Made by a program: the position numbers and the translations under genes. Below the pieces are notes generated by a model. It saw only the letters and a program-made list of their open reading frames with translations, was not told where the DNA came from and did not search any database. A DNA stretch of 64,000 bases from Arthrobacter alpinus (lineage in GTDB: Bacteria > Actinomycetota > Actinomycetes > Actinomycetales > Micrococcaceae), in the NCBI RefSeq assembly GCF_900105965.1, contig NZ_FNTV01000002.1:310001-374000 (forward strand), written 5' to 3'. Positions 1 to 64,000 of the stretch are shown in pieces (position 1 is the first letter of the stretch; each line of letters starts with the position of its first letter).

Positions 1-99
1 AAGCAGAAAGACCCCCCCGAACCCCACTCCATGAGGGGCAGAAACGCCGGGAGCCTGCTGTAGTGTGCCGCCGCTCGGCACCCGAGTCTGAACTATTGC

Positions 100-747
100 T
101 CAGCGAACGAGTGGCCTTCCGAGAGGAAGCCCACGGCCGCCGGTCTGGCTCCACATAACGTCGACGTAGAAATAGACTGCCACGGCAACGAAAGCAAAGG
201 TAAACCAGCCTCCGAGGCTGGTCATCCTCGGGTCGCTTTCCAATGTGCCGATGAGGAGAAAAATGAGCGCGATATCGACAAACACGAGCATGAGGGTTGA
301 ACCCCAGGATTGGCGCAGCGTTACAAGAGTGAGCATCACGAATATAAAAAGCCAACAAATCAGCCACAGTGCTTGAGCATTTACAACCTGATCAGCAGGA
401 ATTCGATACCAATCATTGAGAAGTCCAAGTGACAAGGCGGCGTAGGTGGCAAAGAATCCGAAGAACAATACGAAGATGCCCGCTGATGCATTTTGGCCGA
501 GCGCACAGGCCCAGACAGTGGCCAACAACAGACCAATGGCAGAGGCCGCGATGACCGTGGGTAAGGCGGCGGCGGCGGCGCTGGCGGGTACAAACCCAGT
601 GTTGACCAAGCCAAGACCGAAGGCTCCGGCTATGGCCATGGGGAGTCCGACTATGCCCGGCACCCCTGCCAGCGGAGCGGATGGGGCTGTGGGAGCTTGG
701 GGGACGACTGCAAGGGGCGGGTTGTCAATAACAGGCATGCTGGACAT
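100..747 (-). CDS. GPR1/FUN34/YaaH (SatP-like) acetate/succinate permease
   Basis: A 215-residue integral membrane protein with about six hydrophobic segments, preceded by a Pro/Ala-rich cytoplasmic N-terminus of about 30 residues. The overall pattern (Gly-rich first helix with GLPMAIAGAFGLGLVNTGF, a short helix with FFGFFATYAALSLG, then a WLLIF-type helix) fits the SatP/GPR1 family, whose bacterial members have about 190-215 residues and move acetate or succinate with protons. It is the last gene of a leftward operon after hexulose-phosphate synthase, 123 bases downstream, which suggests handling of a C1/C2 acid metabolite. The substrate is inferred from family only. Confidence 0.8.
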   Translation of the reverse strand: MSSMPVIDNPPLAVVPQAPTAPSAPLAGVPGIVGLPMAIAGAFGLGLVNTGFVPASAAAAALPTVIAASAIGLLLATVWACALGQNASAGIFVLFFGFFATYAALSLGLLNDWYRIPADQVVNAQALWLICWLFIFVMLTLVTLRQSWGSTLMLVFVDIALIFLLIGTLESDPRMTSLGGWFTFAFVAVAVYFYVDVMWSQTGGRGLPLGRPLVR

Positions 748-870
748 GGCAGGGAAACTCCAAGGGCTATAGGAAGGTGAGGGGCAAGACAGTTATTTAA
801 AGCGCTGCGGGGAAGGGCGGAGGCTGACCCCAACCATGGACGTGGGACGCCACCGTCAATCGGGGTGAGG

Positions 871-1494
871 CTAGCTGATGGCGTCGCGGAGCTGCTTAGC
901 AGCCAGGGCTGGGTCGGCCGCTCCGTAGATAGCACCGCCGGCGACAGCGACATCGGCGCCAGCACGTTCAACGGCTTCGATCGTGGTAAGGCTCACACCA
1001 CCGGCCACGGAGAACGGAACGCGGGCTTCTACTCCGGCGCGGAGCAGCCCCGTCAGGTCGAAACCGGGCTTGGCCTGCTCGTCCAGACCGGCGTGCATCT
1101 CTACGAACTTCGCACCCAGCGCACGGACTTCCTTGGCGCGAGTGACCTTGTCTGTCACACCAATTAGGTCGACAACGATGCCCTTGTTGTGAGCCTTGGC
1201 TGCTTTGACGGCACCGGAAATAGTGGAGTCATCGGCGGCGCCGAGCACGGTGACCAGGTCAGCACCCGCCTTGAAAGCGATGTCAGCCTCAAGTTCACCG
1301 GCATCCATGGTCTTCATGTCAGCAAAGACAATCTTGTCCGGGTGCGCATTCTTGACCGCGGTGACCGCTGAGAGCCCAGCGGCCTTGATCAGAGGGGTAC
1401 CGAGCTCGATGATGTCAACGTATTCAGCAACCTGGCCAGCCAGTTCGAGGGCGGCTTCGGTCGTAAGGAGATCCATAGCTACTTGGAGTTTCAT
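871..1494 (-). CDS. hxlA: 3-hexulose-6-phosphate synthase
   Basis: A 207-residue single-domain TIM barrel of the OMPDC superfamily. It joins formaldehyde to ribulose 5-phosphate, giving D-arabino-3-hexulose 6-phosphate, the first step of the ribulose monophosphate pathway. Visible features are the N-terminal strand MKLQVAMDLL, the catalytic DxKxxD motif as ADMKTMD near residue 60, the HAGLDEQA segment, and the phosphate-binding VAGGAIYGA near the C-terminus. The start at 1494 gives the normal family length; the open frame continues upstream only with non-conserved sequence overlapping the isomerase gene. It lies 55 bases after the isomerase gene and is probably co-transcribed with it. Confidence 0.95.
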   Translation of the reverse strand: MKLQVAMDLLTTEAALELAGQVAEYVDIIELGTPLIKAAGLSAVTAVKNAHPDKIVFADMKTMDAGELEADIAFKAGADLVTVLGAADDSTISGAVKAAKAHNKGIVVDLIGVTDKVTRAKEVRALGAKFVEMHAGLDEQAKPGFDLTGLLRAGVEARVPFSVAGGVSLTTIEAVERAGADVAVAGGAIYGAADPALAAKQLRDAIS

Positions 1495-1549
1495 GATGTT
1501 GCTTCTTTCTGTAGGGAACTGCGATGGGTGTGGAAAATGAGTGTCTCGA

Positions 1550-2149
1550 TTATTCGAGATTGGCGTGCCTGAGCCATAACTGTTCGGCCGGTTCATTCGA
1601 GTTGTCCCACAACGACTGGAAGATGGTCTCGGTGGCGAGGAAAAGTACCTGCTCGAACAGAGACCCCGCATACTGGCGGGACACGCTGGAACCATGATCA
1701 GTCTTCTGGGCGGCCGGAATGATCACGAGTGCGTCGGCAAGTCCAGCCAGAGGCGAATCCGGGTTGGTGGTGAACACAGCAATGCGCGCACCCGCCTTCG
1801 CCGCCGTTCCCGCGGACTTAACCACTCCCGAGGTCGTCCCTGATCCGGAAGCCACCAAGAGCAAGTCACCGGAACTGATGGCCGGAGTGGTGGTGTCACC
1901 GGCGACATGAACGACCATGCCCAAGTGCATCAGCCGCATCGCGGCCATGCGCAGAACCAGCCCGCTGCGACCCGCTCCGGCCACGAACACCCGGATTGTC
2001 GGATCCAGGAGGCCTACCAGAGTCGCGATCTCATATTCGTCGATTCTGGCCGCTGAGTCAGCGATCTCGTCCCTGACGAGCGCCATATTACGGACAACCC
2101 CAACAGCGGTAGTCTCCACGGTAGGCACCGTATTTGTTCTCAGATTCAC
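1550..2149 (-). CDS. hxlB: 6-phospho-3-hexuloisomerase
   Basis: A 199-residue SIS-domain sugar-phosphate isomerase. It converts hexulose 6-phosphate to fructose 6-phosphate, the second RuMP step. The SIS phosphate-binding motifs VFVAGAGRSGLV (about residue 54) and VASGSGTTSGVV (about 98) are clear, and the length is normal for the family. A good ribosome site (AAGGGGAAG) precedes the start. First gene of the leftward operon hxlB-hxlA-permease. The enzyme pair serves formaldehyde detoxification or C1 assimilation. An IS110 end remnant lies about 150 bases upstream and may have replaced or displaced the original promoter region. Confidence 0.95.
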   Translation of the reverse strand: MNLRTNTVPTVETTAVGVVRNMALVRDEIADSAARIDEYEIATLVGLLDPTIRVFVAGAGRSGLVLRMAAMRLMHLGMVVHVAGDTTTPAISSGDLLLVASGSGTTSGVVKSAGTAAKAGARIAVFTTNPDSPLAGLADALVIIPAAQKTDHGSSVSRQYAGSLFEQVLFLATETIFQSLWDNSNEPAEQLWLRHANLE

Positions 2150-2299
2150 GATTCTTCCCCTTCCATTCGATTGTCAGCACAGAGCGGCTGCACGGATACT
2201 TAGTGGTTGATATCCATGATCTCGAAGCAAACGGGTGGGGGTAACGCTGTTTTCTGACGGTTCTGACTACACTTTAGGATTGGTTGAACGTTTCCTCAG

Positions 2300-2520
2300 T
2301 TACCTTTTGGCAGGCCATCCAGATGAGTAAGAAATGGGGTTGTTGGCCTGTCGGCCCCGGCATGGTTCTTTCCCACAGTTGTCAATGATCCGGAGGCGTG
2401 GTCACCGGGATTCGATAGGCGCCAGGGATATCGCTGGTGAAGGCCGGACCAGCACAGGAATGCGGCGTGTAGGTCAGCCGTAACCAAAGGTGCCGAGCCT
2501 TGCCGTCGTAGGACAAGGTG
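2300..2520 (+). mobile_element. orphan IS110 noncoding end (possible bridge-RNA region) without transposase
   Basis: About 210 bases that match, in inverse orientation, the noncoding region just upstream of the intact IS110 transposase at 55483-56682 (positions 56737-56940). Shared blocks include CGGCAAGGCTCGGCA, CCTGGCGCCTATCGAATC, GACAGGCCAACAACCCC and the outer boundary AAAAGGTAAC, read on the complement here. No transposase reading frame follows. In IS110-group elements this noncoding region is known to encode the bridge RNA; that this copy does so is inference. Confidence 0.7.
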
Positions 2521-2755
2521 AGGGGTGGGCTCCGGACATCAGAGATGCGTCAAGGTTGGAACGAAGTGAAGAGCGCGGAACTCAGGTCATTCAACCACTT
2601 TGAATCCTTCAACACCTTGGTGCTGTCCTCTTCGCTTCACCTGCTCGTCGCGATGGAGACGCCCCACGAATTGATTCTCTGACGGATTCGGTCACCACAG
2701 ATGGCCACAATATTTCACCCGATCAGCACTGCTCAGAGCCCTCGGCACCTGATAC

Positions 2756-3263
2756 TCAAGACACGACTCGATTCGCCGGACATAGCTGGTCAGTGATTTC
2801 CCGTAACTGTTGGGGTCGAAAGGGTTTGACCAAGTACGCGGCCGCCCTTGGGACCATGCCAGCCATCTCATCACCGGGCCCCTCACGGTCAGTCAGGAAG
2901 AGTATCGAGGCTCTGGATACCTCCCGGATCTGCCGGGCGACTTCTTGCCCATTCATGTCAGGTAACCCTATATCCAGAGTCACCAGGACAGGATCCAGAC
3001 GTTCTTCAGCCACTACTTCCCGGAGCCGAGACTTCATCGACGATGATCAGCCAGTAGCTTCTGAACTTGGCCAGTTCTTGTGGGAGCTGCCCGTTTTGAT
3101 GAGCGGTTCCGAGCCTGGTTACCTGGTCGGTTGCGGCGGCAAAGAGCGCCTTGTGGCCCAGCTGAGCGGCCCGCCCCTGAGCAACGCCAATAATTAAGAG
3201 TCGCTTGGCAAGAAAGTGAAATATTCGATGCTGAGGCTTTCCGAGTCCCGTAACGGTCAGCAT
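2756..3263 (-). pseudogene. decayed response-regulator receiver domain
   Basis: Two frames together resemble a receiver domain. The upstream frame ends with a strand like YWLIIVDE; the downstream frame carries VLVTLDIGLPDMNG (phospho-acceptor Asp followed by the usual P-x-MNG turn), SILFLTDRE and AAYLVKPF with the conserved Lys-Pro. The frame change lies between about 3006 and 3037. No DNA-binding output domain is present and no histidine kinase is near. Probably a dead fragment lying among IS remnants. Confidence 0.55.
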
Positions 3264-3497
3264 TTCCCGAAAATTCGTGGAGATCTTCGGATTCGTTTCT
3301 AATCAGCTCTCTAACGGCAAGTGAAGTGTCGCACTGAGCAATATGTTAGTCGTATGGAATCTCAATGATGTCGTGAACCCAAAGAAATAGGGTTTTTGAC
3401 CTCGAACCTAAATCGACTGCGCACGATTCTTATGCCTCTGTGCTAGGGGACCTGTGCAAGCAACTGAATTGTCCGAACCCGCTGATAGCATCCAGGC

Positions 3498-3908
3498 ATG
3501 ACAATGAAATCATGCGGTTACTGCCACTCATCGGTCGATTTGAGCATGGGTCCGCACATCCACGATCCGAAGCGATGCCGTGGATGCAAGGAAATTTTTC
3601 CTGCTTCCAATTTCCCTCTTCACCCTTCCAGCGCTGATGGGCACCGACATGACTGCAAGAATTGTGTTGGCAAGCAAAAATTGAATACCCAAGAAAGTCG
3701 AGCGATCGAACGTGACCGCCAGTTTCGATCCGACAACGACAGGGTGAAGAAGCACGGCTATCGCTGGAAGCGCCGGCCCGAAGGCACAGGAGCGGACCAA
3801 CAATTCGTTTGGGACCTACTTGATTCCCAAGGAAGAGTCATCGTCAAGGAGCAAGCACTCGATTACATCCAGTTTGTGGAAGCCTCCGAGGCGGAGGATC
3901 TGAGATAA
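3498..3908 (+). CDS. small hypothetical protein with three CxxC motifs
   Basis: A 136-residue protein not recognised as a named family. The first 60 residues contain three Cys pairs (CGYC, CRGC, CKNC) spaced like a zinc-ribbon or treble-clef module similar to those preceding HNH or endonuclease VII domains, but no HNH residues follow. The middle is highly basic (KKHGYRWKRRPEG), followed by a short acidic C-terminus. The ribosome site is weak. It stands alone between a response-regulator remnant and a broken IS110 gene. A role in nucleic-acid binding is possible from the cysteines and charge, but is not shown. Confidence 0.5.
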   Translation: MTMKSCGYCHSSVDLSMGPHIHDPKRCRGCKEIFPASNFPLHPSSADGHRHDCKNCVGKQKLNTQESRAIERDRQFRSDNDRVKKHGYRWKRRPEGTGADQQFVWDLLDSQGRVIVKEQALDYIQFVEASEAEDLR

Positions 3909-3965
3909 TTTCAAGCACCGGTGATCTATAGATGCAGTCATCGCGGAGCATGGTCCAAAGTACTT

Positions 3966-5109
3966 TCAACCTGCGTCGGGCAAGAGAAAACTGCGCCTCG
4001 AGATGGGTTTTTCCTCGAGGCGTTTGCGGTCGTAGAAGGCCCGTGAAGCCGGGCAGCTCTTCAATGCAGACAGAGAAGACATGTAAAAGACCATCAACAG
4101 GCGCCGGTCGTAGCGCCGTGGTCGGTGATGATTGTTGGCGATCCGGCCAGAATCCCTAGGCGCGGGCGCTAGCCCGGCAACACCAGCCAACCGATCGGCG
4201 CTCTCGAAGATTGTCAGATCCCCGCCTGTGGCTCCCAGAAATTCTGCTCTCAAGACAGGGCCGAATCCGGGCATGCTCAGCAATGTCCGCGCATGCCGAT
4301 GCTCTTTCAGGTGTTCTTCAATAAGTGCATCCAGTTCTCCCAACTCGAGTTCCAACGTCAGGATCTCTTGAGCAAGGGATTGGACTATTCGTTCACCCAT
4401 GTTTTGGGCTGGCACTGTGGTGCGTTGTGCCTTGGCCGCTTCGACTGCTGCCAGGGCGACGGCGGCGCTCGAGCGGGTACCTAGGTTTTTCAACCATGCT
4501 TGAAGTCGGCTCTGGCCGGTCCGACGGATTCCCTCGGGGGTTCGGTACTTCGTTAGAAGTGAGGAGGGCTGCCTTGGATCGGCTGTAGTCAATGGCCCGC
4601 TCCAAGGCGGGGAAGTACTCCATCAGCTGGGCCCTGAGGCGGTTTATCGCCCGGACCCTGTCTGCGGCCGGTCCGCCTGCCGGGCTGTAAGGATCCACAG
4701 ACCAGTGCTGGTCACGTCCCCGGCACGTAGTGGTTGGAGATCCCTCCGCATCCTGGCCTGGTCAGCAATAACCGCAGCGTCTTTCGCATCCGTTTTCCCA
4801 TCACCGCGGTAGAGGCGTGAAGCATGACGGATTGTCCTGCCATGAATGTAGAGCAATAGCTGGTCGTGAGCTGCCAGGAGTGCGATCAGCAGTGCGGGCC
4901 CTCCATGGTTGAGGTCTGTTGCCCAGGTCACGGATTCCCCGCCACTCAACGCCGCAACGTCAGCTATCAGGTCAAGAAGTTGACTCTCTTCGTTGGGAAC
5001 CTTGCGAGTAAGCAAACGGGTTCCATCAGTGTCGATCACTGCCTAGTGGTGGTGCGCTTTGCCGGCATCAATTCCGGCCAATCCTTCGAAGCCATAACAA
5101 ACTATCTGG
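3966..5109 (-). pseudogene. broken IS110-family transposase
   Basis: The remains of an IS110 recombinase read from right to left. The N-terminal RuvC-like part shows GIDAGKAHHH followed at once by a stop codon near 5043. It continues with KTDAKDAAVIADQARM (the Asp pair), then shifts frame near 4650-4700 and again near 4400-4590. The C-terminal domain (SMPGFGPVLRAEFLG, ADRLAGVAGLAP, AFYDRKR) is still readable to 3966. At least one nonsense codon and two frameshifts make it inactive. It is a different IS110 lineage from the elements at 5.7 and 55.5 kb. Confidence 0.85.
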
Positions 5110-5737
5110 CACACCAACCAAAGTCATACCCGCTCCCCGGGTAGCAACGACACTACAACTGCCACGGATCCACCCACCAACATCATAAGGACACCAACAA
5201 AAACGCGCAGCGTAAAAACAGGGGTGGGCACGGCGGAGCTTGCGGAGCCGGGACCACCCCCAACAGTCGGAAGCGCAGCGTACGCCAATTAGCCTGGTGC
5301 GAGCTTGCGAGTACCTGGCCTCAGGTGAACGAGCGGATTCTCGCGGATCCACACCACCACCGGTGCCCGGTCGGCCGCGGGCGACGATTGGGTGAGCTTG
5401 CACGCGGTGCGTACAGAGAATCAAAGACTGTGCACATCCACCGGTCGCTGTAGTGACATGAAAGGACGTGGCGACCTGGTGGCTGTGTACAGCCGGCCAG
5501 CTGGGTCCCGGCGTCCAAGGTAATGATGGAATTGGTCTTGAACCGGTGTGACTCATCGTCCACTTGATGTGCCTTCGGTACTGTCCTTCCCAGAAGTTGT
5601 CCGCAGGTTCACGATTCGTATCAAACGCGTTGAGCCAGGCGGACATGACTTCATAGGAGCTTGATCCACAGTCACAATACCGTTTTGTCTGCCTACCTGG
5701 CCAGCGTGCATCCTCGTGCTCTAGGAACGGCAGGGAA
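5110..5737. other. gene-free stretch between two IS110 elements
   Basis: 628 bases without a convincing gene. It should hold the upstream ends of both neighbouring elements: that of the leftward pseudogene (near 5110-5300) and that of the rightward transposase (near 5340-5737). I could not define terminal repeats or the exact boundary. Any bridge RNA of either element would be expected here. Confidence 0.4.
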
Positions 5738-7021
5738 ATGACTACCTTGGCAACAGAAGAAGCAAGAATCATTGTTGGCGTCGACACTCACTCAGATACT
5801 CACCATGTCGCAATCATTTCCGACTATAGCAGGCCAATAGCCGACCGAGAGTTCCTGGCGGTCGGCAGCGGGTACCGCAAGATTCTAGAGTATATCGGCG
5901 GCCACGGCACCGTCATCGCAGCAGGCGTGGAGGGGACCGGGTCATACGGCGCCGAACTCACGAGGGTCCTCCGCGGGGCCGGAATACAAGTGCTCGAAGT
6001 CAACCGCCCGAATCGTCAGGACCGGCGACTCAACGGCAAGTCTGATCCTCTGGATGCCTATCAGGCCGCGCAATCGGTACTCGCCGAACGAGGGATTTCC
6101 ACCCCTAAGGCAAAGGACGGACCGGTGGAATGTCTAAGGATTCTGCGTATGTCCCGTTCTTCTGCCATGAAGGCTCGGACCATCACCATCAATCGAATCC
6201 GAGGACTCCTAGTGTCACCCCCTGACGAACTCAGATCGAGATACAGAGGCCTAAACACGTCCGCCTTGATCCTGAGTTTGTCCAGATCGAGACCGACTGG
6301 TCATATCGCAGACACGGCGTACGTTACATCTTTGACGTTGAAGTCGTTGGCTGTTCGATATCGAACTCTCAGTTCGGAAATCGATACCGTAGATGCGGGG
6401 TTGAAAGAGATCCTCGATTCCTACGCACCACTTCTATGCGACCTGGTAGGGGTGGGGACAGAAGTGGCCAGTCAGTTGCTGGTGACTGTTGGCGATAACC
6501 CTGGACGCGTAAACAACGAGGCCCAGTTCGCTGCGCTTACGGGTGTGGCGCCCATTCCCGCATCGTCGGGAAAGACTAGCCGTCATCGGCTCAATCGGGG
6601 CGGAGATCGAGACGCGAACAGCGCTCTGCATCATATTGTGTTGGTTCGAATGGTCTCGGACCAACGAACAAAGGAGTATGTCGCTAAACGGACAATTGAA
6701 GGGAAAGGTAAATGGGAAATCATGCGCTGTCTCAAACATTACGTTGCGCGCGAGATCTACCGCCAGATCTTCAACCCTGTAGCAGCTCCAACAACCACGG
6801 ATCTTCGACCGTTACGGAAGCAGCTAGGGCTTACGTTGCAAAGCATCTCCGAGCACCTCAATCAGTGGCCGTCGAACATTTCTCGACTTGAACGTGGGCT
6901 CTCCAGAAACGACAGCCTTGCTTCTGACTACCGGAGATGGCTCAAAAATCAGCTAGAGCTCGGGGTGGACTTGATTGGTCCTTGCGTCAAGGAGGTCAAG
7001 ATACGCGCCCTTTACGAGTGA
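5738..7021 (+). CDS. IS110-family transposase with C-terminal Cro-like helix-turn-helix
   Basis: A 427-residue IS110 recombinase. The N-terminal DEDD domain is complete: Asp in VGVDTHSDTHH (about residue 15), Glu in GVEGTGSYG (about 67), and the Asp pair in KSDPLDAYQAAQ (about 106). The C-terminal domain shows VGVGTEVASQLL and SSGKTSRHRLNRGGDRDAN with the expected serines. After about residue 350 follows an extension, LRPLRKQLGLTLQSISEHL then NISRLERG, with the pattern of a Cro/CI (XRE) helix-turn-helix. The last 23 codons overlap the convergent CYTH gene, so the native C-terminus may be lost. Probably intact and possibly active. Confidence 0.85.
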   Translation: MTTLATEEARIIVGVDTHSDTHHVAIISDYSRPIADREFLAVGSGYRKILEYIGGHGTVIAAGVEGTGSYGAELTRVLRGAGIQVLEVNRPNRQDRRLNGKSDPLDAYQAAQSVLAERGISTPKAKDGPVECLRILRMSRSSAMKARTITINRIRGLLVSPPDELRSRYRGLNTSALILSLSRSRPTGHIADTAYVTSLTLKSLAVRYRTLSSEIDTVDAGLKEILDSYAPLLCDLVGVGTEVASQLLVTVGDNPGRVNNEAQFAALTGVAPIPASSGKTSRHRLNRGGDRDANSALHHIVLVRMVSDQRTKEYVAKRTIEGKGKWEIMRCLKHYVAREIYRQIFNPVAAPTTTDLRPLRKQLGLTLQSISEHLNQWPSNISRLERGLSRNDSLASDYRRWLKNQLELGVDLIGPCVKEVKIRALYE

Positions 7022-7489
7022 TTCTTCTTCAATTCCGAACTCAGCAATCAGGCGGTGTGCTTCTGAAACCGCGTCGTCATGGCCCAGAGCATCTCCGACG
7101 GTGACTTCCAGTTCGAGGAATTCACCTAGCCCTTCGACTTGGTCGAGGTGCACCCTGGCCTGACCTATTTGAAACACCGAGCGGTGCTTCCGGACTCTCC
7201 CAACCTCGCCGTAGGCATCCGTCAGGACGGAACGGAGGCGGTCTGGTTCAGAAGTTTCAGAATGAACATAGTAGGAGGTCTTCGGTCCGAGTTCGTCTGC
7301 TCTGGCGTAGTAGATCAGCACGCCGTGGCCGTCATTGAAGACTCGGAGCTTGAGCCTGCCGTTCGGGCAATCGAAAAAGGTGTCGTCTTGCGCAACATGC
7401 TCGGGTCCACCGTTGGCCAGGGACGTGATTACCGGTAGCAGTTCTTCGAGACTGTTCACGCGGGCCTTGATTTCGATGTTCGTAGGCAT
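6953..7489 (-). CDS. CYTH-domain protein (class IV adenylate cyclase/triphosphatase fold)
   Basis: A 178-residue CYTH (triphosphate tunnel) protein. The N-terminal signature appears as NIEIKARV, followed by strands with alternating charged residues (GRLKLRVF, LIYYARAD, SETSEPDRL), VHLDQVEGLGEFLELEV and a terminal SYxDLL-like GAYLDLL. Such proteins bind nucleoside or inorganic triphosphates and divalent metal; some are adenylate cyclases, others triphosphatases, and the sequence does not decide. The 3' end overlaps the convergent IS110 transposase by 69 bases. The last eight residues after YLDLL are therefore probably insertion-derived, with little effect on the fold. Confidence 0.8.
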   Translation of the reverse strand: MPTNIEIKARVNSLEELLPVITSLANGGPEHVAQDDTFFDCPNGRLKLRVFNDGHGVLIYYARADELGPKTSYYVHSETSEPDRLRSVLTDAYGEVGRVRKHRSVFQIGQARVHLDQVEGLGEFLELEVTVGDALGHDDAVSEAHRLIAEFGIEEESLVKGAYLDLLDARTNQVHPEL

Positions 7490-7575
7490 GTTCCTACTAG
7501 ATCACATCGCCAACATAGGTTTCTGGCAGCTGCCGACATTCTTGGCGCTAATAGCTGTTCAACTCCTACTCAGCG

Positions 7576-8382
7576 TCAAACGCGCTCAAAATTGACATCT
7601 ATAGGAGCGTCGGTATAGCCAAGCCCCTTGGTCACCATTCCGCGCACCGCTTCGAGGCTGCTAGATTTCCACGCGATCTTCGGCTCCAAACCCGACATGC
7701 GTAAATTAATCAACTGATGCTCTCGAACCGAGGGGATGTCGAGGCAAACAAAATCGTCGTCCGCCAGCTCCTCGAGGCGGACACCGTCCCGATTAGCTGC
7801 CCAGTGAGTGCCGGCGACGAGGACATAGGGCCGACCTGCCATGACGGTGGTGGACGCAACTCCAGGGATGAGATGCCGTGTATGGGTCAAAACTGCATCG
7901 AGGTAGCCGCTCAGCATTCGCTCCTGCAGCTGTGCGCCGTCGCCCTCAATCAACTTCACGTCAAGGCGAGGGTTTGGCTTGACAAAGCCATGCGCAGTCT
8001 CAGGAAGCCAGAAAGCGGACAACCCGGTGTAACAGCCAGTGGTCAATGGCCCCACCAACCCCTGCTGCCGTTCTATAACACGTCCTTGCACTTCTTCGGC
8101 GTGCAGCACCAAGGCCTGAGCGTCGCGGAGGAAATAGCTACCGACCGCGGCCAAGACGACTCCGCGTGCCCGATGGCGAACAATCAACTGTGAACCGACA
8201 ATACGCTCCAACGCCGTAATAGCCTGTGACATCGCGGCCTGAGAGATATGCGAGGCCTTGGCCGCACCCGCGATTGACCCATGATTAGCGGCCGTAACGA
8301 AATACTGCAACTGTTTCAGGGTGTAATCAAGCACCCCACCAGCATACTCAGAGATACTGGGCAGCTGGACGATGTGAGTCAT
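7576..8382 (-). CDS. LysR-family transcriptional regulator, C-terminally short
   Basis: A 268-residue LysR regulator. The winged helix lies at about residues 17-75 (LKQLQYFVTAANHGSIAGAA, SQAAMSQAITALE), followed by the substrate-binding domain of the CynR/OxyR type. The family usually has about 300 residues; here homology stops at KGLGYTDAPID after the KGLG motif, so the last 30-40 residues appear lost. A GTG at 8334, preceded by GGTGGG and coding LDYTLKQLQ, is an alternative start that matches the usual LysR N-terminus. Neighbours give no clear target. Regulation through a truncated effector domain may be altered. Confidence 0.8.
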   Translation of the reverse strand: MTHIVQLPSISEYAGGVLDYTLKQLQYFVTAANHGSIAGAAKASHISQAAMSQAITALERIVGSQLIVRHRARGVVLAAVGSYFLRDAQALVLHAEEVQGRVIERQQGLVGPLTTGCYTGLSAFWLPETAHGFVKPNPRLDVKLIEGDGAQLQERMLSGYLDAVLTHTRHLIPGVASTTVMAGRPYVLVAGTHWAANRDGVRLEELADDDFVCLDIPSVREHQLINLRMSGLEPKIAWKSSSLEAVRGMVTKGLGYTDAPIDVNFERV

Positions 8383-8775
8383 GCTCGGACCCGCTCGTGT
8401 TTCGCGTCATTTCGAGTGAAAGTTTCAATTCGTGATCCCGGTTTTGGGCTGCCCGTCAGACCAAAATACGGGCGGCGGTCGCCGCATCAGTGGCTTGAAG
8501 TATACATATCGTCCCGCGGTGGGCTGACGGTTACGTTAGGCCGCTTCCCTTATCTAGCTCAGGTACCGACAGTCGGAGTAGGCGAAGAATCTGCATGTAC
8601 CATTGCAATTTCACTAGACATCTAATAACAATCTCGTAGAGAAGAAGACCTTCGGTCCTTGAGAAACCTGTCTGGGGACGTCCGCCGGGGGTTCACTATG
8701 TTGCGCGCGTTCCCGGGGTGTTATGAGTTGGGGGGCGTTCTTTCGACATATCCTGCGGGCGCCCGTGAATTCTCG
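8383..8775. other. intergenic stretch without a gene
   Basis: About 390 bases between the LysR gene and the 3' end of the SLC13 permease. Apart from a short inverted repeat (GCCCGT...ACGGGC near 8450-8475) that could be part of a terminator or operator, nothing recognisable was seen. Confidence 0.4.
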
Positions 8776-10605
8776 CTAGAAAGGCCAAACCACCGGCACC
8801 CAGAACACTCCAATGGCTAGGTAAAGAGCCATGATGACGATGCCAAACTTCCAGTAGTCGCCAAATCTGTATCCGGCCGGGCGCATGATCATCATATTGG
8901 CCGGGGTGGCGATGGGTGTGAGCAGGGCGGCCGAGGATGCCACGCTGACACACATCAGAACTGTGATCGGCGACATGCCAGTTTCTGCGGCAACAGACAA
9001 TGAAATAGGGATGATGATCAGGGCCGTTGCTGTGTTGCTGATGAGTTGGCCCAGAGCGGCTGTCACCACAAAAATGCCGAGCAGAAGCAGGTACGGGCTG
9101 CTGCCGCCGGTGAGGTAGACGATGCCATCGGCCAGCATCTTGGCGGTGCCGGTCTGGGTGATGGCGGCCGAGAGCGGAATCATGCCGCCCACGAGGATCA
9201 GGGTCTGCCATGCCATGGATCGGTGTGCCTGGCCGATGGTGACCACGCGGGCCAAGACCATGGCCATGGCCGCCAGCAATGCCGCAACGGCCGCGGGGAC
9301 AATGTTGGTTGTCATCATGACGACCATGACAGCAAGGATGCCGAGGGCGGGAAAGGCTCCCGGGCCCAGGGGCACAGTCTGGCGCCGGATTGCGTCGGGG
9401 GAATCCACCAACAACACATTGTGGTCCCGGGTGTGCTGATCCAGTGCTTTCCAGCTGCCCTGGAGAAGGAGGGTGTCTCCAGCTTTGACCTCAGAAATCT
9501 GTGTGGTGACTTGGTTGGTGATGGCAGCCTGGCCAGCACGGTGGTGGGCCAGCACCACCAGGGAACCGCTCTTGGTGATCATGCCTGGGTAGACACTGGT
9601 GTCGATCAAATTTGAGCGCGGGGCCACCAAAACCTCAACAACCCCGAATGACTTGCTCACCAAACCACAGGCGACTTCACTTCCTTTGGTGGTTTCCACA
9701 ACCATTTCGTGTTCGATGGCAAAATCGGCAATGTCCCTGGCCGTGCCCCGCACCACCAGAAAGCTGCCAGCCGCCAGCACCTCTGAGGGTAGCGGCTTAC
9801 CGGCCGCATTTTGGACGCTGAGCAGGTGCACCCCGCCGCGGGTGGCGGGCAGCAGCCCGGCAATCTTGTCACCAACCTGGGCGCTTCCCGCCGGCACCAG
9901 CAGACGCACCAGCTCATGCTCGGCTGGCCAGTAGTGGCCTAACAGAACACGGGGATGATCACTCAGGTCCTTGGGCACCGTCTCGGGAACCCGTTGCGGC
10001 AGCAACTTCGGACCGATGTAGATGGCAATCACAATGGTTCCAACGAGCAACGGCAGCCCCACCAGGGCAAATTCAAAGAATCCGATGCCTTTCCCGGTGG
10101 TGTCGATGGCAGCCTCGAGGATGAGGATGTTCACGGGTGAACCGGTCAGCACCAGAAGGGATCCAGCATGCGCGGCAAAGGCCATGGGCATGAGCAGCTG
10201 GCCAGGTTCCCTGCCCAGGCGCACCGCCAACACCACCACCATGGGAAGCAGGGCCGCCACGGCCCCGTTGACACTGATCACGGCCGTAAGCAGAGCGGTA
10301 AACACCATGATGAGGGCAATCAGTCGTGGCCTGCTGTCACCTGCGAACCGCACCAGCAAACCGCCCATCCAGGTGGTGATTCCGGCGGAATCAACGGCCT
10401 CCGCCACCACAAAGAGCGCGGCAATGAGAACGACCGTTTGGGAGCCAAAACCTGAGAATGCTTCGTCAATACTTATGATTCCGGTAGAAAAGAGCATCAA
10501 AGCGACCCCAATGGCCACTATTTCCACCGAAATCTTGTTCCACACAAAAATGGCCACGGTGGCTGCCAAGATCAGGAGCATAAGCACAGGTTCGGTCATA
10601 TCCAA
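8776..10605 (-). CDS. SLC13-type permease with two central TrkA-C domains
   Basis: A 609-residue membrane protein. Two hydrophobic halves of about five to six segments each (residues 1-200 and 420-609) flank a soluble centre with two RCK_C/TrkA-C-like modules (VRLLVPAGSAQVGDKIAGLLP and VEVLVAPRSNLIDTSVYPG). The symporter half-motifs are visible: AHAGSLLVLTGSPVNILI in the first half and SNTATALIIIPI plus LLTPIATPANMMI in the second. This is the layout of the SLC13 permeases, which move sulfate, dicarboxylates or related anions. The substrate is not predictable from sequence. No co-transcribed gene is evident. Confidence 0.9.
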   Translation of the reverse strand: MDMTEPVLMLLILAATVAIFVWNKISVEIVAIGVALMLFSTGIISIDEAFSGFGSQTVVLIAALFVVAEAVDSAGITTWMGGLLVRFAGDSRPRLIALIMVFTALLTAVISVNGAVAALLPMVVVLAVRLGREPGQLLMPMAFAAHAGSLLVLTGSPVNILILEAAIDTTGKGIGFFEFALVGLPLLVGTIVIAIYIGPKLLPQRVPETVPKDLSDHPRVLLGHYWPAEHELVRLLVPAGSAQVGDKIAGLLPATRGGVHLLSVQNAAGKPLPSEVLAAGSFLVVRGTARDIADFAIEHEMVVETTKGSEVACGLVSKSFGVVEVLVAPRSNLIDTSVYPGMITKSGSLVVLAHHRAGQAAITNQVTTQISEVKAGDTLLLQGSWKALDQHTRDHNVLLVDSPDAIRRQTVPLGPGAFPALGILAVMVVMMTTNIVPAAVAALLAAMAMVLARVVTIGQAHRSMAWQTLILVGGMIPLSAAITQTGTAKMLADGIVYLTGGSSPYLLLLGIFVVTAALGQLISNTATALIIIPISLSVAAETGMSPITVLMCVSVASSAALLTPIATPANMMIMRPAGYRFGDYWKFGIVIMALYLAIGVFWVPVVWPF

Positions 10606-10721
10606 ATTCCAATGTTCGGCTTCATGAACGACAGTTGTGGCTGCTTGTCATAGGAACATCCTTGAACGACTTGGCAGATCCAACTCGGTGGGGCTGTTGC
10701 GGTGACGAACCAGTCCGAGGG

Positions 10722-12215
10722 TCAGCTCTGCCCGGGGGAACGGAATCTCAGAGCCAGTTCGATCAACAATCGGGTGCCAAAGGCCGTGGGACCGCGCGGG
10801 ATCCACCTGCTGGCCGCGGGAGCCTGCGCCGTGCCTGCGATGTCAATGTGGGCCCAAGGCGTCCCCGCCACAAATTCCTGCAAGAACAGCCCAGCTGTGA
10901 TCGCACCAGCGTTCACCCCGCCAATATTCTTGATGTCGGCGATGTCTGAGTCGAGGTCGGCGCGCAGGCGCGGCGGCAATGGCAGCCGCCATACTTGCTC
11001 ATCTGTGGCCGCTGCCGCGGCCTCGACCTGTGCCAGGATGTCTTCATTGTTGCCCATCAGGCCTGCAATTTCGGTGCCGAAGGTGCGGAGGCAGGCACCT
11101 GTGAGCGTGGCAATGTCGACGATGGCGTCCGCACCCGCTTCCACTGCCAAAACAAGTGCGTCGGACATGACAAGGCGACCCTCAGCGTCGGTATTGAGCA
11201 CCTCTACAGTCTTGCCTCCACGGGTCACCAGTACGTCACCCAGCTGCATGGCCGAACCCGACGGCATGTTGTCCGTGCACATCAGGTATGCCGTAATCTC
11301 GGCGGGGCAGCCGAGAGCGGCAAGGGTTGTCATCGCCCCGAGGATGTCGGCCGCACCCGTCATGTCGTTTTTCATCTGGGAATGCGACAAATCCCCCGGC
11401 TTGAGGCTGATGCCGCCGGAGTCATACATGATGCCTTTGCCCACCAGTCCGAGGTGCCCCGCCGGTGTCCCCTCTGGCAGGTAATGCATCACGACCATGC
11501 GGGGCGGTTCCGCCGAACCCTTGTTCACACCCAGCAGCCCACCGCAGCCGAGCTCCACCAACGCCTCCTTGTCGAAGACCTCAACGTCGAAGCCGAACTC
11601 TTCCCCGAGGGACACGGCAACCTCCGCCATCCGCGTCGCGGTAAGCATCTCCGCCGGGGCCGTGGCAAGGTCGCGTGCAAGCATAGCTGCGCGTGCGGTG
11701 ACCCGGCCACGCTCGGCGCCCGATTGCGCGGCGGCCACCTCCGCTTCCTCGACGATAAGCACAAGTTTCTCGACTGGAACGCTGGCCGCCGGTGTAGTCC
11801 GAAGGTCAAAGTGGTAACGTGCCAGCAACACCCCCTCGACGATCGCGGCCGCAGCATCACTGATGTTGAGATCCGGAACATGTTCAAGGTGAACCGCCAG
11901 GCGTCCGGCCTTGCCTGTTGCAACTGAGAAAGCCGCGACAGCGTCGCGGATCCCGGCAACTGTCAACGAGCTAGCCTCCCCGATCCCGGTAGCAACGACG
12001 GTGACCGGATTCTTGGGAAGCGTGAGGACGGCACCGATCTTGGCCTCGAATCCTGCACGGGAGAGCGTCGCGGCGTCGATGCCCAGCGCCTCATGGACCA
12101 GTCCGTCGGTCAGCACCGGTACACAGATGGCATCGACATCCGGCGCCACGCTGGTGACCACTTGCACGGCAAATTTTGTCGCGTGGGAGGGGATAACACT
12201 GGCGGCGGAATTCAT
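10722..12215 (-). CDS. pepA: leucyl aminopeptidase, M17 family
   Basis: A 497-residue cytosolic aminopeptidase that removes N-terminal residues from short peptides using two metal ions. The M17 signature NTDAEGRL and the metal-binding GKGIMYDSGGISLKPGD segment are intact, with MKNDMTGAADILGAM between them. The length matches PepA (about 500 residues). The start at 12215 is preceded by GAGAAAGG at good spacing; an in-frame ATG at 12251 would overlap nothing useful. It follows the AbgT transporter gene by 37 bases and is probably co-transcribed, suggesting uptake of a dipeptide-like compound and its hydrolysis. Confidence 0.93.
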   Translation of the reverse strand: MNSAASVIPSHATKFAVQVVTSVAPDVDAICVPVLTDGLVHEALGIDAATLSRAGFEAKIGAVLTLPKNPVTVVATGIGEASSLTVAGIRDAVAAFSVATGKAGRLAVHLEHVPDLNISDAAAAIVEGVLLARYHFDLRTTPAASVPVEKLVLIVEEAEVAAAQSGAERGRVTARAAMLARDLATAPAEMLTATRMAEVAVSLGEEFGFDVEVFDKEALVELGCGGLLGVNKGSAEPPRMVVMHYLPEGTPAGHLGLVGKGIMYDSGGISLKPGDLSHSQMKNDMTGAADILGAMTTLAALGCPAEITAYLMCTDNMPSGSAMQLGDVLVTRGGKTVEVLNTDAEGRLVMSDALVLAVEAGADAIVDIATLTGACLRTFGTEIAGLMGNNEDILAQVEAAAAATDEQVWRLPLPPRLRADLDSDIADIKNIGGVNAGAITAGLFLQEFVAGTPWAHIDIAGTAQAPAASRWIPRGPTAFGTRLLIELALRFRSPGQS

Positions 12216-12252
12216 GGTTTGCAAGCCTTTCTCAGGGTTAGAGCGGTACATT

Positions 12253-13947
12253 TTACAAGTTCACGGGCGCGCCAGGCCCCCACGGTATGCCCAACAGGAA
12301 CCAGGCAGCGAAGATCCCAATCCAAGCGACCAAAATCCAGAGCGCGTAAGGGATCATCAAGGCGATCACTGTGCCGATACCAGCGTCCTTCTTATAGCGT
12401 TGAGCAATCGTGACGATGAAAGGCATGTAGACCATCAAGGGTGTGAGCACATTCATGGGCGAATCGCCCACCCGGTAGGCGGCGAGCAGTGTTTGGGGGG
12501 CGACGTCCAGCGAGGCGAAAATAGGCAGGAATATCGGGGCGAAGATGGCCCACTTTGGCACCAATCCAGGAAGAATGATGTCCAGCAAAAAGATCACCAG
12601 GATGAACGCGATCAGCAACAACACTGCCGGGATGCTGGCACGTTCCAGAAGTTGGGCCGCTTCGACGGCGGCAATCGTGGGCAGGTTAGTCCAGTTGAAC
12701 AGGGCAATGAACTGGGCGATCATCAAGAACATGACCAGCAGTCCGCCAAGGCTGGCGAATGTCTTTGAGATCGCCCCGACCACCTCGTCACCGCCACGCA
12801 GGGTCTTGGCCCCAATTCCATAAAAGATGCCGCAGATCAAGAATGCCAACGAGATGGTGAAGATCAGGCTAGCCATGAACGGCGTCGCCCCGATCAGCTC
12901 CCCCGTCTCCGTGTCACGGAGAGGCGCGCCAGGCGGCAGGGATATTGCCAGCACACCGACAACGACGACGACAAAAGACCAGAGAGCGAACCGGAGGCCG
13001 CGAGTCTCGGCCGCCGCATCAATATCTCCTTTCGCGCCTGCCGCGAGAGGATCGGACATCTCGTACTTGCCCAGACGAGGTTCCACAATCCTTACGGTCA
13101 CAAGAACAGCCACGAGCGCAAGCACCACCGAACACACGATGCCGAAGTAAAAATTGGCTGTAACCGCCAGTGGCTGCGCCCCAATATTCCCCAAAGCTTC
13201 ATTGGTGATCTCGGTCATCATCGAGTCGGTCGGGGTAATGAGCAGATTCACGCCAAAGATCGCACCAACGCCGGCAAATGCCGCGGCCATCCCGGCAAGC
13301 GGGTGACGACCAACCGACAAGAAAGCAGCAGCGGACAGTGGAATCAAGATCAGGTATCCCGCGTCGGAAGCTACTGAGGAAATCACACCAACAAATATCA
13401 AGATGAAAGCCAGCGACCAACGCGGGGCCACATTCACAATCCTTCGAATCAGTGCCGCCATCAGGCCTGCATGCTCGGCGACGCCGACACCACCCATGGC
13501 AATAAGCACCACGGCAACAACACTAAACGCCGCAAAGTTGTCGACGAAAGAGGAAAAGAAAACTTGCACACCATCGGCTGAGAGGAGACTACGGGCTGCG
13601 AAAGTCTGTTCGCTGACCGTGTAGTCCGGGAGCGTCACTGCAAGACCAGTTGAGGTGTCAAATGGGACGAGGGTGCCACCGAGCGAGTCGTTGAGTTGCT
13701 GTAGCTGCTCGGTAGGGACCGGGGTCATGACAGTGTCGGTCACCTTGACGTTCGCCCACGACAATATTGCAGACATGACCGCGACGAACGCAATCAGGTA
13801 CACAAACATGATGGTCGGGTTCGGGATCTTGTTGCCCAACCGCTCAATTGAATTCAGAAACCGACTGGATTCATTGCCTTCGCCAGCATCTTTTAGCTTG
13901 GTCTTTTTACTCGGTTTTGCCGAGCTGCTTGCTCCACTAGATTCCAC
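12253..13947 (-). CDS. AbgT-family transporter (p-aminobenzoyl-glutamate type)
   Basis: A 564-residue membrane transporter starting at a GTG at 13947 with AGGGG upstream. After a charged N-terminus of about 45 residues come about 12 hydrophobic segments with family landmarks NPTIMFVYLIAFVAV, GVGVAEHAGLMAALI, ASDAGYLILIPL and GDSPMNVLTPLMVYMPF. AbgT proteins import p-aminobenzoyl-glutamate, and some export sulfonamides. The neighbouring aminopeptidase gene fits a scavenging role for an aminoacyl or glutamate conjugate. The family is usually about 510 residues, so the N-terminus is somewhat extended; a start further upstream is possible but not supported. Confidence 0.88.
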   Translation of the reverse strand: MESSGASSSAKPSKKTKLKDAGEGNESSRFLNSIERLGNKIPNPTIMFVYLIAFVAVMSAILSWANVKVTDTVMTPVPTEQLQQLNDSLGGTLVPFDTSTGLAVTLPDYTVSEQTFAARSLLSADGVQVFFSSFVDNFAAFSVVAVVLIAMGGVGVAEHAGLMAALIRRIVNVAPRWSLAFILIFVGVISSVASDAGYLILIPLSAAAFLSVGRHPLAGMAAAFAGVGAIFGVNLLITPTDSMMTEITNEALGNIGAQPLAVTANFYFGIVCSVVLALVAVLVTVRIVEPRLGKYEMSDPLAAGAKGDIDAAAETRGLRFALWSFVVVVVGVLAISLPPGAPLRDTETGELIGATPFMASLIFTISLAFLICGIFYGIGAKTLRGGDEVVGAISKTFASLGGLLVMFLMIAQFIALFNWTNLPTIAAVEAAQLLERASIPAVLLLIAFILVIFLLDIILPGLVPKWAIFAPIFLPIFASLDVAPQTLLAAYRVGDSPMNVLTPLMVYMPFIVTIAQRYKKDAGIGTVIALMIPYALWILVAWIGIFAAWFLLGIPWGPGAPVNL

Positions 13948-14617
13948 GGATGACCCCTGACAATGTTGAAAGCGCCATTGGAACTGCCGACACTTAGTCG
14001 GTTCTGCCCCTTTCCTGCTTAGCATAGGAGCGCATGAAGTCAGATACAAGAAGCCCTTTGCAGACGCTGAAAAGAATTCCCGCGCAAAACGTCCCCACCA
14101 GCTACTGTGGCCCCTGATTATTCCTGTGGAATGACGGGCCAACAGAAATTGCCTGCTGCAGTCCGCAGTCACCTTGAAATTTCAGCGCCCGGGGGCACTG
14201 GATCATCGTTTATAGGTGTCCTTGGGCCTGGCCGAGGTCGGGGATTCCCGAGTTCTCGGTGTGGCAGATACGGAGGTACTTCAAGGTCTCTTTGAAGTGG
14301 CGACCACCAAGTTTCCAACTTCAAAAGCGACCTCGACACGACCGACTATATTTTCTGCAGTATCTCAGACGATGCGCCTGCTCGGGACTGCCTCGGGCTT
14401 CCAGGTCCCCGCAGGCTCCGTGAGCACTGTTGACCGTAATCTTGTTGATAGTCCCCAAAAAAGAGGTTCATAGGGACTATCCAAAAGGCCCTTGTATGGT
14501 TTGAGCCAAGCAATAATCTGCTTTAGCGGCCGAAAAAGGCCGGGCGAGGTCACGCTTCAGGCAACGTTTGATTTTACGGTAGGTGCGTCCCTCGGAAGTG
14601 CGACGATCAAAGCACGG
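13948..14617. other. gene-free stretch upstream of the abgT-pepA operon
   Basis: About 670 bases. The left part should hold the promoter of the leftward transporter operon. An 8-base inverted repeat (ATAGTCCC...GGGACTAT near 14450-14482) is visible. No protein family was recognised in any frame; probably decayed DNA next to the IS110 fragment at 14.6 kb. Confidence 0.4.
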
Positions 14618-14803
14618 TTAGGTTTCATGTTCTAATATCAACCGAATTCTAGCCACTGTTTCGCAAGCCATGTTCTGCTGACGGTCGCCACCGCGGTTCA
14701 TCCGATGAAGCTTAGTAGTACCCGCGGAAGCTCCCCTCGCTGACTGACCGGCGAGGGGTACGAAGGCTGCTTCGGCACAAACCCGTCCGTGATTCGGGGA
14801 CAA
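14618..14803 (-). pseudogene. IS110 transposase C-terminal fragment
   Basis: A 61-residue frame with PLAGQSARGASAGTTKLH followed by RMNRGGDRQQN. It aligns with the C-terminal domain of the intact transposase at 5738-7021 (ASSGKTSRHRLNRGGDRDAN). The N-terminal catalytic domain and the rest of the C-terminus are absent, so this is a relic of the same transposase subfamily. Confidence 0.7.
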
Positions 14804-15088
14804 TACCTACGGTGACTGGCCCTTACCGAGTTGGGACAGCATGCCTGATCCTAAGCGGTCATCCAAGCTTTCCAGTTCTGCTTCGCTTTCCTTCTCAAGT
14901 GACGTGGCCGCCTGGATGGACTTTTGCTAAGTCGACAGCTACAGCGCGGGTAATGCGCTTTTCGACATTGTCATGCGCGCAGATACGCCAGCTGCTGATG
15001 TCCTTCACTTGAGCATCGGAGAGAGCTTTTGGGAAACAAACCCTCGGCCAACCTGATGCACCAATGCGTTCAATGCGTTGTAGGAGCA

Positions 15089-15300
15089 TGCGCGGAAAAT
15101 GCGGCGATGGAATCGTTCTTCTCTCTCCGGCAGAAGAACGTCATGAATCGCCCACCATGGGCACGCCGTCAGGAGCCACGGGCCGGCTATCACCATCTGG
15201 ATCGAAAAGAGTACCACCGCCGGCGAAGGCAAGACGGCTGGAAAAACTCGCATCCATTGAACATGGAAAAATCAACCGGACCGCATCATCAGAAACCTGA
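15089..15300 (+). pseudogene. IS3-family transposase (OrfB) C-terminal relic
   Basis: Shows the end of an IS3 integrase domain. CAENAAMESFFSL carries the DNAxxESFF-like catalytic Glu region, followed by RQKNVMNRPPWARRQE. A second frame contains RRLEKLASIEH, corresponding to the usual terminal RRRLGxLTPxEYE. At least one frameshift lies near 15180. No other part of the element was recognised. Confidence 0.7.
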
Positions 15301-15406
15301 CCCCCCGAGTCAATAACAGCCGGAGCAGAACCGGGAGTGGCGCCTATAGCCTGTGCCTGCTGGCGACGGGGCTGATCGTTTCAGCTACGACTGAACGGTG
15401 ATGCTC

Positions 15407-15454
15407 AAAGCAACAGCCCACCTTGTCTTTTCGGATAAGGTGGGCTGTTGCTTT
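15407..15454. terminator. strong bidirectional hairpin terminator
   Basis: An 18-base perfect inverted repeat (AAAGCAACAGCCCACCTT and its complement) around a 12-base loop, with T runs on both strands outside the stem. It separates the IS3 relic from the leftward gene at 15531-15908 and can end transcription from either side. Confidence 0.9.
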
Positions 15455-15530
15455 TAGTGGGGTCTTACTGGCTCTCAACGTGGCGTAAATCTAAAGAGGC
15501 CAGTCCCAGCAGGTGACGAGGCGAGCTTCT

Positions 15531-15908
15531 TTAGGCCAATGCTTTTGCCTTCAGTGCTACAAACTCATTGGCATCAATAGTGCCTTCATCGAGCAGGGCT
15601 TTGGCTGCCGCAATCTGCTCAGCCGGGCTCAATGGACGAGCGACCTCACGAATGTAGGTTTCTGCCTCATGCTGAGCCGTCTGGACGGCGTTTACTTGGC
15701 GTTGTGCCATGCCTTCGCCGCGAACAATGAGGTAGACAAGCGCTGTAAGGAGGGGCAACACCAGCAGGAAGAAGATCCATGCAGCTTTGACCCAACCCTT
15801 CTGCGTCTGGTCCCGGAAGATGTCCCCGACGATCTGGAAGAGCAAGATCAGATAGGACAGAAAGAGGAAGAAGACAACAATTGACCACAGTGTTTCCCAA
15901 AAATTCAT
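15531..15908 (-). CDS. membrane protein with PLDc_N-like and SHOCT domains
   Basis: A 125-residue protein with two hydrophobic segments at about residues 8-28 and 42-62, in the pattern of the PLDc_N (phospholipase-D nuclease N-terminal) module (FRDQTQKGWVKAAWIFFLLVLP). A short linker leads to a C-terminal SHOCT motif (SPAEQIAAAKALLDEGTID) at about 93-125. Such proteins are common in actinobacteria and probably oligomerise at the membrane; no enzymatic domain is present. GAGG precedes the start. It is monocistronic and ends next to the strong hairpin at 15407-15454. The function is unknown. Confidence 0.85.
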   Translation of the reverse strand: MNFWETLWSIVVFFLFLSYLILLFQIVGDIFRDQTQKGWVKAAWIFFLLVLPLLTALVYLIVRGEGMAQRQVNAVQTAQHEAETYIREVARPLSPAEQIAAAKALLDEGTIDANEFVALKAKALA

Positions 15909-16729
15909 TTCAAGACCTCACAGTTTCTATGGGTAGTTTTGGCGGGAGAATGTTCACAGTGGCTGCCAATATTCTCAGGTGACAAGTCATGCCCCCGAGC
16001 GCAATTCTACTCAGTCCGGAACACATCATGGTGGGGTCTAATCTATTCTTTTTGCGTCACCGGCCGGATACAACGTGAAATGGATAATTTACAAAGAGTG
16101 CGATCGCTATGTGAAACAGGCTCTCTTTGCCGGTCTGCCGGTGCGGGAGTGTCGTCTACAAATTGTGCAAGCCACGTCCGCCAGCTAATAGAGGAGACTT
16201 TTGAATACAGAACCGCGCTTGATCTTCAGGTAAAGCGAGGCACCGTTTTGGGCAGCCCCGCTGATCCTTTGTTTTCCCGACTACTAGCCAGCTGAATCAA
16301 TGGCTGAGTAGTTGTTGTGCTCAATGATGGAGACACCCGGGACCGTGCCGATTGTGCGGTTGACAGGACGCGCCATGTTGAACATCAGATCCGACAGTGA
16401 TTGTTTGCTATAGAACGAGTCAATTACGTTGAAAACTTCGAAGTATTCCGCGCCGAAACCCGAAATATATAGTTCGGGCCAATCTGTTTTTGCATGTCAA
16501 CGAGCAAGTTAGGCGACCAATTGCCGATCGATACCGTCTCGGGGCATCCATCCGAAGTCGGCTCTGCAGCATCACCTCGAGCCGTAGCTCGCAGATATAG
16601 AGGGCCCGGATCGCTCAGATCTCCTACTTTTGATTCTGATTCTCAGGCCGGGCGCGGGGCATTGTTTGACTGGATGGAGGAGGCTTGCGGGGTCCATGAG
16701 CTGGGACCAGCAACGTTCTCCAACACCAA
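15909..16729. other. 820-base stretch with no supportable gene
   Basis: Only short overlapping frames without family features, poor codon use and no good ribosome sites were seen. It probably contains the promoter of the SHOCT gene at its left end and otherwise decayed sequence. Confidence 0.4.
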
Positions 16730-17212
16730 TTAGCATCCGTTGGGGAACACATCATCTCCACTCATGGCTTCACCGCCGACTCCGCGACCAGCAAGCATGG
16801 CCATCACGTCTTGTGCGATGATTCTGGCGCGCACTCGGCGCGCACCTGGCCAACCGTCAGTTTCCAGGGCTGCTCGTTCTTGAACGTTGTTGAGGGCGTG
16901 CCCGGGCCCTGTGGTGAGCCGCTGGGGAAGGCGTTGGTCGATTTTCGCAGCCACCGCATCCACAAGACTGACATTGACTGATGGGACTTCTATATATCCG
17001 GCACTGACCAAAACATCAGCCACGTGGGCCGTGTGCGGATCCCTGGAGTTGTGGTGATCAGTGTTTGCGATGAGTGTGTCGCCGCAATTGCACCGCAGCT
17101 CGCGCCCACCCTGGTCAAGGCTCTGGAGAAGGTGGGCAGACAAAAGCTCGCGCAAGAGCCCGCTCCCTACTTCAAGTTCTGTTGGTCGTTCGTTAGGCGA
17201 TAGATCGCTCAT
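16730..17212 (-). CDS. hypothetical protein, phage/accessory type
   Basis: A 160-residue protein of unknown family. The N-terminal half contains a CNCGD motif and HTAHVADVLVSAGYIEV, a pattern seen in small actinophage proteins with Cys/His clusters (Cys-x-Cys, then two or three His). The C-terminal half is rich in Arg/Ala/Gly with no clear fold. GAAGG precedes the ATG at 17212. No phage structural genes are nearby, so prophage origin is only a suggestion. Confidence 0.45.
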   Translation of the reverse strand: MSDLSPNERPTELEVGSGLLRELLSAHLLQSLDQGGRELRCNCGDTLIANTDHHNSRDPHTAHVADVLVSAGYIEVPSVNVSLVDAVAAKIDQRLPQRLTTGPGHALNNVQERAALETDGWPGARRVRARIIAQDVMAMLAGRGVGGEAMSGDDVFPNGC

Positions 17213-17371
17213 GGGTTTAGCCTTCGTTCTAAGTCTGCTGCGCCTAAGAGAGTCGAAGCAAAGTGAGAGGGGAAGCCTCCCCTAGCGCCAGCAATGTACG
17301 GCACAGGAAACACTCCACAATGTTTATGAGGGGAAAATACGGAAATTATGATGTGACCATCGAGAAGGCTC

Positions 17372-17485
17372 ATGAGTCAAAACAATCCGCCTGACTTTCG
17401 CTCCGAAATGGGTAACCGAACCTTGGGTCAGGTCAGAGAGGCAAAGAGTCCCGGGCAGTCCCGATCGCCATCTCAAAACTCGTGA
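17372..17485 (+). CDS. possible 37-residue small ORF
   Basis: A 38-codon frame beginning MSQNNPPDFRSEMGNRTLGQ, hydrophilic and charged, in an otherwise empty 300-base gap. Upstream GAGAAGG is a possible ribosome site. No family was recognised, and the 3' end lies 30 bases before the convergent surface protein gene. Weak evidence only. Confidence 0.2.
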   Translation: MSQNNPPDFRSEMGNRTLGQVREAKSPGQSRSPSQNS

Positions 17486-17515
17486 TGGCAACGACTTCCT
17501 AGATCTTCTACCTAA

Positions 17516-17950
17516 CTATTCGAGAGTCTTCTTGCGTCGGCGAAGCACATTCAACACAGCTCCTAACAGAACCAATACCCCGGCGCCTAGAACGGCAAAC
17601 CCGAGACTAGACCCTCTCTGCAACGTTTGCTTCCGCTTAGCGGGTACTTCAGCACTATCACCGAGACTGTGAGCCACCTCGTTAGCGTGAACAGGTGGAG
17701 ACACCGGAACTAGGATCAGCATCGGTTCAGACACCCATCTGATTGCGTCGACTCTGACCGGGAAGTCAACAGCGTCTGAGTCCGGCTGTCGGGTAATCTC
17801 TCCCCCAGCGATCATATTTACGCTTGCGGCTGACGCTGTAGGTGCAAGCCCAATAGCCCCTGCCATCAGGGAAGCGATCATTACAAGGGCTAGGAGCACT
17901 CTTTGCACCGCGATAGGTCGGTGCAGCGCACCGACGTCTGTTCGTTTCAT
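17516..17950 (-). CDS. small exported, membrane-anchored protein
   Basis: A 144-residue protein starting MKRTDVGALHRP. A signal peptide (LLALVMIASLMAGAIGL, then ASAAS) ends at about residue 38. A short extracellular region of about 70 residues follows, then one transmembrane helix (GFAVLGAGVLVLLGAVL) and a basic RRRKK tail. That order is like a sortase substrate, but no LPxTG-type motif precedes the helix (KRKQTLQRGSSLG). The open frame extends upstream of 17950 without conserved features. It is divergent from the first copy of the A-B-C-D cassette. A surface or sensor role is plausible but unproven. Confidence 0.6.
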   Translation of the reverse strand: MKRTDVGALHRPIAVQRVLLALVMIASLMAGAIGLAPTASAASVNMIAGGEITRQPDSDAVDFPVRVDAIRWVSEPMLILVPVSPPVHANEVAHSLGDSAEVPAKRKQTLQRGSSLGFAVLGAGVLVLLGAVLNVLRRRKKTLE

Positions 17951-18368
17951 CAATCTGCCCAAATCTAGAAGTTTCCGTAGTGGGTCCACACCGTCCGATT
18001 CGAAGGCGAAGCAGAGCTGTGCAGGAGTAAAGTGCTGTCCCGTCCCTCTGAAGACCGAACAGGTTGGAAGAAGAAAACACCTGACATACCTACAGAGTGC
18101 ACAGAGAACCATTTCATGACGTGAGATTCCCGGGCCTCGGGTCCAGAAAAGCATCCCCAACGAAGTTCTAGTGTCGTTTTGCCCGCCTCCGGTGTAAGGA
18201 AATTAAACTCTTTGCCGTCATAAAAAGGCGTGTGGGCGCTCAATATGAGTGTGTGGTTGTTTGGCTAGCCGCGTCCGTCACCGGGCGGAAAAGGTTGCAC
18301 ATAATCTGTCCCGGCTGAGATTTGACCAGTTGCACGCACGATTCAATGTGCCTAGAGGAATGATGAAA

Positions 18369-18521
18369 ATGCATACGGAAATGCTGCGTTTTGCGGTTAC
18401 CGTCCATGACGCAGGTGAATTGGCACGTCTTATGGGTGGTTCGGTTTTGTTGACGGCCGCCGTGGTCATCGCGGTAGGTTTCAGGCGCCAAAAGCGTCGC
18501 CGGGATTTGAAAGGGGACTAG
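18369..18521 (+). CDS. 50-residue single-transmembrane peptide
   Basis: A small frame (start at 18369, AGAGGA nine bases upstream; starts at 18360 and 18363 are also possible). It encodes a short hydrophilic N-terminus, one helix (MGGSVLLTAAVVIAVGF) and a basic RRQKRRR tail. Its stop codon directly abuts the ATG of the next gene (TAGATG), so the two are translationally coupled. The helix plus Arg tail resembles the C-terminal end of a pilin or sortase. It may be the relic of a larger surface gene that preceded cassette A-B-C-D, as the sortase precedes the second copy. Confidence 0.5.
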   Translation: MHTEMLRFAVTVHDAGELARLMGGSVLLTAAVVIAVGFRRQKRRRDLKGD

Positions 18522-19088
18522 ATGCTCAGGCTTCGGAACCAAACTGCAGCAATACCCATGATCACGCGCCGAAGAGGACAAAAGCCCGTGGGAAATAATT
18601 CTCACACAGGCGTGGCCCGAACAGCACCGGAACAACGTACGATCCAGCTGGATGCACAATGTCCGCTGGCGAGTTTTACACAGGCCGACGGTGTCGAAGT
18701 ACCAGGGATCAGCTTGGTGTACTTGGTGGATCAAGTATCCGCCGGCACTAGGGAGCATTTGAGGTTTACGGCGTGGATACTCAATGGCACCCCGGAGACT
18801 TTAACGGGCGTCGAACTGCAGCTGAGATCGTTCACGAATGACGCACTGGACCAACTGACCTACTTGACGCAACCAGAACCCCAGGAACTCAAGGGGCGAA
18901 CGCTGGGCCCCCGGCAATCGTTGCGGTTTCCCTTCAGCTACATAACGAGCCCTAAGGACCTTGAAGGTGACGGACTGCTGATCAGCGCCTTGCAGGCGGA
19001 ACTTAATTTTCCTGCCACAGGAAGGCTGTACAGCGAATGTGACGCGGTCGTGAACGCCCGTTGCAGGAAAGTAATGCCGCCACGATGA
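18522..19088 (+). CDS. cassette protein A (copy 1), Ig-like fold, unknown function
   Basis: A 188-residue protein of unknown family, clearly paralogous to the 185-residue product at 26274-26831. Shared blocks include GISLVxxxxQ, LxFTAWILN, SFTN, RTLGPRQ, SYxx, GLLISALxA and SECDA. The central pattern (FTAWILNGTPETLTGVEL, then an alternating strand with TLGPRQSLRF) resembles CARDB/DUF11-type Ig-like modules. There is no signal peptide or membrane segment. AAAGGGG precedes the start. It overlaps gene B by four bases (ATGA). First main gene of the operon A-B-C-D. The function is unknown; association with the pilus operon in the other copy suggests a role in surface structures. Confidence 0.75.
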   Translation: MLRLRNQTAAIPMITRRRGQKPVGNNSHTGVARTAPEQRTIQLDAQCPLASFTQADGVEVPGISLVYLVDQVSAGTREHLRFTAWILNGTPETLTGVELQLRSFTNDALDQLTYLTQPEPQELKGRTLGPRQSLRFPFSYITSPKDLEGDGLLISALQAELNFPATGRLYSECDAVVNARCRKVMPPR

Positions 19089-19378
19089 ACCACGATGACA
19101 CTTCTCGGGATACGAATGCGGCCACAACAGCAGGATGGACATCCTCAGAGTCTTGTTTGGGAAACGCTCCCCCAATGAAAGATTCCGTGCTACTAACCAT
19201 AAAACTCTCCCGCAGCATGGCTGAGGAGTTGCAAGCCGCGTTTCGGGTGGCCGGGAACATGGAAGGGTATGGCTCCATCAACGACCTCCTTGTTGAAGCA
19301 ACCCGTCAAGAAATGCGGCGCCTTCAACGCGGTTACAACAATGGCCACCCGTGGAAGACGTCCCCGAGTGGTCTCTAG
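19085..19378 (+). CDS. cassette protein B (copy 1), ribbon-helix-helix-like
   Basis: A 97-residue protein. A variable polar N-terminus of about 30 residues is followed by SVLLTIKLSRSMAEELQAAF, then GYGSINDLLVEATRQEMRRL. The strand-helix-helix pattern suggests a ribbon-helix-helix DNA-binding fold, although the loop is longer than in classical Arc/CopG proteins. Paralogous to the product at 25952-26218 (shared AxRVAGxxEGY..NDLxVEAxxQExRRLQ pattern). The start at 19085 overlaps the stop of gene A. A likely regulator of the cassette or of the pilus operon, by inference only. Confidence 0.65.
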   Translation: MNHDDTSRDTNAATTAGWTSSESCLGNAPPMKDSVLLTIKLSRSMAEELQAAFRVAGNMEGYGSINDLLVEATRQEMRRLQRGYNNGHPWKTSPSGL

Positions 19379-19454
19379 CACTAGCCACCTATTCCCACCA
19401 CACATTGAGCACCCGAACGAGCCCTCTGTGTCTAATCGACGGGTCGATGCATTC

Positions 19455-19676
19455 ATGAGAAAAGAAATACGGATTCCCTACAGCAACGATCATTTCGTCG
19501 TCGAATCAGAACGAGTCCCCGCGTTGTTAGAGCTGCCCATCGTGAGAATCTCACTCCGAAACCAAAGGATCGCACTGACACCACAAGCCGCACAAGAACT
19601 TGGCGCAGCTCTCCTGGAAGGGGTCCGTTGTTGCACCGAAACCACGCAGAATGCTCGGATCCACGCCCCTAGTTGA
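19455..19676 (+). CDS. cassette protein C (copy 1), small unknown protein
   Basis: A 73-residue protein starting MRKEIRIPYSNDHFVVESE. It is strongly similar to the 61-residue product at 25707-25892 over the first 55 residues: (K)EIR(I/L)PYS(N/E)D(H/N)F, E(R/M)(V/I)PAL, L(P/L)IVRIS, RIALTP, AL(L)(E/D). The alternating pattern suggests a small beta-rich domain followed by one helix (QAAQELGAALLEG). No signal peptide or membrane segment. Third gene of the A-B-C-D order, 76 bases after B. Family not recognised. Confidence 0.65.
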   Translation: MRKEIRIPYSNDHFVVESERVPALLELPIVRISLRNQRIALTPQAAQELGAALLEGVRCCTETTQNARIHAPS

Positions 19677-19747
19677 GCCCGCGACGAGAACACCTGTCAT
19701 CCCGCTCAAACTGTCATGAGCACCCAACCCTTATCAGGAATCACCCT

Positions 19748-20095
19748 ATGACGATCATCCTGCCGCCGGCAAACACCTCGAATCTGTCCGAACTTCTATC
19801 CAAACGAGGGTGGCACCGCAACACCGAAATCACCACCCTTGACTGCACAGTGTGGGACTTTGAGCCAAGCCTGCCAGAACAATTCGCGGACGATCAGGAC
19901 GTCTCACCGACATGCCTGTTCATCTATGACGTGGATGAACTCGGGTTTTGTGGCGTTGAGCCCGCTACACGGACCACAGAGTGGAATCCCCTCTCCATGA
20001 CATTCGATCGGCTGGAGGACTTCCTCCCGTGGCTGCCGGCCATCGAACATTGGCGCGCAACCGAACCCTGCGAACCCCCTTCACATCACATCTGA
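19748..20095 (+). CDS. cassette protein D (copy 1), unknown function
   Basis: A 115-residue acidic protein with a ribosome site AGGAA before its ATG. It starts with TIILPPANTSNLSELLSKRG, then CTVWDFEPSL, CLFIYDVDELGFCGVEPA and LEDFLPWLPAIEHWRA. The last two blocks are recognisable in the two-frame remnant at 25262-25667, so D belongs to the duplicated cassette. There is no signal peptide or known motif. The Trp-rich, acidic character suggests a small cytoplasmic protein-protein interaction domain; this is inference. Confidence 0.6.
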   Translation: MTIILPPANTSNLSELLSKRGWHRNTEITTLDCTVWDFEPSLPEQFADDQDVSPTCLFIYDVDELGFCGVEPATRTTEWNPLSMTFDRLEDFLPWLPAIEHWRATEPCEPPSHHI

Positions 20096-20340
20096 AACTT
20101 TTCTGAGAACTATAGATTCAAAGTCTTTTGTGTCCCTGCCCTGCGGATAGCAGGGGGTAACAAACCGTTTGCTCCGAACTATGCCACTCACATTCATGGA
20201 AATCATCATCTGCTGCCGACAGTGAGTCATTTCCTGCCGCGTCATCGCCTGAAATTAGGAAGCCCCGATCCGCACCAGCCGCCGGATGTTTCTGACCATT
20301 CGACCGAATTTACCGTTCATCAGCTAATAGGAGGACCACC

Positions 20341-20670
20341 ATGCGTGAGGAACCTGAGGCCGAGCCCCGGACCACAAGTGACTTCGACAATCAAGACCCA
20401 GATGAAATGCTCAAGGAACTGCACGAATACCAGCTACTAGGAAAGTGCTTCGAAACACTCAACTACTACGAGATGATGGGACGCGGATGGCTTATTGAAC
20501 ACCCACTCACACTCGTCGAAGGCCACTCAGAAAAACTGCGCCGTGCCCAACGTGAGCTAGATGCCTCAGTTGCCCTGGCCCGGAGCCAAGGCACTGCTTG
20601 GACGGACATCGCACAGGCCCTCGGCGTGAACGTTGAGGAAGCCCGTAACCGCTTCACAGCAACTGACTAG
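20341..20670 (+). CDS. small helix-turn-helix protein
   Basis: A 109-residue protein with a strong ribosome site (GGAGGA, six bases). The acidic N-terminus is followed by a mostly helical middle (KELHEYQLLGKCFETLNYYEM). The C-terminal segment LARSQGTAWTDIAQALGVNVEEARNRF matches the sigma4-like helix-turn-helix common in small actinobacterial proteins. It lies 245 bases after cassette gene D on the same strand and could belong to that transcript. Probably a DNA-binding accessory regulator; target unknown. Confidence 0.65.
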   Translation: MREEPEAEPRTTSDFDNQDPDEMLKELHEYQLLGKCFETLNYYEMMGRGWLIEHPLTLVEGHSEKLRRAQRELDASVALARSQGTAWTDIAQALGVNVEEARNRFTATD

Positions 20671-21118
20671 TCCACATACCTATCTGTGCGAGTTAGCGGT
20701 GCCGAAACCACTGTGGTCAAACCGGCACTGGTCCTGCCCCGAATCTTTGATCCTGCGATGATTCATTGATTCATTTGCCGGTGTGTAGTTTTGCGTCATA
20801 GAACGTGTTCCAAGATCTCTATAGAAGTGTGGGGTGTTGTTGCCGTCAAGGGCCTGTCGGCACTGACAAGGTGCGACAGCACCTCACACTTCCGGCCCTG
20901 CTGGCATCCCCGCCGTGGTAGGGCTGGATTTAGATTGGACAAGGAAACTTGAGACCGTTTCCGACACCAATCGAAAGAAGGCTAGGTCGATGCCCGCCCC
21001 CGATGCAACAACGACCTAGCCTTCACCCTCCTTGCGGGCACCTTCCTCGTATTACGACGGAGGCAGTCCAAGCCGAACACCACTGATAGACCTCTGACCA
21101 CGATTGAAGGCCACCACC
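20671..21118. other. intergenic stretch with a terminator hairpin
   Basis: About 450 bases without a gene. It contains a 13-base perfect inverted repeat (GAAGGCTAGGTCG at 20977-20989 and its complement at 21012-21024) that could terminate the A-B-C-D transcript. The rest shows nothing recognisable. Confidence 0.5.
20977..21024 (+). terminator. hairpin after the copy-1 cassette operon
   Basis: A 13-base perfect stem around a 22-base loop, downstream of the helix-turn-helix gene and upstream of the next small gene. The T run is weak, so it may be an attenuator or another RNA structure. Confidence 0.5.
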
Positions 21119-21391
21119 ATGACATTTGAGCCAACCGAAGAAATCGTAGAGATCGGTGCCCGCTTCCTGGCCGGCCTCACCAACGATCAACCATGGCCAT
21201 CCCCTTTACAGCTCAGTGACACGCTCGCACAGACCCCCGACACTCGCTTCCATACAGCCATGACGGCGGAATCAACAGCTTTTCTACTTGCTGTCGGTCC
21301 CCTAATCTACGCCGCTGCCCTCAACCGGGCTGCGGACATCATCAATGGAAAATGGACGATTCCTACGCTTAAAACCGACCCCAACAGCTAG
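21119..21391 (+). CDS. hypothetical 90-residue protein
   Basis: A small acidic, largely helical protein starting MTFEPTEEIVEIGARFLAGL, with a hydrophobic stretch STAFLLAVGPLIYAAALNRAADIINGKW near the C-terminus. No family recognised. AAGG lies ten bases before the ATG. It follows the terminator-like hairpin of the cassette operon and has the same orientation. Confidence 0.4.
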   Translation: MTFEPTEEIVEIGARFLAGLTNDQPWPSPLQLSDTLAQTPDTRFHTAMTAESTAFLLAVGPLIYAAALNRAADIINGKWTIPTLKTDPNS

Positions 21392-21731
21392 ACGCCGACA
21401 TTCACTGAACCCCGGTGCCTACAACAACCCCGCACCCGCAAGCTTCACTGGAACGTGTCGGGCCAAGGTGTAGTTGGTAACTTGGTCAGATCCAACAGGG
21501 TGGGGGAACACGGTTTTTACTGATGCAGTGCCTGAGCGAACACTCACAGTGAGGCCACATAGTCCTCAGGGCAAGGACGGTAACGATCGCCACGACCGGC
21601 GCCCTCAAACTCGTCGGATGGTGAGCATCGGCCAGTTTTCCCTATCAATTACCGTCCCGGCCTCTCCAACAAGGGCATGGTGTGCACGCAGGCGCCAACG
21701 AACAACGAAACCACCGCCCTAGCCGTCTTTG

Positions 21732-21905
21732 ATGACCCATACAGAAACCCAATTCGCGGCATCGAAGAAAGTCGAATACGAACCCTACCAATGCTCACAA
21801 GGAATAACTACCCTCCTACCGGATGGTCTTAAAGATCACCCACAGCCAAGCAGCGTTCACTTTTCAGTGACCGATCGTTGCGCACGGCAGTTTCCCTTCT
21901 TCTGA
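21732..21905 (+). CDS. possible 57-residue small ORF
   Basis: A short frame starting MTHTETQFAASKKVEYEPYQ in a stretch of about 850 bases (21392-22246) that otherwise holds no gene. There is no clear ribosome site and no family. Included only because it is the best candidate in the gap. Confidence 0.2.
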   Translation: MTHTETQFAASKKVEYEPYQCSQGITTLLPDGLKDHPQPSSVHFSVTDRCARQFPFF

Positions 21906-22246
21906 TGAACCAAGGGCTTCACCAATGACTTTATGAGATTCGATTGTGATGCCAGTTCAAGGAAGAACGTGGAGGTGCGGAGTGGCTTTCTACATCCACA
22001 AGGGCTTGAAAAAGGCGGTTTACCTTTCATGTTATCTAGTGGAGGACGAGCGTCAGTGCCCGTTTACCGGACTTCGGGCTCGTCAGAGAACCTCACCAGC
22101 TACCCAAGCGTTCTTTCCCAAAAAAACTAGATCAGGGAGATCCTTGGGTAGCCGGGCCAATAACACTCGAGTCCTTTGACTTCACTGTCACCAGCTCAGG
22201 GAGTTCATCGGAGACAGTGCCTGAATTCTCGGGCGAATCTATTGGA

Positions 22247-22879
22247 TCAAAATACTTGCGCGTTACCGAAAGCCAAGTAGCCTTGCTCAGAGTGTTCGCA
22301 TTCGCCTTCCGTCTTCGAGACAATGAACTTCAACGACTGTCCCCCTGTTAGAACAACTTGAAGAGGGGACCCTCCGTCGCTGTCGATCTGCAGCCTGGTG
22401 ATGAGTTCATCATCGAGATAGACATCGACAATCGCTTTGATCCCAGCAGGCGTACCCAAACGCAAACCCACCTGTGACTTGAAGACTTTGAACTTGCCTT
22501 CTAGCTTGAAGCTGCTCTGATCCGGTGTTCCCTCGCAGCCCATGTATTGAGACGTCGAATGGTCGTAGTTAGTATTCGACGCATCACCAGCCAGAACCAC
22601 GCTGGTAGTGTCGACGGGTCGTGTTGATTCGTGGCTAAGTGCATACAACCATTGGCCACCCTCAGGCAATGATTTCAATTGCGTGGCGGTTTCCTCTGGC
22701 ATAGCGGACTGCACGGGCACGAGCGTGCGCGCAGAAGCAGAAGCGGTCGACGCCGTCGGGCTGGAGGAAATTGTTGCCGGGCCTGCCGTGCTTCCGCCTG
22801 TGGCACAGGCTGACAGCCCCATGCCGACAACCATGAAAATTGACAGCGCTGCTGTAACACGGACGCGATTGGTCTCCAT
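22247..22879 (-). CDS. lipoprotein with NPCBM-like beta-sandwich domain
   Basis: A 210-residue exported lipoprotein. The signal peptide ends in lipobox LSAC at about residue 25, then a Ser/Thr/Ala-rich linker of about 40 residues. The C-terminal domain from about residue 95 (SFKLEGKFKVFKSQVGLRL, then VDVYLDDELITRLQIDS, QSLKFIVSK, YLAFGNAQVF) has the NPCBM (novel putative carbohydrate-binding module) pattern. GAAGGAG precedes the start. It sits beside the LAMTG-anchored adhesin on the same strand. Probably a surface lipoprotein that binds glycan or cell-wall material. Confidence 0.75.
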   Translation of the reverse strand: METNRVRVTAALSIFMVVGMGLSACATGGSTAGPATISSSPTASTASASARTLVPVQSAMPEETATQLKSLPEGGQWLYALSHESTRPVDTTSVVLAGDASNTNYDHSTSQYMGCEGTPDQSSFKLEGKFKVFKSQVGLRLGTPAGIKAIVDVYLDDELITRLQIDSDGGSPLQVVLTGGQSLKFIVSKTEGECEHSEQGYLAFGNAQVF

Positions 22880-23237
22880 GTGCTTTTCTCCTTCGTTGAA
22901 TTACGGGACGTATGGCGGGTCTAACCGGGCGTGCCTCCGACATTGATCGCGCCCGAGAACGAAAGCCAAGAAGATCATCAGGCTGGGCCACACTAAAACT
23001 GCTATTTCACGACGATAAAGTCCAATCGGATAGGCATTCTCAAAGCCGCGAGATCGGCCGTCAACTCCGACAGTGCCGGCTAGAATCGACCATCAGCTGG
23101 GTCCTGCCATTCCGAAAGGGGCCGACCATAAGGGGTCTTTGAACTGAACCTTTCGATCATCTAATCGACAGGGCTAACTAAGAGTGCCCCCAGCAGCCAA
23201 AGTTGGCCGGTGGGGACACTCCCATTTTCTTAGTACG
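22880..23237. other. intergenic stretch with a terminator-like hairpin
   Basis: About 360 bases between the adhesin stop and the lipoprotein start. An imperfect hairpin (GAGTGCCCCCA...TGGGGACACTC, about 23183-23226) follows the adhesin gene and has T-rich flanks on the leftward transcript; it probably terminates it. No gene was seen. Confidence 0.5.
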
Positions 23238-24872
23238 TTAGTGCGATCGCTTCGATTTGCGACCGATGAGCATTACAGATGCCAAACCCATAATCAAGAG
23301 AGCACCCGCCCCGGAAACAAGCACTCCGAGATTCAACCCAGTCATGGCAAGACCATTTTCCGAAGGAGCGGACGATTCCCTAGCGTTGGTCGGTGCAGCA
23401 ACTACCCCGGTTTCCCCGCTCGGAATCACGGTGGGCTCGACACTCGGAGTCACAGACGGGCTCGGGCTCACGGTCGGCTCCACACTCGGAGTCACAGACG
23501 GGCTCGGAGTCACAGTCGGCTCCACAGTGGGCGTGATGACCGTTGTGGCGGTGTTAGTCAAAACTAGATCGACTCCGGCAGTAGTCCCGGGGGTCACCTC
23601 ATAGGTCCCATTCGATCCTGGGCTTACCCCTTCACCTGATAGCACCCAAGCGCCCCATTCGACGCCGGCAAGCTGCGGCAGATCGATCTCTTCAATGACA
23701 AAGGTGGAGCCCAGCGGAAAGCGTTCGCTCTTCGTGGACTGGCCGACGTGAACGAGCATGGTCCTTGGTTCTTCCAAAGAACCTTTGGCGGCGTATCGGA
23801 CAGTAAAAGTCTCATCGCGTGCCGCCTCTGTTGCGTCACCGGTGAGGGCCTTGGTGATGGAAAAACGGGTATATTCTTTCCCACTACCTGTACCACCACC
23901 CTCGGCCTTAACGACGTAGGTGGAGGATGTCTCAGTAGTGCCTACCTGGGCGCGATTGCCGAATACGTCACCGTCCAGGACAACGCCCTCAGCTTCGGTG
24001 GTGTAGATCAGGCGGTAGCTATAATCCGTATTGGTCAGGTCGTGAGCGGTGAATTCAAAGGACTTCATGTCTGCGGCCCACTCAACCGTGTACTCGGAAG
24101 GATCAATTGTGACCCAGTCGCCCACGAGTTGACCGTCGGCTACGGGGCGGCCCATCAATGAAATCTCTTGGGTGTAGTGATGATTCTCCGCGGCCGCGTC
24201 GAGCTGATCAGATACTGTGAAGGCTTGGTTCTGTATGTAGCTATCGGGAATCCCGATGGTCCATATGAACTCTCCCGGGATGCCCGTGGCGCCACTGAAC
24301 TTGTAGGGATTTTCAGGTGCTGTCATATCCTCGGGAGTAATTCCCCCGGTTCCGGGGAGATCAACGGCAATGATTGCGCCGCTGACATCGAACTCAACAG
24401 ATTCCTGGGTTGTGGATTCGCTGGCTTGGGCGGTCATCCAGAATGAACCACCGATGTCGACTTGCCCGTCGATGGCATCGGTCAGGGTACAGACAACTTC
24501 CGGGCCGGATCCCTGGCTCACTACGCACGTCGCGAGCACTTTATTGGTTACCGGGTCGAGGATGTCGAAGTCTCCGGTACCGTATCGGCTGAATTCACTC
24601 GGGAGAGTCATGCCAAAGGTATCTCCAGACGTAGACCCGTTGGGAACAGACCAATCTGCGGTAATTTTGATAAAACTCCACTGATTCAAGGGGCCGCTGC
24701 TACCGTCTTCATGTTCCAATTGAATGTTGGAAATGGCATTCGGGTAAGTCACGGTGGGGGCCGCCTGAGCCATCTCAGTGGGACCCAGCATGCTCCCCAT
24801 AGCCAGCACCATGGCCAAGATCAGGGCCACCGGATACCCCCAAGCAGACTTAAGCATTCTAGTAGATTTCAT
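23238..24872 (-). CDS. cell-wall anchored adhesin with LAMTG sorting signal
   Basis: A 544-residue exported surface protein. The signal peptide runs to about residue 38 (AQAAPT). The N-terminal half resembles the Ig-like adhesive domains of MSCRAMM proteins (ITADWSVPNG, FSRYGTGDFDILDP, the latch-region YSYRLIYTTE). A DUF5979-like domain (RFSITKALTGDA, FTVRYAAKG, FVIEEIDLPQL) follows at about 345-445. Then comes a repetitive PSVEPTV/TPSPSV wall-spanning stalk, and finally LAMTG at 508 with a hydrophobic helix and RKSKR tail. LAxTG motifs are typical of class E sortases, whereas the sortase in this window is class C. The start at 24872 was chosen by the signal peptide; the upstream frame lacks support. 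Confidence 0.85.
   Translation of the reverse strand: MKSTRMLKSAWGYPVALILAMVLAMGSMLGPTEMAQAAPTVTYPNAISNIQLEHEDGSSGPLNQWSFIKITADWSVPNGSTSGDTFGMTLPSEFSRYGTGDFDILDPVTNKVLATCVVSQGSGPEVVCTLTDAIDGQVDIGGSFWMTAQASESTTQESVEFDVSGAIIAVDLPGTGGITPEDMTAPENPYKFSGATGIPGEFIWTIGIPDSYIQNQAFTVSDQLDAAAENHHYTQEISLMGRPVADGQLVGDWVTIDPSEYTVEWAADMKSFEFTAHDLTNTDYSYRLIYTTEAEGVVLDGDVFGNRAQVGTTETSSTYVVKAEGGGTGSGKEYTRFSITKALTGDATEAARDETFTVRYAAKGSLEEPRTMLVHVGQSTKSERFPLGSTFVIEEIDLPQLAGVEWGAWVLSGEGVSPGSNGTYEVTPGTTAGVDLVLTNTATTVITPTVEPTVTPSPSVTPSVEPTVSPSPSVTPSVEPTVIPSGETGVVAAPTNARESSAPSENGLAMTGLNLGVLVSGAGALLIMGLASVMLIGRKSKRSH
23430..23535 (-). repeat. tandem repeat coding the Pro/Ser/Thr stalk
   Basis: A 42-base unit, coding roughly TPSPSVTPSVEPTV, occurs about two and a half times within the adhesin gene. 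It forms the wall-spanning linker just upstream of the LAMTG signal. Length variation between strains is expected for such repeats. Confidence 0.7.
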
Positions 24873-25261
24873 AATTCTTCCTCGATATAGGCGAGCAGGG
24901 TGGGTAGCAAGTTGCTTAGGAGCCCATGGACTTCCAAGGTTCGGTGGCGGTTGGAACCAGCTCACGCCTCGTCATTCGCTACGTAGCGTGAGCTGTGGTG
25001 GGGGATGCCAACCTTCTCCTCAGGTCCATGTGTCAACCGGAGAGGAAAGGGAACATCCCCCACGTATAGAGAGTGCTGCATGGACAAATCATGACGCGCG
25101 AAGGGCAATCAGAATCTTGGACTGGTCCTTTTGCTTCACTGATCGGTAATGGCCTATGCCTGAGCGGGTTGAGTATGCCGGATTGATGCGACAATCAGCT
25201 CGAATTCCTTCAGGGTCAAAAGTTCTACATCACGGCTAAGGCGCAGGTCACCGAATGAGGG
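24873..25261. promoter_or_regulatory. upstream region of the adhesin gene with two inverted repeats
   Basis: About 390 bases between cassette D' and the adhesin. It contains AGCTCACGC/GCGTGAGCT (24959-24967/24986-24994) and GTGGGGGATG/CATCCCCCAC (24998-25007/25054-25063). A TTGACA on the minus strand (25036-25031) is a possible -35 box, but no good -10 follows at the right spacing. The repeats may be operators or a leader RNA structure. Confidence 0.35.
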
Positions 25262-25667
25262 TTAATGGTGGGGATGAGAAGGGAAGTTGCCTAGTGGATA
25301 AATCAACTCATCGGAGGTAATCTCGCCGATTGCTCCAATCCGGGAAAGTTCTGCCAGGGCGGCTTGGGTGACCCTAACAGGGGCGCGCCGGTGTTCGATC
25401 TGAGGTAAATAGGCGATCAAATCAGCGGCCTCCCGGAAAAGGCCTGGCGTACGCATTTCGAAGCGTTGACCAGCTGGCCCGTTCGACCGTGTCAAAGCTC
25501 GGTTTTTCTGGGGTGTGGATGGAAACCCATTCGGAAGTCCCTGGGGGCTCAGGGGATTTGCTGCCCGTCATGCTGAGGGCAAAGTCCCAGGCAAGGCATT
25601 CTGTCGGACTGAGTATCGCTTTTAGCTGTCCTCCTCTCGTCGGGGGCAGGGTTAGCCGGTGTGGCAT
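25262..25667 (-). pseudogene. cassette gene D (copy 2), split by a frameshift
   Basis: Two overlapping frames together correspond to protein D of copy 1. The first (from 25667) has LTLPP, CLAWDFALSM and WVSIHTPEKPSFDTVERAS, matching LPP, CTVWDFEPSL and CLFIYDVDELGFCGVEPAT. The second (from about 25495) has LFREAADLIAYLPQIEHRRA, matching FDRLEDFLPWLPAIEHWRA. The shift lies between about 25440 and 25495. The second frame continues about 30 residues beyond copy 1. Either a broken gene or a sequencing error. Confidence 0.6.
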
Positions 25668-25706
25668 GGGGTGAGAGGGTTGTCTCAGGACTCTTCTTCG
25701 TAAATC

Positions 25707-25892
25707 TCATGGTCGTTGAAGACTCGCGTCGAGGAGTGCGTGTCCAAGGTCTTTCGCCTCTTTGGGAGTCAATGCAATTCGGATTTCTCCAACAGAGATT
25801 CTTACGATGAGTAGGTCACGGAGGGCCGGAATCATTTCGGTTTCGACAGTGAAGTTATCCTCGCTGTAGGGAAGCCTGATTTCCGTTTTCAT
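25707..25892 (-). CDS. cassette protein C (copy 2)
   Basis: A 61-residue protein, MKTEIRLPYSEDNFTVETE at the start, paralogous to the 73-residue protein at 19455-19676. The shared core covers EIR..PYS.D.F, PAL, IVRIS and RIALTP, and the copy-1 C-terminal tail is missing. AAAGGTGATCA precedes the start. It lies 59 bases after B' in the pilus operon. Function unknown. Confidence 0.65.
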   Translation of the reverse strand: MKTEIRLPYSEDNFTVETEMIPALRDLLIVRISVGEIRIALTPKEAKDLGHALLDASLQRP

Positions 25893-25951
25893 TGATCACC
25901 TTTCAGAAGCAAGCTGCGCCAATGACGGCACATTGGGGCAGCTTTGGACAT

Positions 25952-26218
25952 TTACGAGGAGCACTCTTGAGTGCATGCTGGATTCACATCTGCCTGCTCG
26001 GGCCAATTGGCATTGGAGTTGTAGCTGTGCTGCAAACGTCGAACCTCCTGGTGAATCGCTTCGACGAATAGATCATTGGCGCGTAGGTAGCCTTCTGATT
26101 TGCCTGCCACCGCTAGAGCGGAGTGCAGTTGATGCACTAGCCATTCTGGGAGAAGCAATTTCATGGACACAAGCACTTGCTCCAGGACAGGATCATCTAC
26201 GAAACTAGGTAGCGACAT
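25952..26218 (-). CDS. cassette protein B (copy 2), ribbon-helix-helix-like
   Basis: An 88-residue protein. VSMKLLLPEWLVHQLHSALA is followed by GYLRANDLFVEAIHQEVRRL, aligned without gaps to the same region of the protein at 19085-19378. The strand-helix-helix pattern suggests DNA binding, but this copy is less basic. AGGAAA precedes the ATG at 26218; an ATG at 26233 is also in frame. It lies 55 bases after A' in the leftward pilus operon. Possible repressor or co-regulator of pilus expression. Confidence 0.65.
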   Translation of the reverse strand: MSLPSFVDDPVLEQVLVSMKLLLPEWLVHQLHSALAVAGKSEGYLRANDLFVEAIHQEVRRLQHSYNSNANWPEQADVNPACTQECSS

Positions 26219-26273
26219 TGCTTTTCCTCTCATTGCGCCGGGCAGGTTGTGTCTGGACGGACTGATGGTTCAG

Positions 26274-26831
26274 TTATGGCAGCGACAGGACGCTGGGAAC
26301 AGCGACGGAAATCAAGGCATCGCATTCACTGAATACCCGTCCTCTGCCTGGCATCACGAGATCGGCTCGGAGAGCGCTGATGAGTAGTCCCGGCTCTTCG
26401 AGGTCCCGCTCGGTCACCACGTAGCTGAAGCAATACTTCAGCGCCTGCCTGGGCCCAAGGGTTCTCCTGACGAATTCGACAGTCTGGGGTTCAGTCCTAT
26501 AATTTAGCTGCTCTCCAAGCTCGTTGGTGAACGAGCAGAGGTGTAATGAAACATCCGTGAGCACTAGATTCGTGGCGTTCAAGATCCATGCAGTGAATGT
26601 AAGGAGATCACCCACCTTCGCCGAGTCCTGCGCTGCCATGTGGACTAAGCTGATGCCGGCTTCCTCTGTGCCGCCGTCGTCAGGAAAGAACCCTGCCAGG
26701 GGATACTGTGCCGGGGCCCGATTCGTGCCAAGGACGACATATGCGCTGGTTTCCTGGGGTACGGCAGGGGCTCGTCTCTGCATTTCGGTCGTATCGATAA
26801 CCGATTCACCGCTCATCGTTACGTTATTCAT
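26274..26831 (-). CDS. cassette protein A (copy 2), Ig-like fold, unknown function
   Basis: A 185-residue protein paralogous to the one at 18522-19088, with an Ig-like core (LLTFTAWILNATNLVLTDVS, RRTLGPRQALKYCFSYVV, GLLISALRADL). There is no signal peptide and no membrane helix, so it is probably cytoplasmic or exported by an unknown route. Its start overlaps the sortase gene by 8 bases, which places it in the pilus operon directly after srtC. The N-terminal 45 residues are not conserved between copies. Confidence 0.75.
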   Translation of the reverse strand: MNNVTMSGESVIDTTEMQRRAPAVPQETSAYVVLGTNRAPAQYPLAGFFPDDGGTEEAGISLVHMAAQDSAKVGDLLTFTAWILNATNLVLTDVSLHLCSFTNELGEQLNYRTEPQTVEFVRRTLGPRQALKYCFSYVVTERDLEEPGLLISALRADLVMPGRGRVFSECDALISVAVPSVLSLP

Positions 26832-27750
26832 TCTCTTCTGCTCGTTCGCTCGTCTTTTGGACTCGCCGACTCTGGGGGCTGCTGAGGATGATCACTCCGA
26901 CCGCGGTGCCTACGAGGATGACCACCCACCATGGGAAGCCGGGGTCGGTGACATTGCTGGGAATTGTTTGCGGGCCCTTCGCGGCGGCATCCGGGGCGGG
27001 GACGCGTTCACCCCGGACAAGGAGGCGGTGGGTATTGACGCCGGTGGGGGTGCAGGTGATCAGGGTGATGTAGTCCTTGCCCTTGATCTGGCGCAGGTCG
27101 TCAGTCTCGTCCGGTAGCACGGTCTTGATTTGATCGACCTTGTAGTAGATCGTTTCGTCGAGGACTGTGACGCTGAAGACGTCGCCCGTGACGACCTTTT
27201 TCAGGGAGTCGAACAGGGTGGAACTGACGTACCCGGAATGGGCTGTGAGCACACTGTGCGTGCTGGTGCCACCAACTGGCAGCGATGAGCCAAAGAGATG
27301 CCCCACACCTTTGGTCAGACTGGCCTCTCCGGTGCCGTGGTAGATCGGCAAGTTCGTCTTAATGGAGGGAATGCTGATATTGCCCATGATCCCGTGTGAA
27401 TTTACGGAGAGCATGTTCTTGTAGGCCTCAGAGCCCGAACCGACGGTTTCCTTTTCGCCCTTTTCATTGAGCGAATACGGGTCCCGAAGAGGTCCGGCCG
27501 GTAGCTTCGCGTTGTAAGCGCGTGCCTGGGCGAGTAGTTCTTCCTGCGCGGTCGGAGCTAAATCCTTTACTGTGTCTGCGTAGCCGCTAATTTCAGTGGC
27601 ATGAACCCGGTCCGAGAACCAGCCCGCCGCAGTCGGGTAGAGCAGAACACCCACCCCGACTGTCGCAACGATCACGATCATCATCCGTTGCAGACTCCAG
27701 CGTGGGCGCGGCCGTCTTAGCCGTCGAGCAGGGCTGCTGAGAAGTGACAT
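26824..27750 (-). CDS. srtC: class C (pilus-assembling) sortase
   Basis: A 308-residue membrane transpeptidase that joins pilin subunits. An N-terminal transmembrane segment (MMIVIVATVGVGVLLYPTA) is followed by the lid region with a DPY motif (GPLRDPYSL), which matches the DPW/DPF lid of class C sortases. Then comes the catalytic core: His in VLTAHSGYV, Cys in TLITCTPTG, Arg in THRLLVRG. A C-terminal transmembrane helix (WWVVILVGTAVGVIIL) and a basic tail complete it; the C-terminal helix is also class C-specific. It is third in the pilus operon and is followed by A'-B'-C'-D'. Confidence 0.93.
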   Translation of the reverse strand: MSLLSSPARRLRRPRPRWSLQRMMIVIVATVGVGVLLYPTAAGWFSDRVHATEISGYADTVKDLAPTAQEELLAQARAYNAKLPAGPLRDPYSLNEKGEKETVGSGSEAYKNMLSVNSHGIMGNISIPSIKTNLPIYHGTGEASLTKGVGHLFGSSLPVGGTSTHSVLTAHSGYVSSTLFDSLKKVVTGDVFSVTVLDETIYYKVDQIKTVLPDETDDLRQIKGKDYITLITCTPTGVNTHRLLVRGERVPAPDAAAKGPQTIPSNVTDPGFPWWVVILVGTAVGVIILSSPQSRRVQKTSERAEENE

Positions 27751-27799
27751 CGTTCTTCCTGGGACTGAGTTGAGAGGTACACACGTACGGACCCCGGCC

Positions 27800-27838
27800 T
27801 AGCGGGGAAGAACGGCGCTATCCCGTACTTCCCCGCTA
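27800..27838 (-). promoter_or_regulatory. hairpin between major pilin and sortase genes
   Basis: An 11-base perfect inverted repeat (TAGCGGGGAAG at 27800-27810 and its complement at 27828-27838) in the 126-base gap after the major pilin. Without a long T run it may act as a partial terminator or RNA-stabilising structure, letting abundant pilin be made relative to sortase. Confidence 0.55.
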
Positions 27839-27876
27839 AGTTGCCTAGTCCTTTACAGCTGTCGCTGCTGGGGGTG

Positions 27877-29361
27877 CTAGCTGTTGTTGCTGGCGCGGCG
27901 GTTGCGAACCAGCAGCAGTGCAGCTCCGGCGAGAAGCAGGATGCCTCCGCCGTAGAGCAGCGACGTTCCCGGGCCACCAGTGAAGGGCAGCTCAAAGCCA
28001 CTGTTGGAGGGGACGTTCTTGACCTGCAGGTCAACACCGACGGCCGTTGTTGCTGCGTTGACCAAGAAGGAAATCGGCTCAGCCAACAGTTCATAGCCAC
28101 TCGGTGCGACAGTCTCTACCAGGTAGTACGTGCGGTAGTTCGCGTCACCGGGGACCAGAGCAACACCATCGGCGAAGTCAGAGTAACGCAGGCCCGTGAT
28201 GGTCAGCTGGCCATCGGTACCGACGGTGAAGACGGTCTCGCCAGCCAGGTTGATCGGGTTCGTGCCGGCCTTGGCGTCTGCTTCATTGGCATAGACAGAG
28301 AATGATGCACCGGCAAGGGCTGTACCGTTTTCGTTGATCTTTTCAAGCGTCAGATTTCCCCACTTGGTAACAACCGGAGGAGTAACGATGGGACCACCGG
28401 GCTGGCCGGGAACGACGTCAAAGCTGTGCGCGTTCGGGTAAACGTTTGCCACGTTCGCAATCTCACCGATGGTGTTAACCGTTGTTTTGACAATAACGAC
28501 TACCTTGGTCGTGTTGTGCTGAGCCAGCAGTGCGCGGCCGGCCGGGGTGAACACTACGGAGACAGTGTTGGTCGCCGCGTCGAAGACTACGTTGTAGTCG
28601 GTTCCCTCGGTGAGGACGGTACCGTCCAGCAAGGTTGCGGTGGTGCCAACGTGGGTCAGCTTGGTATCGAGCTTGTCTGTGATCTTGTAACCGTCGATGA
28701 CGGCATCCGTGGGGATGTCAGCGGTGATGGTCCAGTTCACAGCGTCACCGAGTTTGATCGCAGAAGCATCCTTGACGGTCTTCTCAGCGCCGGTGATGGA
28801 GTTCTTCGGGTACACATGAACGTCGTAGAGCCAGTTGTCCTTGTTGGTCGGATCCGTCAATGGAACCGACACCAGGAACGGCGCTGACGGTGTGACACCG
28901 GCCGGGTAGTTGGTTTCAGTGACTAGGTACAAGCCCAAGCCCAAGTCGGGGAACGCCGCAGTACCAGCAGCATCGGTGACCTGCGATACGCCTGCACCCA
29001 CGGTGTAGCCGGCGCCAGTGATGGATCCTGAGGGGTTGGCCGGATCAAAGGCGTTGCTCAGGGTGTTGGCTGACTGCCAGCCAGCGTTCGTAGTCAGGTC
29101 AATGGTGTTGACCTGCTGAATCTGGAACGTAACACCGGAGAGCGGAGTCAGGCCCGTGGTGTCAACCTGGGTGCCATTAGCCGGCAGGCCTGTGGGGGTG
29201 CTGGGGCGTTCAAACTTATGAACCGTGATGGAACCAGTCTGGCTGCCATCAACGATGGGGGCAGCCGAGGCCGGAGTAATGGCGAAGCTCGATGCCAGCA
29301 CCGCTCCTGCCAGAGCAACGGCGGTTGTCCGCCAGAGGCCGCGCTTGTTGTTCAGAGACAT
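27877..29361 (-). CDS. major pilin subunit, LPFTG-anchored, SpaA/SpaH type
   Basis: A 494-residue pilin. The signal peptide ends ASAAP at about 34. An N-terminal domain contains the pilin motif with its linking lysine, WLYDVHVYPKN (about residue 190). CnaB-type isopeptide domains follow, the last with the E-box Glu in YYLVETVAPSGYELL (about 415). LPFTG at 458 precedes the C-terminal helix and RNRR tail. The SrtC sortase is expected to join the Thr of LPFTG to the pilin Lys of the next subunit. The start at 29361 (AGAAAG ten bases before) is preferred to an ATG at 29385 lacking a ribosome site. Second gene of the operon. Confidence 0.93.
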   Translation of the reverse strand: MSLNNKRGLWRTTAVALAGAVLASSFAITPASAAPIVDGSQTGSITVHKFERPSTPTGLPANGTQVDTTGLTPLSGVTFQIQQVNTIDLTTNAGWQSANTLSNAFDPANPSGSITGAGYTVGAGVSQVTDAAGTAAFPDLGLGLYLVTETNYPAGVTPSAPFLVSVPLTDPTNKDNWLYDVHVYPKNSITGAEKTVKDASAIKLGDAVNWTITADIPTDAVIDGYKITDKLDTKLTHVGTTATLLDGTVLTEGTDYNVVFDAATNTVSVVFTPAGRALLAQHNTTKVVVIVKTTVNTIGEIANVANVYPNAHSFDVVPGQPGGPIVTPPVVTKWGNLTLEKINENGTALAGASFSVYANEADAKAGTNPINLAGETVFTVGTDGQLTITGLRYSDFADGVALVPGDANYRTYYLVETVAPSGYELLAEPISFLVNAATTAVGVDLQVKNVPSNSGFELPFTGGPGTSLLYGGGILLLAGAALLLVRNRRASNNS

Positions 29362-29472
29362 CTTGTTCTGCTTTCTATTTTTCATTGAGTGATGAGAGAT
29401 TTGGTGCAATGGAGGAAGAATGTGGAGCACCTGGGGTGCTCGCGGGCGCTGGGATGGGAATCGTGGCTTCAC

Positions 29473-32229
29473 TCAGCTAACTTCCGATCCGTCAGTGCGT
29501 CGTCGCCGCTGACTGAGCAAGAGGCCTGCAGCGGCCAAAATCAGCACAGATCCGCCAGCTGTGAATGCAACCGTGCCGGGACCGCCGGATTCGGGAAGTT
29601 GCAGAGCAGGTACATCTCGAACGGTGATAGTGAAGATTCCGTAACCCGCAGCATCCGCTGCAGTCACCACTCCCCCACCAGCACCTTGACCGATGCTCAC
29701 AGCACCATTGGCCGCGATCGTGAACTGCACCGGCTCCGCAAGCAAGCTAAACCCTGCCGGGGCAGCGGTTTCAGTGAGCCAGTAGGTACCAACCGGAATA
29801 TTGCTCAGCTGGAACTGACCCGTAGACGCAGGAACCACAGCACCCACAGCAGTGCCTGTGTAGGGGGTGCCCGGCTGGCCGGCGTTGTCATTGAAGACAG
29901 CCCAAGAGGAGCCATCCATGGGGACCCAGGTAGCACTGCCGGATTCGCCGATCTTTTGGATCAACACTTTGGCCGGAGTCAGATGTGTGGTGGTGCAAAC
30001 GGGCGCCACCGGGGTGACCCCCACCGCACAGGTAGTTGGTGAGGTGTCGCCGGATCCGGTGACCACATTGATGAGTTGCTTGTTCCAAACATTGGCCTTG
30101 ACCGTGACCTGGTAGCGCAATGTTGCAACCACTCCGGGGGCAAGGTTGAATTTTCCGGTCGTGAGTATGTAGCCCGGGGCCACTGGGTTGGGCACCGCAA
30201 CGGGCGCCCCACCACCGACCGTGAGGGTGGCCGAACCCGCCACAAACGTGGCGTCGTCCAGAACGTTGGCCAAGTTATCTGTCAGCAGGGCGTTGCTGCT
30301 CAGTCCGCTGACACCCGTGGCCTTGACTGTGTAGGTGATAACGTCGCCACCCTGAACCACATTGGTAGCCGGAGCAGTCCCGTTGACCATGGCAGTTTTC
30401 GCAACAGTCCACACACCCGGCAGCGGCGGTGTCGTCACCGTGGCCGAACAACCACTCCCGGGAGACGGCGGACAATTCGTATCCACGGTAGTCACCGTTG
30501 TGGTTGACCCGGGCACCGGGTTGGTACCGCCGCCGGGCATATTGGGAATCGGGGTCGTGGCCGCCGGGATGATCGTGGCCTTGTTGACCACGTTTCCCGT
30601 CGTCCCGATTCCAACCGTGCCCGTGATGGTGTATCGGATGGTTCCGCCAGTGTTGATCCGCACAGTGTCAGTAATGCTCCCCGTTCCGCTGGCGGCACCA
30701 CACTTGGTCGGTCCCGATATGGGAGGCAGATTCGCCGTCCCCAGCGCCGTGACCGTGCACGTCCAAGTCGCACCGGTGATGGAGGCCGGCAACGGATCAG
30801 TCAGTACGGCGTTAATGGCGTCACTGGGTCCGTTGTTGTGGGCGGTCACCGTGTAGGTGATCGTGCCTCCCGGGGTGTACTGGGCCAGGTTGGCGCTCTT
30901 GGTGATGGAAAGGTCGACGACGGGCAGCACCGTCAAAGGTGCCGTGCCCGGAGGGTTGATGCCCGAGATAGTCGGGAAATTATTGGTACAGCTCGGAATC
31001 GTCGTGCCGTTGTTCGCAACGCAACCGGAGTTGTTGTAGTTGCCCGGAGTATTACTGGTGACCGTCACGGTGATGGTGCACGAGGCACTACCGGCAGCCA
31101 AGTTCCCAGTGACATCAACAGTGCCCGCGGCGACGCTGGACGCCGTCCGGACACACGTACCGCCCAAGGTGCCGCTCGCGGTGAGCCCGGCGGGCAGGTT
31201 GTCAACAAAATGCCACCCATTCTTGGCCGCTAGGTCGCTCGTGTTCGTCACCGTGTATGTCAGAGTCGTGCTCGCACCTTGAGTCATCGTGGTGGGGCTG
31301 AAGGACTTGTCCAACTGCGGGGTGACATCCACCAGTTGTGGGAGGTCGAAGCCAACATCGTTGCCAGCGCCGTTGGCCTGAGTATTCTCCACCCGGAGGC
31401 CCAGGGTCGGGGTGCCCGTCAAGGGAACCTGGATCGCACCCGATTGCAGCCTCGCGATCTTGACTCCATTGACCACCTGCGCCGAGGGATCTGTACACGG
31501 ATTGAGGTTCTGTCCGACCACCGTCGCAACCCCGTTCACAAGGATCGAGAATTTCTGTTGCGCCTGAGGGGCGGGCGAAAGGCAATTCGTTTCGCCAAAA
31601 ATCCCCGACACTGCATAGAAATGTCCGGCAACAGCCGGGATTGCGGTCTTGGTTTCCAGTTGTATACCGGCAGCCTGGGCACCGCTCGTGGAGTTCGTGT
31701 ATTCGCTAAGGATCTGGTTAGCCTGCGCCTGCGCAACCGTCATACCCTGGTAAATGCCCATCGCATAGGCCATATTGCCCAGATCAGTGAAAGCGGTATT
31801 ACGCGCGCACTGGTCATTGTTAGTGACGACACCAATTTGAGGCAGTGCCAGCAATGTCAGGTTAGCCGGCACAGGGGTCCCCTGCCGCAAAATCCAACCA
31901 TTACAGGCCTGCGCCCCAGGACTCCACGCCGCATCAGCCTTGTACTGCTCGTTTAGGGCCGCCGCACCCCCAACATAGTTTCCTATTTGAATCGGCACAC
32001 CGGCTGCGCTCGTAGCAGAGAAATCCTCCGAATAGACGGGAACCCCCGGCTGAGTCACCCCGGGAGTCCCTGGGTTGGCAGATGCCGGCGTTGTAGAGCC
32101 CAGGATGCGAACGGCCGACAGCCCAAGGGTCACAATCGCCACGCACAGGAAAAGCGTGAATAGGGACAACAGCCCTTTGCGCCTAGGGCGCACACCGGCA
32201 ACTCCTAATGGAGTCCGACTAACCTGCAT
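29473..32229 (-). CDS. pilus tip adhesin, LPESG-anchored, with DUF11 repeats and SpaA domain
   Basis: A 918-residue surface protein, first in the pilus operon. An Arg-rich N-terminus and signal helix (LLSLFTLFLCVAIVTLGL) precede an N-terminal adhesive domain (about 60-320). Three DUF11-like Ig repeats follow, each starting like TYTVTNTSDL, TYTVTAHNNGPSD and TYTVKATGVSG, and then a SpaA/CnaB domain with the E-box YWLTETAAPAGFSLL. LPESG at 878, a hydrophobic helix and RRRR end the protein. No YPKN pilin motif was seen, which fits a terminal (tip) subunit. The start at 32229 has AGAGAGAAG at the right distance. Confidence 0.9.
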   Translation of the reverse strand: MQVSRTPLGVAGVRPRRKGLLSLFTLFLCVAIVTLGLSAVRILGSTTPASANPGTPGVTQPGVPVYSEDFSATSAAGVPIQIGNYVGGAAALNEQYKADAAWSPGAQACNGWILRQGTPVPANLTLLALPQIGVVTNNDQCARNTAFTDLGNMAYAMGIYQGMTVAQAQANQILSEYTNSTSGAQAAGIQLETKTAIPAVAGHFYAVSGIFGETNCLSPAPQAQQKFSILVNGVATVVGQNLNPCTDPSAQVVNGVKIARLQSGAIQVPLTGTPTLGLRVENTQANGAGNDVGFDLPQLVDVTPQLDKSFSPTTMTQGASTTLTYTVTNTSDLAAKNGWHFVDNLPAGLTASGTLGGTCVRTASSVAAGTVDVTGNLAAGSASCTITVTVTSNTPGNYNNSGCVANNGTTIPSCTNNFPTISGINPPGTAPLTVLPVVDLSITKSANLAQYTPGGTITYTVTAHNNGPSDAINAVLTDPLPASITGATWTCTVTALGTANLPPISGPTKCGAASGTGSITDTVRINTGGTIRYTITGTVGIGTTGNVVNKATIIPAATTPIPNMPGGGTNPVPGSTTTVTTVDTNCPPSPGSGCSATVTTPPLPGVWTVAKTAMVNGTAPATNVVQGGDVITYTVKATGVSGLSSNALLTDNLANVLDDATFVAGSATLTVGGGAPVAVPNPVAPGYILTTGKFNLAPGVVATLRYQVTVKANVWNKQLINVVTGSGDTSPTTCAVGVTPVAPVCTTTHLTPAKVLIQKIGESGSATWVPMDGSSWAVFNDNAGQPGTPYTGTAVGAVVPASTGQFQLSNIPVGTYWLTETAAPAGFSLLAEPVQFTIAANGAVSIGQGAGGGVVTAADAAGYGIFTITVRDVPALQLPESGGPGTVAFTAGGSVLILAAAGLLLSQRRRRTDGSEVS

Positions 32230-32643
32230 GACACGCTTCTCTCTACTCAACCAAAGACATCCTTCAAGGGAGGTTTGAAGTTCCTCCGCCATCCGCCCCT
32301 CGCCTCAGCCCCACCGGTGGTCGTGCGATGAGTCGAAGAGCATTCATGAGTAAAGAGTGATTCGCCGGCTGATAATGACGTGAATTCGCAAAAGATTTCG
32401 TAATCCCGTGAGCGGGCCACAAGCGCCCTCGTGGCGGCGATACTCGTTGAGGTGCTTGAGTCGCTCAGCCGTGCTAAATTAACTCGCTAGAGGTTGGTAC
32501 CTGACGCCAAAGACCGACAGAACCCCGTCACAACGAATTTTCAACGATTCTTATGCTCTCATTCCTATTTTGAAGCGCCTGACACGGCGACCCCAATCCT
32601 GAGGCGACGTTTTTCAGGATCCTTTCTTACGAACGGCAACCCC
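32230..32643. promoter_or_regulatory. divergent control region of pilus operon and ECF sigma gene
   Basis: About 410 bases between the leftward pilus operon and the rightward membrane-bound sigma factor. It must hold both promoters. No consensus sigma70 boxes stand out. An AT-rich patch lies at about 32475-32490 (CTAAATTAACTCGC). The reading frame of the sigma gene extends upstream through part of this region to a TTG at 32494 but shows no conserved sequence there. Confidence 0.5.
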
Positions 32644-34497
32644 ATGGAAACGCAACTCCAACTAGCTGAAGAAGCTTCACCCAAGCCCTCAGACATTGAA
32701 TTGGTCGAACGCACCCGCGCCGGAGACAATGAAGCCTTTGGCGAGCTCTGGGAACGCCACCGTCAGGCCGGATTACGGGCCGCCACCGCCCTCACCAGCG
32801 ACTATGACCCGGAAGACCTGGTGCAGGAAGCCTTCCTGCGAATCCTCACCGCTATTCGCAACAATGCCGGGCCTCGTGACGTATTCCGGGCCTACCTCTA
32901 CATGGTTCTGCGCTCGATCTCCATGAGCTGGAAATCTCCTCATGGCACCACGACAGAACTCGATTCTCTGGATTATGTTGCCGACCCGGCTGCCTCGTTT
33001 GAAAACCAGATCATCGACAAATCCATCACCGGCCGCGCCTTCGCAAGTCTCCGGCCCGAATGGCGCACTGTGCTTTGGTACTCCGAAGTCGAGGGCATGA
33101 CCCCGCGGGACATTGCCCCGCTGCTCGGACTGACGGCCAGTACAGTCGCAGCCCTGACGTACCGTGCACGCGAGGGGCTGCGTGCGGCATGGCTACAAGC
33201 ACATCTCAACGACACCAAGGCAGATAAGGATTGCCAATGGACTGTCGAGCGATTGGGTAAGTACAACCGCAAGTCGCTGAGTCAACGTAATCGAGACCGC
33301 GTTCAAGAACACCTGACTACCTGCATCAAATGCTCCATTATGGTCGAAGAACTCGATCATGTTGGACGCAACCTCGGCATCGTTTTGCTGCCGCTTTTTC
33401 TTGGCCCGTCCGCCCTCGGCATGACGAACGTCGCCGCACTAGGGACTATCGGGGCGCCCGTGGCAGGAGTATCAGCGATAGGTTCGGGAGCGAGCCACCT
33501 TTTAAAGCGTTCCCAGATAAGATTTGGCTTCCTCGGCGCTGCCGTTGCTGTCGCTGGGATCGTTGTTGCCGCAGTAGCCATGACCCCCGTAGCCAACGAC
33601 ACCGCGGCCGGACCACAGATGACCGCTACTCCGGCCCCGTCAGGGACCAATCCCCCCACACAGGCCCCAGCTCCGCCAGCCGCACGGAAAGCCGTGACTC
33701 CCCAGACACAGCACGAAACTGGCACGACAGTGACGGATCCCCTCGTGATTCCTCCAGCAGCGGTTGTCGCTCTTGTCCAACTGCCAGCGGCCGAACCCGA
33801 AATCACCAGCCCTGTTGCCGTACAAGTACCGTCCATTTTACCGACCCCCACTCCAAGCCAGACACCCACCCCAACCTCGGCTCCGATCGTGAAGTCAACA
33901 CCGAGTCCGTCACCTACCCCTTCAATGACACCGTCCGCGCCCCCCTCCCCCACGCCGTCGCCATCGGTTCCACCGGAAGTGTTGGCGAAGCCCGTGATCG
34001 TTTCGACTGTGGATCGGGGTCTGTTCCTGCCGCTTCTCAGTGGCACCGGCAACTCCGGCGCGACTGTCCACCTACTGGCAGACGGAAAGGAAGTAGCCGC
34101 GGTCATCGTCGATGCTGCCGGTACGTGGTCGGTGACACCAGAAGCCATCCCAGGACCCGGCGGAACCACGCAGTTCACCGCCTACCAAACCCTGAACACT
34201 CTCACCTCTGCAACCACAGCTCCCACGACGCCCCTACAGTTGCAAACACCCACGATCATTTCCCTGAACACCGCCGACAGAGTACATCAGATCACGTTCG
34301 AGGGCCCGGCAGGCTCCCTTGTAGAGGCAGTCTTGGACGGCACACCAACAGGAAATTTCCACCCAATGAACGGCCAACCGGTCACGCGTGATCTACCATC
34401 TCTCACATCAGGAAATCACACCCTCGGATTGCGATTCGTCGATACGTCCAAGGGGCTCCACGGGGCAACGATCACTGCGACCCTCGTGGTGCCCTAG
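32644..34497 (+). CDS. membrane-bound ECF sigma factor with zinc motif and outer Ig-like domain
   Basis: A 617-residue fusion. Sigma region 2 lies at about residues 20-95 (AFGELWERHRQAGLRAA, DPEDLVQEAFLRIL) and region 4 at about 130-190 (LRPEWRTVLWYSEVEGMTP, LLGLTASTVAALTYRAREGL). An anti-sigma-like zinc motif HxxxCxxC (EHLTTCIKC) follows at about 225, then hydrophobic segments (VLLPLFLGPSALGM and FGFLGAAVAVAGIVVAAVAM). A Pro/Thr/Ser linker of about 150 residues leads to an Ig-like domain (HLLADGKEVAAVIVDAAGTW) and a second beta domain. Sensor and sigma factor in one chain resemble known ECF groups with C-terminal extensions. Divergent from the pilus operon, so probably its regulator. Confidence 0.85.
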   Translation: METQLQLAEEASPKPSDIELVERTRAGDNEAFGELWERHRQAGLRAATALTSDYDPEDLVQEAFLRILTAIRNNAGPRDVFRAYLYMVLRSISMSWKSPHGTTTELDSLDYVADPAASFENQIIDKSITGRAFASLRPEWRTVLWYSEVEGMTPRDIAPLLGLTASTVAALTYRAREGLRAAWLQAHLNDTKADKDCQWTVERLGKYNRKSLSQRNRDRVQEHLTTCIKCSIMVEELDHVGRNLGIVLLPLFLGPSALGMTNVAALGTIGAPVAGVSAIGSGASHLLKRSQIRFGFLGAAVAVAGIVVAAVAMTPVANDTAAGPQMTATPAPSGTNPPTQAPAPPAARKAVTPQTQHETGTTVTDPLVIPPAAVVALVQLPAAEPEITSPVAVQVPSILPTPTPSQTPTPTSAPIVKSTPSPSPTPSMTPSAPPSPTPSPSVPPEVLAKPVIVSTVDRGLFLPLLSGTGNSGATVHLLADGKEVAAVIVDAAGTWSVTPEAIPGPGGTTQFTAYQTLNTLTSATTAPTTPLQLQTPTIISLNTADRVHQITFEGPAGSLVEAVLDGTPTGNFHPMNGQPVTRDLPSLTSGNHTLGLRFVDTSKGLHGATITATLVVP

Positions 34498-35342
34498 GAG
34501 CAAACCACGCCTAGCCTCCGGCCAGTAGTGCTTCCTCCAATCCAAGTACATGGTGGTCAGCAAGACAACTGAGGCCGACGGGGCCAGTACCGAACCCAAC
34601 GCCGCACTCTGTATCCGTCAAGCATGTTCGATAGCACGACAGTTGGCCTGACAGTCTTCCTGGCCAGCCTGCCGATCAAGGAGTGCGCACAAACATACGT
34701 CCAAGTCCCGCCGACAAGCCCACCCCAGGACATTTGCATGAAATAAGGTCTGGGGACCGTGAAGGGACAGAACTTCCCCGTTGGAACCCTGCAAGTCCGG
34801 GCTACCGCATCAGGCTCGGGTATCGGGACTGCGACTATGGCACCGAAAGCCACTCCCCGGCGGAGACAACTGCTTATGGAGTCGAGACCGTGCCAGCCAC
34901 GGAAACTTCTAGTCCCGCCGTATCGACTCCTGCCAAGACCTCGACGCCCCTAGCGCCACTGAAACCACGTCGACTGGGGCCGAGACTACGCGAGCCACAC
35001 GTCCAGCTGTTACGTCTCCGACAACGGCCCACGTCGCTAGACCCCCATCCAGGGAGGCTGTCCGTAACTTCAACCGCAACAACCGATAGCTAGGAGCAGG
35101 TTTATGCGGGCACAAACGGCAATCCATTAATCATCGATGCAGGTGTTTTGCTCCGGGCAGGCGCTGCTTTCATGGCCCTCGGCGGAGGCCGGATCCGGCG
35201 ACACTAAAACGTAACGGGCGACGCTCAAAAAGGGGCGAGGTAGAACTAACTTTCCGCAAATCAACGAAGAAGGCCCTGCTGGACTACCGGCAGGGCCTTC
35301 TTTATGCGTGCGCAGGAGAAGCAAAGAATCCTCAGCTGCGTT
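34498..35342. other. gene-free stretch after the sigma factor gene
   Basis: About 840 bases. Several short plus-strand frames with Thr/Pro-rich sequence (around 34760-35090) look like a decayed surface protein linker, but no frame is intact. A terminator hairpin lies at 35267-35302. Confidence 0.4.
35267..35302. terminator. terminator hairpin between sigma factor region and sugar operon
   Basis: An inverted repeat, AAGAAGGCCCTGC and its complement, around a 10-base loop, followed by TTTAT on the plus strand. It is placed to end the leftward Gfo/Idh/MocA operon and any rightward transcript from the sigma gene. Confidence 0.8.
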
Positions 35343-36380
35343 TTACGGCGACGATAAAACAGTCTCTCCTGATGCCGCCGACTCTTGGGCGGCTTTCACA
35401 ATTCGCAATGTTCTCAGCCCAACTTCGGCGGATGGTTGTGGTTGTCTGTCCTCCACAATGGACGACAGGAATTCGTCGACTAGTTCGTCGATGGCTGAGG
35501 GGCCAAAGTCGAGCCAAAATTCTTGGTTGCCAATCTGGTCGTAGCCCCCCAAATGCTGAACGGATGTGTCAATCTCTGCGATGCCATGTGTTCCGACGAC
35601 TTGGAGTGTCAGTGCACCCCAATTTGGTGCCGAATCTGCTTGGCTCCATGAGCTGTCGATAGTTGCGACTACGCCATTCGCATATTTGATATTGACCAGT
35701 GCGCCTGTTTCAGTGATTACCTCTGGTTTATCGGCATGGAGGATTTCGTTGGTTACGGCGTATATCTTGGCGGGCTCGTCTTGATCGAGGAGTACGTCTA
35801 GTAAATCCACGACATGGACGGCAAGGTCGATCAATGATCCGCCACCGGCAAGGGCGGGATCGATGAACCATGAGTGGGGGCCCGTGGGTACTTTCCCAAT
35901 ATTTGCACCTGTAACCCCGACGATGGCTCCGATCTCACCTCTAGATACGACACTCTGAAGTTCTTTGAACATGGGGGAAAAACGGATCGGAAACGCTGTC
36001 ATCAGCTTGGCGCCAGTGGTCCTGCATGCTTCAATCATGGCTTTGGCATCTTCAATTTCTGTTGCCAACGGCTTTTCACAGAGCACATTGAGGCCGGCTG
36101 CTGCGGCGAGTTCTACGGCTTCTCGGTGGCGGGTATTTTCGTTGCAAACGACTACCGCATCCAAGCCCAAACCCACCAATTCAGTATACGTTTCCACATA
36201 TCCCACCCCGAGTTGCACAGCCATTTCGGCACCCCGGGGCTCATCACTGAGGGTGGTTAGCGAGTCAGGGTCGGCAGCCCAGATGTCTACGTCGCCACGA
36301 CGGAGCAGGCTTTGGATGTAGGCGCCGGAATGTGGGTGAGCGAAGGACATGATGCCCACTCTGAAGCGTTTTTGAGTCAT
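35343..36380 (-). CDS. Gfo/Idh/MocA oxidoreductase (type 1, left arm)
   Basis: A 345-residue NAD(P)-dependent sugar oxidoreductase. The N-terminal Rossmann domain lacks a classical GxGxxG (VGIMSFAHPHSGAYIQSLL). It carries the catalytic Lys in LCEKPLATEIEDA (about residue 96) and the C-terminal domain helix with LIDLAVHVVDLL. Closely related in order of motifs to the 361-residue product at 46177-47262 (shared SFAHxH, ENxRHRE, CEKPxATEIxDA, PxRFSP). It overlaps the preceding gene by four bases as last gene of the leftward operon. The substrate is presumably a sugar released by the GH20 enzyme, but is not known. Confidence 0.85.
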   Translation of the reverse strand: MTQKRFRVGIMSFAHPHSGAYIQSLLRRGDVDIWAADPDSLTTLSDEPRGAEMAVQLGVGYVETYTELVGLGLDAVVVCNENTRHREAVELAAAAGLNVLCEKPLATEIEDAKAMIEACRTTGAKLMTAFPIRFSPMFKELQSVVSRGEIGAIVGVTGANIGKVPTGPHSWFIDPALAGGGSLIDLAVHVVDLLDVLLDQDEPAKIYAVTNEILHADKPEVITETGALVNIKYANGVVATIDSSWSQADSAPNWGALTLQVVGTHGIAEIDTSVQHLGGYDQIGNQEFWLDFGPSAIDELVDEFLSSIVEDRQPQPSAEVGLRTLRIVKAAQESAASGETVLSSP

Positions 36381-37375
36381 GCGAGCTCTCCTTCGTTCAG
36401 GACTGTTATGGGGTTACCAGATTTAATTGATTGACTTACTGCGCTAGCAATTTCTACCGCTTTGAGGCCATCGTGCGATTCGACGCTTGAGGCTGATCCG
36501 AGGGTGATTCGGTGGAAGAAATTGCTCAACTCGTGTAAGTACGGACTATTTGTGGCATCGATCTTGGGCAGATGAGTGTCACTTGTTGGAGCTGCCGAGC
36601 GGGCACCGCCGTCAAGTCTGATTCCTGTTGATGTCCGTGAATCGAATTCCAAGTTTCCTCTGCTGCCAGCGACCTGAAATGTGTAGGCGAACTCAGTTGT
36701 TGGGGATCCCCAGAAACTGCGGCAATGCGAGATGGCGCCGGATTCATGGGTGAGTAGTGCATGCGCGGTGGTTACAGCCCCAGTTTCCGTGGTGACTTGG
36801 TTTTCACTGCCGTGCACCGTTGTCACTGGCCCTGCCAACCAAATGGCTTGGTCGATGTCGTGGATCATTTGGTCCAAGACGATACCGCCGGATTCATTGT
36901 CATCAGCAAACCACCCGGCTGTCGGAAACGCGCCAGTTCGGCTGAATCGGAGCACGGCCAGTTGCCCGAGGCGCCCGGCCACGATTGCCTGTTGTGCCTT
37001 TACGTATTCCGGGAAGTAACGGACCACATGGGCCGGCAGCAGATGCCGACCTCGTTCGCGGGCCAAGTTCACAAGCTGTCTGGCCTCATCCACGGTACGC
37101 GCCAACGGCTTCTCGCAGATGACGTCGCAGTTGGCGTTGAGTGCAGCCCTGGCGATTGCTGAATGGCTCGCCGTCGGTGTGCATATGTCGACGACGTCAA
37201 CTCCCGCGAGCATCTCTGGAAGCGATGCGACAGCTGTCCCACCATATGCGTCGGCAAGCTCCTGCGCAGCACTTGATGCGAAGACGACTAGGTCAACGCC
37301 GATTTTTGACCATGCCGCAGCGTGGACACGGGCAATCGTTCCTGCCCCGATGAGTCCGACACGAAGTTCAGGCAT
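36377..37375 (-). CDS. Gfo/Idh/MocA oxidoreductase (type 2, left arm)
   Basis: A 332-residue oxidoreductase with N-terminal nucleotide-binding VGLIGAGTIARVHAAAW, EKP motif in VICEKPLARTVDEA, HPA-like LLPAHVVRYFPEY and the catalytic-helix motif DQMIHDIDQAIWL. It pairs with the protein at 45140-46180 (shared GLIGAGxIxxxHAxAW, AHVVRY, MIHDxDQAxW). Overlaps both neighbours by 4-8 bases. The Rossmann and EKP/HDxD residues are intact, so it should be active on a sugar or sugar derivative with NAD(P). Confidence 0.85.
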   Translation of the reverse strand: MPELRVGLIGAGTIARVHAAAWSKIGVDLVVFASSAAQELADAYGGTAVASLPEMLAGVDVVDICTPTASHSAIARAALNANCDVICEKPLARTVDEARQLVNLARERGRHLLPAHVVRYFPEYVKAQQAIVAGRLGQLAVLRFSRTGAFPTAGWFADDNESGGIVLDQMIHDIDQAIWLAGPVTTVHGSENQVTTETGAVTTAHALLTHESGAISHCRSFWGSPTTEFAYTFQVAGSRGNLEFDSRTSTGIRLDGGARSAAPTSDTHLPKIDATNSPYLHELSNFFHRITLGSASSVESHDGLKAVEIASAVSQSIKSGNPITVLNEGELA

Positions 37376-38360
37376 TGCCTGACCTCAGCAGGGGTGAAAT
37401 CGTGTTTGCCTCGTGCATTCGATATATGGCATCGACCACCGTCAGCCCCACGAGTCCGTCGAAGGCACCCGTGCGAGCCGGCAAACCGTAGCGGACAGAT
37501 TCCAAGAACGCCTCAACTTCTCGGGCAAATCGATCGCCAGTGGGCACATGGATTGTATCGACGGAACCATCGGCTGATTCGAAAACGATCTCGCCTTCCT
37601 TGTCGTAGTCGAAGGTCAATCGTCCTGCCGATCCCCCTACGGACACTGTCGAGGTGCCGTTGGGCAATTTCCAAGAACAATCGATGGTGCCAATGACATC
37701 GCTAATGGAGCGGAGCCCAATGGTTGCCGTGTGTTCGACCGCAAGGTCGGACTCCCCCAACACTGTCGACATAGTCCCTGATGCAGCAATGATTTCACCA
37801 CACAAATACCTGAACACGTCGATCGAGTGGATCGCGGTGTCGATGATGACGCCACCCCCAGCCAGTTCCTTGCGTCCAAACCATCGATTTTCAATACCAT
37901 CTTGATGGCTTGAATATGAGTTGTAAAACGTTCGTACCTCTCCGATCTTGCCCCCAGCGACTAACTCCTGGATGCTTTCGAGTTCCGGTTGGAAGCGCTG
38001 GCAGTATCCAGTTGCAAATACGATGCCGGAGCCCTGAGTGAGTACGTAGATCGCCTCAGCATCTTCCAAGGTGTGCGCCATGGGCTTCTCGCACAGGATG
38101 TTAATCCCGGCAGCTACGGCCTCCTCCACCAGTTCCCGATGCGTAAATGGCGGAGTGCAGATGCTAATTGCGTCTGGTCGATCCTTTGAACTGATGAGCT
38201 CAGAAAGACTCGAGTACGCGGCGACTCCATGCATCTTGGCGAAGTCCTCGGCCGAAGCGGCCAACGGTTCAACGACAGCGAGCAGATTGGCGCCAATGGA
38301 ACGGTAGGCGTTGGCGTGTGTGGAGCCGATCCCGCCGCCACCGATAATCGCAACTTTCAT
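37368..38360 (-). CDS. Gfo/Idh/MocA oxidoreductase (type 3)
   Basis: A 330-residue oxidoreductase. MKVAIIGGGGIGSTHANAY is the nucleotide-binding start, ILCEKPMAHTLEDA the EKP motif, and VIIDTAIHSIDVFRYL the C-terminal catalytic helix. It has no partner on the right arm. It starts 41 bases after the GH20 gene and overlaps the type 2 gene by 8 bases. The sequence TTAGTTAAC just before its ATG resembles a patch in the ABC/ROK control region and could be an operator or chance. Confidence 0.85.
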   Translation of the reverse strand: MKVAIIGGGGIGSTHANAYRSIGANLLAVVEPLAASAEDFAKMHGVAAYSSLSELISSKDRPDAISICTPPFTHRELVEEAVAAGINILCEKPMAHTLEDAEAIYVLTQGSGIVFATGYCQRFQPELESIQELVAGGKIGEVRTFYNSYSSHQDGIENRWFGRKELAGGGVIIDTAIHSIDVFRYLCGEIIAASGTMSTVLGESDLAVEHTATIGLRSISDVIGTIDCSWKLPNGTSTVSVGGSAGRLTFDYDKEGEIVFESADGSVDTIHVPTGDRFAREVEAFLESVRYGLPARTGAFDGLVGLTVVDAIYRMHEANTISPLLRSGNA

Positions 38361-38401
38361 GTTAACTAAATTCCCTTACTCTTGGTTCGACAAATTTGGT
38401 A

Positions 38402-40215
38402 TCACTCCAGGAAGCAAGCGCGAGCAGTTAGCGCGTGTTTCAATGGATCGAGCCTTGCAATACTGTTACTGAGGCCGCCAGGTCGCGAGGAAAGAAGCCA
38501 TGCCTCGCGCTGGGATTCCAGGACAGTGTCGAGCTCTGACGATAACTGCTGCGCAACTTGAACGTCCGCCAAGTTGGGGTCCCGAGTAAGCAATCTGCTC
38601 TCGAGTAATTTCACCGCCAGAAGGGAGAGCCTAATGGCTTGGGTGATCTCCGCGATGATCGCAGGACCGTCTTGGCTTGCCGGACGTGTCAGCTTCAGGT
38701 CTTCCAGCGATTCCCGAAGAGTCTCGCGGGCAGCGGCAAGGGCTGCCGCGGCCGGGTATCGGCGTTCAGCCATTGATTCAGCTTGCAGTAGGACAAGGAA
38801 AAGCGGACTCCCATTGAGCATAGGCACGTTGAGTTGCTCCGTCACGCTGCCAAGAGCGACGAGTATTTTGCCGATCAACACTGATTCGTCATCGAAGACC
38901 CTTTTGCTCAGGACTTCGGCTAGATCTATGTCCCGATTGGGCTCAAGCACCCAGCTGACTGCGCCTCCATAGAGGATTGGTGCGTAGGCGATCACTGGCG
39001 GATCGAACATGCCGTTATCCCCCACGCAGTATTGAGGTACCCGGTCGACTGTTGTGTGATTCCTAGCTCGGCGGCATCAATCATGTTCTCTTTGGCGTTC
39101 TGGAGCCTGCCAAGAATGGAAAGCCATGTGCTGGTCCCCGGTGCAACCCAGAAGGGCGCACCGGCGGCAACGAGGGCTTTTGCGCGGTCGGTGAAGTCTT
39201 TTGTCAGGTTTTCAGGCCCGTACCCATGTGCGGCCAATTGGGTCCACTCTTCCTCCCCCATATTGGCGATGGTGTCTTGGACGAGAGTTGGGGAATCATA
39301 GTGCCAGACAATTGGCATGGTGCCCTTGGGAATTCGGCTCATCAATTCTGGGTAGGTGCCGAGAATGTCCGCCCAAAATTCCACTGTGTAGTCGCGTTCG
39401 ACCCACGGCGCCATGACTTCTGTGACGTAGTCGAGATAGACGGTTGCCAAACCCTCCTTTTCAGCACGGGATTTACTGACGCCGGTGCCCAGTTCCCATG
39501 TCTCGTCTGCTCCGATGTTGAGCCGGTTGGAACGGAAGTTGGGGGTCAGTTCCTCAAGTAGTTCCGTTACAAAGGCGGCGTTGTCAGATGTGGGGGCCAA
39601 TGTTGATGGCGCCAGGAACTCATTTCCAATCTGGATCCCCGACTGGTTTTCGGCACGAGGAAGGTATTGCTCGATCGCCAGCCACCGTTCCCAATGACCG
39701 AAGGTGTTTTGATTCGGAACCAGTTCAATTCCATGCGATGCACACAAATCGTCAAGCCACCGGACGTCTTGCGGAGTTAGCGGGGACGCGTCACGCCAAA
39801 CTTTTTCATGTCCTCTGTAGGCGAAGGTGTGCTCAGTGTAGATTTCGAGATGGTTGATGCGGGCCAGGTCGAGAATCTTCACGAGTCTGGCAAGACTGGC
39901 CCGAGTAGGGACTCGATCCCGGCTCACATCGAGCATGAAGCCCCGGTGCGTGAAGTCTGGCCAATCCTCGATGTGAACAGCGACTTGCTGTTGGCGAGGT
40001 TGCGCACGCAACTGGTCTAGGGTTTGCATTCCATAGCGGAGTCCCGCCGCGTCAGAGAAGGCCAGCAGGATACCTTTATCTGAATAGTCCAGACGATACC
40101 CCTGCGAGGCTAGTGTGGCATCCTGCGTTACGGAGATTGAAGTGTTCGCAGCTGCTCCGGCCCCTCCGATGGTTTCAACTTTCCTCGGGCGTGGAAACAG
40201 AGAAGTTTCAGTCAT
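38402..40215 (-). pseudogene. GH20 beta-N-acetylhexosaminidase-like gene with a one-base frameshift
   Basis: A glycosidase of about 604 residues if the frame is restored. The N-terminal GH20b-like domain is followed by the catalytic barrel (RGFMLDVSRDRVP, YTEHTFAY, the Asp-Glu pair in NIGADETWELG, VEFWADIL) and a C-terminal helical domain like that of GcnA-type enzymes. The frame breaks at about 39017, where a run of five G on the coding strand should be six (TAWG then DNGMFDPP). The downstream frame continues at once with matching sequence to 38402. Start at 40215 with AAGGAA. Either a true mutation, phase variation or a sequence error. Expected to release terminal GlcNAc/GalNAc from glycans. 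Confidence 0.85.
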
Positions 40216-40256
40216 AACGGGTTCCTTGAGAAGTGCTGTGTGGGTATTTATCATTT

Positions 40257-41132
40257 TCATCCCTTGACGGCCCCTGCAGTCATGCCCGTGGACATTTTGT
40301 TCTGGACAATGATGAACAAGATGATAACTGGAACCGCAATCAGGGTAGAACCGGCCATGACTCCACCCCAGTCTGTGCCTCGCAACGATGTTTGAAAGCC
40401 TTGGAGCCACACTGGCAATGTGACGGCTGTTCCGGAAGAGAGCACCACGAGCGCCAATGTGTATTCGTTCCAGGCAGCGAGGAAAGCGAAGACACCTGTT
40501 GCCACCATTCCGGGACCGAGCAAGGGAAAGGTGACTCGGAAGAAGGCACCAACCTTGCTGCACCCATCGACCATGGCGGCCTCTTCAAGTTCAATCGGAA
40601 CCCCGTCAACGAATCCCTTGAGCATCCAGACGGTGAACGGCAACACCGAACCTACATAAAGAAGCGACAAGCCGGCCACCGTATTGAGCAGGTCGACGGC
40701 GCCAAGCATACGAAATTGCGAGATAAACAGTGCATCGGCCGGAATCATCTGCACGACAAGAACTGCGACGATCATGCTTGTCCGTCCACGAAAGCGAAAA
40801 CGGCTCAGTGTGACCGCAGCCAGCGTGGCTGACAGCAAGGCAACAACGACGGCGATCAGTGTGACTTGCATGCTCATGGCCATCGACGACCAGAACGAGG
40901 AGTCCGAGAGCACCTTGGCAAAGGAGTCGAAAGTCGGCGCAAAGGGAAACAGAGTTGGCGGGCTAGAACGTAGCTGGTCAGGCGCAGCGAGGGCGGTATT
41001 GATCATCCAGTAAAGTGGGAATGCCCAAACCAGTCCCACACCAATGGCAATCAGGCTGGCAATCGTTCGGCCGCTTATTCTTGGCCCGATCCTGCGGCGT
41101 GAATTTAGCCGGGTTTTTTGTAGGACAGTCAT
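40257..41132 (-). CDS. ABC sugar transporter permease, MalG type
   Basis: A 291-residue inner-membrane permease with six predicted helices and the EAA loop ELEEAAMVDGCSKVGAFFRV preceding the conserved P-x-LGPGM. The carbohydrate-uptake CUT1 family is indicated by LVWAFPLYWMINTAL and LVVQMIPADALF. It overlaps the first permease gene by four bases (ATGA) and precedes the GH20 gene by 41 bases. No ATPase gene is in the locus; CUT1 systems often share a common MsiK-type ATPase encoded elsewhere. Confidence 0.92.
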   Translation of the reverse strand: MTVLQKTRLNSRRRIGPRISGRTIASLIAIGVGLVWAFPLYWMINTALAAPDQLRSSPPTLFPFAPTFDSFAKVLSDSSFWSSMAMSMQVTLIAVVVALLSATLAAVTLSRFRFRGRTSMIVAVLVVQMIPADALFISQFRMLGAVDLLNTVAGLSLLYVGSVLPFTVWMLKGFVDGVPIELEEAAMVDGCSKVGAFFRVTFPLLGPGMVATGVFAFLAAWNEYTLALVVLSSGTAVTLPVWLQGFQTSLRGTDWGGVMAGSTLIAVPVIILFIIVQNKMSTGMTAGAVKG

Positions 41133-42181
41133 GCTGTGATGTCTCCTTGCCGGGAAAGTATACGGACGTAGCGCCAGGTGATGACGAGCACCATGGCCAA
41201 CATGAGCATCGCAAGTGCGGATGCCATCCCGTAATTTCCACCGCCTATGCCCAGCTGATATACGTAAGTACCCAACACATTGGTATCGCTCGAGTTCCCG
41301 GCATTTGCCTGCAGAACCTTGATTTGGGTAAAGACTCGCAGGTCCCAAATAATCTGCAGGATGGCCAGTAGGACCAGGACTGGTTTGATCAAGGGCAGAA
41401 CAACTTCGATAAGTTGTCTGTAGAGACCAGCACCATCCAATTGAGCCGCTTCAACGATTTCGGTATCAACTTGAGTTAAAGCCGCATACGTGGCCAGCGC
41501 TACTAATGGCACACTGGCCCAAATGATGACCGAAGCGGCAACCGCATAGAACGTCAGTGTGCTTGCCTGTAGCCAGTTGAAGTTCGCCATTCCGGTGAAT
41601 CCGATGGATGACAAGGCCCAATTAACAAGCCCAAACCGGGCGTCGATGAACCACTGCCAAACGACGAGTGCCGCTATCGCCGGCATCGCCCACGCCAGCA
41701 CGAGGGCTGACTGCAGCACAAGCCTCGCCCCCGACCAGATACGCTGCATGAGAACCGCCATGCCGACGCCGATCAGCAATGTCAAGGAGGCACACACTGC
41801 ACAAAGGGCCAACGACCTAGCCGTGACAATCCAAAAATAGCTATCGGTAAGAATTGATGCGTAATTGGACAAACCGACCCATGGAGCCGACTGGCCAAAC
41901 TGTTGGGCCATCCCGAATTCCTGAAGTGACATGATCAGCTGCTGAACCAGCGGATATCCCAAAGCAATCGCCACTAATGTCACGGGCAAAGCGATGAGCA
42001 AATATGGTGTCATCCGCGACTTTGGCCCCCGGCCAATGTTCGAGTGTTTGCCGTTCGAAGTTGCCAAGGGTGATGGCTTGCCAGCTAGCCGCTTCGAGTG
42101 TGATCTCTTACCGTCGGTGGACTCCGACGGGGCCACCATAGAGGCAGCCCCGCCGTCATCCCTACTTATTGAGGATGTCAT
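41129..42181 (-). CDS. ABC sugar transporter permease, MalF type
   Basis: A 350-residue permease with a long polar N-terminus of about 55 residues, then six helices. The EAA loop is VEAAQLDGAGLYRQLIEVVLPLIKP with its segments conserved. It pairs with the MalG-type permease immediately downstream and overlaps the end of the binding-protein gene by 20 bases. Part of the CUT1 importer for an oligosaccharide, probably containing N-acetylhexosamine given the GH20 gene, by inference. Confidence 0.92.
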   Translation of the reverse strand: MTSSISRDDGGAASMVAPSESTDGKRSHSKRLAGKPSPLATSNGKHSNIGRGPKSRMTPYLLIALPVTLVAIALGYPLVQQLIMSLQEFGMAQQFGQSAPWVGLSNYASILTDSYFWIVTARSLALCAVCASLTLLIGVGMAVLMQRIWSGARLVLQSALVLAWAMPAIAALVVWQWFIDARFGLVNWALSSIGFTGMANFNWLQASTLTFYAVAASVIIWASVPLVALATYAALTQVDTEIVEAAQLDGAGLYRQLIEVVLPLIKPVLVLLAILQIIWDLRVFTQIKVLQANAGNSSDTNVLGTYVYQLGIGGGNYGMASALAMLMLAMVLVITWRYVRILSRQGDITA

Positions 42182-43442
42182 TGAGCTTCGCGTCAGTTTC
42201 TTTCGCTACCGCAGTTACGTCTTCACCTTTGGCGATGCGTGTCCAAAAGTCGGTAGAGAATCCTGCACTGTCTGCCACGCCCCATGCTGGGGTAGCAGGA
42301 GTGAGGCGCGATGCTGCTGCCGCTTCTGTGGAAGCTGCAGATGAAAGACCCGTGAGGGCCGCAGCATAGGAGAGGTTCCCCGGAATCCAGGAACCATCCG
42401 AAGCCAAATACGATTGGAAAGTTTCGCTGAATATCAGCTTCATGGCTTCTTGTGAAAGCTTCTGGTTTGGAGACATCGCGGAGATGCCAATGTTTGACCC
42501 GCCTGCAAACGTCATTCCAGCTGTTCCCGGCGTCTTGCCTGGCAGCGACATCACGCCAACCTGGTCATTTTTCCACATCGCAGGTGAGATGAGCTGTTCG
42601 GTCGAATTCAAAGCTGAGAGGAAGCCAATCTTTCCAGCGTTGAACAGATCTGGGGCACCGTTGACACCTTCAATGGAATCACTGGCATAGGTTGTTGCGT
42701 TCAGGGAGAGATCCTGGACCTGCTTCAGCCCTTCCAACGATTCCTGCGTCGACAGCTGACCCACCCATTTGCCGCCAGCATCCTGAGAGGCGTAATTACC
42801 ACCGTTTGTGAACAACCACCCCTCTTGGGTGTGATAGTCGACTGCGGGCAGGTAGATGCCGGTGAAGTTGGGTGTCTTCTCAGGATTCGCCTTATTGAGC
42901 GCCACCGCGGCAAGGTTCAGCTCTGCCATCGTCGTAGGCACAGCGATGTTGGCCTTCTTGAGCAGGTCCTTGCGGTAGTAGATGACCCGCGAGCCCTGAT
43001 AGAACGGGGTGGCATAGAATTTTCCGTCCCATGAGCCTGCCGCTACCCCGCCTTGAACCAGGTTCTTGCCACCGAGGTCTTCGTAAATCCCGTCAAGTGC
43101 CGAGAAGGCACCCACAGAGGTGAAAGTGGACGCTCCGGTGTTTCCTACCTCGACGATGTCCGGCGTCTCAGTCTTGGACGGCAGACTGGTCTGAAGTTTG
43201 GCGACAATTCCTGTCCAGGGCTGCCTTTCAACCTTCAGGGTCGATCCCTCGTGCTCCTGCGCGAAAGTTGTTTCAAGCCACGTGGCCGCTGCAGCTGGAA
43301 CGGAATCACCCATGACCCAAACGCGGAGGTTCGCCGTATCGGGTTCAGCAGCCGAGGGCGTGTTTCCCGTTCCGCATGCGGAAACTGTCAATAGCGCTGC
43401 AACTCCCAGCGCCAAGATTTGTGTTCGACTACTCATTTTCAT
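42162..43442 (-). CDS. extracellular sugar-binding lipoprotein (family 1)
   Basis: A 426-residue solute-binding protein. A signal peptide with lipobox VSAC at about residue 23, then the periplasmic-binding fold (LRVWVMGDSVPAAAATWLE, TPDIVEVGNTGASTFTSVG, SWDGKFYATPFYQGSRVIYYRKDLL). Start at 43442 (MKMSSRTQ) gives a proper signal peptide; the longer frame from 43691 has no features. First gene of the leftward operon. It captures the sugar at the outer face of the membrane for the two permeases downstream. Confidence 0.92.
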   Translation of the reverse strand: MKMSSRTQILALGVAALLTVSACGTGNTPSAAEPDTANLRVWVMGDSVPAAAATWLETTFAQEHEGSTLKVERQPWTGIVAKLQTSLPSKTETPDIVEVGNTGASTFTSVGAFSALDGIYEDLGGKNLVQGGVAAGSWDGKFYATPFYQGSRVIYYRKDLLKKANIAVPTTMAELNLAAVALNKANPEKTPNFTGIYLPAVDYHTQEGWLFTNGGNYASQDAGGKWVGQLSTQESLEGLKQVQDLSLNATTYASDSIEGVNGAPDLFNAGKIGFLSALNSTEQLISPAMWKNDQVGVMSLPGKTPGTAGMTFAGGSNIGISAMSPNQKLSQEAMKLIFSETFQSYLASDGSWIPGNLSYAAALTGLSSAASTEAAAASRLTPATPAWGVADSAGFSTDFWTRIAKGEDVTAVAKETDAKLNDILNK

Positions 43443-43902
43443 GGTGTGTCTTTCGTCTAAAGTGGGTGGGCACTCGCCCGGAGGAACGGTGACCAGGCTA
43501 GTTCTGCTGTCCTCAACATCCCTTGGGAACGTCATTTCTTCATACGCCCAAGTCCCCGCCAGTGGTAATCCACTACCTATGGCTCCCTGAGCGATCAACA
43601 TTTGAGGAAGATCGCTTAGATTACCTAGTTTCATTTGTACGCAACTACCGGAGCTTACATCCAGTGAGCTGGGCCACTTGAAGTATTGCACCCTCCTTTA
43701 GTAACGTCAAGAGCAAGAGTCTACTTCCGCTCAAAACTAGGCAAACATGAGTCAATTTTAATAGGTAACCGTCTTAATTAACTAGCGCCGGATCAAGCGA
43801 AATACTCTTTGCGCTCGAGTTTCGATACCAACTTTCATATCTGCTATATTGTGAGTCATGCGCTGCTCGACCTACGAGACGCCGAGAATGGCAAGGAGAA
43901 AC
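43443..43902. promoter_or_regulatory. divergent control region of the sugar operons
   Basis: About 460 bases between the binding-protein gene and the ROK regulator. It is AT-rich near 43750-43800, with TTAATTAACTAG at about 43774-43786 and TTTAGTAACG near 43697; these could be ROK-protein operators. Both promoters must lie here, but no strong consensus boxes were found. Confidence 0.5.
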
Positions 43903-45063
43903 ATGAACATGGCCGGACCTGCGAGCATCAGACATGCCAACGCCTTGACCTGCATCCACGTGTTGCGAACAGCAATTGGCGCACTATCGATCAGTGATGT
44001 GGTGCAGCGGACCGGGCTGTCGCGACCAACAGTGGACTCTGTCATGGCGGCATTTGAAGAGCGAAATTTAGTTTCGGCCGCGGCAAGTGACGCAGTCACT
44101 GCTTCGGGTGGCCGGCCTGCTCGCCGTTTCCTCTTCGAAGCAAATAGTTCCGTGGTTGCTGGCGTCGACGCTGGCTCCCGGAACATCAAAGTGCTCATTG
44201 CAAATTTGCAAGGTTGCATTCTTGGACAGGCGCATCGCAGGATCATGGCGAGCATTAGTGCAGTCCAGCGCGTGGACGCCGTCATTGAAACAATCCGAGA
44301 TGCCCTCGCAGCCGCTGATGTCCCGGCCTCGAAGCTACGGGTCGCTTGCATCGGAGTGCCTGGCATCGTCGGATTCGATGGCCGCATCTCAAATAGTTAC
44401 ATCGTGCCTGAATGGAACGGGACCGACGTTGCCAAACGCATTGGTGCGGCTTTTGACTGTCACGCGTTTTTGGAAAACGACATCAATCTTGCAGCGTTTG
44501 CTGAGCACCATCTTGGGGCATCGCAGCTCGTCGAGAACACTTTGTACCTCCAAGTAGGCAATACAATTTCGCTTTCACTGACCTTCAACGGAAAGATCCA
44601 CCAAGGGTTCCATAGGAGTGCCGGCGAAGTCGGTAGTTTGCGTGGAATGCGCTGGACCGGCAGTTCTGTTGACGGTTTACTTTCCTGGACATCTGCGCCC
44701 ACAGCTGTCCAAGTTTTTGACCAAGCGCAATCTGGAGACAACGTTTCCCTCGAAGAGATTAAGCAACTGACAAGGGACATCGCACCTCGGATTGCCACCA
44801 TAAGTCTTGCCTTTGACCCTGACCTCATTGTCGTCGGTGGAGGACTCTCACGATCCGGCGAGTTCTTTGTCGAACTGTTGCGCGAAGAGATCCACAGACT
44901 AATAATGATCGATGCCAAGCCAACCCTCGCCGCCTCTGCACTCGGCGCAGACGGCACGACATATGGTGCAGTTGCGCTAGTTTTTCACAAGTCTGCGACC
45001 GAGCTATTCGGCATGGGCGATGTGCCGGTTCCAGAAATTTCTTTCTCTGAAAACCGCTTCTGA
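43903..45063 (+). CDS. ROK-family transcriptional regulator
   Basis: A 386-residue repressor of the NagC/XylR type. The N-terminal helix-turn-helix is at about residues 20-60 (SISDVVQRTGLSRPTVDSVM). The ROK domain follows (VVAGVDAGSRNIKVLIANL, CIGVPGIVGFDG, FLENDINLAAFAEH, DPDLIVVGGGLSRSG). The ATP-binding DxGGT is changed to DAGSRN and the CxCGxxGC zinc cluster is absent, so kinase activity is unlikely. AAGGAG precedes ATGs at 43903 and 43909. It is divergent from the ABC operon and probably represses both arms until a sugar ligand binds. Confidence 0.9.
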   Translation: MNMAGPASIRHANALTCIHVLRTAIGALSISDVVQRTGLSRPTVDSVMAAFEERNLVSAAASDAVTASGGRPARRFLFEANSSVVAGVDAGSRNIKVLIANLQGCILGQAHRRIMASISAVQRVDAVIETIRDALAAADVPASKLRVACIGVPGIVGFDGRISNSYIVPEWNGTDVAKRIGAAFDCHAFLENDINLAAFAEHHLGASQLVENTLYLQVGNTISLSLTFNGKIHQGFHRSAGEVGSLRGMRWTGSSVDGLLSWTSAPTAVQVFDQAQSGDNVSLEEIKQLTRDIAPRIATISLAFDPDLIVVGGGLSRSGEFFVELLREEIHRLIMIDAKPTLAASALGADGTTYGAVALVFHKSATELFGMGDVPVPEISFSENRF

Positions 45064-45139
45064 CATGGTCAGTTGTTCACGACGCCGCAGCCCACTTCGT
45101 TCGTATGTTGTTCGTCAAATTCTGGAAAGAGCATTCACC

Positions 45140-46180
45140 ATGGTGACCCCTAATGCAGCCCCAACCGTCAGAAAACCGTTGACTGTTGGCCTCATCGGTG
45201 CAGGAATGATTTCTCACGCGCATGCCCGCGCATGGCAGGCGATCGGCGCTACATTACTCATCCATGCCGAAAAAGGAGCCCCTGAAGTCGCATCGCGATA
45301 CTCCATCCAACAAGTCAAGTCATACGATGAAATCCTGCAAAGGGTCGACGCCGTCGATCTTGCTACCCCTTCCTACACCCACAAGGACCTTGCCCTCGAA
45401 GCGATAAGGGCAGATAAACATGTCATCTGCGAAAAGCCGCTAGGCCTAACCACGGCCGATGCCGTCCACGTCAGTAATGCTGCCAACAATGCTGGCGTGC
45501 AGCTACATCCGGCCCACGTTGTCAGATACACGGCGCCCTACCTCGCTGCTCATCGCGCTACCCAAAAGGGCCGCCTGGGAAAAATCGCAGTCGCCAGATA
45601 TTTCCGCAACGTCTCACGACCGGCCCCTGAGTCATGGTTTCGCAATGAAGATCTCTCCGGCGGGATCATCATGGATCTCATGATCCATGACCTGGATCAA
45701 GCCCTGTGGAACTGCGGTCCAGCGGAGAGTATCTATGCCGTCCAGAATCCTCAAACTGTCGCCGGCCGCGTTCCCGAAGTCACATCGGCTCATGTCACTA
45801 TCAAGCACGAAGGCGGGGCAATATCCAGTATCCGAGCAACCTGGGGGCCACTGAAGACGCGCTTCTCAACTGGATTCTCCATTGCGGGCGACAAAGGAAC
45901 TCTCAGCTACTCGTCGGACAAAGACCTCACCATTACCGGCGAAATACAACGCTCCGGTGGCGCAAATTTCGAGAATCCAAAGGCTCCCCAATTTGAAAGT
46001 CCACATCTACTGGCTTTGCGAGAATTCGAGCAAGCCATACGGGGCGGCCCGCAACCTCGAGTAACTGCACGGGACGGAATTGCAGCCGTTCAATTAGTCC
46101 AGGCCGCCCGGCTCTCACTAGCGACAGGGCAGGCTGAAGAGGTAGCCGCGAACTTCCCTGTTGAGAAATTTGCATCATGA
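45140..46180 (+). CDS. Gfo/Idh/MocA oxidoreductase (type 2, right arm)
   Basis: A 346-residue oxidoreductase. VGLIGAGMISHAHARAW is the nucleotide-binding motif, VICEKPLGLTTADA holds the EKP lysine, and MDLMIHDLDQALWN the catalytic helix. It is the counterpart of the gene at 36377-37375. GGAAAGAG precedes the ATG at 45140. It follows the ROK gene by 76 bases and overlaps the next gene by four bases. Probably acts on the imported sugar or an oxidised derivative. Confidence 0.85.
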   Translation: MVTPNAAPTVRKPLTVGLIGAGMISHAHARAWQAIGATLLIHAEKGAPEVASRYSIQQVKSYDEILQRVDAVDLATPSYTHKDLALEAIRADKHVICEKPLGLTTADAVHVSNAANNAGVQLHPAHVVRYTAPYLAAHRATQKGRLGKIAVARYFRNVSRPAPESWFRNEDLSGGIIMDLMIHDLDQALWNCGPAESIYAVQNPQTVAGRVPEVTSAHVTIKHEGGAISSIRATWGPLKTRFSTGFSIAGDKGTLSYSSDKDLTITGEIQRSGGANFENPKAPQFESPHLLALREFEQAIRGGPQPRVTARDGIAAVQLVQAARLSLATGQAEEVAANFPVEKFAS

Positions 46181-47262
46181 ACACACAACGGCCAATCAAA
46201 ATTGCCATCGCCTCTTTTGCCCACGAACACGCCCTCAGTTACGCATCGATCCTGTCGAGAATGCCAGGCATTGAAATATTGACAGCTGACCCTGACGGTG
46301 CACTGGCCACCGATGGCGCCACGAGGGGGTCAGAGTTAGCACACCAGATGGGTCTCAACTACGTCGACGACTATAGCGACCTACTCGCTTGGCAACCCGA
46401 CGCAGTCATAGTAACCAGCGAAAATTCTCGTCACCGAGAACTAGTCGAACGCGCTGCAGGAGCGGGCGCACACATTCTATGTGAGAAGCCAATCGCCACG
46501 GAAATCAAAGATGCCGAGGCAATGGTGGCGGCGTGCCGCGACGCTGGAGCAATACTCATGATCGCCTATCCGGTGCGCTTCTCTCCCGCATTTGCATCCC
46601 TAAAGAACCACCTAGCAGCCGGCCATTTGGGGGAACCGATTTCAGTATCCGGAACCAACAACGGAAAAATACCTAGCACCTCTCGCGGCTGGTTCACTGA
46701 CCAAGAGCTGGCAGGCGGTGGCGCACTCATCGACCACATCGTGCATTGCGCTGACCTTATCGATTCAATGACCGACGGAGAACAACCCCTTAGTGTCTAC
46801 GCTGTCGCAAATACGATCCTCCACGCTGATAAAAACATCAGCGTGGAAACCGGCGGATTAGTCACGATCACCTATGAAAGCGGCCTCATCGCTTCAATTG
46901 ACTGTTCATGGAGCCTCCCCGACTCCGCAGCGACCTGGGGTAGCTTGACGTTGCAGGTCGTCGGTACGAAAGGAACGATCGAAATAGAACCATTTACTGA
47001 GAGCATCTCAGGAATTGGTGCCGACGGCCCCCTCCATGTCACCAGCTCACCCAATCTGGACCGTCTTCTGCTCGCCGAATTTATTTCGGCAGTTCGCCAT
47101 TCTGGCAGGGCCGTCTTTGGCTCAACCCCAAAAATCTCGGCCCAGCCCGACGGGGGCGTTGGCATTCGAACTCTAAAGATCGTTGCCGCCGCAAGAACGT
47201 CCGCGAAGAATCACCAACCAGTGTTGATCTCACAATTGAACGCACCTCACCCAGCAGTTTAG
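46177..47262 (+). CDS. Gfo/Idh/MocA oxidoreductase (type 1, right arm)
   Basis: A 361-residue oxidoreductase whose N-terminus IAIASFAHEHALSYASIL lacks the usual GxGxxG, as in its partner at 35343-36380. EKP motif in ILCEKPIATEIKDA; catalytic helix ALIDHIVHCADLIDSM. It overlaps the preceding gene by ATGA and the response-regulator gene follows after 6 bases, so the four genes ROK-Gfo-Gfo-regulator form one transcript. Confidence 0.85.
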   Translation: MNTQRPIKIAIASFAHEHALSYASILSRMPGIEILTADPDGALATDGATRGSELAHQMGLNYVDDYSDLLAWQPDAVIVTSENSRHRELVERAAGAGAHILCEKPIATEIKDAEAMVAACRDAGAILMIAYPVRFSPAFASLKNHLAAGHLGEPISVSGTNNGKIPSTSRGWFTDQELAGGGALIDHIVHCADLIDSMTDGEQPLSVYAVANTILHADKNISVETGGLVTITYESGLIASIDCSWSLPDSAATWGSLTLQVVGTKGTIEIEPFTESISGIGADGPLHVTSSPNLDRLLLAEFISAVRHSGRAVFGSTPKISAQPDGGVGIRTLKIVAAARTSAKNHQPVLISQLNAPHPAV

Positions 47263-47268
47263 GGCGGC

Positions 47269-48015
47269 ATGCAACCATCGCCCATTCGAATCCTCCTCGC
47301 CGATAGCGACTATTTGGTATGCAAGGGACTCGAGAGTCTCCTTGCTGAATCTCGGGAAGTTAGCCTCGAAGAAGTTAGCTCCACTGGCAACGAAGCCATC
47401 GATGCAGCACAAAGGCTCAACCCTGATCTGGTCCTCATGGAATCTCAACTACGCAATGTATCCAGTGTGGAAGCCACCCAACATATTTTGGCCTCTGTAC
47501 CAAGCACCAAAGTTGTGATGTTCTCATCCGTTTGCGATCTCAAAACTATGACGCGGGCCCATTCTGCGGGAGCATCCAGCTATCTGTCTAAATGTTCCAT
47601 TAGGACCGACTTAGCAGCGGCGTTACGGATGATCTACGCAGGGAATGTGATCTACGCGAAACCGACCGACGCGGTGACTTTCCCTAGACAGTCAGACAAC
47701 GAAAGTAAACTCGCTGCCCACCTTTTGATGTCAACCTCTTCACGAGACAAACGACTCATCTCAGCCCTAGTAGGAGGAAATACCAACAAGCAAATTTCTG
47801 CCCTCCTGCACGTCAGTCCAGCCACGGTGAAGGGCGATCTAGTCAAAATCATGGAACGGCTCAACGTCATCAACCGCGTCCAGCTAGCAGTGTTGGCAGT
47901 CCATTCTGGACTCCTCGACGATCCTGCACCAGATTCCCAGCCGAACGGATCGCTACGAACGGCGAACATACTCCCTATACCAAATAAGAGCCAGCAACTA
48001 ACCAGGTACCCATAA
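47269..48015 (+). CDS. NarL/LuxR-type response regulator with Glu at the phospho-acceptor site
   Basis: A 248-residue regulator. The receiver domain (about 5-125) keeps the acidic pair in LLADSD, the Ser switch residue in VVMFSS and the Lys in YLSK, but the phospho-acceptor position reads PDLVLMES, with Glu where Asp is normal. The LuxR helix-turn-helix is at about 165-215 (NTNKQISALLHVSPATVKGDLVKIM). No histidine kinase is nearby. Last gene of the ROK-Gfo-Gfo transcript. It may be constitutively active or respond to something other than phosphorylation. Confidence 0.85.
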   Translation: MQPSPIRILLADSDYLVCKGLESLLAESREVSLEEVSSTGNEAIDAAQRLNPDLVLMESQLRNVSSVEATQHILASVPSTKVVMFSSVCDLKTMTRAHSAGASSYLSKCSIRTDLAAALRMIYAGNVIYAKPTDAVTFPRQSDNESKLAAHLLMSTSSRDKRLISALVGGNTNKQISALLHVSPATVKGDLVKIMERLNVINRVQLAVLAVHSGLLDDPAPDSQPNGSLRTANILPIPNKSQQLTRYP

Positions 48016-48180
48016 CCCCCAAAGCCTTGCGACACAACAGTAAAGATTGTCCCTATTGTGAATTCTGAAAGCCTTGTGCACACCGGTTGGCGCATGTGAG
48101 TCGAAATGTATCAGCCGAGCCTGCCAGCGGCCTCCCTTCTGTATAGGATCGAGTTCTGATTCGTGACTTAGGGGGAGTTT

Positions 48181-49203
48181 GTGTTGGATGTGAACATTGA
48201 TGGCGTTGAGCAGGCGGTCTCCACAGGAAGTCTTCCCGAGTGGGGGCGCGTTGATGATCTCGTTGTGGCAGCCCACGAGCGCAACAGCACCTGCCAGGAC
48301 GGGTCCGTGGCGGACTACATCCCGGAGCTGGCGCAGGCTGATCCAGAGTTGTTCGGCGTCTGTGTGGTGGATGTTGACGGTGGGGAACATGCAGCTGGTG
48401 ATGCGGCTGCTGAGTTCTCGATCCAGTCAATTTCCAAGGCTTTCGTCTATGCACTTGTGTGCGAGGAGTTCGGTCATCAGGCCATCGCTGACTTGGTTGG
48501 CGTGAACAACACGGGGCTGGCGTTCAATTCGGTCATTGCCATTGAGCTAAATGATGGCCACCCCATGAATCCGATGGTCAATGCCGGTGCACTGGCCACC
48601 ACGGCCCTTATGCGCGGGTTGACAGCTGCCGATCAGTGGGAAGCCATCAAGTCGGGCCTGTCCAGTTTCGCCGGGCGTGAACTGGAACTGGACCAGGTCG
48701 TTTATCGTTCCGAGGCTGCGACGAACACGCGCAACCGCGCCATCGCAGGCCTGCTCGAAAGCTATGGAAGGATCAAACGGCCACCTCTGGAAGTCGTGGA
48801 CGTGTACACGAAGCAGTGTTCGCTGCGTGTCAGCGCCCGAGACTTGGCCGTCATGGCAGCCACCCTTGCCGACGGTGGCGTCAATCCGGTTACCGGTGTC
48901 CGCGTTGTCTCCGCCCAGGTGTGCCGCGACACCCTCGCCGTCCTGGCCGCCAACGGCCTCTATGAACGTTCCGGTGAATGGTTGTTCGAGATCGGTCTGC
49001 CTGGAAAATCCGGGGTTGCTGGGGGCCTGATCACCATCGCGCCTGGCAAAGCGGGCATAGGAACCTTCTCACCCAGATTGGACCAGGCCGGCAACAGCGT
49101 ACGTGGACAACAAGCAACCGCCTACCTCTCCCGCGTCCTCGGCCTGAACATCTTCGCCTCGGCCGCCAAACAACCGAAGGACAACACCCTCAATGTCGAC
49201 TAA
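48181..49203 (+). CDS. glsA: glutaminase
   Basis: A 340-residue glutaminase of the serine-dependent beta-lactamase-like family. It hydrolyses glutamine to glutamate and ammonia. The SxxK pair lies in FSIQSISKAF (about residue 80); MVNAGAL, AATNTRNRAIA, KQCSLRVSARDLA and GKSGVAGG are the other active-site motifs. Starts at GTG with AGGGGGAG upstream. About 30 residues longer than the E. coli enzymes, mostly at the C-terminus. It overlaps the next transporter gene by 11 bases, suggesting coupled glutamate/ammonia handling or acid resistance. Confidence 0.93.
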   Translation: MLDVNIDGVEQAVSTGSLPEWGRVDDLVVAAHERNSTCQDGSVADYIPELAQADPELFGVCVVDVDGGEHAAGDAAAEFSIQSISKAFVYALVCEEFGHQAIADLVGVNNTGLAFNSVIAIELNDGHPMNPMVNAGALATTALMRGLTAADQWEAIKSGLSSFAGRELELDQVVYRSEAATNTRNRAIAGLLESYGRIKRPPLEVVDVYTKQCSLRVSARDLAVMAATLADGGVNPVTGVRVVSAQVCRDTLAVLAANGLYERSGEWLFEIGLPGKSGVAGGLITIAPGKAGIGTFSPRLDQAGNSVRGQQATAYLSRVLGLNIFASAAKQPKDNTLNVD

Positions 49204-50821
49204 AACTCAGCCTACGTCCGTGAGGGAACCGAGAGTCTCCTGGGTACCCATGGTCGGACTCTTCCTGGCCCAGGTCCTCATGTCATTCAACGTTGCTGCA
49301 TTGCCCGTGTCACTCGGGGGCATGGTTCAGGACTTTAGCGCCGCACCCACCACCGTCAGTACAGTAATTGTTACGTATGGGCTGGTCGTAGCGGCCCTTG
49401 TCATGGTGGGTGCGAAACTGGGCCAGCGCATCGGATGGGTCGTCATCTTCCGCGTCGTCGTGGCGCTCTTCGCAGTTTCGGCCCTGATGATGATCTTCGC
49501 CCCCACCATTGGGTGGGCGATTGCGGCTCAGGCCTTCGCGGGCGCTTCGGCCGCGATTATTGTCCCTTCCCTAGTTGCACTGATCGCCGAAAACTATCAC
49601 GGCACCCAACAAGCAACGGCGATCGGTTCACTGGGTTCAGCCCGTGCACTCTCGGGAGTCAGCGCCTTCCTGATCGGAGGGACGCTAGGAACACTAGTGG
49701 GCTGGAGACCAGTATTTGGCATCGTCCTACTCCTTGCCGTGACAGTTTTCATTTTCAGCTTCCGACTCCACGCCGACAGAGGCAATCCTTCGGTCAAGAT
49801 CGACATCGTAGGGGCCGCGCTCATCGGCGCAGGAATCATCTCCCTCACCTTGGGCTTCAACAACTTCAACGCCTGGGGACCACTTCTTGCGACCACAAAC
49901 GCACCCTTCAATATCCTGGGGCTTTCCCCCGCACCACTACTCGTCGTAGCAGGAATTATTCTGGGCCAAGGTTTCTTTGTCTGGACGAGGCGACAGACAA
50001 AAAACGGCAAAGAACCCCTAGTCAGTTTGGCGGTCCTGGGCTCCTCGTCTGAACGCGCAGCCGTCTACGCGATGTTCATTGTCGTTTCCCTGGAAGCAGC
50101 ATTGAACTTTACTGTTCCCCTCTACATCCAGATCGTTCAAGGCAGAACCCCTTTCGACACTGCACTCGCGATGATGCCGTTCAACCTGACCGTTTTCATC
50201 ACCGCCACACTCGTCGTGCGCTTCTACAACCGATTCGCCCCACGCACCATCGCCGTATTCTCATTCATCCTCACCACAGTTGCCCTGGCGTGGCTGGCCC
50301 TAGTTGTCAACAACAATTGGGAGACACTGCCAACCATTCTCGGCTTGTTTGTCTTCGGCGTCGGACAAGGCGCTTTGGTCACACTCGTCTTCAATGTCCT
50401 AGTCACCGCCGCGCCGAAGGAACTCGCAGGAGACGTCGGCTCTATTCGAGGAACAACCCAAAACCTCGCCGGCGCTGTTGGCACTGCCCTCGCCGGGGCA
50501 ATGTTGGTGACAATACTCGGACTCAGCATCGGCCAAGCAACACTCAATAATGTCGACCTTCCACCATCACTAGTCGCCCAAGTGGACCTAGACAACGTTA
50601 ACTTCATCAGCAACGACGACCTCCGCGAAACACTGACCCAAACAACAGCGACGGAGACCCAAATTGAATCGGCCGTCGCCATCAACACAGATGCCCGTCT
50701 CAGCACCCTGAAGATAGGCCTTCTCATCCTCGCGTCCCTCAGCGCCATCGCCATCCTGCCCGCCAGCCGCCTACCAAAATACCTACCCCACGAAATCCCC
50801 GACCCCCAACCCACCCGATAG
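49193..50821 (+). CDS. MFS transporter, DHA2 (14-helix) type
   Basis: A 542-residue transporter with about 14 hydrophobic segments. N-terminal landmarks include TYGLVVAALVMVGAKLGQRIGW (motif A region) and AFAGASAAIIVPSLVALIAE, and motif C-like GSARALSGVSAFLIGGTLG. A soluble segment near the C-terminus (NNVDLPPSL to INTDARL) lies before the last helix, as in EmrB/QacA-like proteins. The overlap with glsA suggests export of a product linked to glutamine metabolism; family members often export drugs, so the substrate is open. Confidence 0.88.
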   Translation: MSTKTQPTSVREPRVSWVPMVGLFLAQVLMSFNVAALPVSLGGMVQDFSAAPTTVSTVIVTYGLVVAALVMVGAKLGQRIGWVVIFRVVVALFAVSALMMIFAPTIGWAIAAQAFAGASAAIIVPSLVALIAENYHGTQQATAIGSLGSARALSGVSAFLIGGTLGTLVGWRPVFGIVLLLAVTVFIFSFRLHADRGNPSVKIDIVGAALIGAGIISLTLGFNNFNAWGPLLATTNAPFNILGLSPAPLLVVAGIILGQGFFVWTRRQTKNGKEPLVSLAVLGSSSERAAVYAMFIVVSLEAALNFTVPLYIQIVQGRTPFDTALAMMPFNLTVFITATLVVRFYNRFAPRTIAVFSFILTTVALAWLALVVNNNWETLPTILGLFVFGVGQGALVTLVFNVLVTAAPKELAGDVGSIRGTTQNLAGAVGTALAGAMLVTILGLSIGQATLNNVDLPPSLVAQVDLDNVNFISNDDLRETLTQTTATETQIESAVAINTDARLSTLKIGLLILASLSAIAILPASRLPKYLPHEIPDPQPTR

Positions 50822-51050
50822 GAACCGGCATGGTTCCATGAGTCTGGAATGTTCGCGTTGTCGCGGGTCATATAACTGAGAGCGTCCCAAGTAGCAAGGT
50901 CATAACAGGGTCAATTACCTGTACCTGCGGCTGTCAGGCATACGCAGCCTGAGTGGGGTGCCATGTAACAAAGTGAAAAATTGTATGTTAGTGATGCTAT
51001 GCGGGAATGGAAGAATCGTGATTGGTCCTGTCATAGCTCCCAGAAATCAG

Positions 51051-51578
51051 TTATTCAAAGGTGAGCTTGTAGCGGTCTTCCGGGACGACTTCCGTACCAG
51101 TTTGCGGCTGGTGCTGACTCAGAAGCTCGCTTTCCCAGCTGTAGCGAAGACCGGTGCCGTCTTCGAGAATCACGAACACTGTGTTGTTTCGTGCGTAAAA
51201 CTGGGTACTTAAAGTTTCGCCCGGGAACTTGTCTGCCAATGCTGCGCTTAACCGCTCGGTCTTAACAGCCCAGGGGGTCCCGATGGGCCTTCCGCCCACG
51301 GCCTTCCAGGCAACATCCGCGAACATCAGTGTTTCGTCCGCGCGCGGGTCATCACTGAGCAATACGGGCTTTGGCCCGGCTTTGATGATGCGGTTGACTT
51401 GGCTCCTGCTCTCGCCTAGTTCCGCGGCGATTTTCCGGACGCTGAGACCACGCGTTGTCAACAAGTGCACTACGTCTTTGAGGACCAAGGCCCGGGCCGC
51501 GTCAGCCTGTCTGATGGACTGCCAAGCGATGACAGCTTGGTCGTTGGTGATTTCCTTGAACTCTCTTCGCTGTCCCAT
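51051..51578 (-). CDS. helix-turn-helix protein of unknown function
   Basis: A 175-residue protein. A clear helix-turn-helix in the first third (LLTTRGLSVRKIAAELGESRSQVNRI) is followed by a segment of unknown fold with DDPRADETLMFADVAWKAVGG and STQFYARNNTVFVILEDGTG. The same layout is seen in plasmid-borne regulators of actinobacteria. A perfect 20-base hairpin lies just upstream and separates it from the gene at 51751-52263. Regulatory target unknown. Confidence 0.65.
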   Translation of the reverse strand: MGQRREFKEITNDQAVIAWQSIRQADAARALVLKDVVHLLTTRGLSVRKIAAELGESRSQVNRIIKAGPKPVLLSDDPRADETLMFADVAWKAVGGRPIGTPWAVKTERLSAALADKFPGETLSTQFYARNNTVFVILEDGTGLRYSWESELLSQHQPQTGTEVVPEDRYKLTFE

Positions 51579-51649
51579 GCCGGGACAGTATCACGTGCAT
51601 CCCACGCGGGGACACACGTCAATCTAATCGGATCCCCTTTGGTGACCAG

Positions 51650-51691
51650 AATCCGCCCTGCCACAATCAGGTGATTGTGGCAGGGCGGATT
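51650..51691. terminator. perfect 20-base hairpin terminator
   Basis: AATCCGCCCTGCCACAATCA and its complement around a 2-base spacer, between two leftward genes. It probably ends the transcript of the gene at 51751-52263 and insulates the helix-turn-helix gene. The U tract is short, so an RNA-stabilising or protein-binding role cannot be excluded. Confidence 0.75.
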
Positions 51692-51750
51692 CAAGAACTG
51701 TGTATCGGCTTGAATCAGACCCATATTCAGACTCACTGGCGTGGTTGTGA

Positions 51751-52263
51751 CTATTGGGAATCCCGCTTGGCTTGCCTCTGTGCGTTGGCGGCTTGTGAGG
51801 AAGCCTGTATTTTTTGTGCCCCCGGAGATGTCTTGTGCATGGGAGTCGTTCCTGGGCCAACCCCTCCCGTGCCGGGGATTTTCGAGGTTTCGGGCCCCGA
51901 CGACTTTCCTGCGCGAGCGCGTTCGAGGCGTTCGGCCTTCAGTGCCTCGTAGGTTTCCTGAGCTGTGGCGGCCAGGCGCAGGCTGACTCGAGACAGGGCT
52001 TCCTCAAAGACTTCCGCACGCTGGGCGGCCTTACCATGGCGTGGCCGTGAGGCTCCCCGGGCACCTTCCTCCGCAACCCCAGCAGCAGCTCGTCTGCGGT
52101 AGTTCTTTGTGTGCTTGTTGCGGGCACGTCGCACCCGCTTGTGTAGGGCCAGCAGTTCATCTTCGTCCAGCAGGCCCATGCGCTCGATTTCAACCTCACG
52201 GATCAAATCAAGTTCAGCATCTTTCAATATTCCTGTGAGCGTTTCCATGTTCGGATGGTCCAT
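51751..52263 (-). CDS. conserved hypothetical, basic helical protein
   Basis: A 170-residue protein with an acidic N-terminal helix (ILKDAELDLIREVEIE), a strongly basic region (HKRVRRARNKHTKNYRRR), then another helical segment (VFEEALSRVSLRLAATAQ) and a low-complexity Gly/Pro/Ser tail. No known fold. The charge suggests nucleic-acid binding. The second Met at 52248 is an alternative start; neither has a good ribosome site. Expressed alone, ending at the 51650-51691 hairpin. Confidence 0.5.
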   Translation of the reverse strand: MDHPNMETLTGILKDAELDLIREVEIERMGLLDEDELLALHKRVRRARNKHTKNYRRRAAAGVAEEGARGASRPRHGKAAQRAEVFEEALSRVSLRLAATAQETYEALKAERLERARAGKSSGPETSKIPGTGGVGPGTTPMHKTSPGAQKIQASSQAANAQRQAKRDSQ

Positions 52264-52837
52264 TCAAGAGCGGAATAATGCTTCGTATTGGTGACCATAT
52301 GCTACAACGATGACCTACACAAGGAAACGGCAAAAGCCATAACATTCACGCATTACAGAGCGTGCCCCTAGGGCCTGGAACGCATTCGTCAGGTCCAGGT
52401 TCATTCTCGTTTGGCCGTCTCTCACTACGGTCTGCAAGCGAGGCACTTTTGGTTTCGAGACCAGAACTTAAACGTGTGGCTACTCCTGGATCGCGCGACC
52501 TTGGGGAGTCAACAGGTGATGGAATTAACGCCGCGCCAGTAGTGGGAATGTTCTGGCCACTCCACGGTTCAACTCCTTTCCTCGTGAAGAGAAGGGCCGG
52601 AGTTGTCCCAGCGCAATTATTGGAGCGGGAGAGGTAACTCTAAAGATCTGTCAGGGCGAATTGTTCGCTGTGCTTCATGCCCTGTCGGTAATCCGCCCAC
52701 TTGCTTTCCGCTTGCACTGCCGTTGCCACACCGAAACTAGAAGAAATCCATCCCCTTGACTGGCAAGTGCCACACAGCAAAACTGAACCCACAGGGTGTG
52801 AGTCGTTACTCGGAAAACCTACGGGAGGATGCCTCGG
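52264..52837. other. gene-free stretch upstream of the CDF gene
   Basis: About 570 bases with no frame showing family features. It contains the upstream regions of two divergent genes. Nothing else recognised. Confidence 0.4.
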
Positions 52838-53755
52838 ATGCTGGCTGACCGAAATGCAGCATTTGTTCGTGCAGAAAGGCACGCTTTGCTTTCTTCATTG
52901 TGGACCTCTGTTGCAATAGCAGCTGTAGCGCTCCTCTTGGGAATCGTCTCCGGCACCAGAATCATACTCTTTGACGGCGCTTACATAGGAGTCGGGCTTA
53001 TCCTCACATGGATTTCCTTGGGGGCAGCCTCGGCCTCATCTGCCGGGCCAAGCACCCGTTTTCCATTTGGCCGCGCCGCTCTCACTCCTCTGGTGGTTCT
53101 ACTTCAAGGGCTTGCGATTGCGGGGACCTTGTTGTTCGCGGCCGCGGACGCCGTGGTCATTATCCGCGACGGCGGGTCGCCAGTCAGTCCGATGATAATC
53201 GGCATCTACGGGGCCTCCACCGCTGCCGCGGGATTTCTAGTTGCCCGATGGGTACGTCGCCAAGCTCCGTCCTCGGACCTCGTTTCAGCTGAAGTGTCCC
53301 AATGGCGGGCAGGGGCCGCTCTCAGCGTCATGATGATGGTCGGTGCCGCAGCGGCCGCAATCCTCCAGACAGCTGGCTTGAACCTAGTGGCACTCTACAT
53401 CGATCCCATTCTTGTCTTGGTCGCCTCGGCAATCGTCGCAATCATCCCCCTTCGAATGATCACGACAGGCCTGAACGAGTTGCTCGAGGGAGCCCCGCCA
53501 CAGGAAATCACTGTCGCTGTAGCCCAAGCGGTGGAGTCTGTCCGCAGGAGATTTGTTCTACCGCTGCCACTAATTCGCACCGGGAAAGTTGGCCGAAAAC
53601 TCTATGTGGAGGTTGACTTCATCGTGCCGGGGTCCGATTGGAGTGTTGGCGATGAAGACTCCGTTCGACGGGGAGTGATTACCGCACTCGAGCCCTTGGG
53701 GCTTGACATCTGGGCGGTTGTCTCTCTGACTGCCGATCCGAGCCTGACCGAATGA
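52838..53755 (+). CDS. cation diffusion facilitator homologue lacking metal ligands
   Basis: A 305-residue membrane protein. Six hydrophobic segments precede a C-terminal cytoplasmic domain (RRRFVLPLPLIRTGKVGRKLYVEVDFIV), the layout of CDF (cation efflux) transporters. The TM2 motif that normally reads like ADxxHSxxD is FDGAYIGVG, and the TM5 motif like HWRxD is QWRAG, so the usual transport-site ligands are missing. It may therefore be inactive, transport something else, or be a sensor. ATG at 52838 is eight bases after GGAGG; 52829 is also in frame. Confidence 0.8.
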   Translation: MLADRNAAFVRAERHALLSSLWTSVAIAAVALLLGIVSGTRIILFDGAYIGVGLILTWISLGAASASSAGPSTRFPFGRAALTPLVVLLQGLAIAGTLLFAAADAVVIIRDGGSPVSPMIIGIYGASTAAAGFLVARWVRRQAPSSDLVSAEVSQWRAGAALSVMMMVGAAAAAILQTAGLNLVALYIDPILVLVASAIVAIIPLRMITTGLNELLEGAPPQEITVAVAQAVESVRRRFVLPLPLIRTGKVGRKLYVEVDFIVPGSDWSVGDEDSVRRGVITALEPLGLDIWAVVSLTADPSLTE

Positions 53756-54376
53756 GACCGCCGATGGCGCCCAGCGATGGGGCTGGGCAACAGGATCGCC
53801 GCGCCCCCGCAGGTCTCGACGGGCCCAAGGGCTTCATAAAAAAGCCAGTCCCCGCCTCCGGAGCGGGAACTGGGGAGCATCCGCACGTGACTGCAGACGC
53901 GTCGTCCTAAGGATTGGTACGAGACGGCGTCACGAATGATTGGCGGTCCCTGCAGTGTCCACCGCCGCGGACAGTACCGCGGACAGTGCCGAGATCGGCC
54001 CCTTCAATGTGCTCAAGGATCTGGGACAGTTTGTTGTTACGCCTGACATCACAGGCATCAACCCTATGCTCATCCTGGGGACCAACGGTACAGCGGTTGG
54101 CGTCAAACGCCGTTCAGTTCCCACTCACCGACACACGCGATAAACACGGGCCAAAAATTCCGGGACATCGTCGGAGCCCCAAGAAGCAGGTCTACCAGCG
54201 GGGGCCTGCTGATGAGAATTTCTAACCGCTGATCGACTAAGAATTCCTATCCAACTACCGTCATAATTCCTCGACGATACACTCCCAAGTAGATGAGAGG
54301 CATGTTTCCCGAAATGGTCATCTCTCCCTTCATCACTGCGTCTTCAACTACTGAGTATTTTCCCTTGAGCGAAATC
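53756..54376. other. gene-free stretch with a leftward terminator and degenerate frames
   Basis: About 620 bases. A hairpin with a leftward T run lies at 53838-53873. Short plus-strand frames at 53914-54225 (with FNVLKDLGQFVVTPDITGIN in one and NAVQFPLTDTRDKHGPK in another) look like a decayed gene split by a frameshift; I do not recognise it. Confidence 0.4.
53838..53873 (-). terminator. leftward terminator hairpin
   Basis: Stem CCAGT-CCCCGC pairing with GCGGG-AACTGG around CTCCGGA. On the minus strand it is followed by TTTTTTA. No leftward gene is now upstream of it, so it may be left over from a lost gene or serve to block antisense transcription into the CDF gene. Confidence 0.6.
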
Positions 54377-55219
54377 ATGACTCATTTTCAAATCACATTC
54401 ACGAAGAAGCGAACCCTCAGAATCACGGCTATCTTCCTTGTCGCACCAGCCTTGGCATTGGGCGGGTGCTCCTCCCCTCCAGCGGAAAACTCCACCGCAT
54501 CGCAGAGTTCTTCTGCGACTATGGCAGCGGCTGAAGCTGGGGCCCCTAAGGACGCCGCTAGCCTGGCAATAACCGTTCAAGAGGCAACGAAAAAACTGAC
54601 AACACTCACCTTCACCTCAGAGATGTCGGTTGCCGGCCAGGTCATTTCCGGAAGCGGTCAACAGAAGATGTCCGGCGGCAAGGTTGAAACAGCAAAGATC
54701 AGCCAGAAAATGGGTGACATGGGACAGATCGACATGATCATCGTGGACGGCAAGGTCTTCATCAAGCTCCCGGCGGCCATGCTGCTCGGCACTGCGGAGC
54801 AGCCCTGGGTTGAGGTCGATGAAGCGAGCAGCAACCCGGCCATCGCCGCGATGTGGACGAGCCTGAAGCCGACCTTGGAGTCGTCGCCCGTCGACACGTA
54901 CTCGGATTTCATCCAGGCCACGTCATCGGTCACCCTTGTTGGTCCCGAGACAGTGGACGGCGTAAAGACAAACCACTACAAGGTGGATGTTGACCCGAGC
55001 AAGTTGCCCGCCGACAGCCAGGAGAAGGCTCAGCTCGAAGCTGCCGGGCTCACTTCCATTCCCACCGAAATGTGGATTGATGAGTCCGGACGCCCGGTCA
55101 AGCTCACCCAGAAGATGGACGTTCAGGGTCAGGGACTTTCAACGACCATGACGTTCAGCGACTACGGCTCACCAGTGTATATCACGGCGCCGCCAGCGGG
55201 AGAAATCAGCCCCAGCTAG
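54377..55219 (+). CDS. LppX/LprG-like (LolA-fold) lipoprotein
   Basis: A 280-residue lipoprotein. The signal peptide ends in lipobox LGGC at about residue 31; a Ser/Ala-rich linker follows. The mature domain (TFTSEMSVAGQVISGSGQQK, IDMIIVDGKVFIKLP, VDGVKTNHYKVDVD, TEMWIDESGRPVKLTQKM) matches the LppX_LprAFG/LolA-like fold, whose members bind lipids or acyl chains in their hollow beta half-barrel at the cell envelope. Start at 54377 gives a proper signal peptide. Monocistronic. Confidence 0.8.
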   Translation: MTHFQITFTKKRTLRITAIFLVAPALALGGCSSPPAENSTASQSSSATMAAAEAGAPKDAASLAITVQEATKKLTTLTFTSEMSVAGQVISGSGQQKMSGGKVETAKISQKMGDMGQIDMIIVDGKVFIKLPAAMLLGTAEQPWVEVDEASSNPAIAAMWTSLKPTLESSPVDTYSDFIQATSSVTLVGPETVDGVKTNHYKVDVDPSKLPADSQEKAQLEAAGLTSIPTEMWIDESGRPVKLTQKMDVQGQGLSTTMTFSDYGSPVYITAPPAGEISPS

Positions 55220-55482
55220 AACATATCGAGCCCAAGCCCACAAAGAAGCCCCGAGGAACCTTTGCGGGTTCAATCGGTCGTCGCACTAGAGGTTTTACTG
55301 GTTCCGATAGTAGCTGTTTCATTGTTTGCCCGGGGGGTCTTTCCACTCAGGATCCTGGGGGGTGTCCCTATGTTTTTCGTCAAGGGGTTGGACGGATTTT
55401 CTTCAAGGTTTCTTGTTGCAATGATTTTGGGCAGGAGTCGATGACTGGCGGTCTGGGTCCGCCAGCGGCTGCTTGGTGGTGA

Positions 55483-56682
55483 TCAGGTTGTTTTCGGGGT
55501 TGGTGCTTCGTAGAAGGTGCCGTCGCGGAGCATCGCGAAGAGTACGTCGCAGCGTCGCCGGGCGAGGGCGATCAGCGCTTGGTTGTGTCGTTTACCCTCG
55601 GAGCGTTTTCGGTCGTAGTAGGCCCGTGAGAGCGGGTCTTTCAGTGCCGCGAACGCGGAGAGGAAGAATACCCGTTTGAGGGACTTGTTGCCCTTCTTGG
55701 AGGGGTGATCTCCGCGGATCGAGGTCCCGGAGCGCCACGTCACCGGGGCCAGGCCGGCGTAGGAAGCGAGGTGCCCGGCGGTCTTGAATTCTTTTCCCGC
55801 GACCTCGGTGATGATGCGGGCTTCCGTCCTGACCCCGACCGCTGGTATGGAAGTCAGGACGAGGTGAAGAGGGTGGGCCTCCACGAGGGATTCAACCTGG
55901 GCAAGGAGCTCATCGCGGGCTGTGCGCAGCTGCTTGAGCATGGCCGCGAGTTGGGGCAGGACGACTCCTGCCGCCCCGGTGCCAGCAACGACCACGGTCT
56001 GCTGATCTAGGGCGGTGAAGATCTCGGTAGCCCAACCTTTCCCGGCCCGCGGCGCATGTTTTGTCAGCAGGGTCGTGACACGGCTCAAGCCGGCTTTGCG
56101 GAGCCTGTCCGGGGACGGGTACTTGATCAGTAATTCGGCCATGGCCGGGTGATCCAGGTGCTTTCCGATGACCCGTTCTAGGGCTGGGTGGATCTGAGTT
56201 AACAACCCTCGGATCCGGTTCGAGGTGGCGGTGGCCTGCTTTGCTAGGTCGTCATCGAAACCGCACAACATCGACAGCTCTGCGGCTTGCTCGTCAGCGA
56301 CCACGATGGAACGAAGGGTGTGCGGCAGGGATCTTGCTGCTTCAGCAATGATGGCCGCGTCGCGGGCGTCAGTCTTGGCCTCGCCCGGGTGCAGGTCAGC
56401 TATGCGGCGCATCGCTAGCCCGGGAATATAGCCGACCATGATGCCCTCAGCCTGGGCCACGGCCACCGGCAAGGCACCAATGGTCGAGGGCTGATCAACG
56501 ACCAACAACACGGAGCCTTTGCCTGCCACTGCCTTGATAATGGTGCGGAGTTTAGTCTCGTCCTGAGGCAGTGCCCGGTCGAGAAGTTTTTTACCCGTAC
56601 GGTCGATAGCGACCGCGTGGTGATCGCTCTTGCCGACGTCAACACCGATGAATATATCGATGTCCTCGTGGTTCTTGATCAA
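55483..56682 (-). CDS. IS110-family transposase (intact)
   Basis: A 399-residue recombinase starting at TTG 56682 with GGGAGG six bases before. The N-terminal DEDD domain has IGVDVGKSDHHAVAID, LLVVDQPSTIGAL (Asp where many relatives have Glu), and the Asp pair in KTDARDAAIIAEAAR. The C-terminal domain has SIPAVGVRTEARIITEV, LASYAGLAPVTWRSG and RAYYDRKRSEGKRHNQAL. The frame is complete and motifs intact, so the element could be active. Its noncoding side (56683-56940) matches an orphan copy at 2300-2520. Confidence 0.93.
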   Translation of the reverse strand: MIKNHEDIDIFIGVDVGKSDHHAVAIDRTGKKLLDRALPQDETKLRTIIKAVAGKGSVLLVVDQPSTIGALPVAVAQAEGIMVGYIPGLAMRRIADLHPGEAKTDARDAAIIAEAARSLPHTLRSIVVADEQAAELSMLCGFDDDLAKQATATSNRIRGLLTQIHPALERVIGKHLDHPAMAELLIKYPSPDRLRKAGLSRVTTLLTKHAPRAGKGWATEIFTALDQQTVVVAGTGAAGVVLPQLAAMLKQLRTARDELLAQVESLVEAHPLHLVLTSIPAVGVRTEARIITEVAGKEFKTAGHLASYAGLAPVTWRSGTSIRGDHPSKKGNKSLKRVFFLSAFAALKDPLSRAYYDRKRSEGKRHNQALIALARRRCDVLFAMLRDGTFYEAPTPKTT

Positions 56683-56940
56683 TGCAAACCTCCCAGAATT
56701 TGTGAGTCTGAAATTCAGTGTTGGCATGTCCTGCGGCGGCAAGGCTCGGCATCCACGTTACGGCTGACCTGCACGTTGGTCCTCGTGCTGGTCCGGTCCC
56801 CATTAGCGATCCCCTGGCGCCTATCGAATCTCGGTGACAACACCCCCCGGATTATTGATAACTGGGGGACTTAATCATGCCGGGACCGACAGGCCAACAA
56901 CCCCAATTCTTACTCTTTAAGGGGCTGCTAAAAAGGTAAC
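56683..56940 (-). ncRNA. candidate IS110 bridge-RNA region (left end)
   Basis: The noncoding region upstream of the IS110 transposase, with several possible short hairpins (for example CCCCC...GGGGG near 56841-56866 and GGACC/GGTCC elements near 56780-56800). Most of it (56737-56940) is conserved with the orphan copy at 2300-2520, with differences in patches that could be the target- and donor-binding loops. In IS110-group elements this position encodes the bridge RNA that guides recombination; here this is inferred from position and conservation. Confidence 0.4.
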
Positions 56941-57229
56941 GGGGGCGGGCCGAACGTTGAGCCCGGCGGCGACTTCCAACAACCAATTCCGTGAATACAC
57001 AGACAAATCCGTACCCATGTGACACGCCTGGCGCAGGGGTGGAATAGACCCTGAAACTTGGACTGATTAATTTGATTCCATACGTCCGCGACGGACACAG
57101 CGTGCTCTACTTTCGAAGTCCACTTGGATCCGCTTTATTGGGAGCAGTCGAGCTGGAGTAGCGCCTCCGCACTTCGCCCAGGCATCCAATCTAATGGACG
57201 AGTATGCAAATAATTACGTCTTGACAGAT

Positions 57230-57562
57230 TTATTCCTTCAGAAGCCTGTCTCGGATAGCTTCGTCCAAGAATGCAACAACCGTCATTCCGCGTTCGTTCA
57301 GGTACCTGTCGAGCTCATCGCGGAGACTAATCTCAATCTTTGAGGAGAAAGGTTCCATTCGTCGTTTGGACCTCGGCCGCCCAGGGCCCGGTCTTGTCTC
57401 GTAAACGATGGGTGCTGGCTCAAGACTCTTTGATTGTGTGTGCAGGAAAGCTACCCCTCCCCCACCGGCCCCAGCGGCATCGGCGGACTGCTGGGTCAGT
57501 GCTTCTACCACGTCAGCCTGAGGTGCTTTGCGAATCGAAGACTTTCTTTCAACGGGGGTCAT
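57230..57562 (-). CDS. ribbon-helix-helix partition protein (ParB-like)
   Basis: A 110-residue DNA-binding protein. A flexible N-terminal half of about 60 residues is followed by a basic AT-hook-like GPGRPRSKRRMEPF and a C-terminal ribbon-helix-helix (KIEISLRDELDRYLNERG, VVAFLDEAIRDRLL). Its start overlaps the end of parA by four bases. Partition systems of this type use an RHH protein that binds centromere repeats and its own operator; the TCATGACA boxes upstream of parA are the likely sites. Confidence 0.75.
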   Translation of the reverse strand: MTPVERKSSIRKAPQADVVEALTQQSADAAGAGGGGVAFLHTQSKSLEPAPIVYETRPGPGRPRSKRRMEPFSSKIEISLRDELDRYLNERGMTVVAFLDEAIRDRLLKE

Positions 57563-58338
57563 TTTTTCACTCCATCCAATCGGCGGGCATGTTCTACAAA
57601 CTTTTCTGTGAGTGCGGCTGCGCCTCGACTGGACAACTTGGTAAGCGGAACTCTCGAGCTAACCGAATCTTGCATCGCCGTTCGGTGGGGCAAAAGCGGC
57701 ATAGCCACATCGTCGCCGTACTCACCTTGCAGTTCACCAATTTGGTACGCATGCTCACCCGTCAGGGGTGAGCTTGTTTTGTTGATGACTATCCCTGCGA
57801 ACTCCAACGCTGGGTTGAGGTGCGGCAACGACTGAACCTTTTTGACCGTGTCCATGAACTCGGTAACCCCTTTGACTGCAAAGGCGGTCGGTTCAGTGAC
57901 AATAAGGGCCCTATCGGCCCAGATCAGACCATTCAGTGTCAGACGACCAAGAGCGGGCGGCAAATCAATAAGGATGTGGTCATATTCATCGAGTTCCGGG
58001 GCGTTCCATGCCGCAGTTTTAAGTCGGAGCTCGGGTGTCATAAGGACTTCAGATTCAATCCGTGAAAGGGATTCTGATCCCGATACGGCATCAACCCCTG
58101 CCCAGGATGTTGAGACTATGGCTTGGCCGAGAGTTCCCGCTTCACCGCCGTAAAGGACGTCGAATATGTCAAACTCCCCCTCTGCTTCCAGCGCCGTGGT
58201 TGCGTTGGATTGCGGATCAAGATCTACAACCAGGACTCGTCTCCCGATTAGCGCTAGACCCATTGCCAGTCCCAGGGTGACAGATGTCTTTCCGACGCCA
58301 CCTTTTCGATTGCCTATTGCTGTCACTGTCGGTGTCAT
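57559..58338 (-). CDS. parA: ParA partition ATPase
   Basis: A 259-residue ATPase. The deviant Walker A box KGGVGKT (residue 12) is intact, followed by Walker A' VVDLDPQSNAT and Walker B ILIDLPPA. The short N-terminus without a helix-turn-helix places it near type Ib ParA proteins, which work with RHH partners as here. AAGGAG precedes the start. It drives plasmid segregation by forming gradients on the nucleoid. Immediately upstream lie the centromere-like repeats. Confidence 0.93.
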   Translation of the reverse strand: MTPTVTAIGNRKGGVGKTSVTLGLAMGLALIGRRVLVVDLDPQSNATTALEAEGEFDIFDVLYGGEAGTLGQAIVSTSWAGVDAVSGSESLSRIESEVLMTPELRLKTAAWNAPELDEYDHILIDLPPALGRLTLNGLIWADRALIVTEPTAFAVKGVTEFMDTVKKVQSLPHLNPALEFAGIVINKTSSPLTGEHAYQIGELQGEYGDDVAMPLLPHRTAMQDSVSSRVPLTKLSSRGAAALTEKFVEHARRLDGVKK

Positions 58339-58366
58339 CTAGTTCTCCTTTTATAGCGTCAAGCCA

Positions 58367-58921
58367 TCATGACAGAATGTTAGACGTACGTCAATCAATC
58401 TGTCATGACATAATTATTTAAATCCAAACAATCCTGCTTTTTCTCGAGAACTACACCAAGGAACAACGACACATAAGTGTCGAGGCAAACTTTGCCCACG
58501 ACGCGACCCTCACCTTGACACGGTCTCCGCCTGACCAGACGATCGCTAATATATGTCTATCAATCCACCAATCCATCATGACATAATTATTTAAATCCAA
58601 ACAATCCTGCTTTTTCTCGAGAACTACACCAAGGAACAACGACACATAAGTGTCGAGGCAAACTTTGCCCACGACGCGACCCTCACCTTGACACGGTCTC
58701 CGCCTGACCAGACGATCGCTAATATATGTCTATCAATCCACCAATCCGTCATGACATAATTATTTAAATCCAAACAATCCTGCTTTTTCTTGAGAACTAC
58801 ACCAAGGAACAGCGAAACGTAGGTGTCGAGGCAAACTTTGCCCACGACGCGACCCTCACCTTGACACGGTCTCCGCCTGACCAGACGGTCGCTAATATAT
58901 GTCTATCAATCTGTCATGACA
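58367..58921. repeat. 173-bp tandem repeats with TCATGACA boxes (probable centromere)
   Basis: Three near-identical units (58403-58575, 58576-58748, 58749-58913; the third has an 8-base deletion at its end). Each starts with a TCATGACA box (full palindrome TGTCATGACA in some) followed by TAATTATTTAAAT. Two further boxes border the array at 58367 and 58914, and another lies at about 59105-59114. Each unit also holds a small hairpin CGACACATAAGTGTCG (mutated in unit 3). Located directly upstream of parA. Probably parS and operator; an origin function is possible. Confidence 0.85.
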
Positions 58922-59298
58922 TAATTATTTAATATTCAGATGCGCTTATCATTAGAGGCGGTTTGTAACCTGACCGGAAGTGGGCCTGAAGGGGCGAGTA
59001 CCTTGCCGCTCCGATCACATACACCTATTCCGCTGCAGTACCTACTCTCGGACAAACGAGTGTCCAACTGGCTGATCCGCTAAGTGGCCACAAATCAAAC
59101 AATCTGTCATGACGTATTTAATTTCAATCCGTGCTCTATCATTTTTCATTCGTGTTTATTCTCGAGTCATACTTCGTGCTGTATACGAGAACGGAAGATG
59201 GGGGGATAGGCATTGAAGTTTGTCAGTTCCACGCCAGTAAGTCAGTGGCCGTCATCCGCGTAAGAATCGATGATGTACAGGTCCGCTGTCATTTTTCG
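58922..59298. other. AT-rich gene-free stretch between the centromere array and the rep relic
   Basis: About 380 bases. It includes the last TCATGAC box near 59107 and AT-rich DNA, but no gene. It could contain an origin of replication of the dead replicon; no iterons other than those already listed were seen. Confidence 0.4.
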
Positions 59299-60075
59299 TC
59301 ACGATCTGTGTTTGGGAGCGAGAGAGTCATCCTCATGAAGTAGCCGCGTAAGCGGCTTGGCGGTGCCGTTGTAGGGCTGATTTCTCGTCGTCGTAGGGGA
59401 TCCAGGGTCGCCCTTGTTGCTTTCTTGATCGTAAATATCTTCTTCTTGGATCACTTGCTCAGGGAACCGTTCACGATGGGCGTGACACTGCCTGCGTTGT
59501 GCCCGGATGAGAGCACTTTGGAGTTCGTAGTCTTCCTGGACAACTAACCCCTCTGCGATTCTTGCCAGGTTGGCGATGTGAATGATCAGCCGAACTCCGT
59601 GCGGGCGTTCCACCATAGACACTTCTGCCGGGATGGTGGGTTCTTTGGAGGCGGTGGGGCGGATCAACCCGGTGCCCCGGACAATGTCTGCCATTGTGGG
59701 GGAGCGGCGCCCCCGTTCCACGGACTCCTAGATGAGGGCTGAGGATGCCCCAGGGGCTCTGAATGCTGTCCGGATCGTGGATTCCTACCTTTGCGTCAAG
59801 CAGTGGCTTTTGCATCATCCTCCAATTGCTCCGGCCGGACTAACAAGTAACTATCGGATCGCTTTCCGCGGGCTTCATCGAGTTTAGACAGCATCCACCA
59901 GAGTGTTTGACCAGGAAGGGAGCCGGCTCCCGATAGTGCTGTGGTGTGTGTCCCTTTCCCCGGCAAAACCAAGGATCGCTCGAAAAAGCAAACCTCAGGA
60001 TTATACCTTCACAGCCAGTATGTGCGAGACGGTGGTCAAGGAACGAGTACAGAACGTTTTCAAGATCATTGCCCT
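59299..60075 (-). pseudogene. decayed partial copy of the replication protein gene
   Basis: Frames on the minus strand match the C-terminal half of the replication protein at 61642-63552. Near 60075 NDLENVLYSFLDHRLAHTG matches NDLENVLYAILDQRLAETG. Next come EGIILRF, WMLSKLDEARGKRSDSYLL (for MLSKLQDAQGRHADSYLL), and, after a stop and frameshift, ERGRRSPTMADIVRGTGL (for ERGRHSPTTADIVRATGL) and QEDYELQSALIRAQRRQ. A deletion, a stop codon and at least two frameshifts are present. The N-terminal primase half is missing. Confidence 0.85.
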
Positions 60076-60089
60076 CCGCCCGGACAGAG

Positions 60090-60119
60090 ACGCTGGAACG
60101 AAGACCCCCGTTCCAGCGT
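60090..60119. terminator. hairpin upstream of the small secreted protein gene
   Basis: An 11-base perfect inverted repeat (ACGCTGGAACG and its complement) around an 8-base loop, between the rep relic and the next gene. No T run, so terminator or operator is undecided. Confidence 0.5.
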
Positions 60120-60216
60120 AGGGGCAGTGCGGTTAGACTCGCGGAGTCCTGACTGGCGGTTACCCGCCTAACGTGCTTACAGTGACCGCATTACTCGCGT
60201 ATAGGAGTTGGATCAC

Positions 60217-60471
60217 ATGCCTTTGAAGCCTCTGAATACCATGGCCGGTATTACGGCCGCTATTGCACTTGCTGCCGGAGGCCTCACTGTTGCTGCGCCC
60301 GCGCGGGCCGCGGGCTACTCATACCTGTACCCGGCGGGCTTCAGCACGCAGTCCGCATGCAACACGAAACGCCTCACGATGAACTCTTCCTGGACCCGCG
60401 CGAGTCAGTGCTTCATCATGACCGACACCGGGAAAGCTGTGTGGAAATTCTCCGTCACTGTGCATGGATAG
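60217..60471 (+). CDS. small secreted protein
   Basis: An 84-residue protein starting MPLKPLNTMAG, with GGAG before the ATG. The signal peptide has a hydrophobic core (ITAAIALAAGGLTVAA) and a signal peptidase site after APARA (about residue 33). The mature part of about 50 residues has two cysteines (SACNTKR and SQCFIM) that could form one disulfide, and ends WKFSVTVHG. It resembles small exported actinobacterial proteins of unknown or antimicrobial-type role, but no family was recognised. Confidence 0.6.
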   Translation: MPLKPLNTMAGITAAIALAAGGLTVAAPARAAGYSYLYPAGFSTQSACNTKRLTMNSSWTRASQCFIMTDTGKAVWKFSVTVHG

Positions 60472-60714
60472 CCTCGCCGTAGTTCCGAGGGTGGACCATC
60501 TTGCCTTTTAGCAACCGTGATCCATTGTCGGTCCTCCCACCGACGAACCCTTAAGGTGTCTGGTCCCGGCTTGGGACCAGCGGTTGGCGCTAAACTTTCT
60601 TCAGTTCCTACTCAACCCCAGAATAGTAGCCCCCTGAAGAGGCATGGCCCTGGTAGGACTGTTCATCACTTACATGGTGTTCAAAATCTTCCCTCTGGGG
60701 CTCAGTAGGGGTCG

Positions 60715-61572
60715 CTAGAGGCGGACTCCTAATGATTCCAGACGTGCCTGCCGTTCAGGGAGTAAGGTTCCTTTTTTGAACGCGATGCGTTGGTTCTTGA
60801 TCCAGGTACCTAGCTTCACGTCACCCTCGATAAATCGTGTAGGGACATTCGCTGTCTTGTGCTTCTCCTTGTACGTAGTGACTAGAGCAAAGTGGTGTTC
60901 CCAGCTGGCATCGTTGAGGCTCCACACCACGCCGAGGTTTTCCAAGGCCACAATGCGCTCGGAGCTGATGGTACCCACGCGGTACGCCCTGCGCTGGGTC
61001 TGCAACCAGGTCCCAAGGTGAAGGCCTTGGTAGGTGCATCCATCTGGAGCATTCACGTGGCCATACTCTTCTCGGTAGGATTCTAATATCGAGAAGGCGT
61101 CCTTCCATGATCGTTTCTGGTTCTCCCATGAGATTCCAGCCTTCTCTAACGACGCCACCCGTTCGGGGCTCAGCTGTCCACGCCTGTACTTCATCCGTTG
61201 TTTGCCTACCCAGACACCCAACGGGACACCATCGGTCACAAAAGACTGGGGCACCTCTACATTGCCGTGCTGATCCCGATAGAGCAGCAACAGATCGTAT
61301 CGCTTCGCCCACAGGCTTTGATGATGAGGCATCCACTCCATGCCAAGGTCAGCCAGCCGCGCGGCACGATCCGCGGGCAGCTTTCCTTTTGCTTGAGATT
61401 CTCGTTGGGTTTTAACCCACCGACCAAGACTCATGCCACGAAAAATGAGGGTGTTCTTCACCTCCACAGTCCCATGAACATCTCGATAGTCCTCTAAGAG
61501 CAAGAACATTTCATCCCACACCAGATCACGGACGGTAGCGGTCTTCAGTGGGAGATTAATCAGAGTAGTCAT
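60715..61572 (-). CDS. stand-alone helicase-associated (HA) domain protein
   Basis: A 285-residue protein made of four tandem HA repeats of about 65 residues. Each has a W-x-x-x-(F/Y/L)xxLxxYRxxxG(H/T/N)xxV segment followed by LGxWxxxQR and a (E/D)RxxxLxxLG(V/M/I)xW ending. Such domains normally sit at the C-terminus of helicases, often on plasmids and linear elements; no helicase motifs are present here. It lies between the small secreted protein and the replication gene. Probably binds nucleic acid; function unknown. Confidence 0.8.
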   Translation of the reverse strand: MTTLINLPLKTATVRDLVWDEMFLLLEDYRDVHGTVEVKNTLIFRGMSLGRWVKTQRESQAKGKLPADRAARLADLGMEWMPHHQSLWAKRYDLLLLYRDQHGNVEVPQSFVTDGVPLGVWVGKQRMKYRRGQLSPERVASLEKAGISWENQKRSWKDAFSILESYREEYGHVNAPDGCTYQGLHLGTWLQTQRRAYRVGTISSERIVALENLGVVWSLNDASWEHHFALVTTYKEKHKTANVPTRFIEGDVKLGTWIKNQRIAFKKGTLLPERQARLESLGVRL

Positions 61573-61641
61573 ACTTCTTAGGAGGCAACTGCGGACTAAT
61601 TATCACGCAACTCCTCAGAACTCGTTTCCGACGAGCTGCGG

Positions 61642-63552
61642 TTAGGCGGCGAGTAGGTGCCGGTCCCAGGCGCTGAGTTCGCCGTAGTCGTCGGGGACCC
61701 AAGAATCCCATTCGGAAATTTCCTGGTCGTAGATGTCTTCCTCCCGGATCACCGGCTCAAGGAAGCGTTCGAGATAGGCGTGCCAAGCCTGTCGTTGGGC
61801 CCGTATCAGGGAGCACTGGTATTCATAGTCTTCTTGAACACCCAACCACTCCGCAATATGCCGCAAGTTGGTGGCGTGGAGGATCTGCCAAGCCCCGTGG
61901 TGTCGCTCGATCATGGACACCTCCGCCAGCGTCATCAGTTCCTTATGGACGGTGGGCCGGCTAAGACCGGTTGCCCGCACAATATCCGCTGTGGTGGGGG
62001 AGTGGCGGCCACGTTCGATGGCTTCATAAACAAGTGCGGCTGGGGCACCCAGTGCCCTGAACACGGGGCGAATCCCGTAGATCTTGCCCTTACGCCAGGC
62101 ATGAGCTTTCGCAACGTCCTTCCACTGCTCTGGCAACCCCAACAGGTAGCTATCAGCGTGGCGGCCCTGGGCGTCCTGAAGCTTGGAGAGCATTCCACCG
62201 GAGTGCCTAACCAGGCGGGGAAGAAGGCGGGCAATAGTGCCATGGTGCTTACCCATCTCCCTAGCAAAAGACCGGCACCCCACATCAACCAATAGAGTTC
62301 CTTTAGCCCTAGCGAAACCAATCACAGCGCGCAGAAGGAACCGCAGGGTGATACCTTCACGCCCAGTTTCAGCTAGACGTTGGTCAAGGATCGCGTAGAG
62401 CACATTTTCAAGATCATTGATTTCAGCCATCACCGACGCGGGGGAACGAACCTCAGCAGTGCCCCCGCCGTGGGTTAAGGGATGGCCTGTGTCGCATTTA
62501 TTGCTATATTCTTTCCCAGCATTAGGGACTCCCTGTTTCTGGGCTACCCACGCTTGGGCTTTGTCCCATTCGAGGGGCAACAGCCGGCCTAGGTGTGCCA
62601 TGTCTTGGTAGAGGGCAGCGAGACCAGCGAAGTCAGTTGTCAGGCGTTCCTGAACTTGGGGAAGAGTGATCGAGAAGTTAGAGAGGTGGGACAGGACAGC
62701 CATACGAGCTTCCGAGGCGCTCTTGTAGCGGGCAGTGTCGTAGATCCCGGTGCGGGCAACCTTACGCAACACCGATGTGCCGCGAGCCGACAGAAGGCCG
62801 GTAGTTCTGGGTGTGGTGGCCACGGTCAGACCCGCTGTGGTGCGGGCATCTTTGCGTGTCCGCACCTGGCGGATAGATGCAGCCAGTGCGCGACGCAGGG
62901 CAGCCACGGCGGTGGCAGGGTTGCGTAGGCGCATGATGTCGTACGCCTCGTGCAGGGGAGTGTCGAGGACCTGGTGGCCCGTCATGGACTTATGCCAAGA
63001 ACCCGGAGGGCGGATACAACCATCGGTGATGTTCTGGTGTGGTCCAGGGTCAAGACTCGGGAAACGAGACGCGAGAGCTTCCACAAGCTCGCGGGCATCC
63101 TCGGCCGCCAAACGTTCTACCAAGGGAATGTAGATGTGACGGCCACCGCTGGGAGAGTGGTCTGCCACGAACCGAAGCCCACACGAAGTCACTAGTGCGC
63201 TGATGGCGGCCGCGTCAGCATCCACCACGCCTTGCAGAGCTTTGGAAGTATCAAGATCCAAACACAATGTCTGCACGGATCCATCCGAGCCGTGAACCAT
63301 GACGGCGGCCGCGCGGTTTGGCAGCGATCGTGTAATGCGAGGCGGGACCAACCGGGGGCGAGGGTACTTTCCTGCCCTCGTGGCAAAACGCATGACGGGA
63401 GCGCCGGCTATCAAGGACGCCAACGAGGCCCATGCCTGAGCATGGACAGATGCCTCGACTGACACTCCGTGTGTGTCAACTGAGCTGGTTGTACCCAAAA
63501 AAGCATGTGCGTGTATGATGGAGTTATTCCTTAGCAAGAGCGGGCATGACAA
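61642..63552 (-). CDS. plasmid replication protein with primase-polymerase-like N-terminus
   Basis: A 636-residue initiator. The N-terminal half has archaeo-eukaryotic primase motifs: the acidic pair in CLDLDTSK (about residue 97), SPSGGRHIYIPL (about 130) and ITDGCIRPPGSWHKS (about 180). The C-terminal half is helical with a winged helix-turn-helix (TTADIVRATGLSRPTVHKEL). The open frame begins at a TTG (63552); a GTG at 63465 before SVEASVHAQAW is an alternative. An inverted repeat lies directly upstream. This should be the replication protein of the replicon; a dead partial copy lies at 59.3-60.1 kb. Confidence 0.85.
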   Translation of the reverse strand: MSCPLLLRNNSIIHAHAFLGTTSSVDTHGVSVEASVHAQAWASLASLIAGAPVMRFATRAGKYPRPRLVPPRITRSLPNRAAAVMVHGSDGSVQTLCLDLDTSKALQGVVDADAAAISALVTSCGLRFVADHSPSGGRHIYIPLVERLAAEDARELVEALASRFPSLDPGPHQNITDGCIRPPGSWHKSMTGHQVLDTPLHEAYDIMRLRNPATAVAALRRALAASIRQVRTRKDARTTAGLTVATTPRTTGLLSARGTSVLRKVARTGIYDTARYKSASEARMAVLSHLSNFSITLPQVQERLTTDFAGLAALYQDMAHLGRLLPLEWDKAQAWVAQKQGVPNAGKEYSNKCDTGHPLTHGGGTAEVRSPASVMAEINDLENVLYAILDQRLAETGREGITLRFLLRAVIGFARAKGTLLVDVGCRSFAREMGKHHGTIARLLPRLVRHSGGMLSKLQDAQGRHADSYLLGLPEQWKDVAKAHAWRKGKIYGIRPVFRALGAPAALVYEAIERGRHSPTTADIVRATGLSRPTVHKELMTLAEVSMIERHHGAWQILHATNLRHIAEWLGVQEDYEYQCSLIRAQRQAWHAYLERFLEPVIREEDIYDQEISEWDSWVPDDYGELSAWDRHLLAA

Positions 63553-63568
63553 AGCCGCTGTTGTCGAA

Positions 63569-63612
63569 CTAGTTTGAAACGGATTCCGGGAAGTTTCACG
63601 GTTTCAAACTAG
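63569..63612. promoter_or_regulatory. inverted repeat in the leader of the replication gene
   Basis: A perfect 12-base inverted repeat CTAGTTTGAAAC/GTTTCAAACTAG separated by 20 bases, with an inner GAAAC/GTTTC pair, just upstream of the replication gene. It could be an operator for the small regulator at 63655-63945, an attenuator or part of the origin. Confidence 0.55.
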
Positions 63613-63626
63613 AGAGTTTTTCAGTC

Positions 63627-63649
63627 AAGGCCCGCCTAGTGCGGGCCTT
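63627..63649. terminator. terminator hairpin between regulator and replication gene
   Basis: AAGGCCCGC and its complement around CTAGT, six bases after the regulator stop codon on the leftward strand. T-rich flanks on the minus strand are limited but present. It should separate the transcript of the small regulator from the replication gene. Confidence 0.7.
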
Positions 63650-63654
63650 CTGCT

Positions 63655-63945
63655 TTAAGAAGCCTGCGCGATAGGCAAAGCCCCCTGCGTGCGTAGTTGT
63701 TCGAGGTCAACGGCATCGAGGTGGGCTTCGATGATGGGCGCCATGTAGTCGATACCATTTGTATCGAGAATTTCGAGCAGCTCAAAGAGCTTCGCAGTCC
63801 GCTCCATGTCGAGCTTGACTGTGAACGAATGCCGTTGTCCCTTGGAGGGTCGGCCAATACGAGATTTCGTCACTGGTGCCATAGGGTCAATTATGTGCGT
63901 TTCATCAAATGAAAATGGGCATTTGGCAACCGTTGGGCGTGTCAT
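63655..63945 (-). CDS. small plasmid regulator, ribbon-helix-helix-like
   Basis: A 96-residue protein (or 75 residues from the ATG at 63882). It has a basic AT-hook-like GRPSKGQRHSF followed by TVKLDMERTAKLFELLEIL, then APIIEAHLDAVDLEQL, a strand-helix-helix order. Located directly upstream of the replication gene and its inverted repeat, it is probably a copy-number or replication repressor. No ribosome site is clear for either start. Confidence 0.55.
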   Translation of the reverse strand: MTRPTVAKCPFSFDETHIIDPMAPVTKSRIGRPSKGQRHSFTVKLDMERTAKLFELLEILDTNGIDYMAPIIEAHLDAVDLEQLRTQGALPIAQAS

Positions 63946-64000
63946 CCGGTTGGACTCGCTGACAGGCGTGACGAGATTGGTCGCTACGAAGTGAGTCCTA

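What the first reader, a model, noticed from the sequence alone, without database searches (positions are those of the whole stretch)
18522..26831. Duplicated four-gene cassette A-B-C-D of unknown function linked to sortase pili
Genes A (18522/26274), B (19085/25952), C (19455/25707) and D (19748/25262) occur twice in the same order but in opposite orientation, flanking the adhesin and lipoprotein genes. In copy 2 they directly follow the class C sortase, overlapping it by 8 bases. Protein similarity is clear in all four although the nucleotide sequences have diverged, so the duplication is old and the set was kept together. A is Ig-like but cytoplasmic by sequence, B looks like a ribbon-helix-helix regulator, and C and D are unrecognised. 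I know of no named system with this composition; a pilus-control or pilus-assembly accessory module is my inference.
Basis: partly seen in the sequence, partly recalled or inferred. Interest (0 to 1): 0.82.

Follow-up and report, generated by a model that had tools for sequence, protein, structure and literature searches.

The report
Accessory genes of sigma-controlled pili
A duplicated set of small genes in a soil bacterium turns out to be linked to hair-like surface fibres and to a membrane-anchored gene switch that, in related species, carries a copy of the fibre subunit itself.

Summary
The duplication is real for A, B and C. D is broken in copy 2 and lacks its C-terminal half in copy 1. 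The set belongs with pili: srtC-A-B-C-D recurs in this order in a third locus of this genome, on an A. alpinus plasmid and in one further genome.

A is the core: an Ig-fold protein without apparent signal peptide, related to DUF7507 adhesin repeats. 18 of 29 A loci hold an ECF sigma factor, 17 of these long proteins with a zinc-finger region. A lies within 1.5 kb of 23 of 30 top-scoring sigma loci fetched from a sister genus.

A promoter-like motif, CGTCAYKA-N13-15-CACT, precedes the pilus operon, two other surface-type genes in the window, and 17 of 45 A genes tested.

In eight sister-genus genomes the sigma is fused in frame to a whole pilin, 80-92% identical to the operon's shaft pilin.

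Reading: A (with B, C, D here) belongs to a pilus/adhesin regulon run by a membrane-tethered sigma. A's biochemical role is inferred, not shown.

The parts
18522..19088 (+). A1: Ig-fold protein without apparent signal peptide (DUF7507-like), copy 1
19085..19378 (+). B1: ribbon-helix-helix-type protein (CB_ParB_C)
   Evidence: E 3.2e-8, above cut-off
19455..19676 (+). C1: small conserved protein, weak DUF6437-like
   Evidence: E 0.007, below cut-off
19748..20095 (+). D1: truncated relative of a 184-193 aa family
26274..26831 (-). A2: copy 2 of A, overlaps srtC by 8 bases
   Evidence: DUF7507 E 4.6e-5, below cut-off
25952..26233 (-). B2: copy 2 of B
   Evidence: CB_ParB_C E 0.04, below cut-off,
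25707..25892 (-). C2: copy 2 of C
25422..25667 (-). D2 remnant, N-terminal piece
   Evidence: 56 bits, profile 15-86/169
25262..25495 (-). D2 remnant, C-terminal piece in another frame
   Evidence: 57 bits, profile 85-143/169
26824..27750 (-). class C sortase
   Evidence: NF033745 2.8e-78
27877..29472 (-). SpaH/EbpB-type major pilin, LPFTG
   Evidence: NF033902 2.1e-117
29473..32292 (-). adhesin with DUF7927, DUF7933, DUF11, SpaA domains and LPESG-type tail
32356..32380 (-). promoter-like motif in front of the pilus operon
32494..34497 (+). membrane-tethered ECF sigma factor (sigma2/4, zinc-finger motif, hydrophobic helix, Pro-rich, weak Big_6); likely start 32644 (inferred)
23238..24965 (-). 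second surface protein with anchor-type tail (Big_8, DUF5979; LAMTG)
25072..25096 (-). promoter-like motif in front of 23238-24965
17516..18160 (-). short ORF with signal-peptide-like segment and hydrophobic, basic tail (by eye); no Pfam hit, no sorting motif found
   Evidence: sequence
18096..18121 (-). promoter-like motif in front of that short ORF, between it and A1

Best explanation
A, B, C and (where intact) D are accessory genes of a pilus/adhesin regulon run by a membrane-tethered ECF sigma factor (here 32494-34497). SHOWN by sequence: repeated linkage of A to this sigma type; one promoter-like motif in front of surface operons and of a good part of the A genes; Ig-fold A without apparent signal peptide; RHH-type B; in a sister genus, fusion of the sigma to the shaft pilin. 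INFERRED: the sigma is held at the membrane by its zinc-finger part; a change at its outer domain (pilin, Ig-like or lectin) leads to proteolytic release, as proposed for ECF52; free sigma transcribes the adhesin-pilin-sortase operon and A. A accumulates in the cytoplasm as the surface protein is made and most likely acts back on the pathway, either by binding the sigma's cytoplasmic part or by binding adhesin/pilin precursors of its own fold class. B is probably a local DNA-binding regulator; the roles of C and D are not known, and I guess them to be helpers of the same operon.
For: A linked to sigma in 18 of 29 A loci (one of the 18, L031, is a bare sigma without the membrane part). From the sigma side: A within 1.5 kb of 23 of 30 sister-genus sigma loci and 4 of 13 own-genus loci, two more at about 6 kb; part of these are the same loci as in the 29. 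Motif: 33 hits in 29 loci (531,872 bp) against 2.2 expected from 5 Markov simulations; in front of 17 of 45 A genes tested against shuffle mean 0.27, maximum 2 in 200 rounds, including one A (L046) with no sigma in 19.5 kb. In the own genome 3 of 8 hits cluster in 14.3 kb of this window. The 3 tethered sigmas found in the own genome each adjoin a DUF11-class protein with an LPXTG-like tail and the motif in front (one motif with 1 mismatch). ABCD in order in 5 loci. Eight sigma-pilin fusions with pilin lysine motif and E-box, 7 of 8 with an LPXTG-like signal, at the head of adhesin-pilin-srtC. A model pLDDT 85.
Against: 11 of 29 A loci show no such sigma in the stretch scanned (13-19.5 kb; window 15-36 kb), including copy 1, whose nearest sigma is 13.4 kb away; for one of the 11 (L080) a sigma lies about 9 kb off, outside the stretch. 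7 of 30 sister-genus sigma loci have no A within 1.5 kb; L133 has sigma, motif and a pilus operon but no A, L132 sigma and motif but neither A nor a recognised surface gene. The motif is absent in front of 28 of 45 A genes, including both window copies and all 5 fusion-locus A genes. Its 8 own-genome hits barely exceed the reversed-pattern control (6). Many loci share one chromosomal site, so counts are not independent events. Outer domains of 21 non-fusion sigmas did not match DUF7507/DUF7933 profiles. The third own-genome locus (L020) has broken genes and no sigma or motif hit. No interaction, transcript or phenotype was measured.
Confidence: 0.68

Rival explanations
1. A is a dedicated cytoplasmic chaperone or gauge for DUF11-class adhesin and pilin precursors before export; its link with the sigma is only co-regulation.
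For: A shares profile similarity with adhesin repeats (hhalign E 3e-7 against DUF7507 repeats; controls A against pilins 0.17, A against sigma outer domain 0.069). DUF11-class domains were found in all 5 sigma-adjacent surface proteins scanned (window, L023, L124, L142, L143). Foldseek neighbours include TRAP translocon subunits and a fimbrial chaperone (E 5e-5 to 7e-4, TM 0.33-0.43), which is fold class only.
Against: A stays beside the sigma whether the neighbour is a DUF7507-type giant or a pilus, and some A genes lie where no sortase, sigma or pilin profile hit was found (L022, L049).
Confidence: 0.3
2. A is a debris domain shed from DUF7507 adhesins and carried along without function.
For: Copies in L020 and L047 are split between frames or open frames, and D is decaying in the window.
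Against: The A family keeps invariant residues over 23 members at 39% mean column identity, an open frame in most loci, a position beside the sigma and often a promoter motif. Selection was not measured.
Confidence: 0.08
3. ABCD is a plasmid-maintenance, toxin-antitoxin or defence cassette that only happens to lie near pili (B resembles the partition-protein family CB_ParB_C).
For: B1 hits CB_ParB_C and B weakly the 'putative plasmid related protein' 3no7 (E 0.13); L033 is a plasmid and the window lies on a 384.6-kb contig.
Against: No PADLOC hit for the 8 proteins scanned, no toxin family among the Pfam, NCBIfam and PHROGs hits, a copy with sortase and sigma on a 4.03-Mb contig (L044), A without B in 13 of 13 sister-genus loci.
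Confidence: 0.05

Closest known systems
ECF52 sigma factors (SCO4117 of Streptomyces coelicolor; PMC5826349 and PMC8999054, passages seen)
   Same: ECF sigma with zinc finger, membrane region, proline-rich stretch and outer domain; proposed release by proteolysis
   Different: Outer domain in the window is weakly Ig-like, in sister-genus genomes a complete sortase-type pilin; partner gene A, and adjacent adhesin/pilus operon with shared motif; phylogenetic group assignment not tested
SigI/RsgI biomass sensors of Clostridium thermocellum (PMC12203970 abstract; PMC4711584 listing only)
   Same: Membrane-bound control of a sigma by sensing proteins, with intramembrane proteolysis
   Different: There sigma and anti-sigma are separate proteins and substrates are sensed; here one protein, and in the fusions the outer domain is the product itself (a pilin)
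SpaA-type sortase pilus operons of actinobacteria
   Same: adhesin, SpaH-type pilin, class C sortase
   Different: Accessory genes A-D and a tethered sigma, not part of the canonical locus as I recall it
DUF7507 (PF24346)
   Same: A aligns with the domain over about 80-100 residues
   Different: A is a single-domain protein below the family cut-off; elsewhere in these loci DUF7507 occurs as repeats in large surface proteins
CB_ParB_C (PF18064), named from plasmid ParB; identity of 3no7 with pCXC100 ParB is recalled
   Same: B1 is above cut-off
   Different: no partition locus was looked for

Membership tests
ECF52 sigma factor | sigma2 and sigma4 domains | tested here: met
   PF04542 3.4e-7 and PF08281 2.7e-7, both above cut-off
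ECF52 sigma factor | zinc-finger (zf-HC2) after sigma4 | tested here: met
   window sigma only E 0.004, below cut-off, but C247, H273, C277, C280 are invariant in 12 of 12 aligned sigmas; above cut-off in 5 of 8 sigma proteins and 4 of 4
ECF52 sigma factor | transmembrane region and proline-rich extension | tested here: met
   hydropathy peak 2.44 at 294-312 counted from start 32644; Pro-rich stretch visible
ECF52 sigma factor | carbohydrate-binding domain at C terminus | tested here: not met
   window sigma has only a sub-cut-off Big_6 match (E 0.00055); the C1 paralogue in L143 does carry a ricin lectin
ECF52 sigma factor | phylogenetic placement in group ECF52 | not tested
   no ECF classification library was at hand; I call it ECF52-like only
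DUF7507 | score above Pfam cut-off | tested here: not met
   A2 23.8, L033 A 22.8, L022 A 25.4, L021 A 13 against 27 bits; A1 no hit; related but not filed as member
DUF7507 | Ig-like fold | tested here: met
CB_ParB_C RHH protein | score above Pfam cut-off | tested here: met
   B1 34 against 27 bits; B2 only 14.5, B of L032 24.9, B of L033 no hit
plasmid partition system | adjacent ParA and centromere | not tested
   no ParA or centromere search was made
class C sortase pilus operon | class C sortase, backbone pilin with isopeptide domains and sorting signal, adhesin with anchor tail | tested here: met
anti-phage defence system | PADLOC profile match | tested here: not met
   0 of 8 proteins, E up to 0.1

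The most novel reading that the evidence does not exclude
Arthrobacter pili are wired to gene expression: a membrane-spanning sigma factor that carries a complete pilin (acceptor lysine, E-box and usually sorting signal kept) is joined by the class C sortase to the pilus, so assembly, anchoring or tension of the fibre controls release of the sigma and production of more pilus. A, a cytoplasmic Ig domain of the adhesin class, reports or buffers the amount of unexported surface protein to the same sigma.
Probability: 0.25. Interest if true: 0.95.

Novelty: new variant of a known kind. Interest (0 to 1): 0.74.

Why it matters
How Gram-positive cells sense whether their sortase-built pili are made and attached is, to my knowledge, open. 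A sigma factor carrying a near-copy of the shaft pilin, encoded at the head of the pilus operon, makes a direct link between fibre and transcription testable with ordinary genetics in soil bacteria. Source databases name the fusion proteins either 'major pilin' or 'sigma factor' (names shown), so the fusion may have been overlooked. It also gives the A family a context and a promoter motif.

Full report
1. What is there. The window lies on a 384.6-kb contig (C2) of a 4.62-Mb genome with two contigs. A, B and C are duplicated in opposite orientation as described. D is homologous in both copies by profile but intact in neither: the copy-2 region reads in two frames with a stop, and D1 lacks the C-terminal half of its 184-193-aa relatives. 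The A copies are old paralogues in different clades. Profile searches find six A loci in this genome: the two of the window, one beside a further sortase of the same type (L020), and three elsewhere on C1 and C2 (L019, L021, L022).

2. Linkage. I examined 29 A loci: 16 of the own genus (one of them a plasmid record, L033) and 13 of a sister genus (g10), in which the named relatives are called Arthrobacter or Paenarthrobacter. One fragment (G204:C119) was not fetched, and hits inside large surface proteins were not counted. ABCD in the same order: both window copies, L020, L033 and L044, with srtC directly before A in all but copy 1. L020 has A and D split between frames; L033 has a short B. 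B, C or D accompany A in 8 of 16 own-genus loci and 0 of 13 sister-genus loci. D has 7 homologues at E up to 1e-3 among 62 candidates scored; 5 of the 7 are on contigs of exactly the length of contigs carrying A.

3. The sigma. In 18 of the 29 A loci the scanned stretch holds an ECF sigma factor of one family; in 11 of 13 sister-genus loci it is the divergent neighbour of A. Seventeen of the 18 are proteins of 539-876 aa matching the profile through the zinc-finger region; L031 has only a bare sigma of 198 aa. Twelve aligned full-length sigmas share sigma2/4, invariant C, H, C, C of a zinc finger, a hydrophobic helix and a proline-rich stretch, then variable outer domains. Starting from the sigma instead: 44 of 150 sister-genus genomes and 9 of 23 own-genus genomes have matches at E up to 1e-30. 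Of the 30 loci fetched, 23 have A within 1.5 kb; of the 13, 4 do, and 2 more at about 6 kb. The fetched loci are the best-scoring ones, the profile was made from A-linked sigmas, and three of the 23 and all six own-genus ones are loci already among the 29, so this is neither unbiased nor independent; lower-scoring paralogues were not examined. Exceptions: L133 (sigma, motif, pilus operon, no A) and L132 (sigma, motif, no A, no recognised surface gene).

4. Sigma-pilin fusions. Eight genomes have a single open frame of 876-943 aa joining the sigma to a complete SpaH-type pilin (Pfam for two of them). All 8 keep the pilin-motif lysine (VYPK) and the E-box, 7 of 8 an LPXTG-like signal, and all show a hydrophobic helix before the pilin and another at the end. 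The fused pilin is 80-92% identical to the shaft pilin of the same operon. Gene order is sigma-pilin, adhesin of 1,131-1,189 aa, pilin, sortase on one strand; A is divergent in 5 of 8. A protein search lists 16 clusters carrying both sigma2 and pilin-D1 domains among its best 120 of 468 matches. The pilin tree indicates one fusion event, so these are descendants, not independent inventions. Seven of the 8 fusion loci and the ten sister-genus loci with DUF7507-type giants (L023-L025, L071-L077; giants recognised by the A profile) share the same small neighbour gene at 81-99% identity (query from L023; its family was not tested): the same chromosomal site holds either a giant or a pilus, and the sigma's outer half differs accordingly.

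5. Promoter-like motif. CGTCA[CT][GT]A, 10-18 bases, CACT gives 33 hits in 29 loci (531,872 bp) against 2.2 expected from 5 Markov simulations. By inspection 26 of 33 lie between sigma and surface gene, or in front of A or of a surface or surface-like gene; 7 do not (four just past the 3' end of A, three unassigned). In the window the three hits precede the pilus operon, the anchored-type protein 23238-24965 and the short surface-like ORF 17516-18160. Genome-wide the 13-15 spacing gives 8 sites (reversed control 6); three are the window's; one precedes a VWA/DUF7927 protein with LAYTG tail next to a second tethered sigma; three lie within other reading frames and one is unclear. A third tethered sigma, with a ricin lectin, adjoins a DUF7507 protein with LAYTG tail preceded by the motif with one mismatch. 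With one mismatch allowed, 17 of 45 A genes have it near their start (shuffles: mean 0.27, maximum 2 in 200 rounds). The 45 were chosen by me: L020, L033, L044, L047 and second tandem copies were left out, as were loci repeating a genome.

6. What A is. No signal peptide is apparent in the aligned members (by eye). The model is a confident Ig-like sandwich (residues about 49-179) with a low-confidence N-terminal tail. Profile comparison relates it to DUF7507 repeats of a sister-genus giant (probability 93, E 3e-7; controls against pilins and sigma outer domains 0.17 and 0.069). Nearest solved folds are generic Ig-like domains, among them TRAP, Spo0M and fimbrial chaperones; this does not show function.

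7. Mechanism and limits. The tethered sigma most likely works as proposed for ECF52 (passages seen): held by its zinc finger, released by proteolysis. That it drives the pilus operon and A rests on position and motif. A's role (feedback on the sigma, or chaperone/gauge of unexported adhesin) is inference; I give the two about equal weight within the best explanation. The most novel reading, a pilus covalently wired to its own sigma factor, fits the fusion anatomy, but nothing here shows that sortase uses the fused pilin. The window itself has no fusion: its sigma ends in a weakly Big_6-like domain.

Noticed in passing
L124-L131 (sister genus), e.g. L124:7232-9874: Membrane-tethered sigma factor fused in frame to a complete SpaH-type pilin, at the head of a pilus operon.
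   Followed up: yes
window 21104-21391 and L019:8387-8620: A small gene near A/C in both places begins alike (EIVEIGARFLAGLTNDQPWPSPLQL versus ELVEIGARILAGLTSDQLWPFPL; by eye), perhaps a fifth associated gene.
   Followed up: no
L020 (G000:C2:297000-314000): A third srtC-A-B-C-D locus of the same genome, with truncated pilin and split A and D.
   Followed up: partly
L143 (G000:C1), 6966-8765 and 9182-11806: Tethered sigma with a C-terminal ricin-type lectin next to a DUF7507/DUF6923 protein with LAYTG tail.
   Followed up: partly
window 22247-22879: Lipoprotein-like gene with a weak NPCBM match (E 0.0022, below cut-off) just downstream of the surface protein 23238-24965.
   Followed up: no
window 20341-20670: Small protein with weak PHROG matches, one to an HTH family (E 0.002-0.011), after copy 1.
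   Followed up: no
L022 and L049: Divergent stand-alone A-like gene in two own-genus genomes, grouped in the tree (97/97, long branches), with no sortase, pilin or sigma profile hit in the stretch.
   Followed up: no
L023-L025, L072, L073, L075, L077, L124, L127, L131, upstream of sigma: A second conserved element GATTCAAGTCA followed by TGTCACACT in front of the sigma itself, possibly its own promoter.
   Followed up: partly
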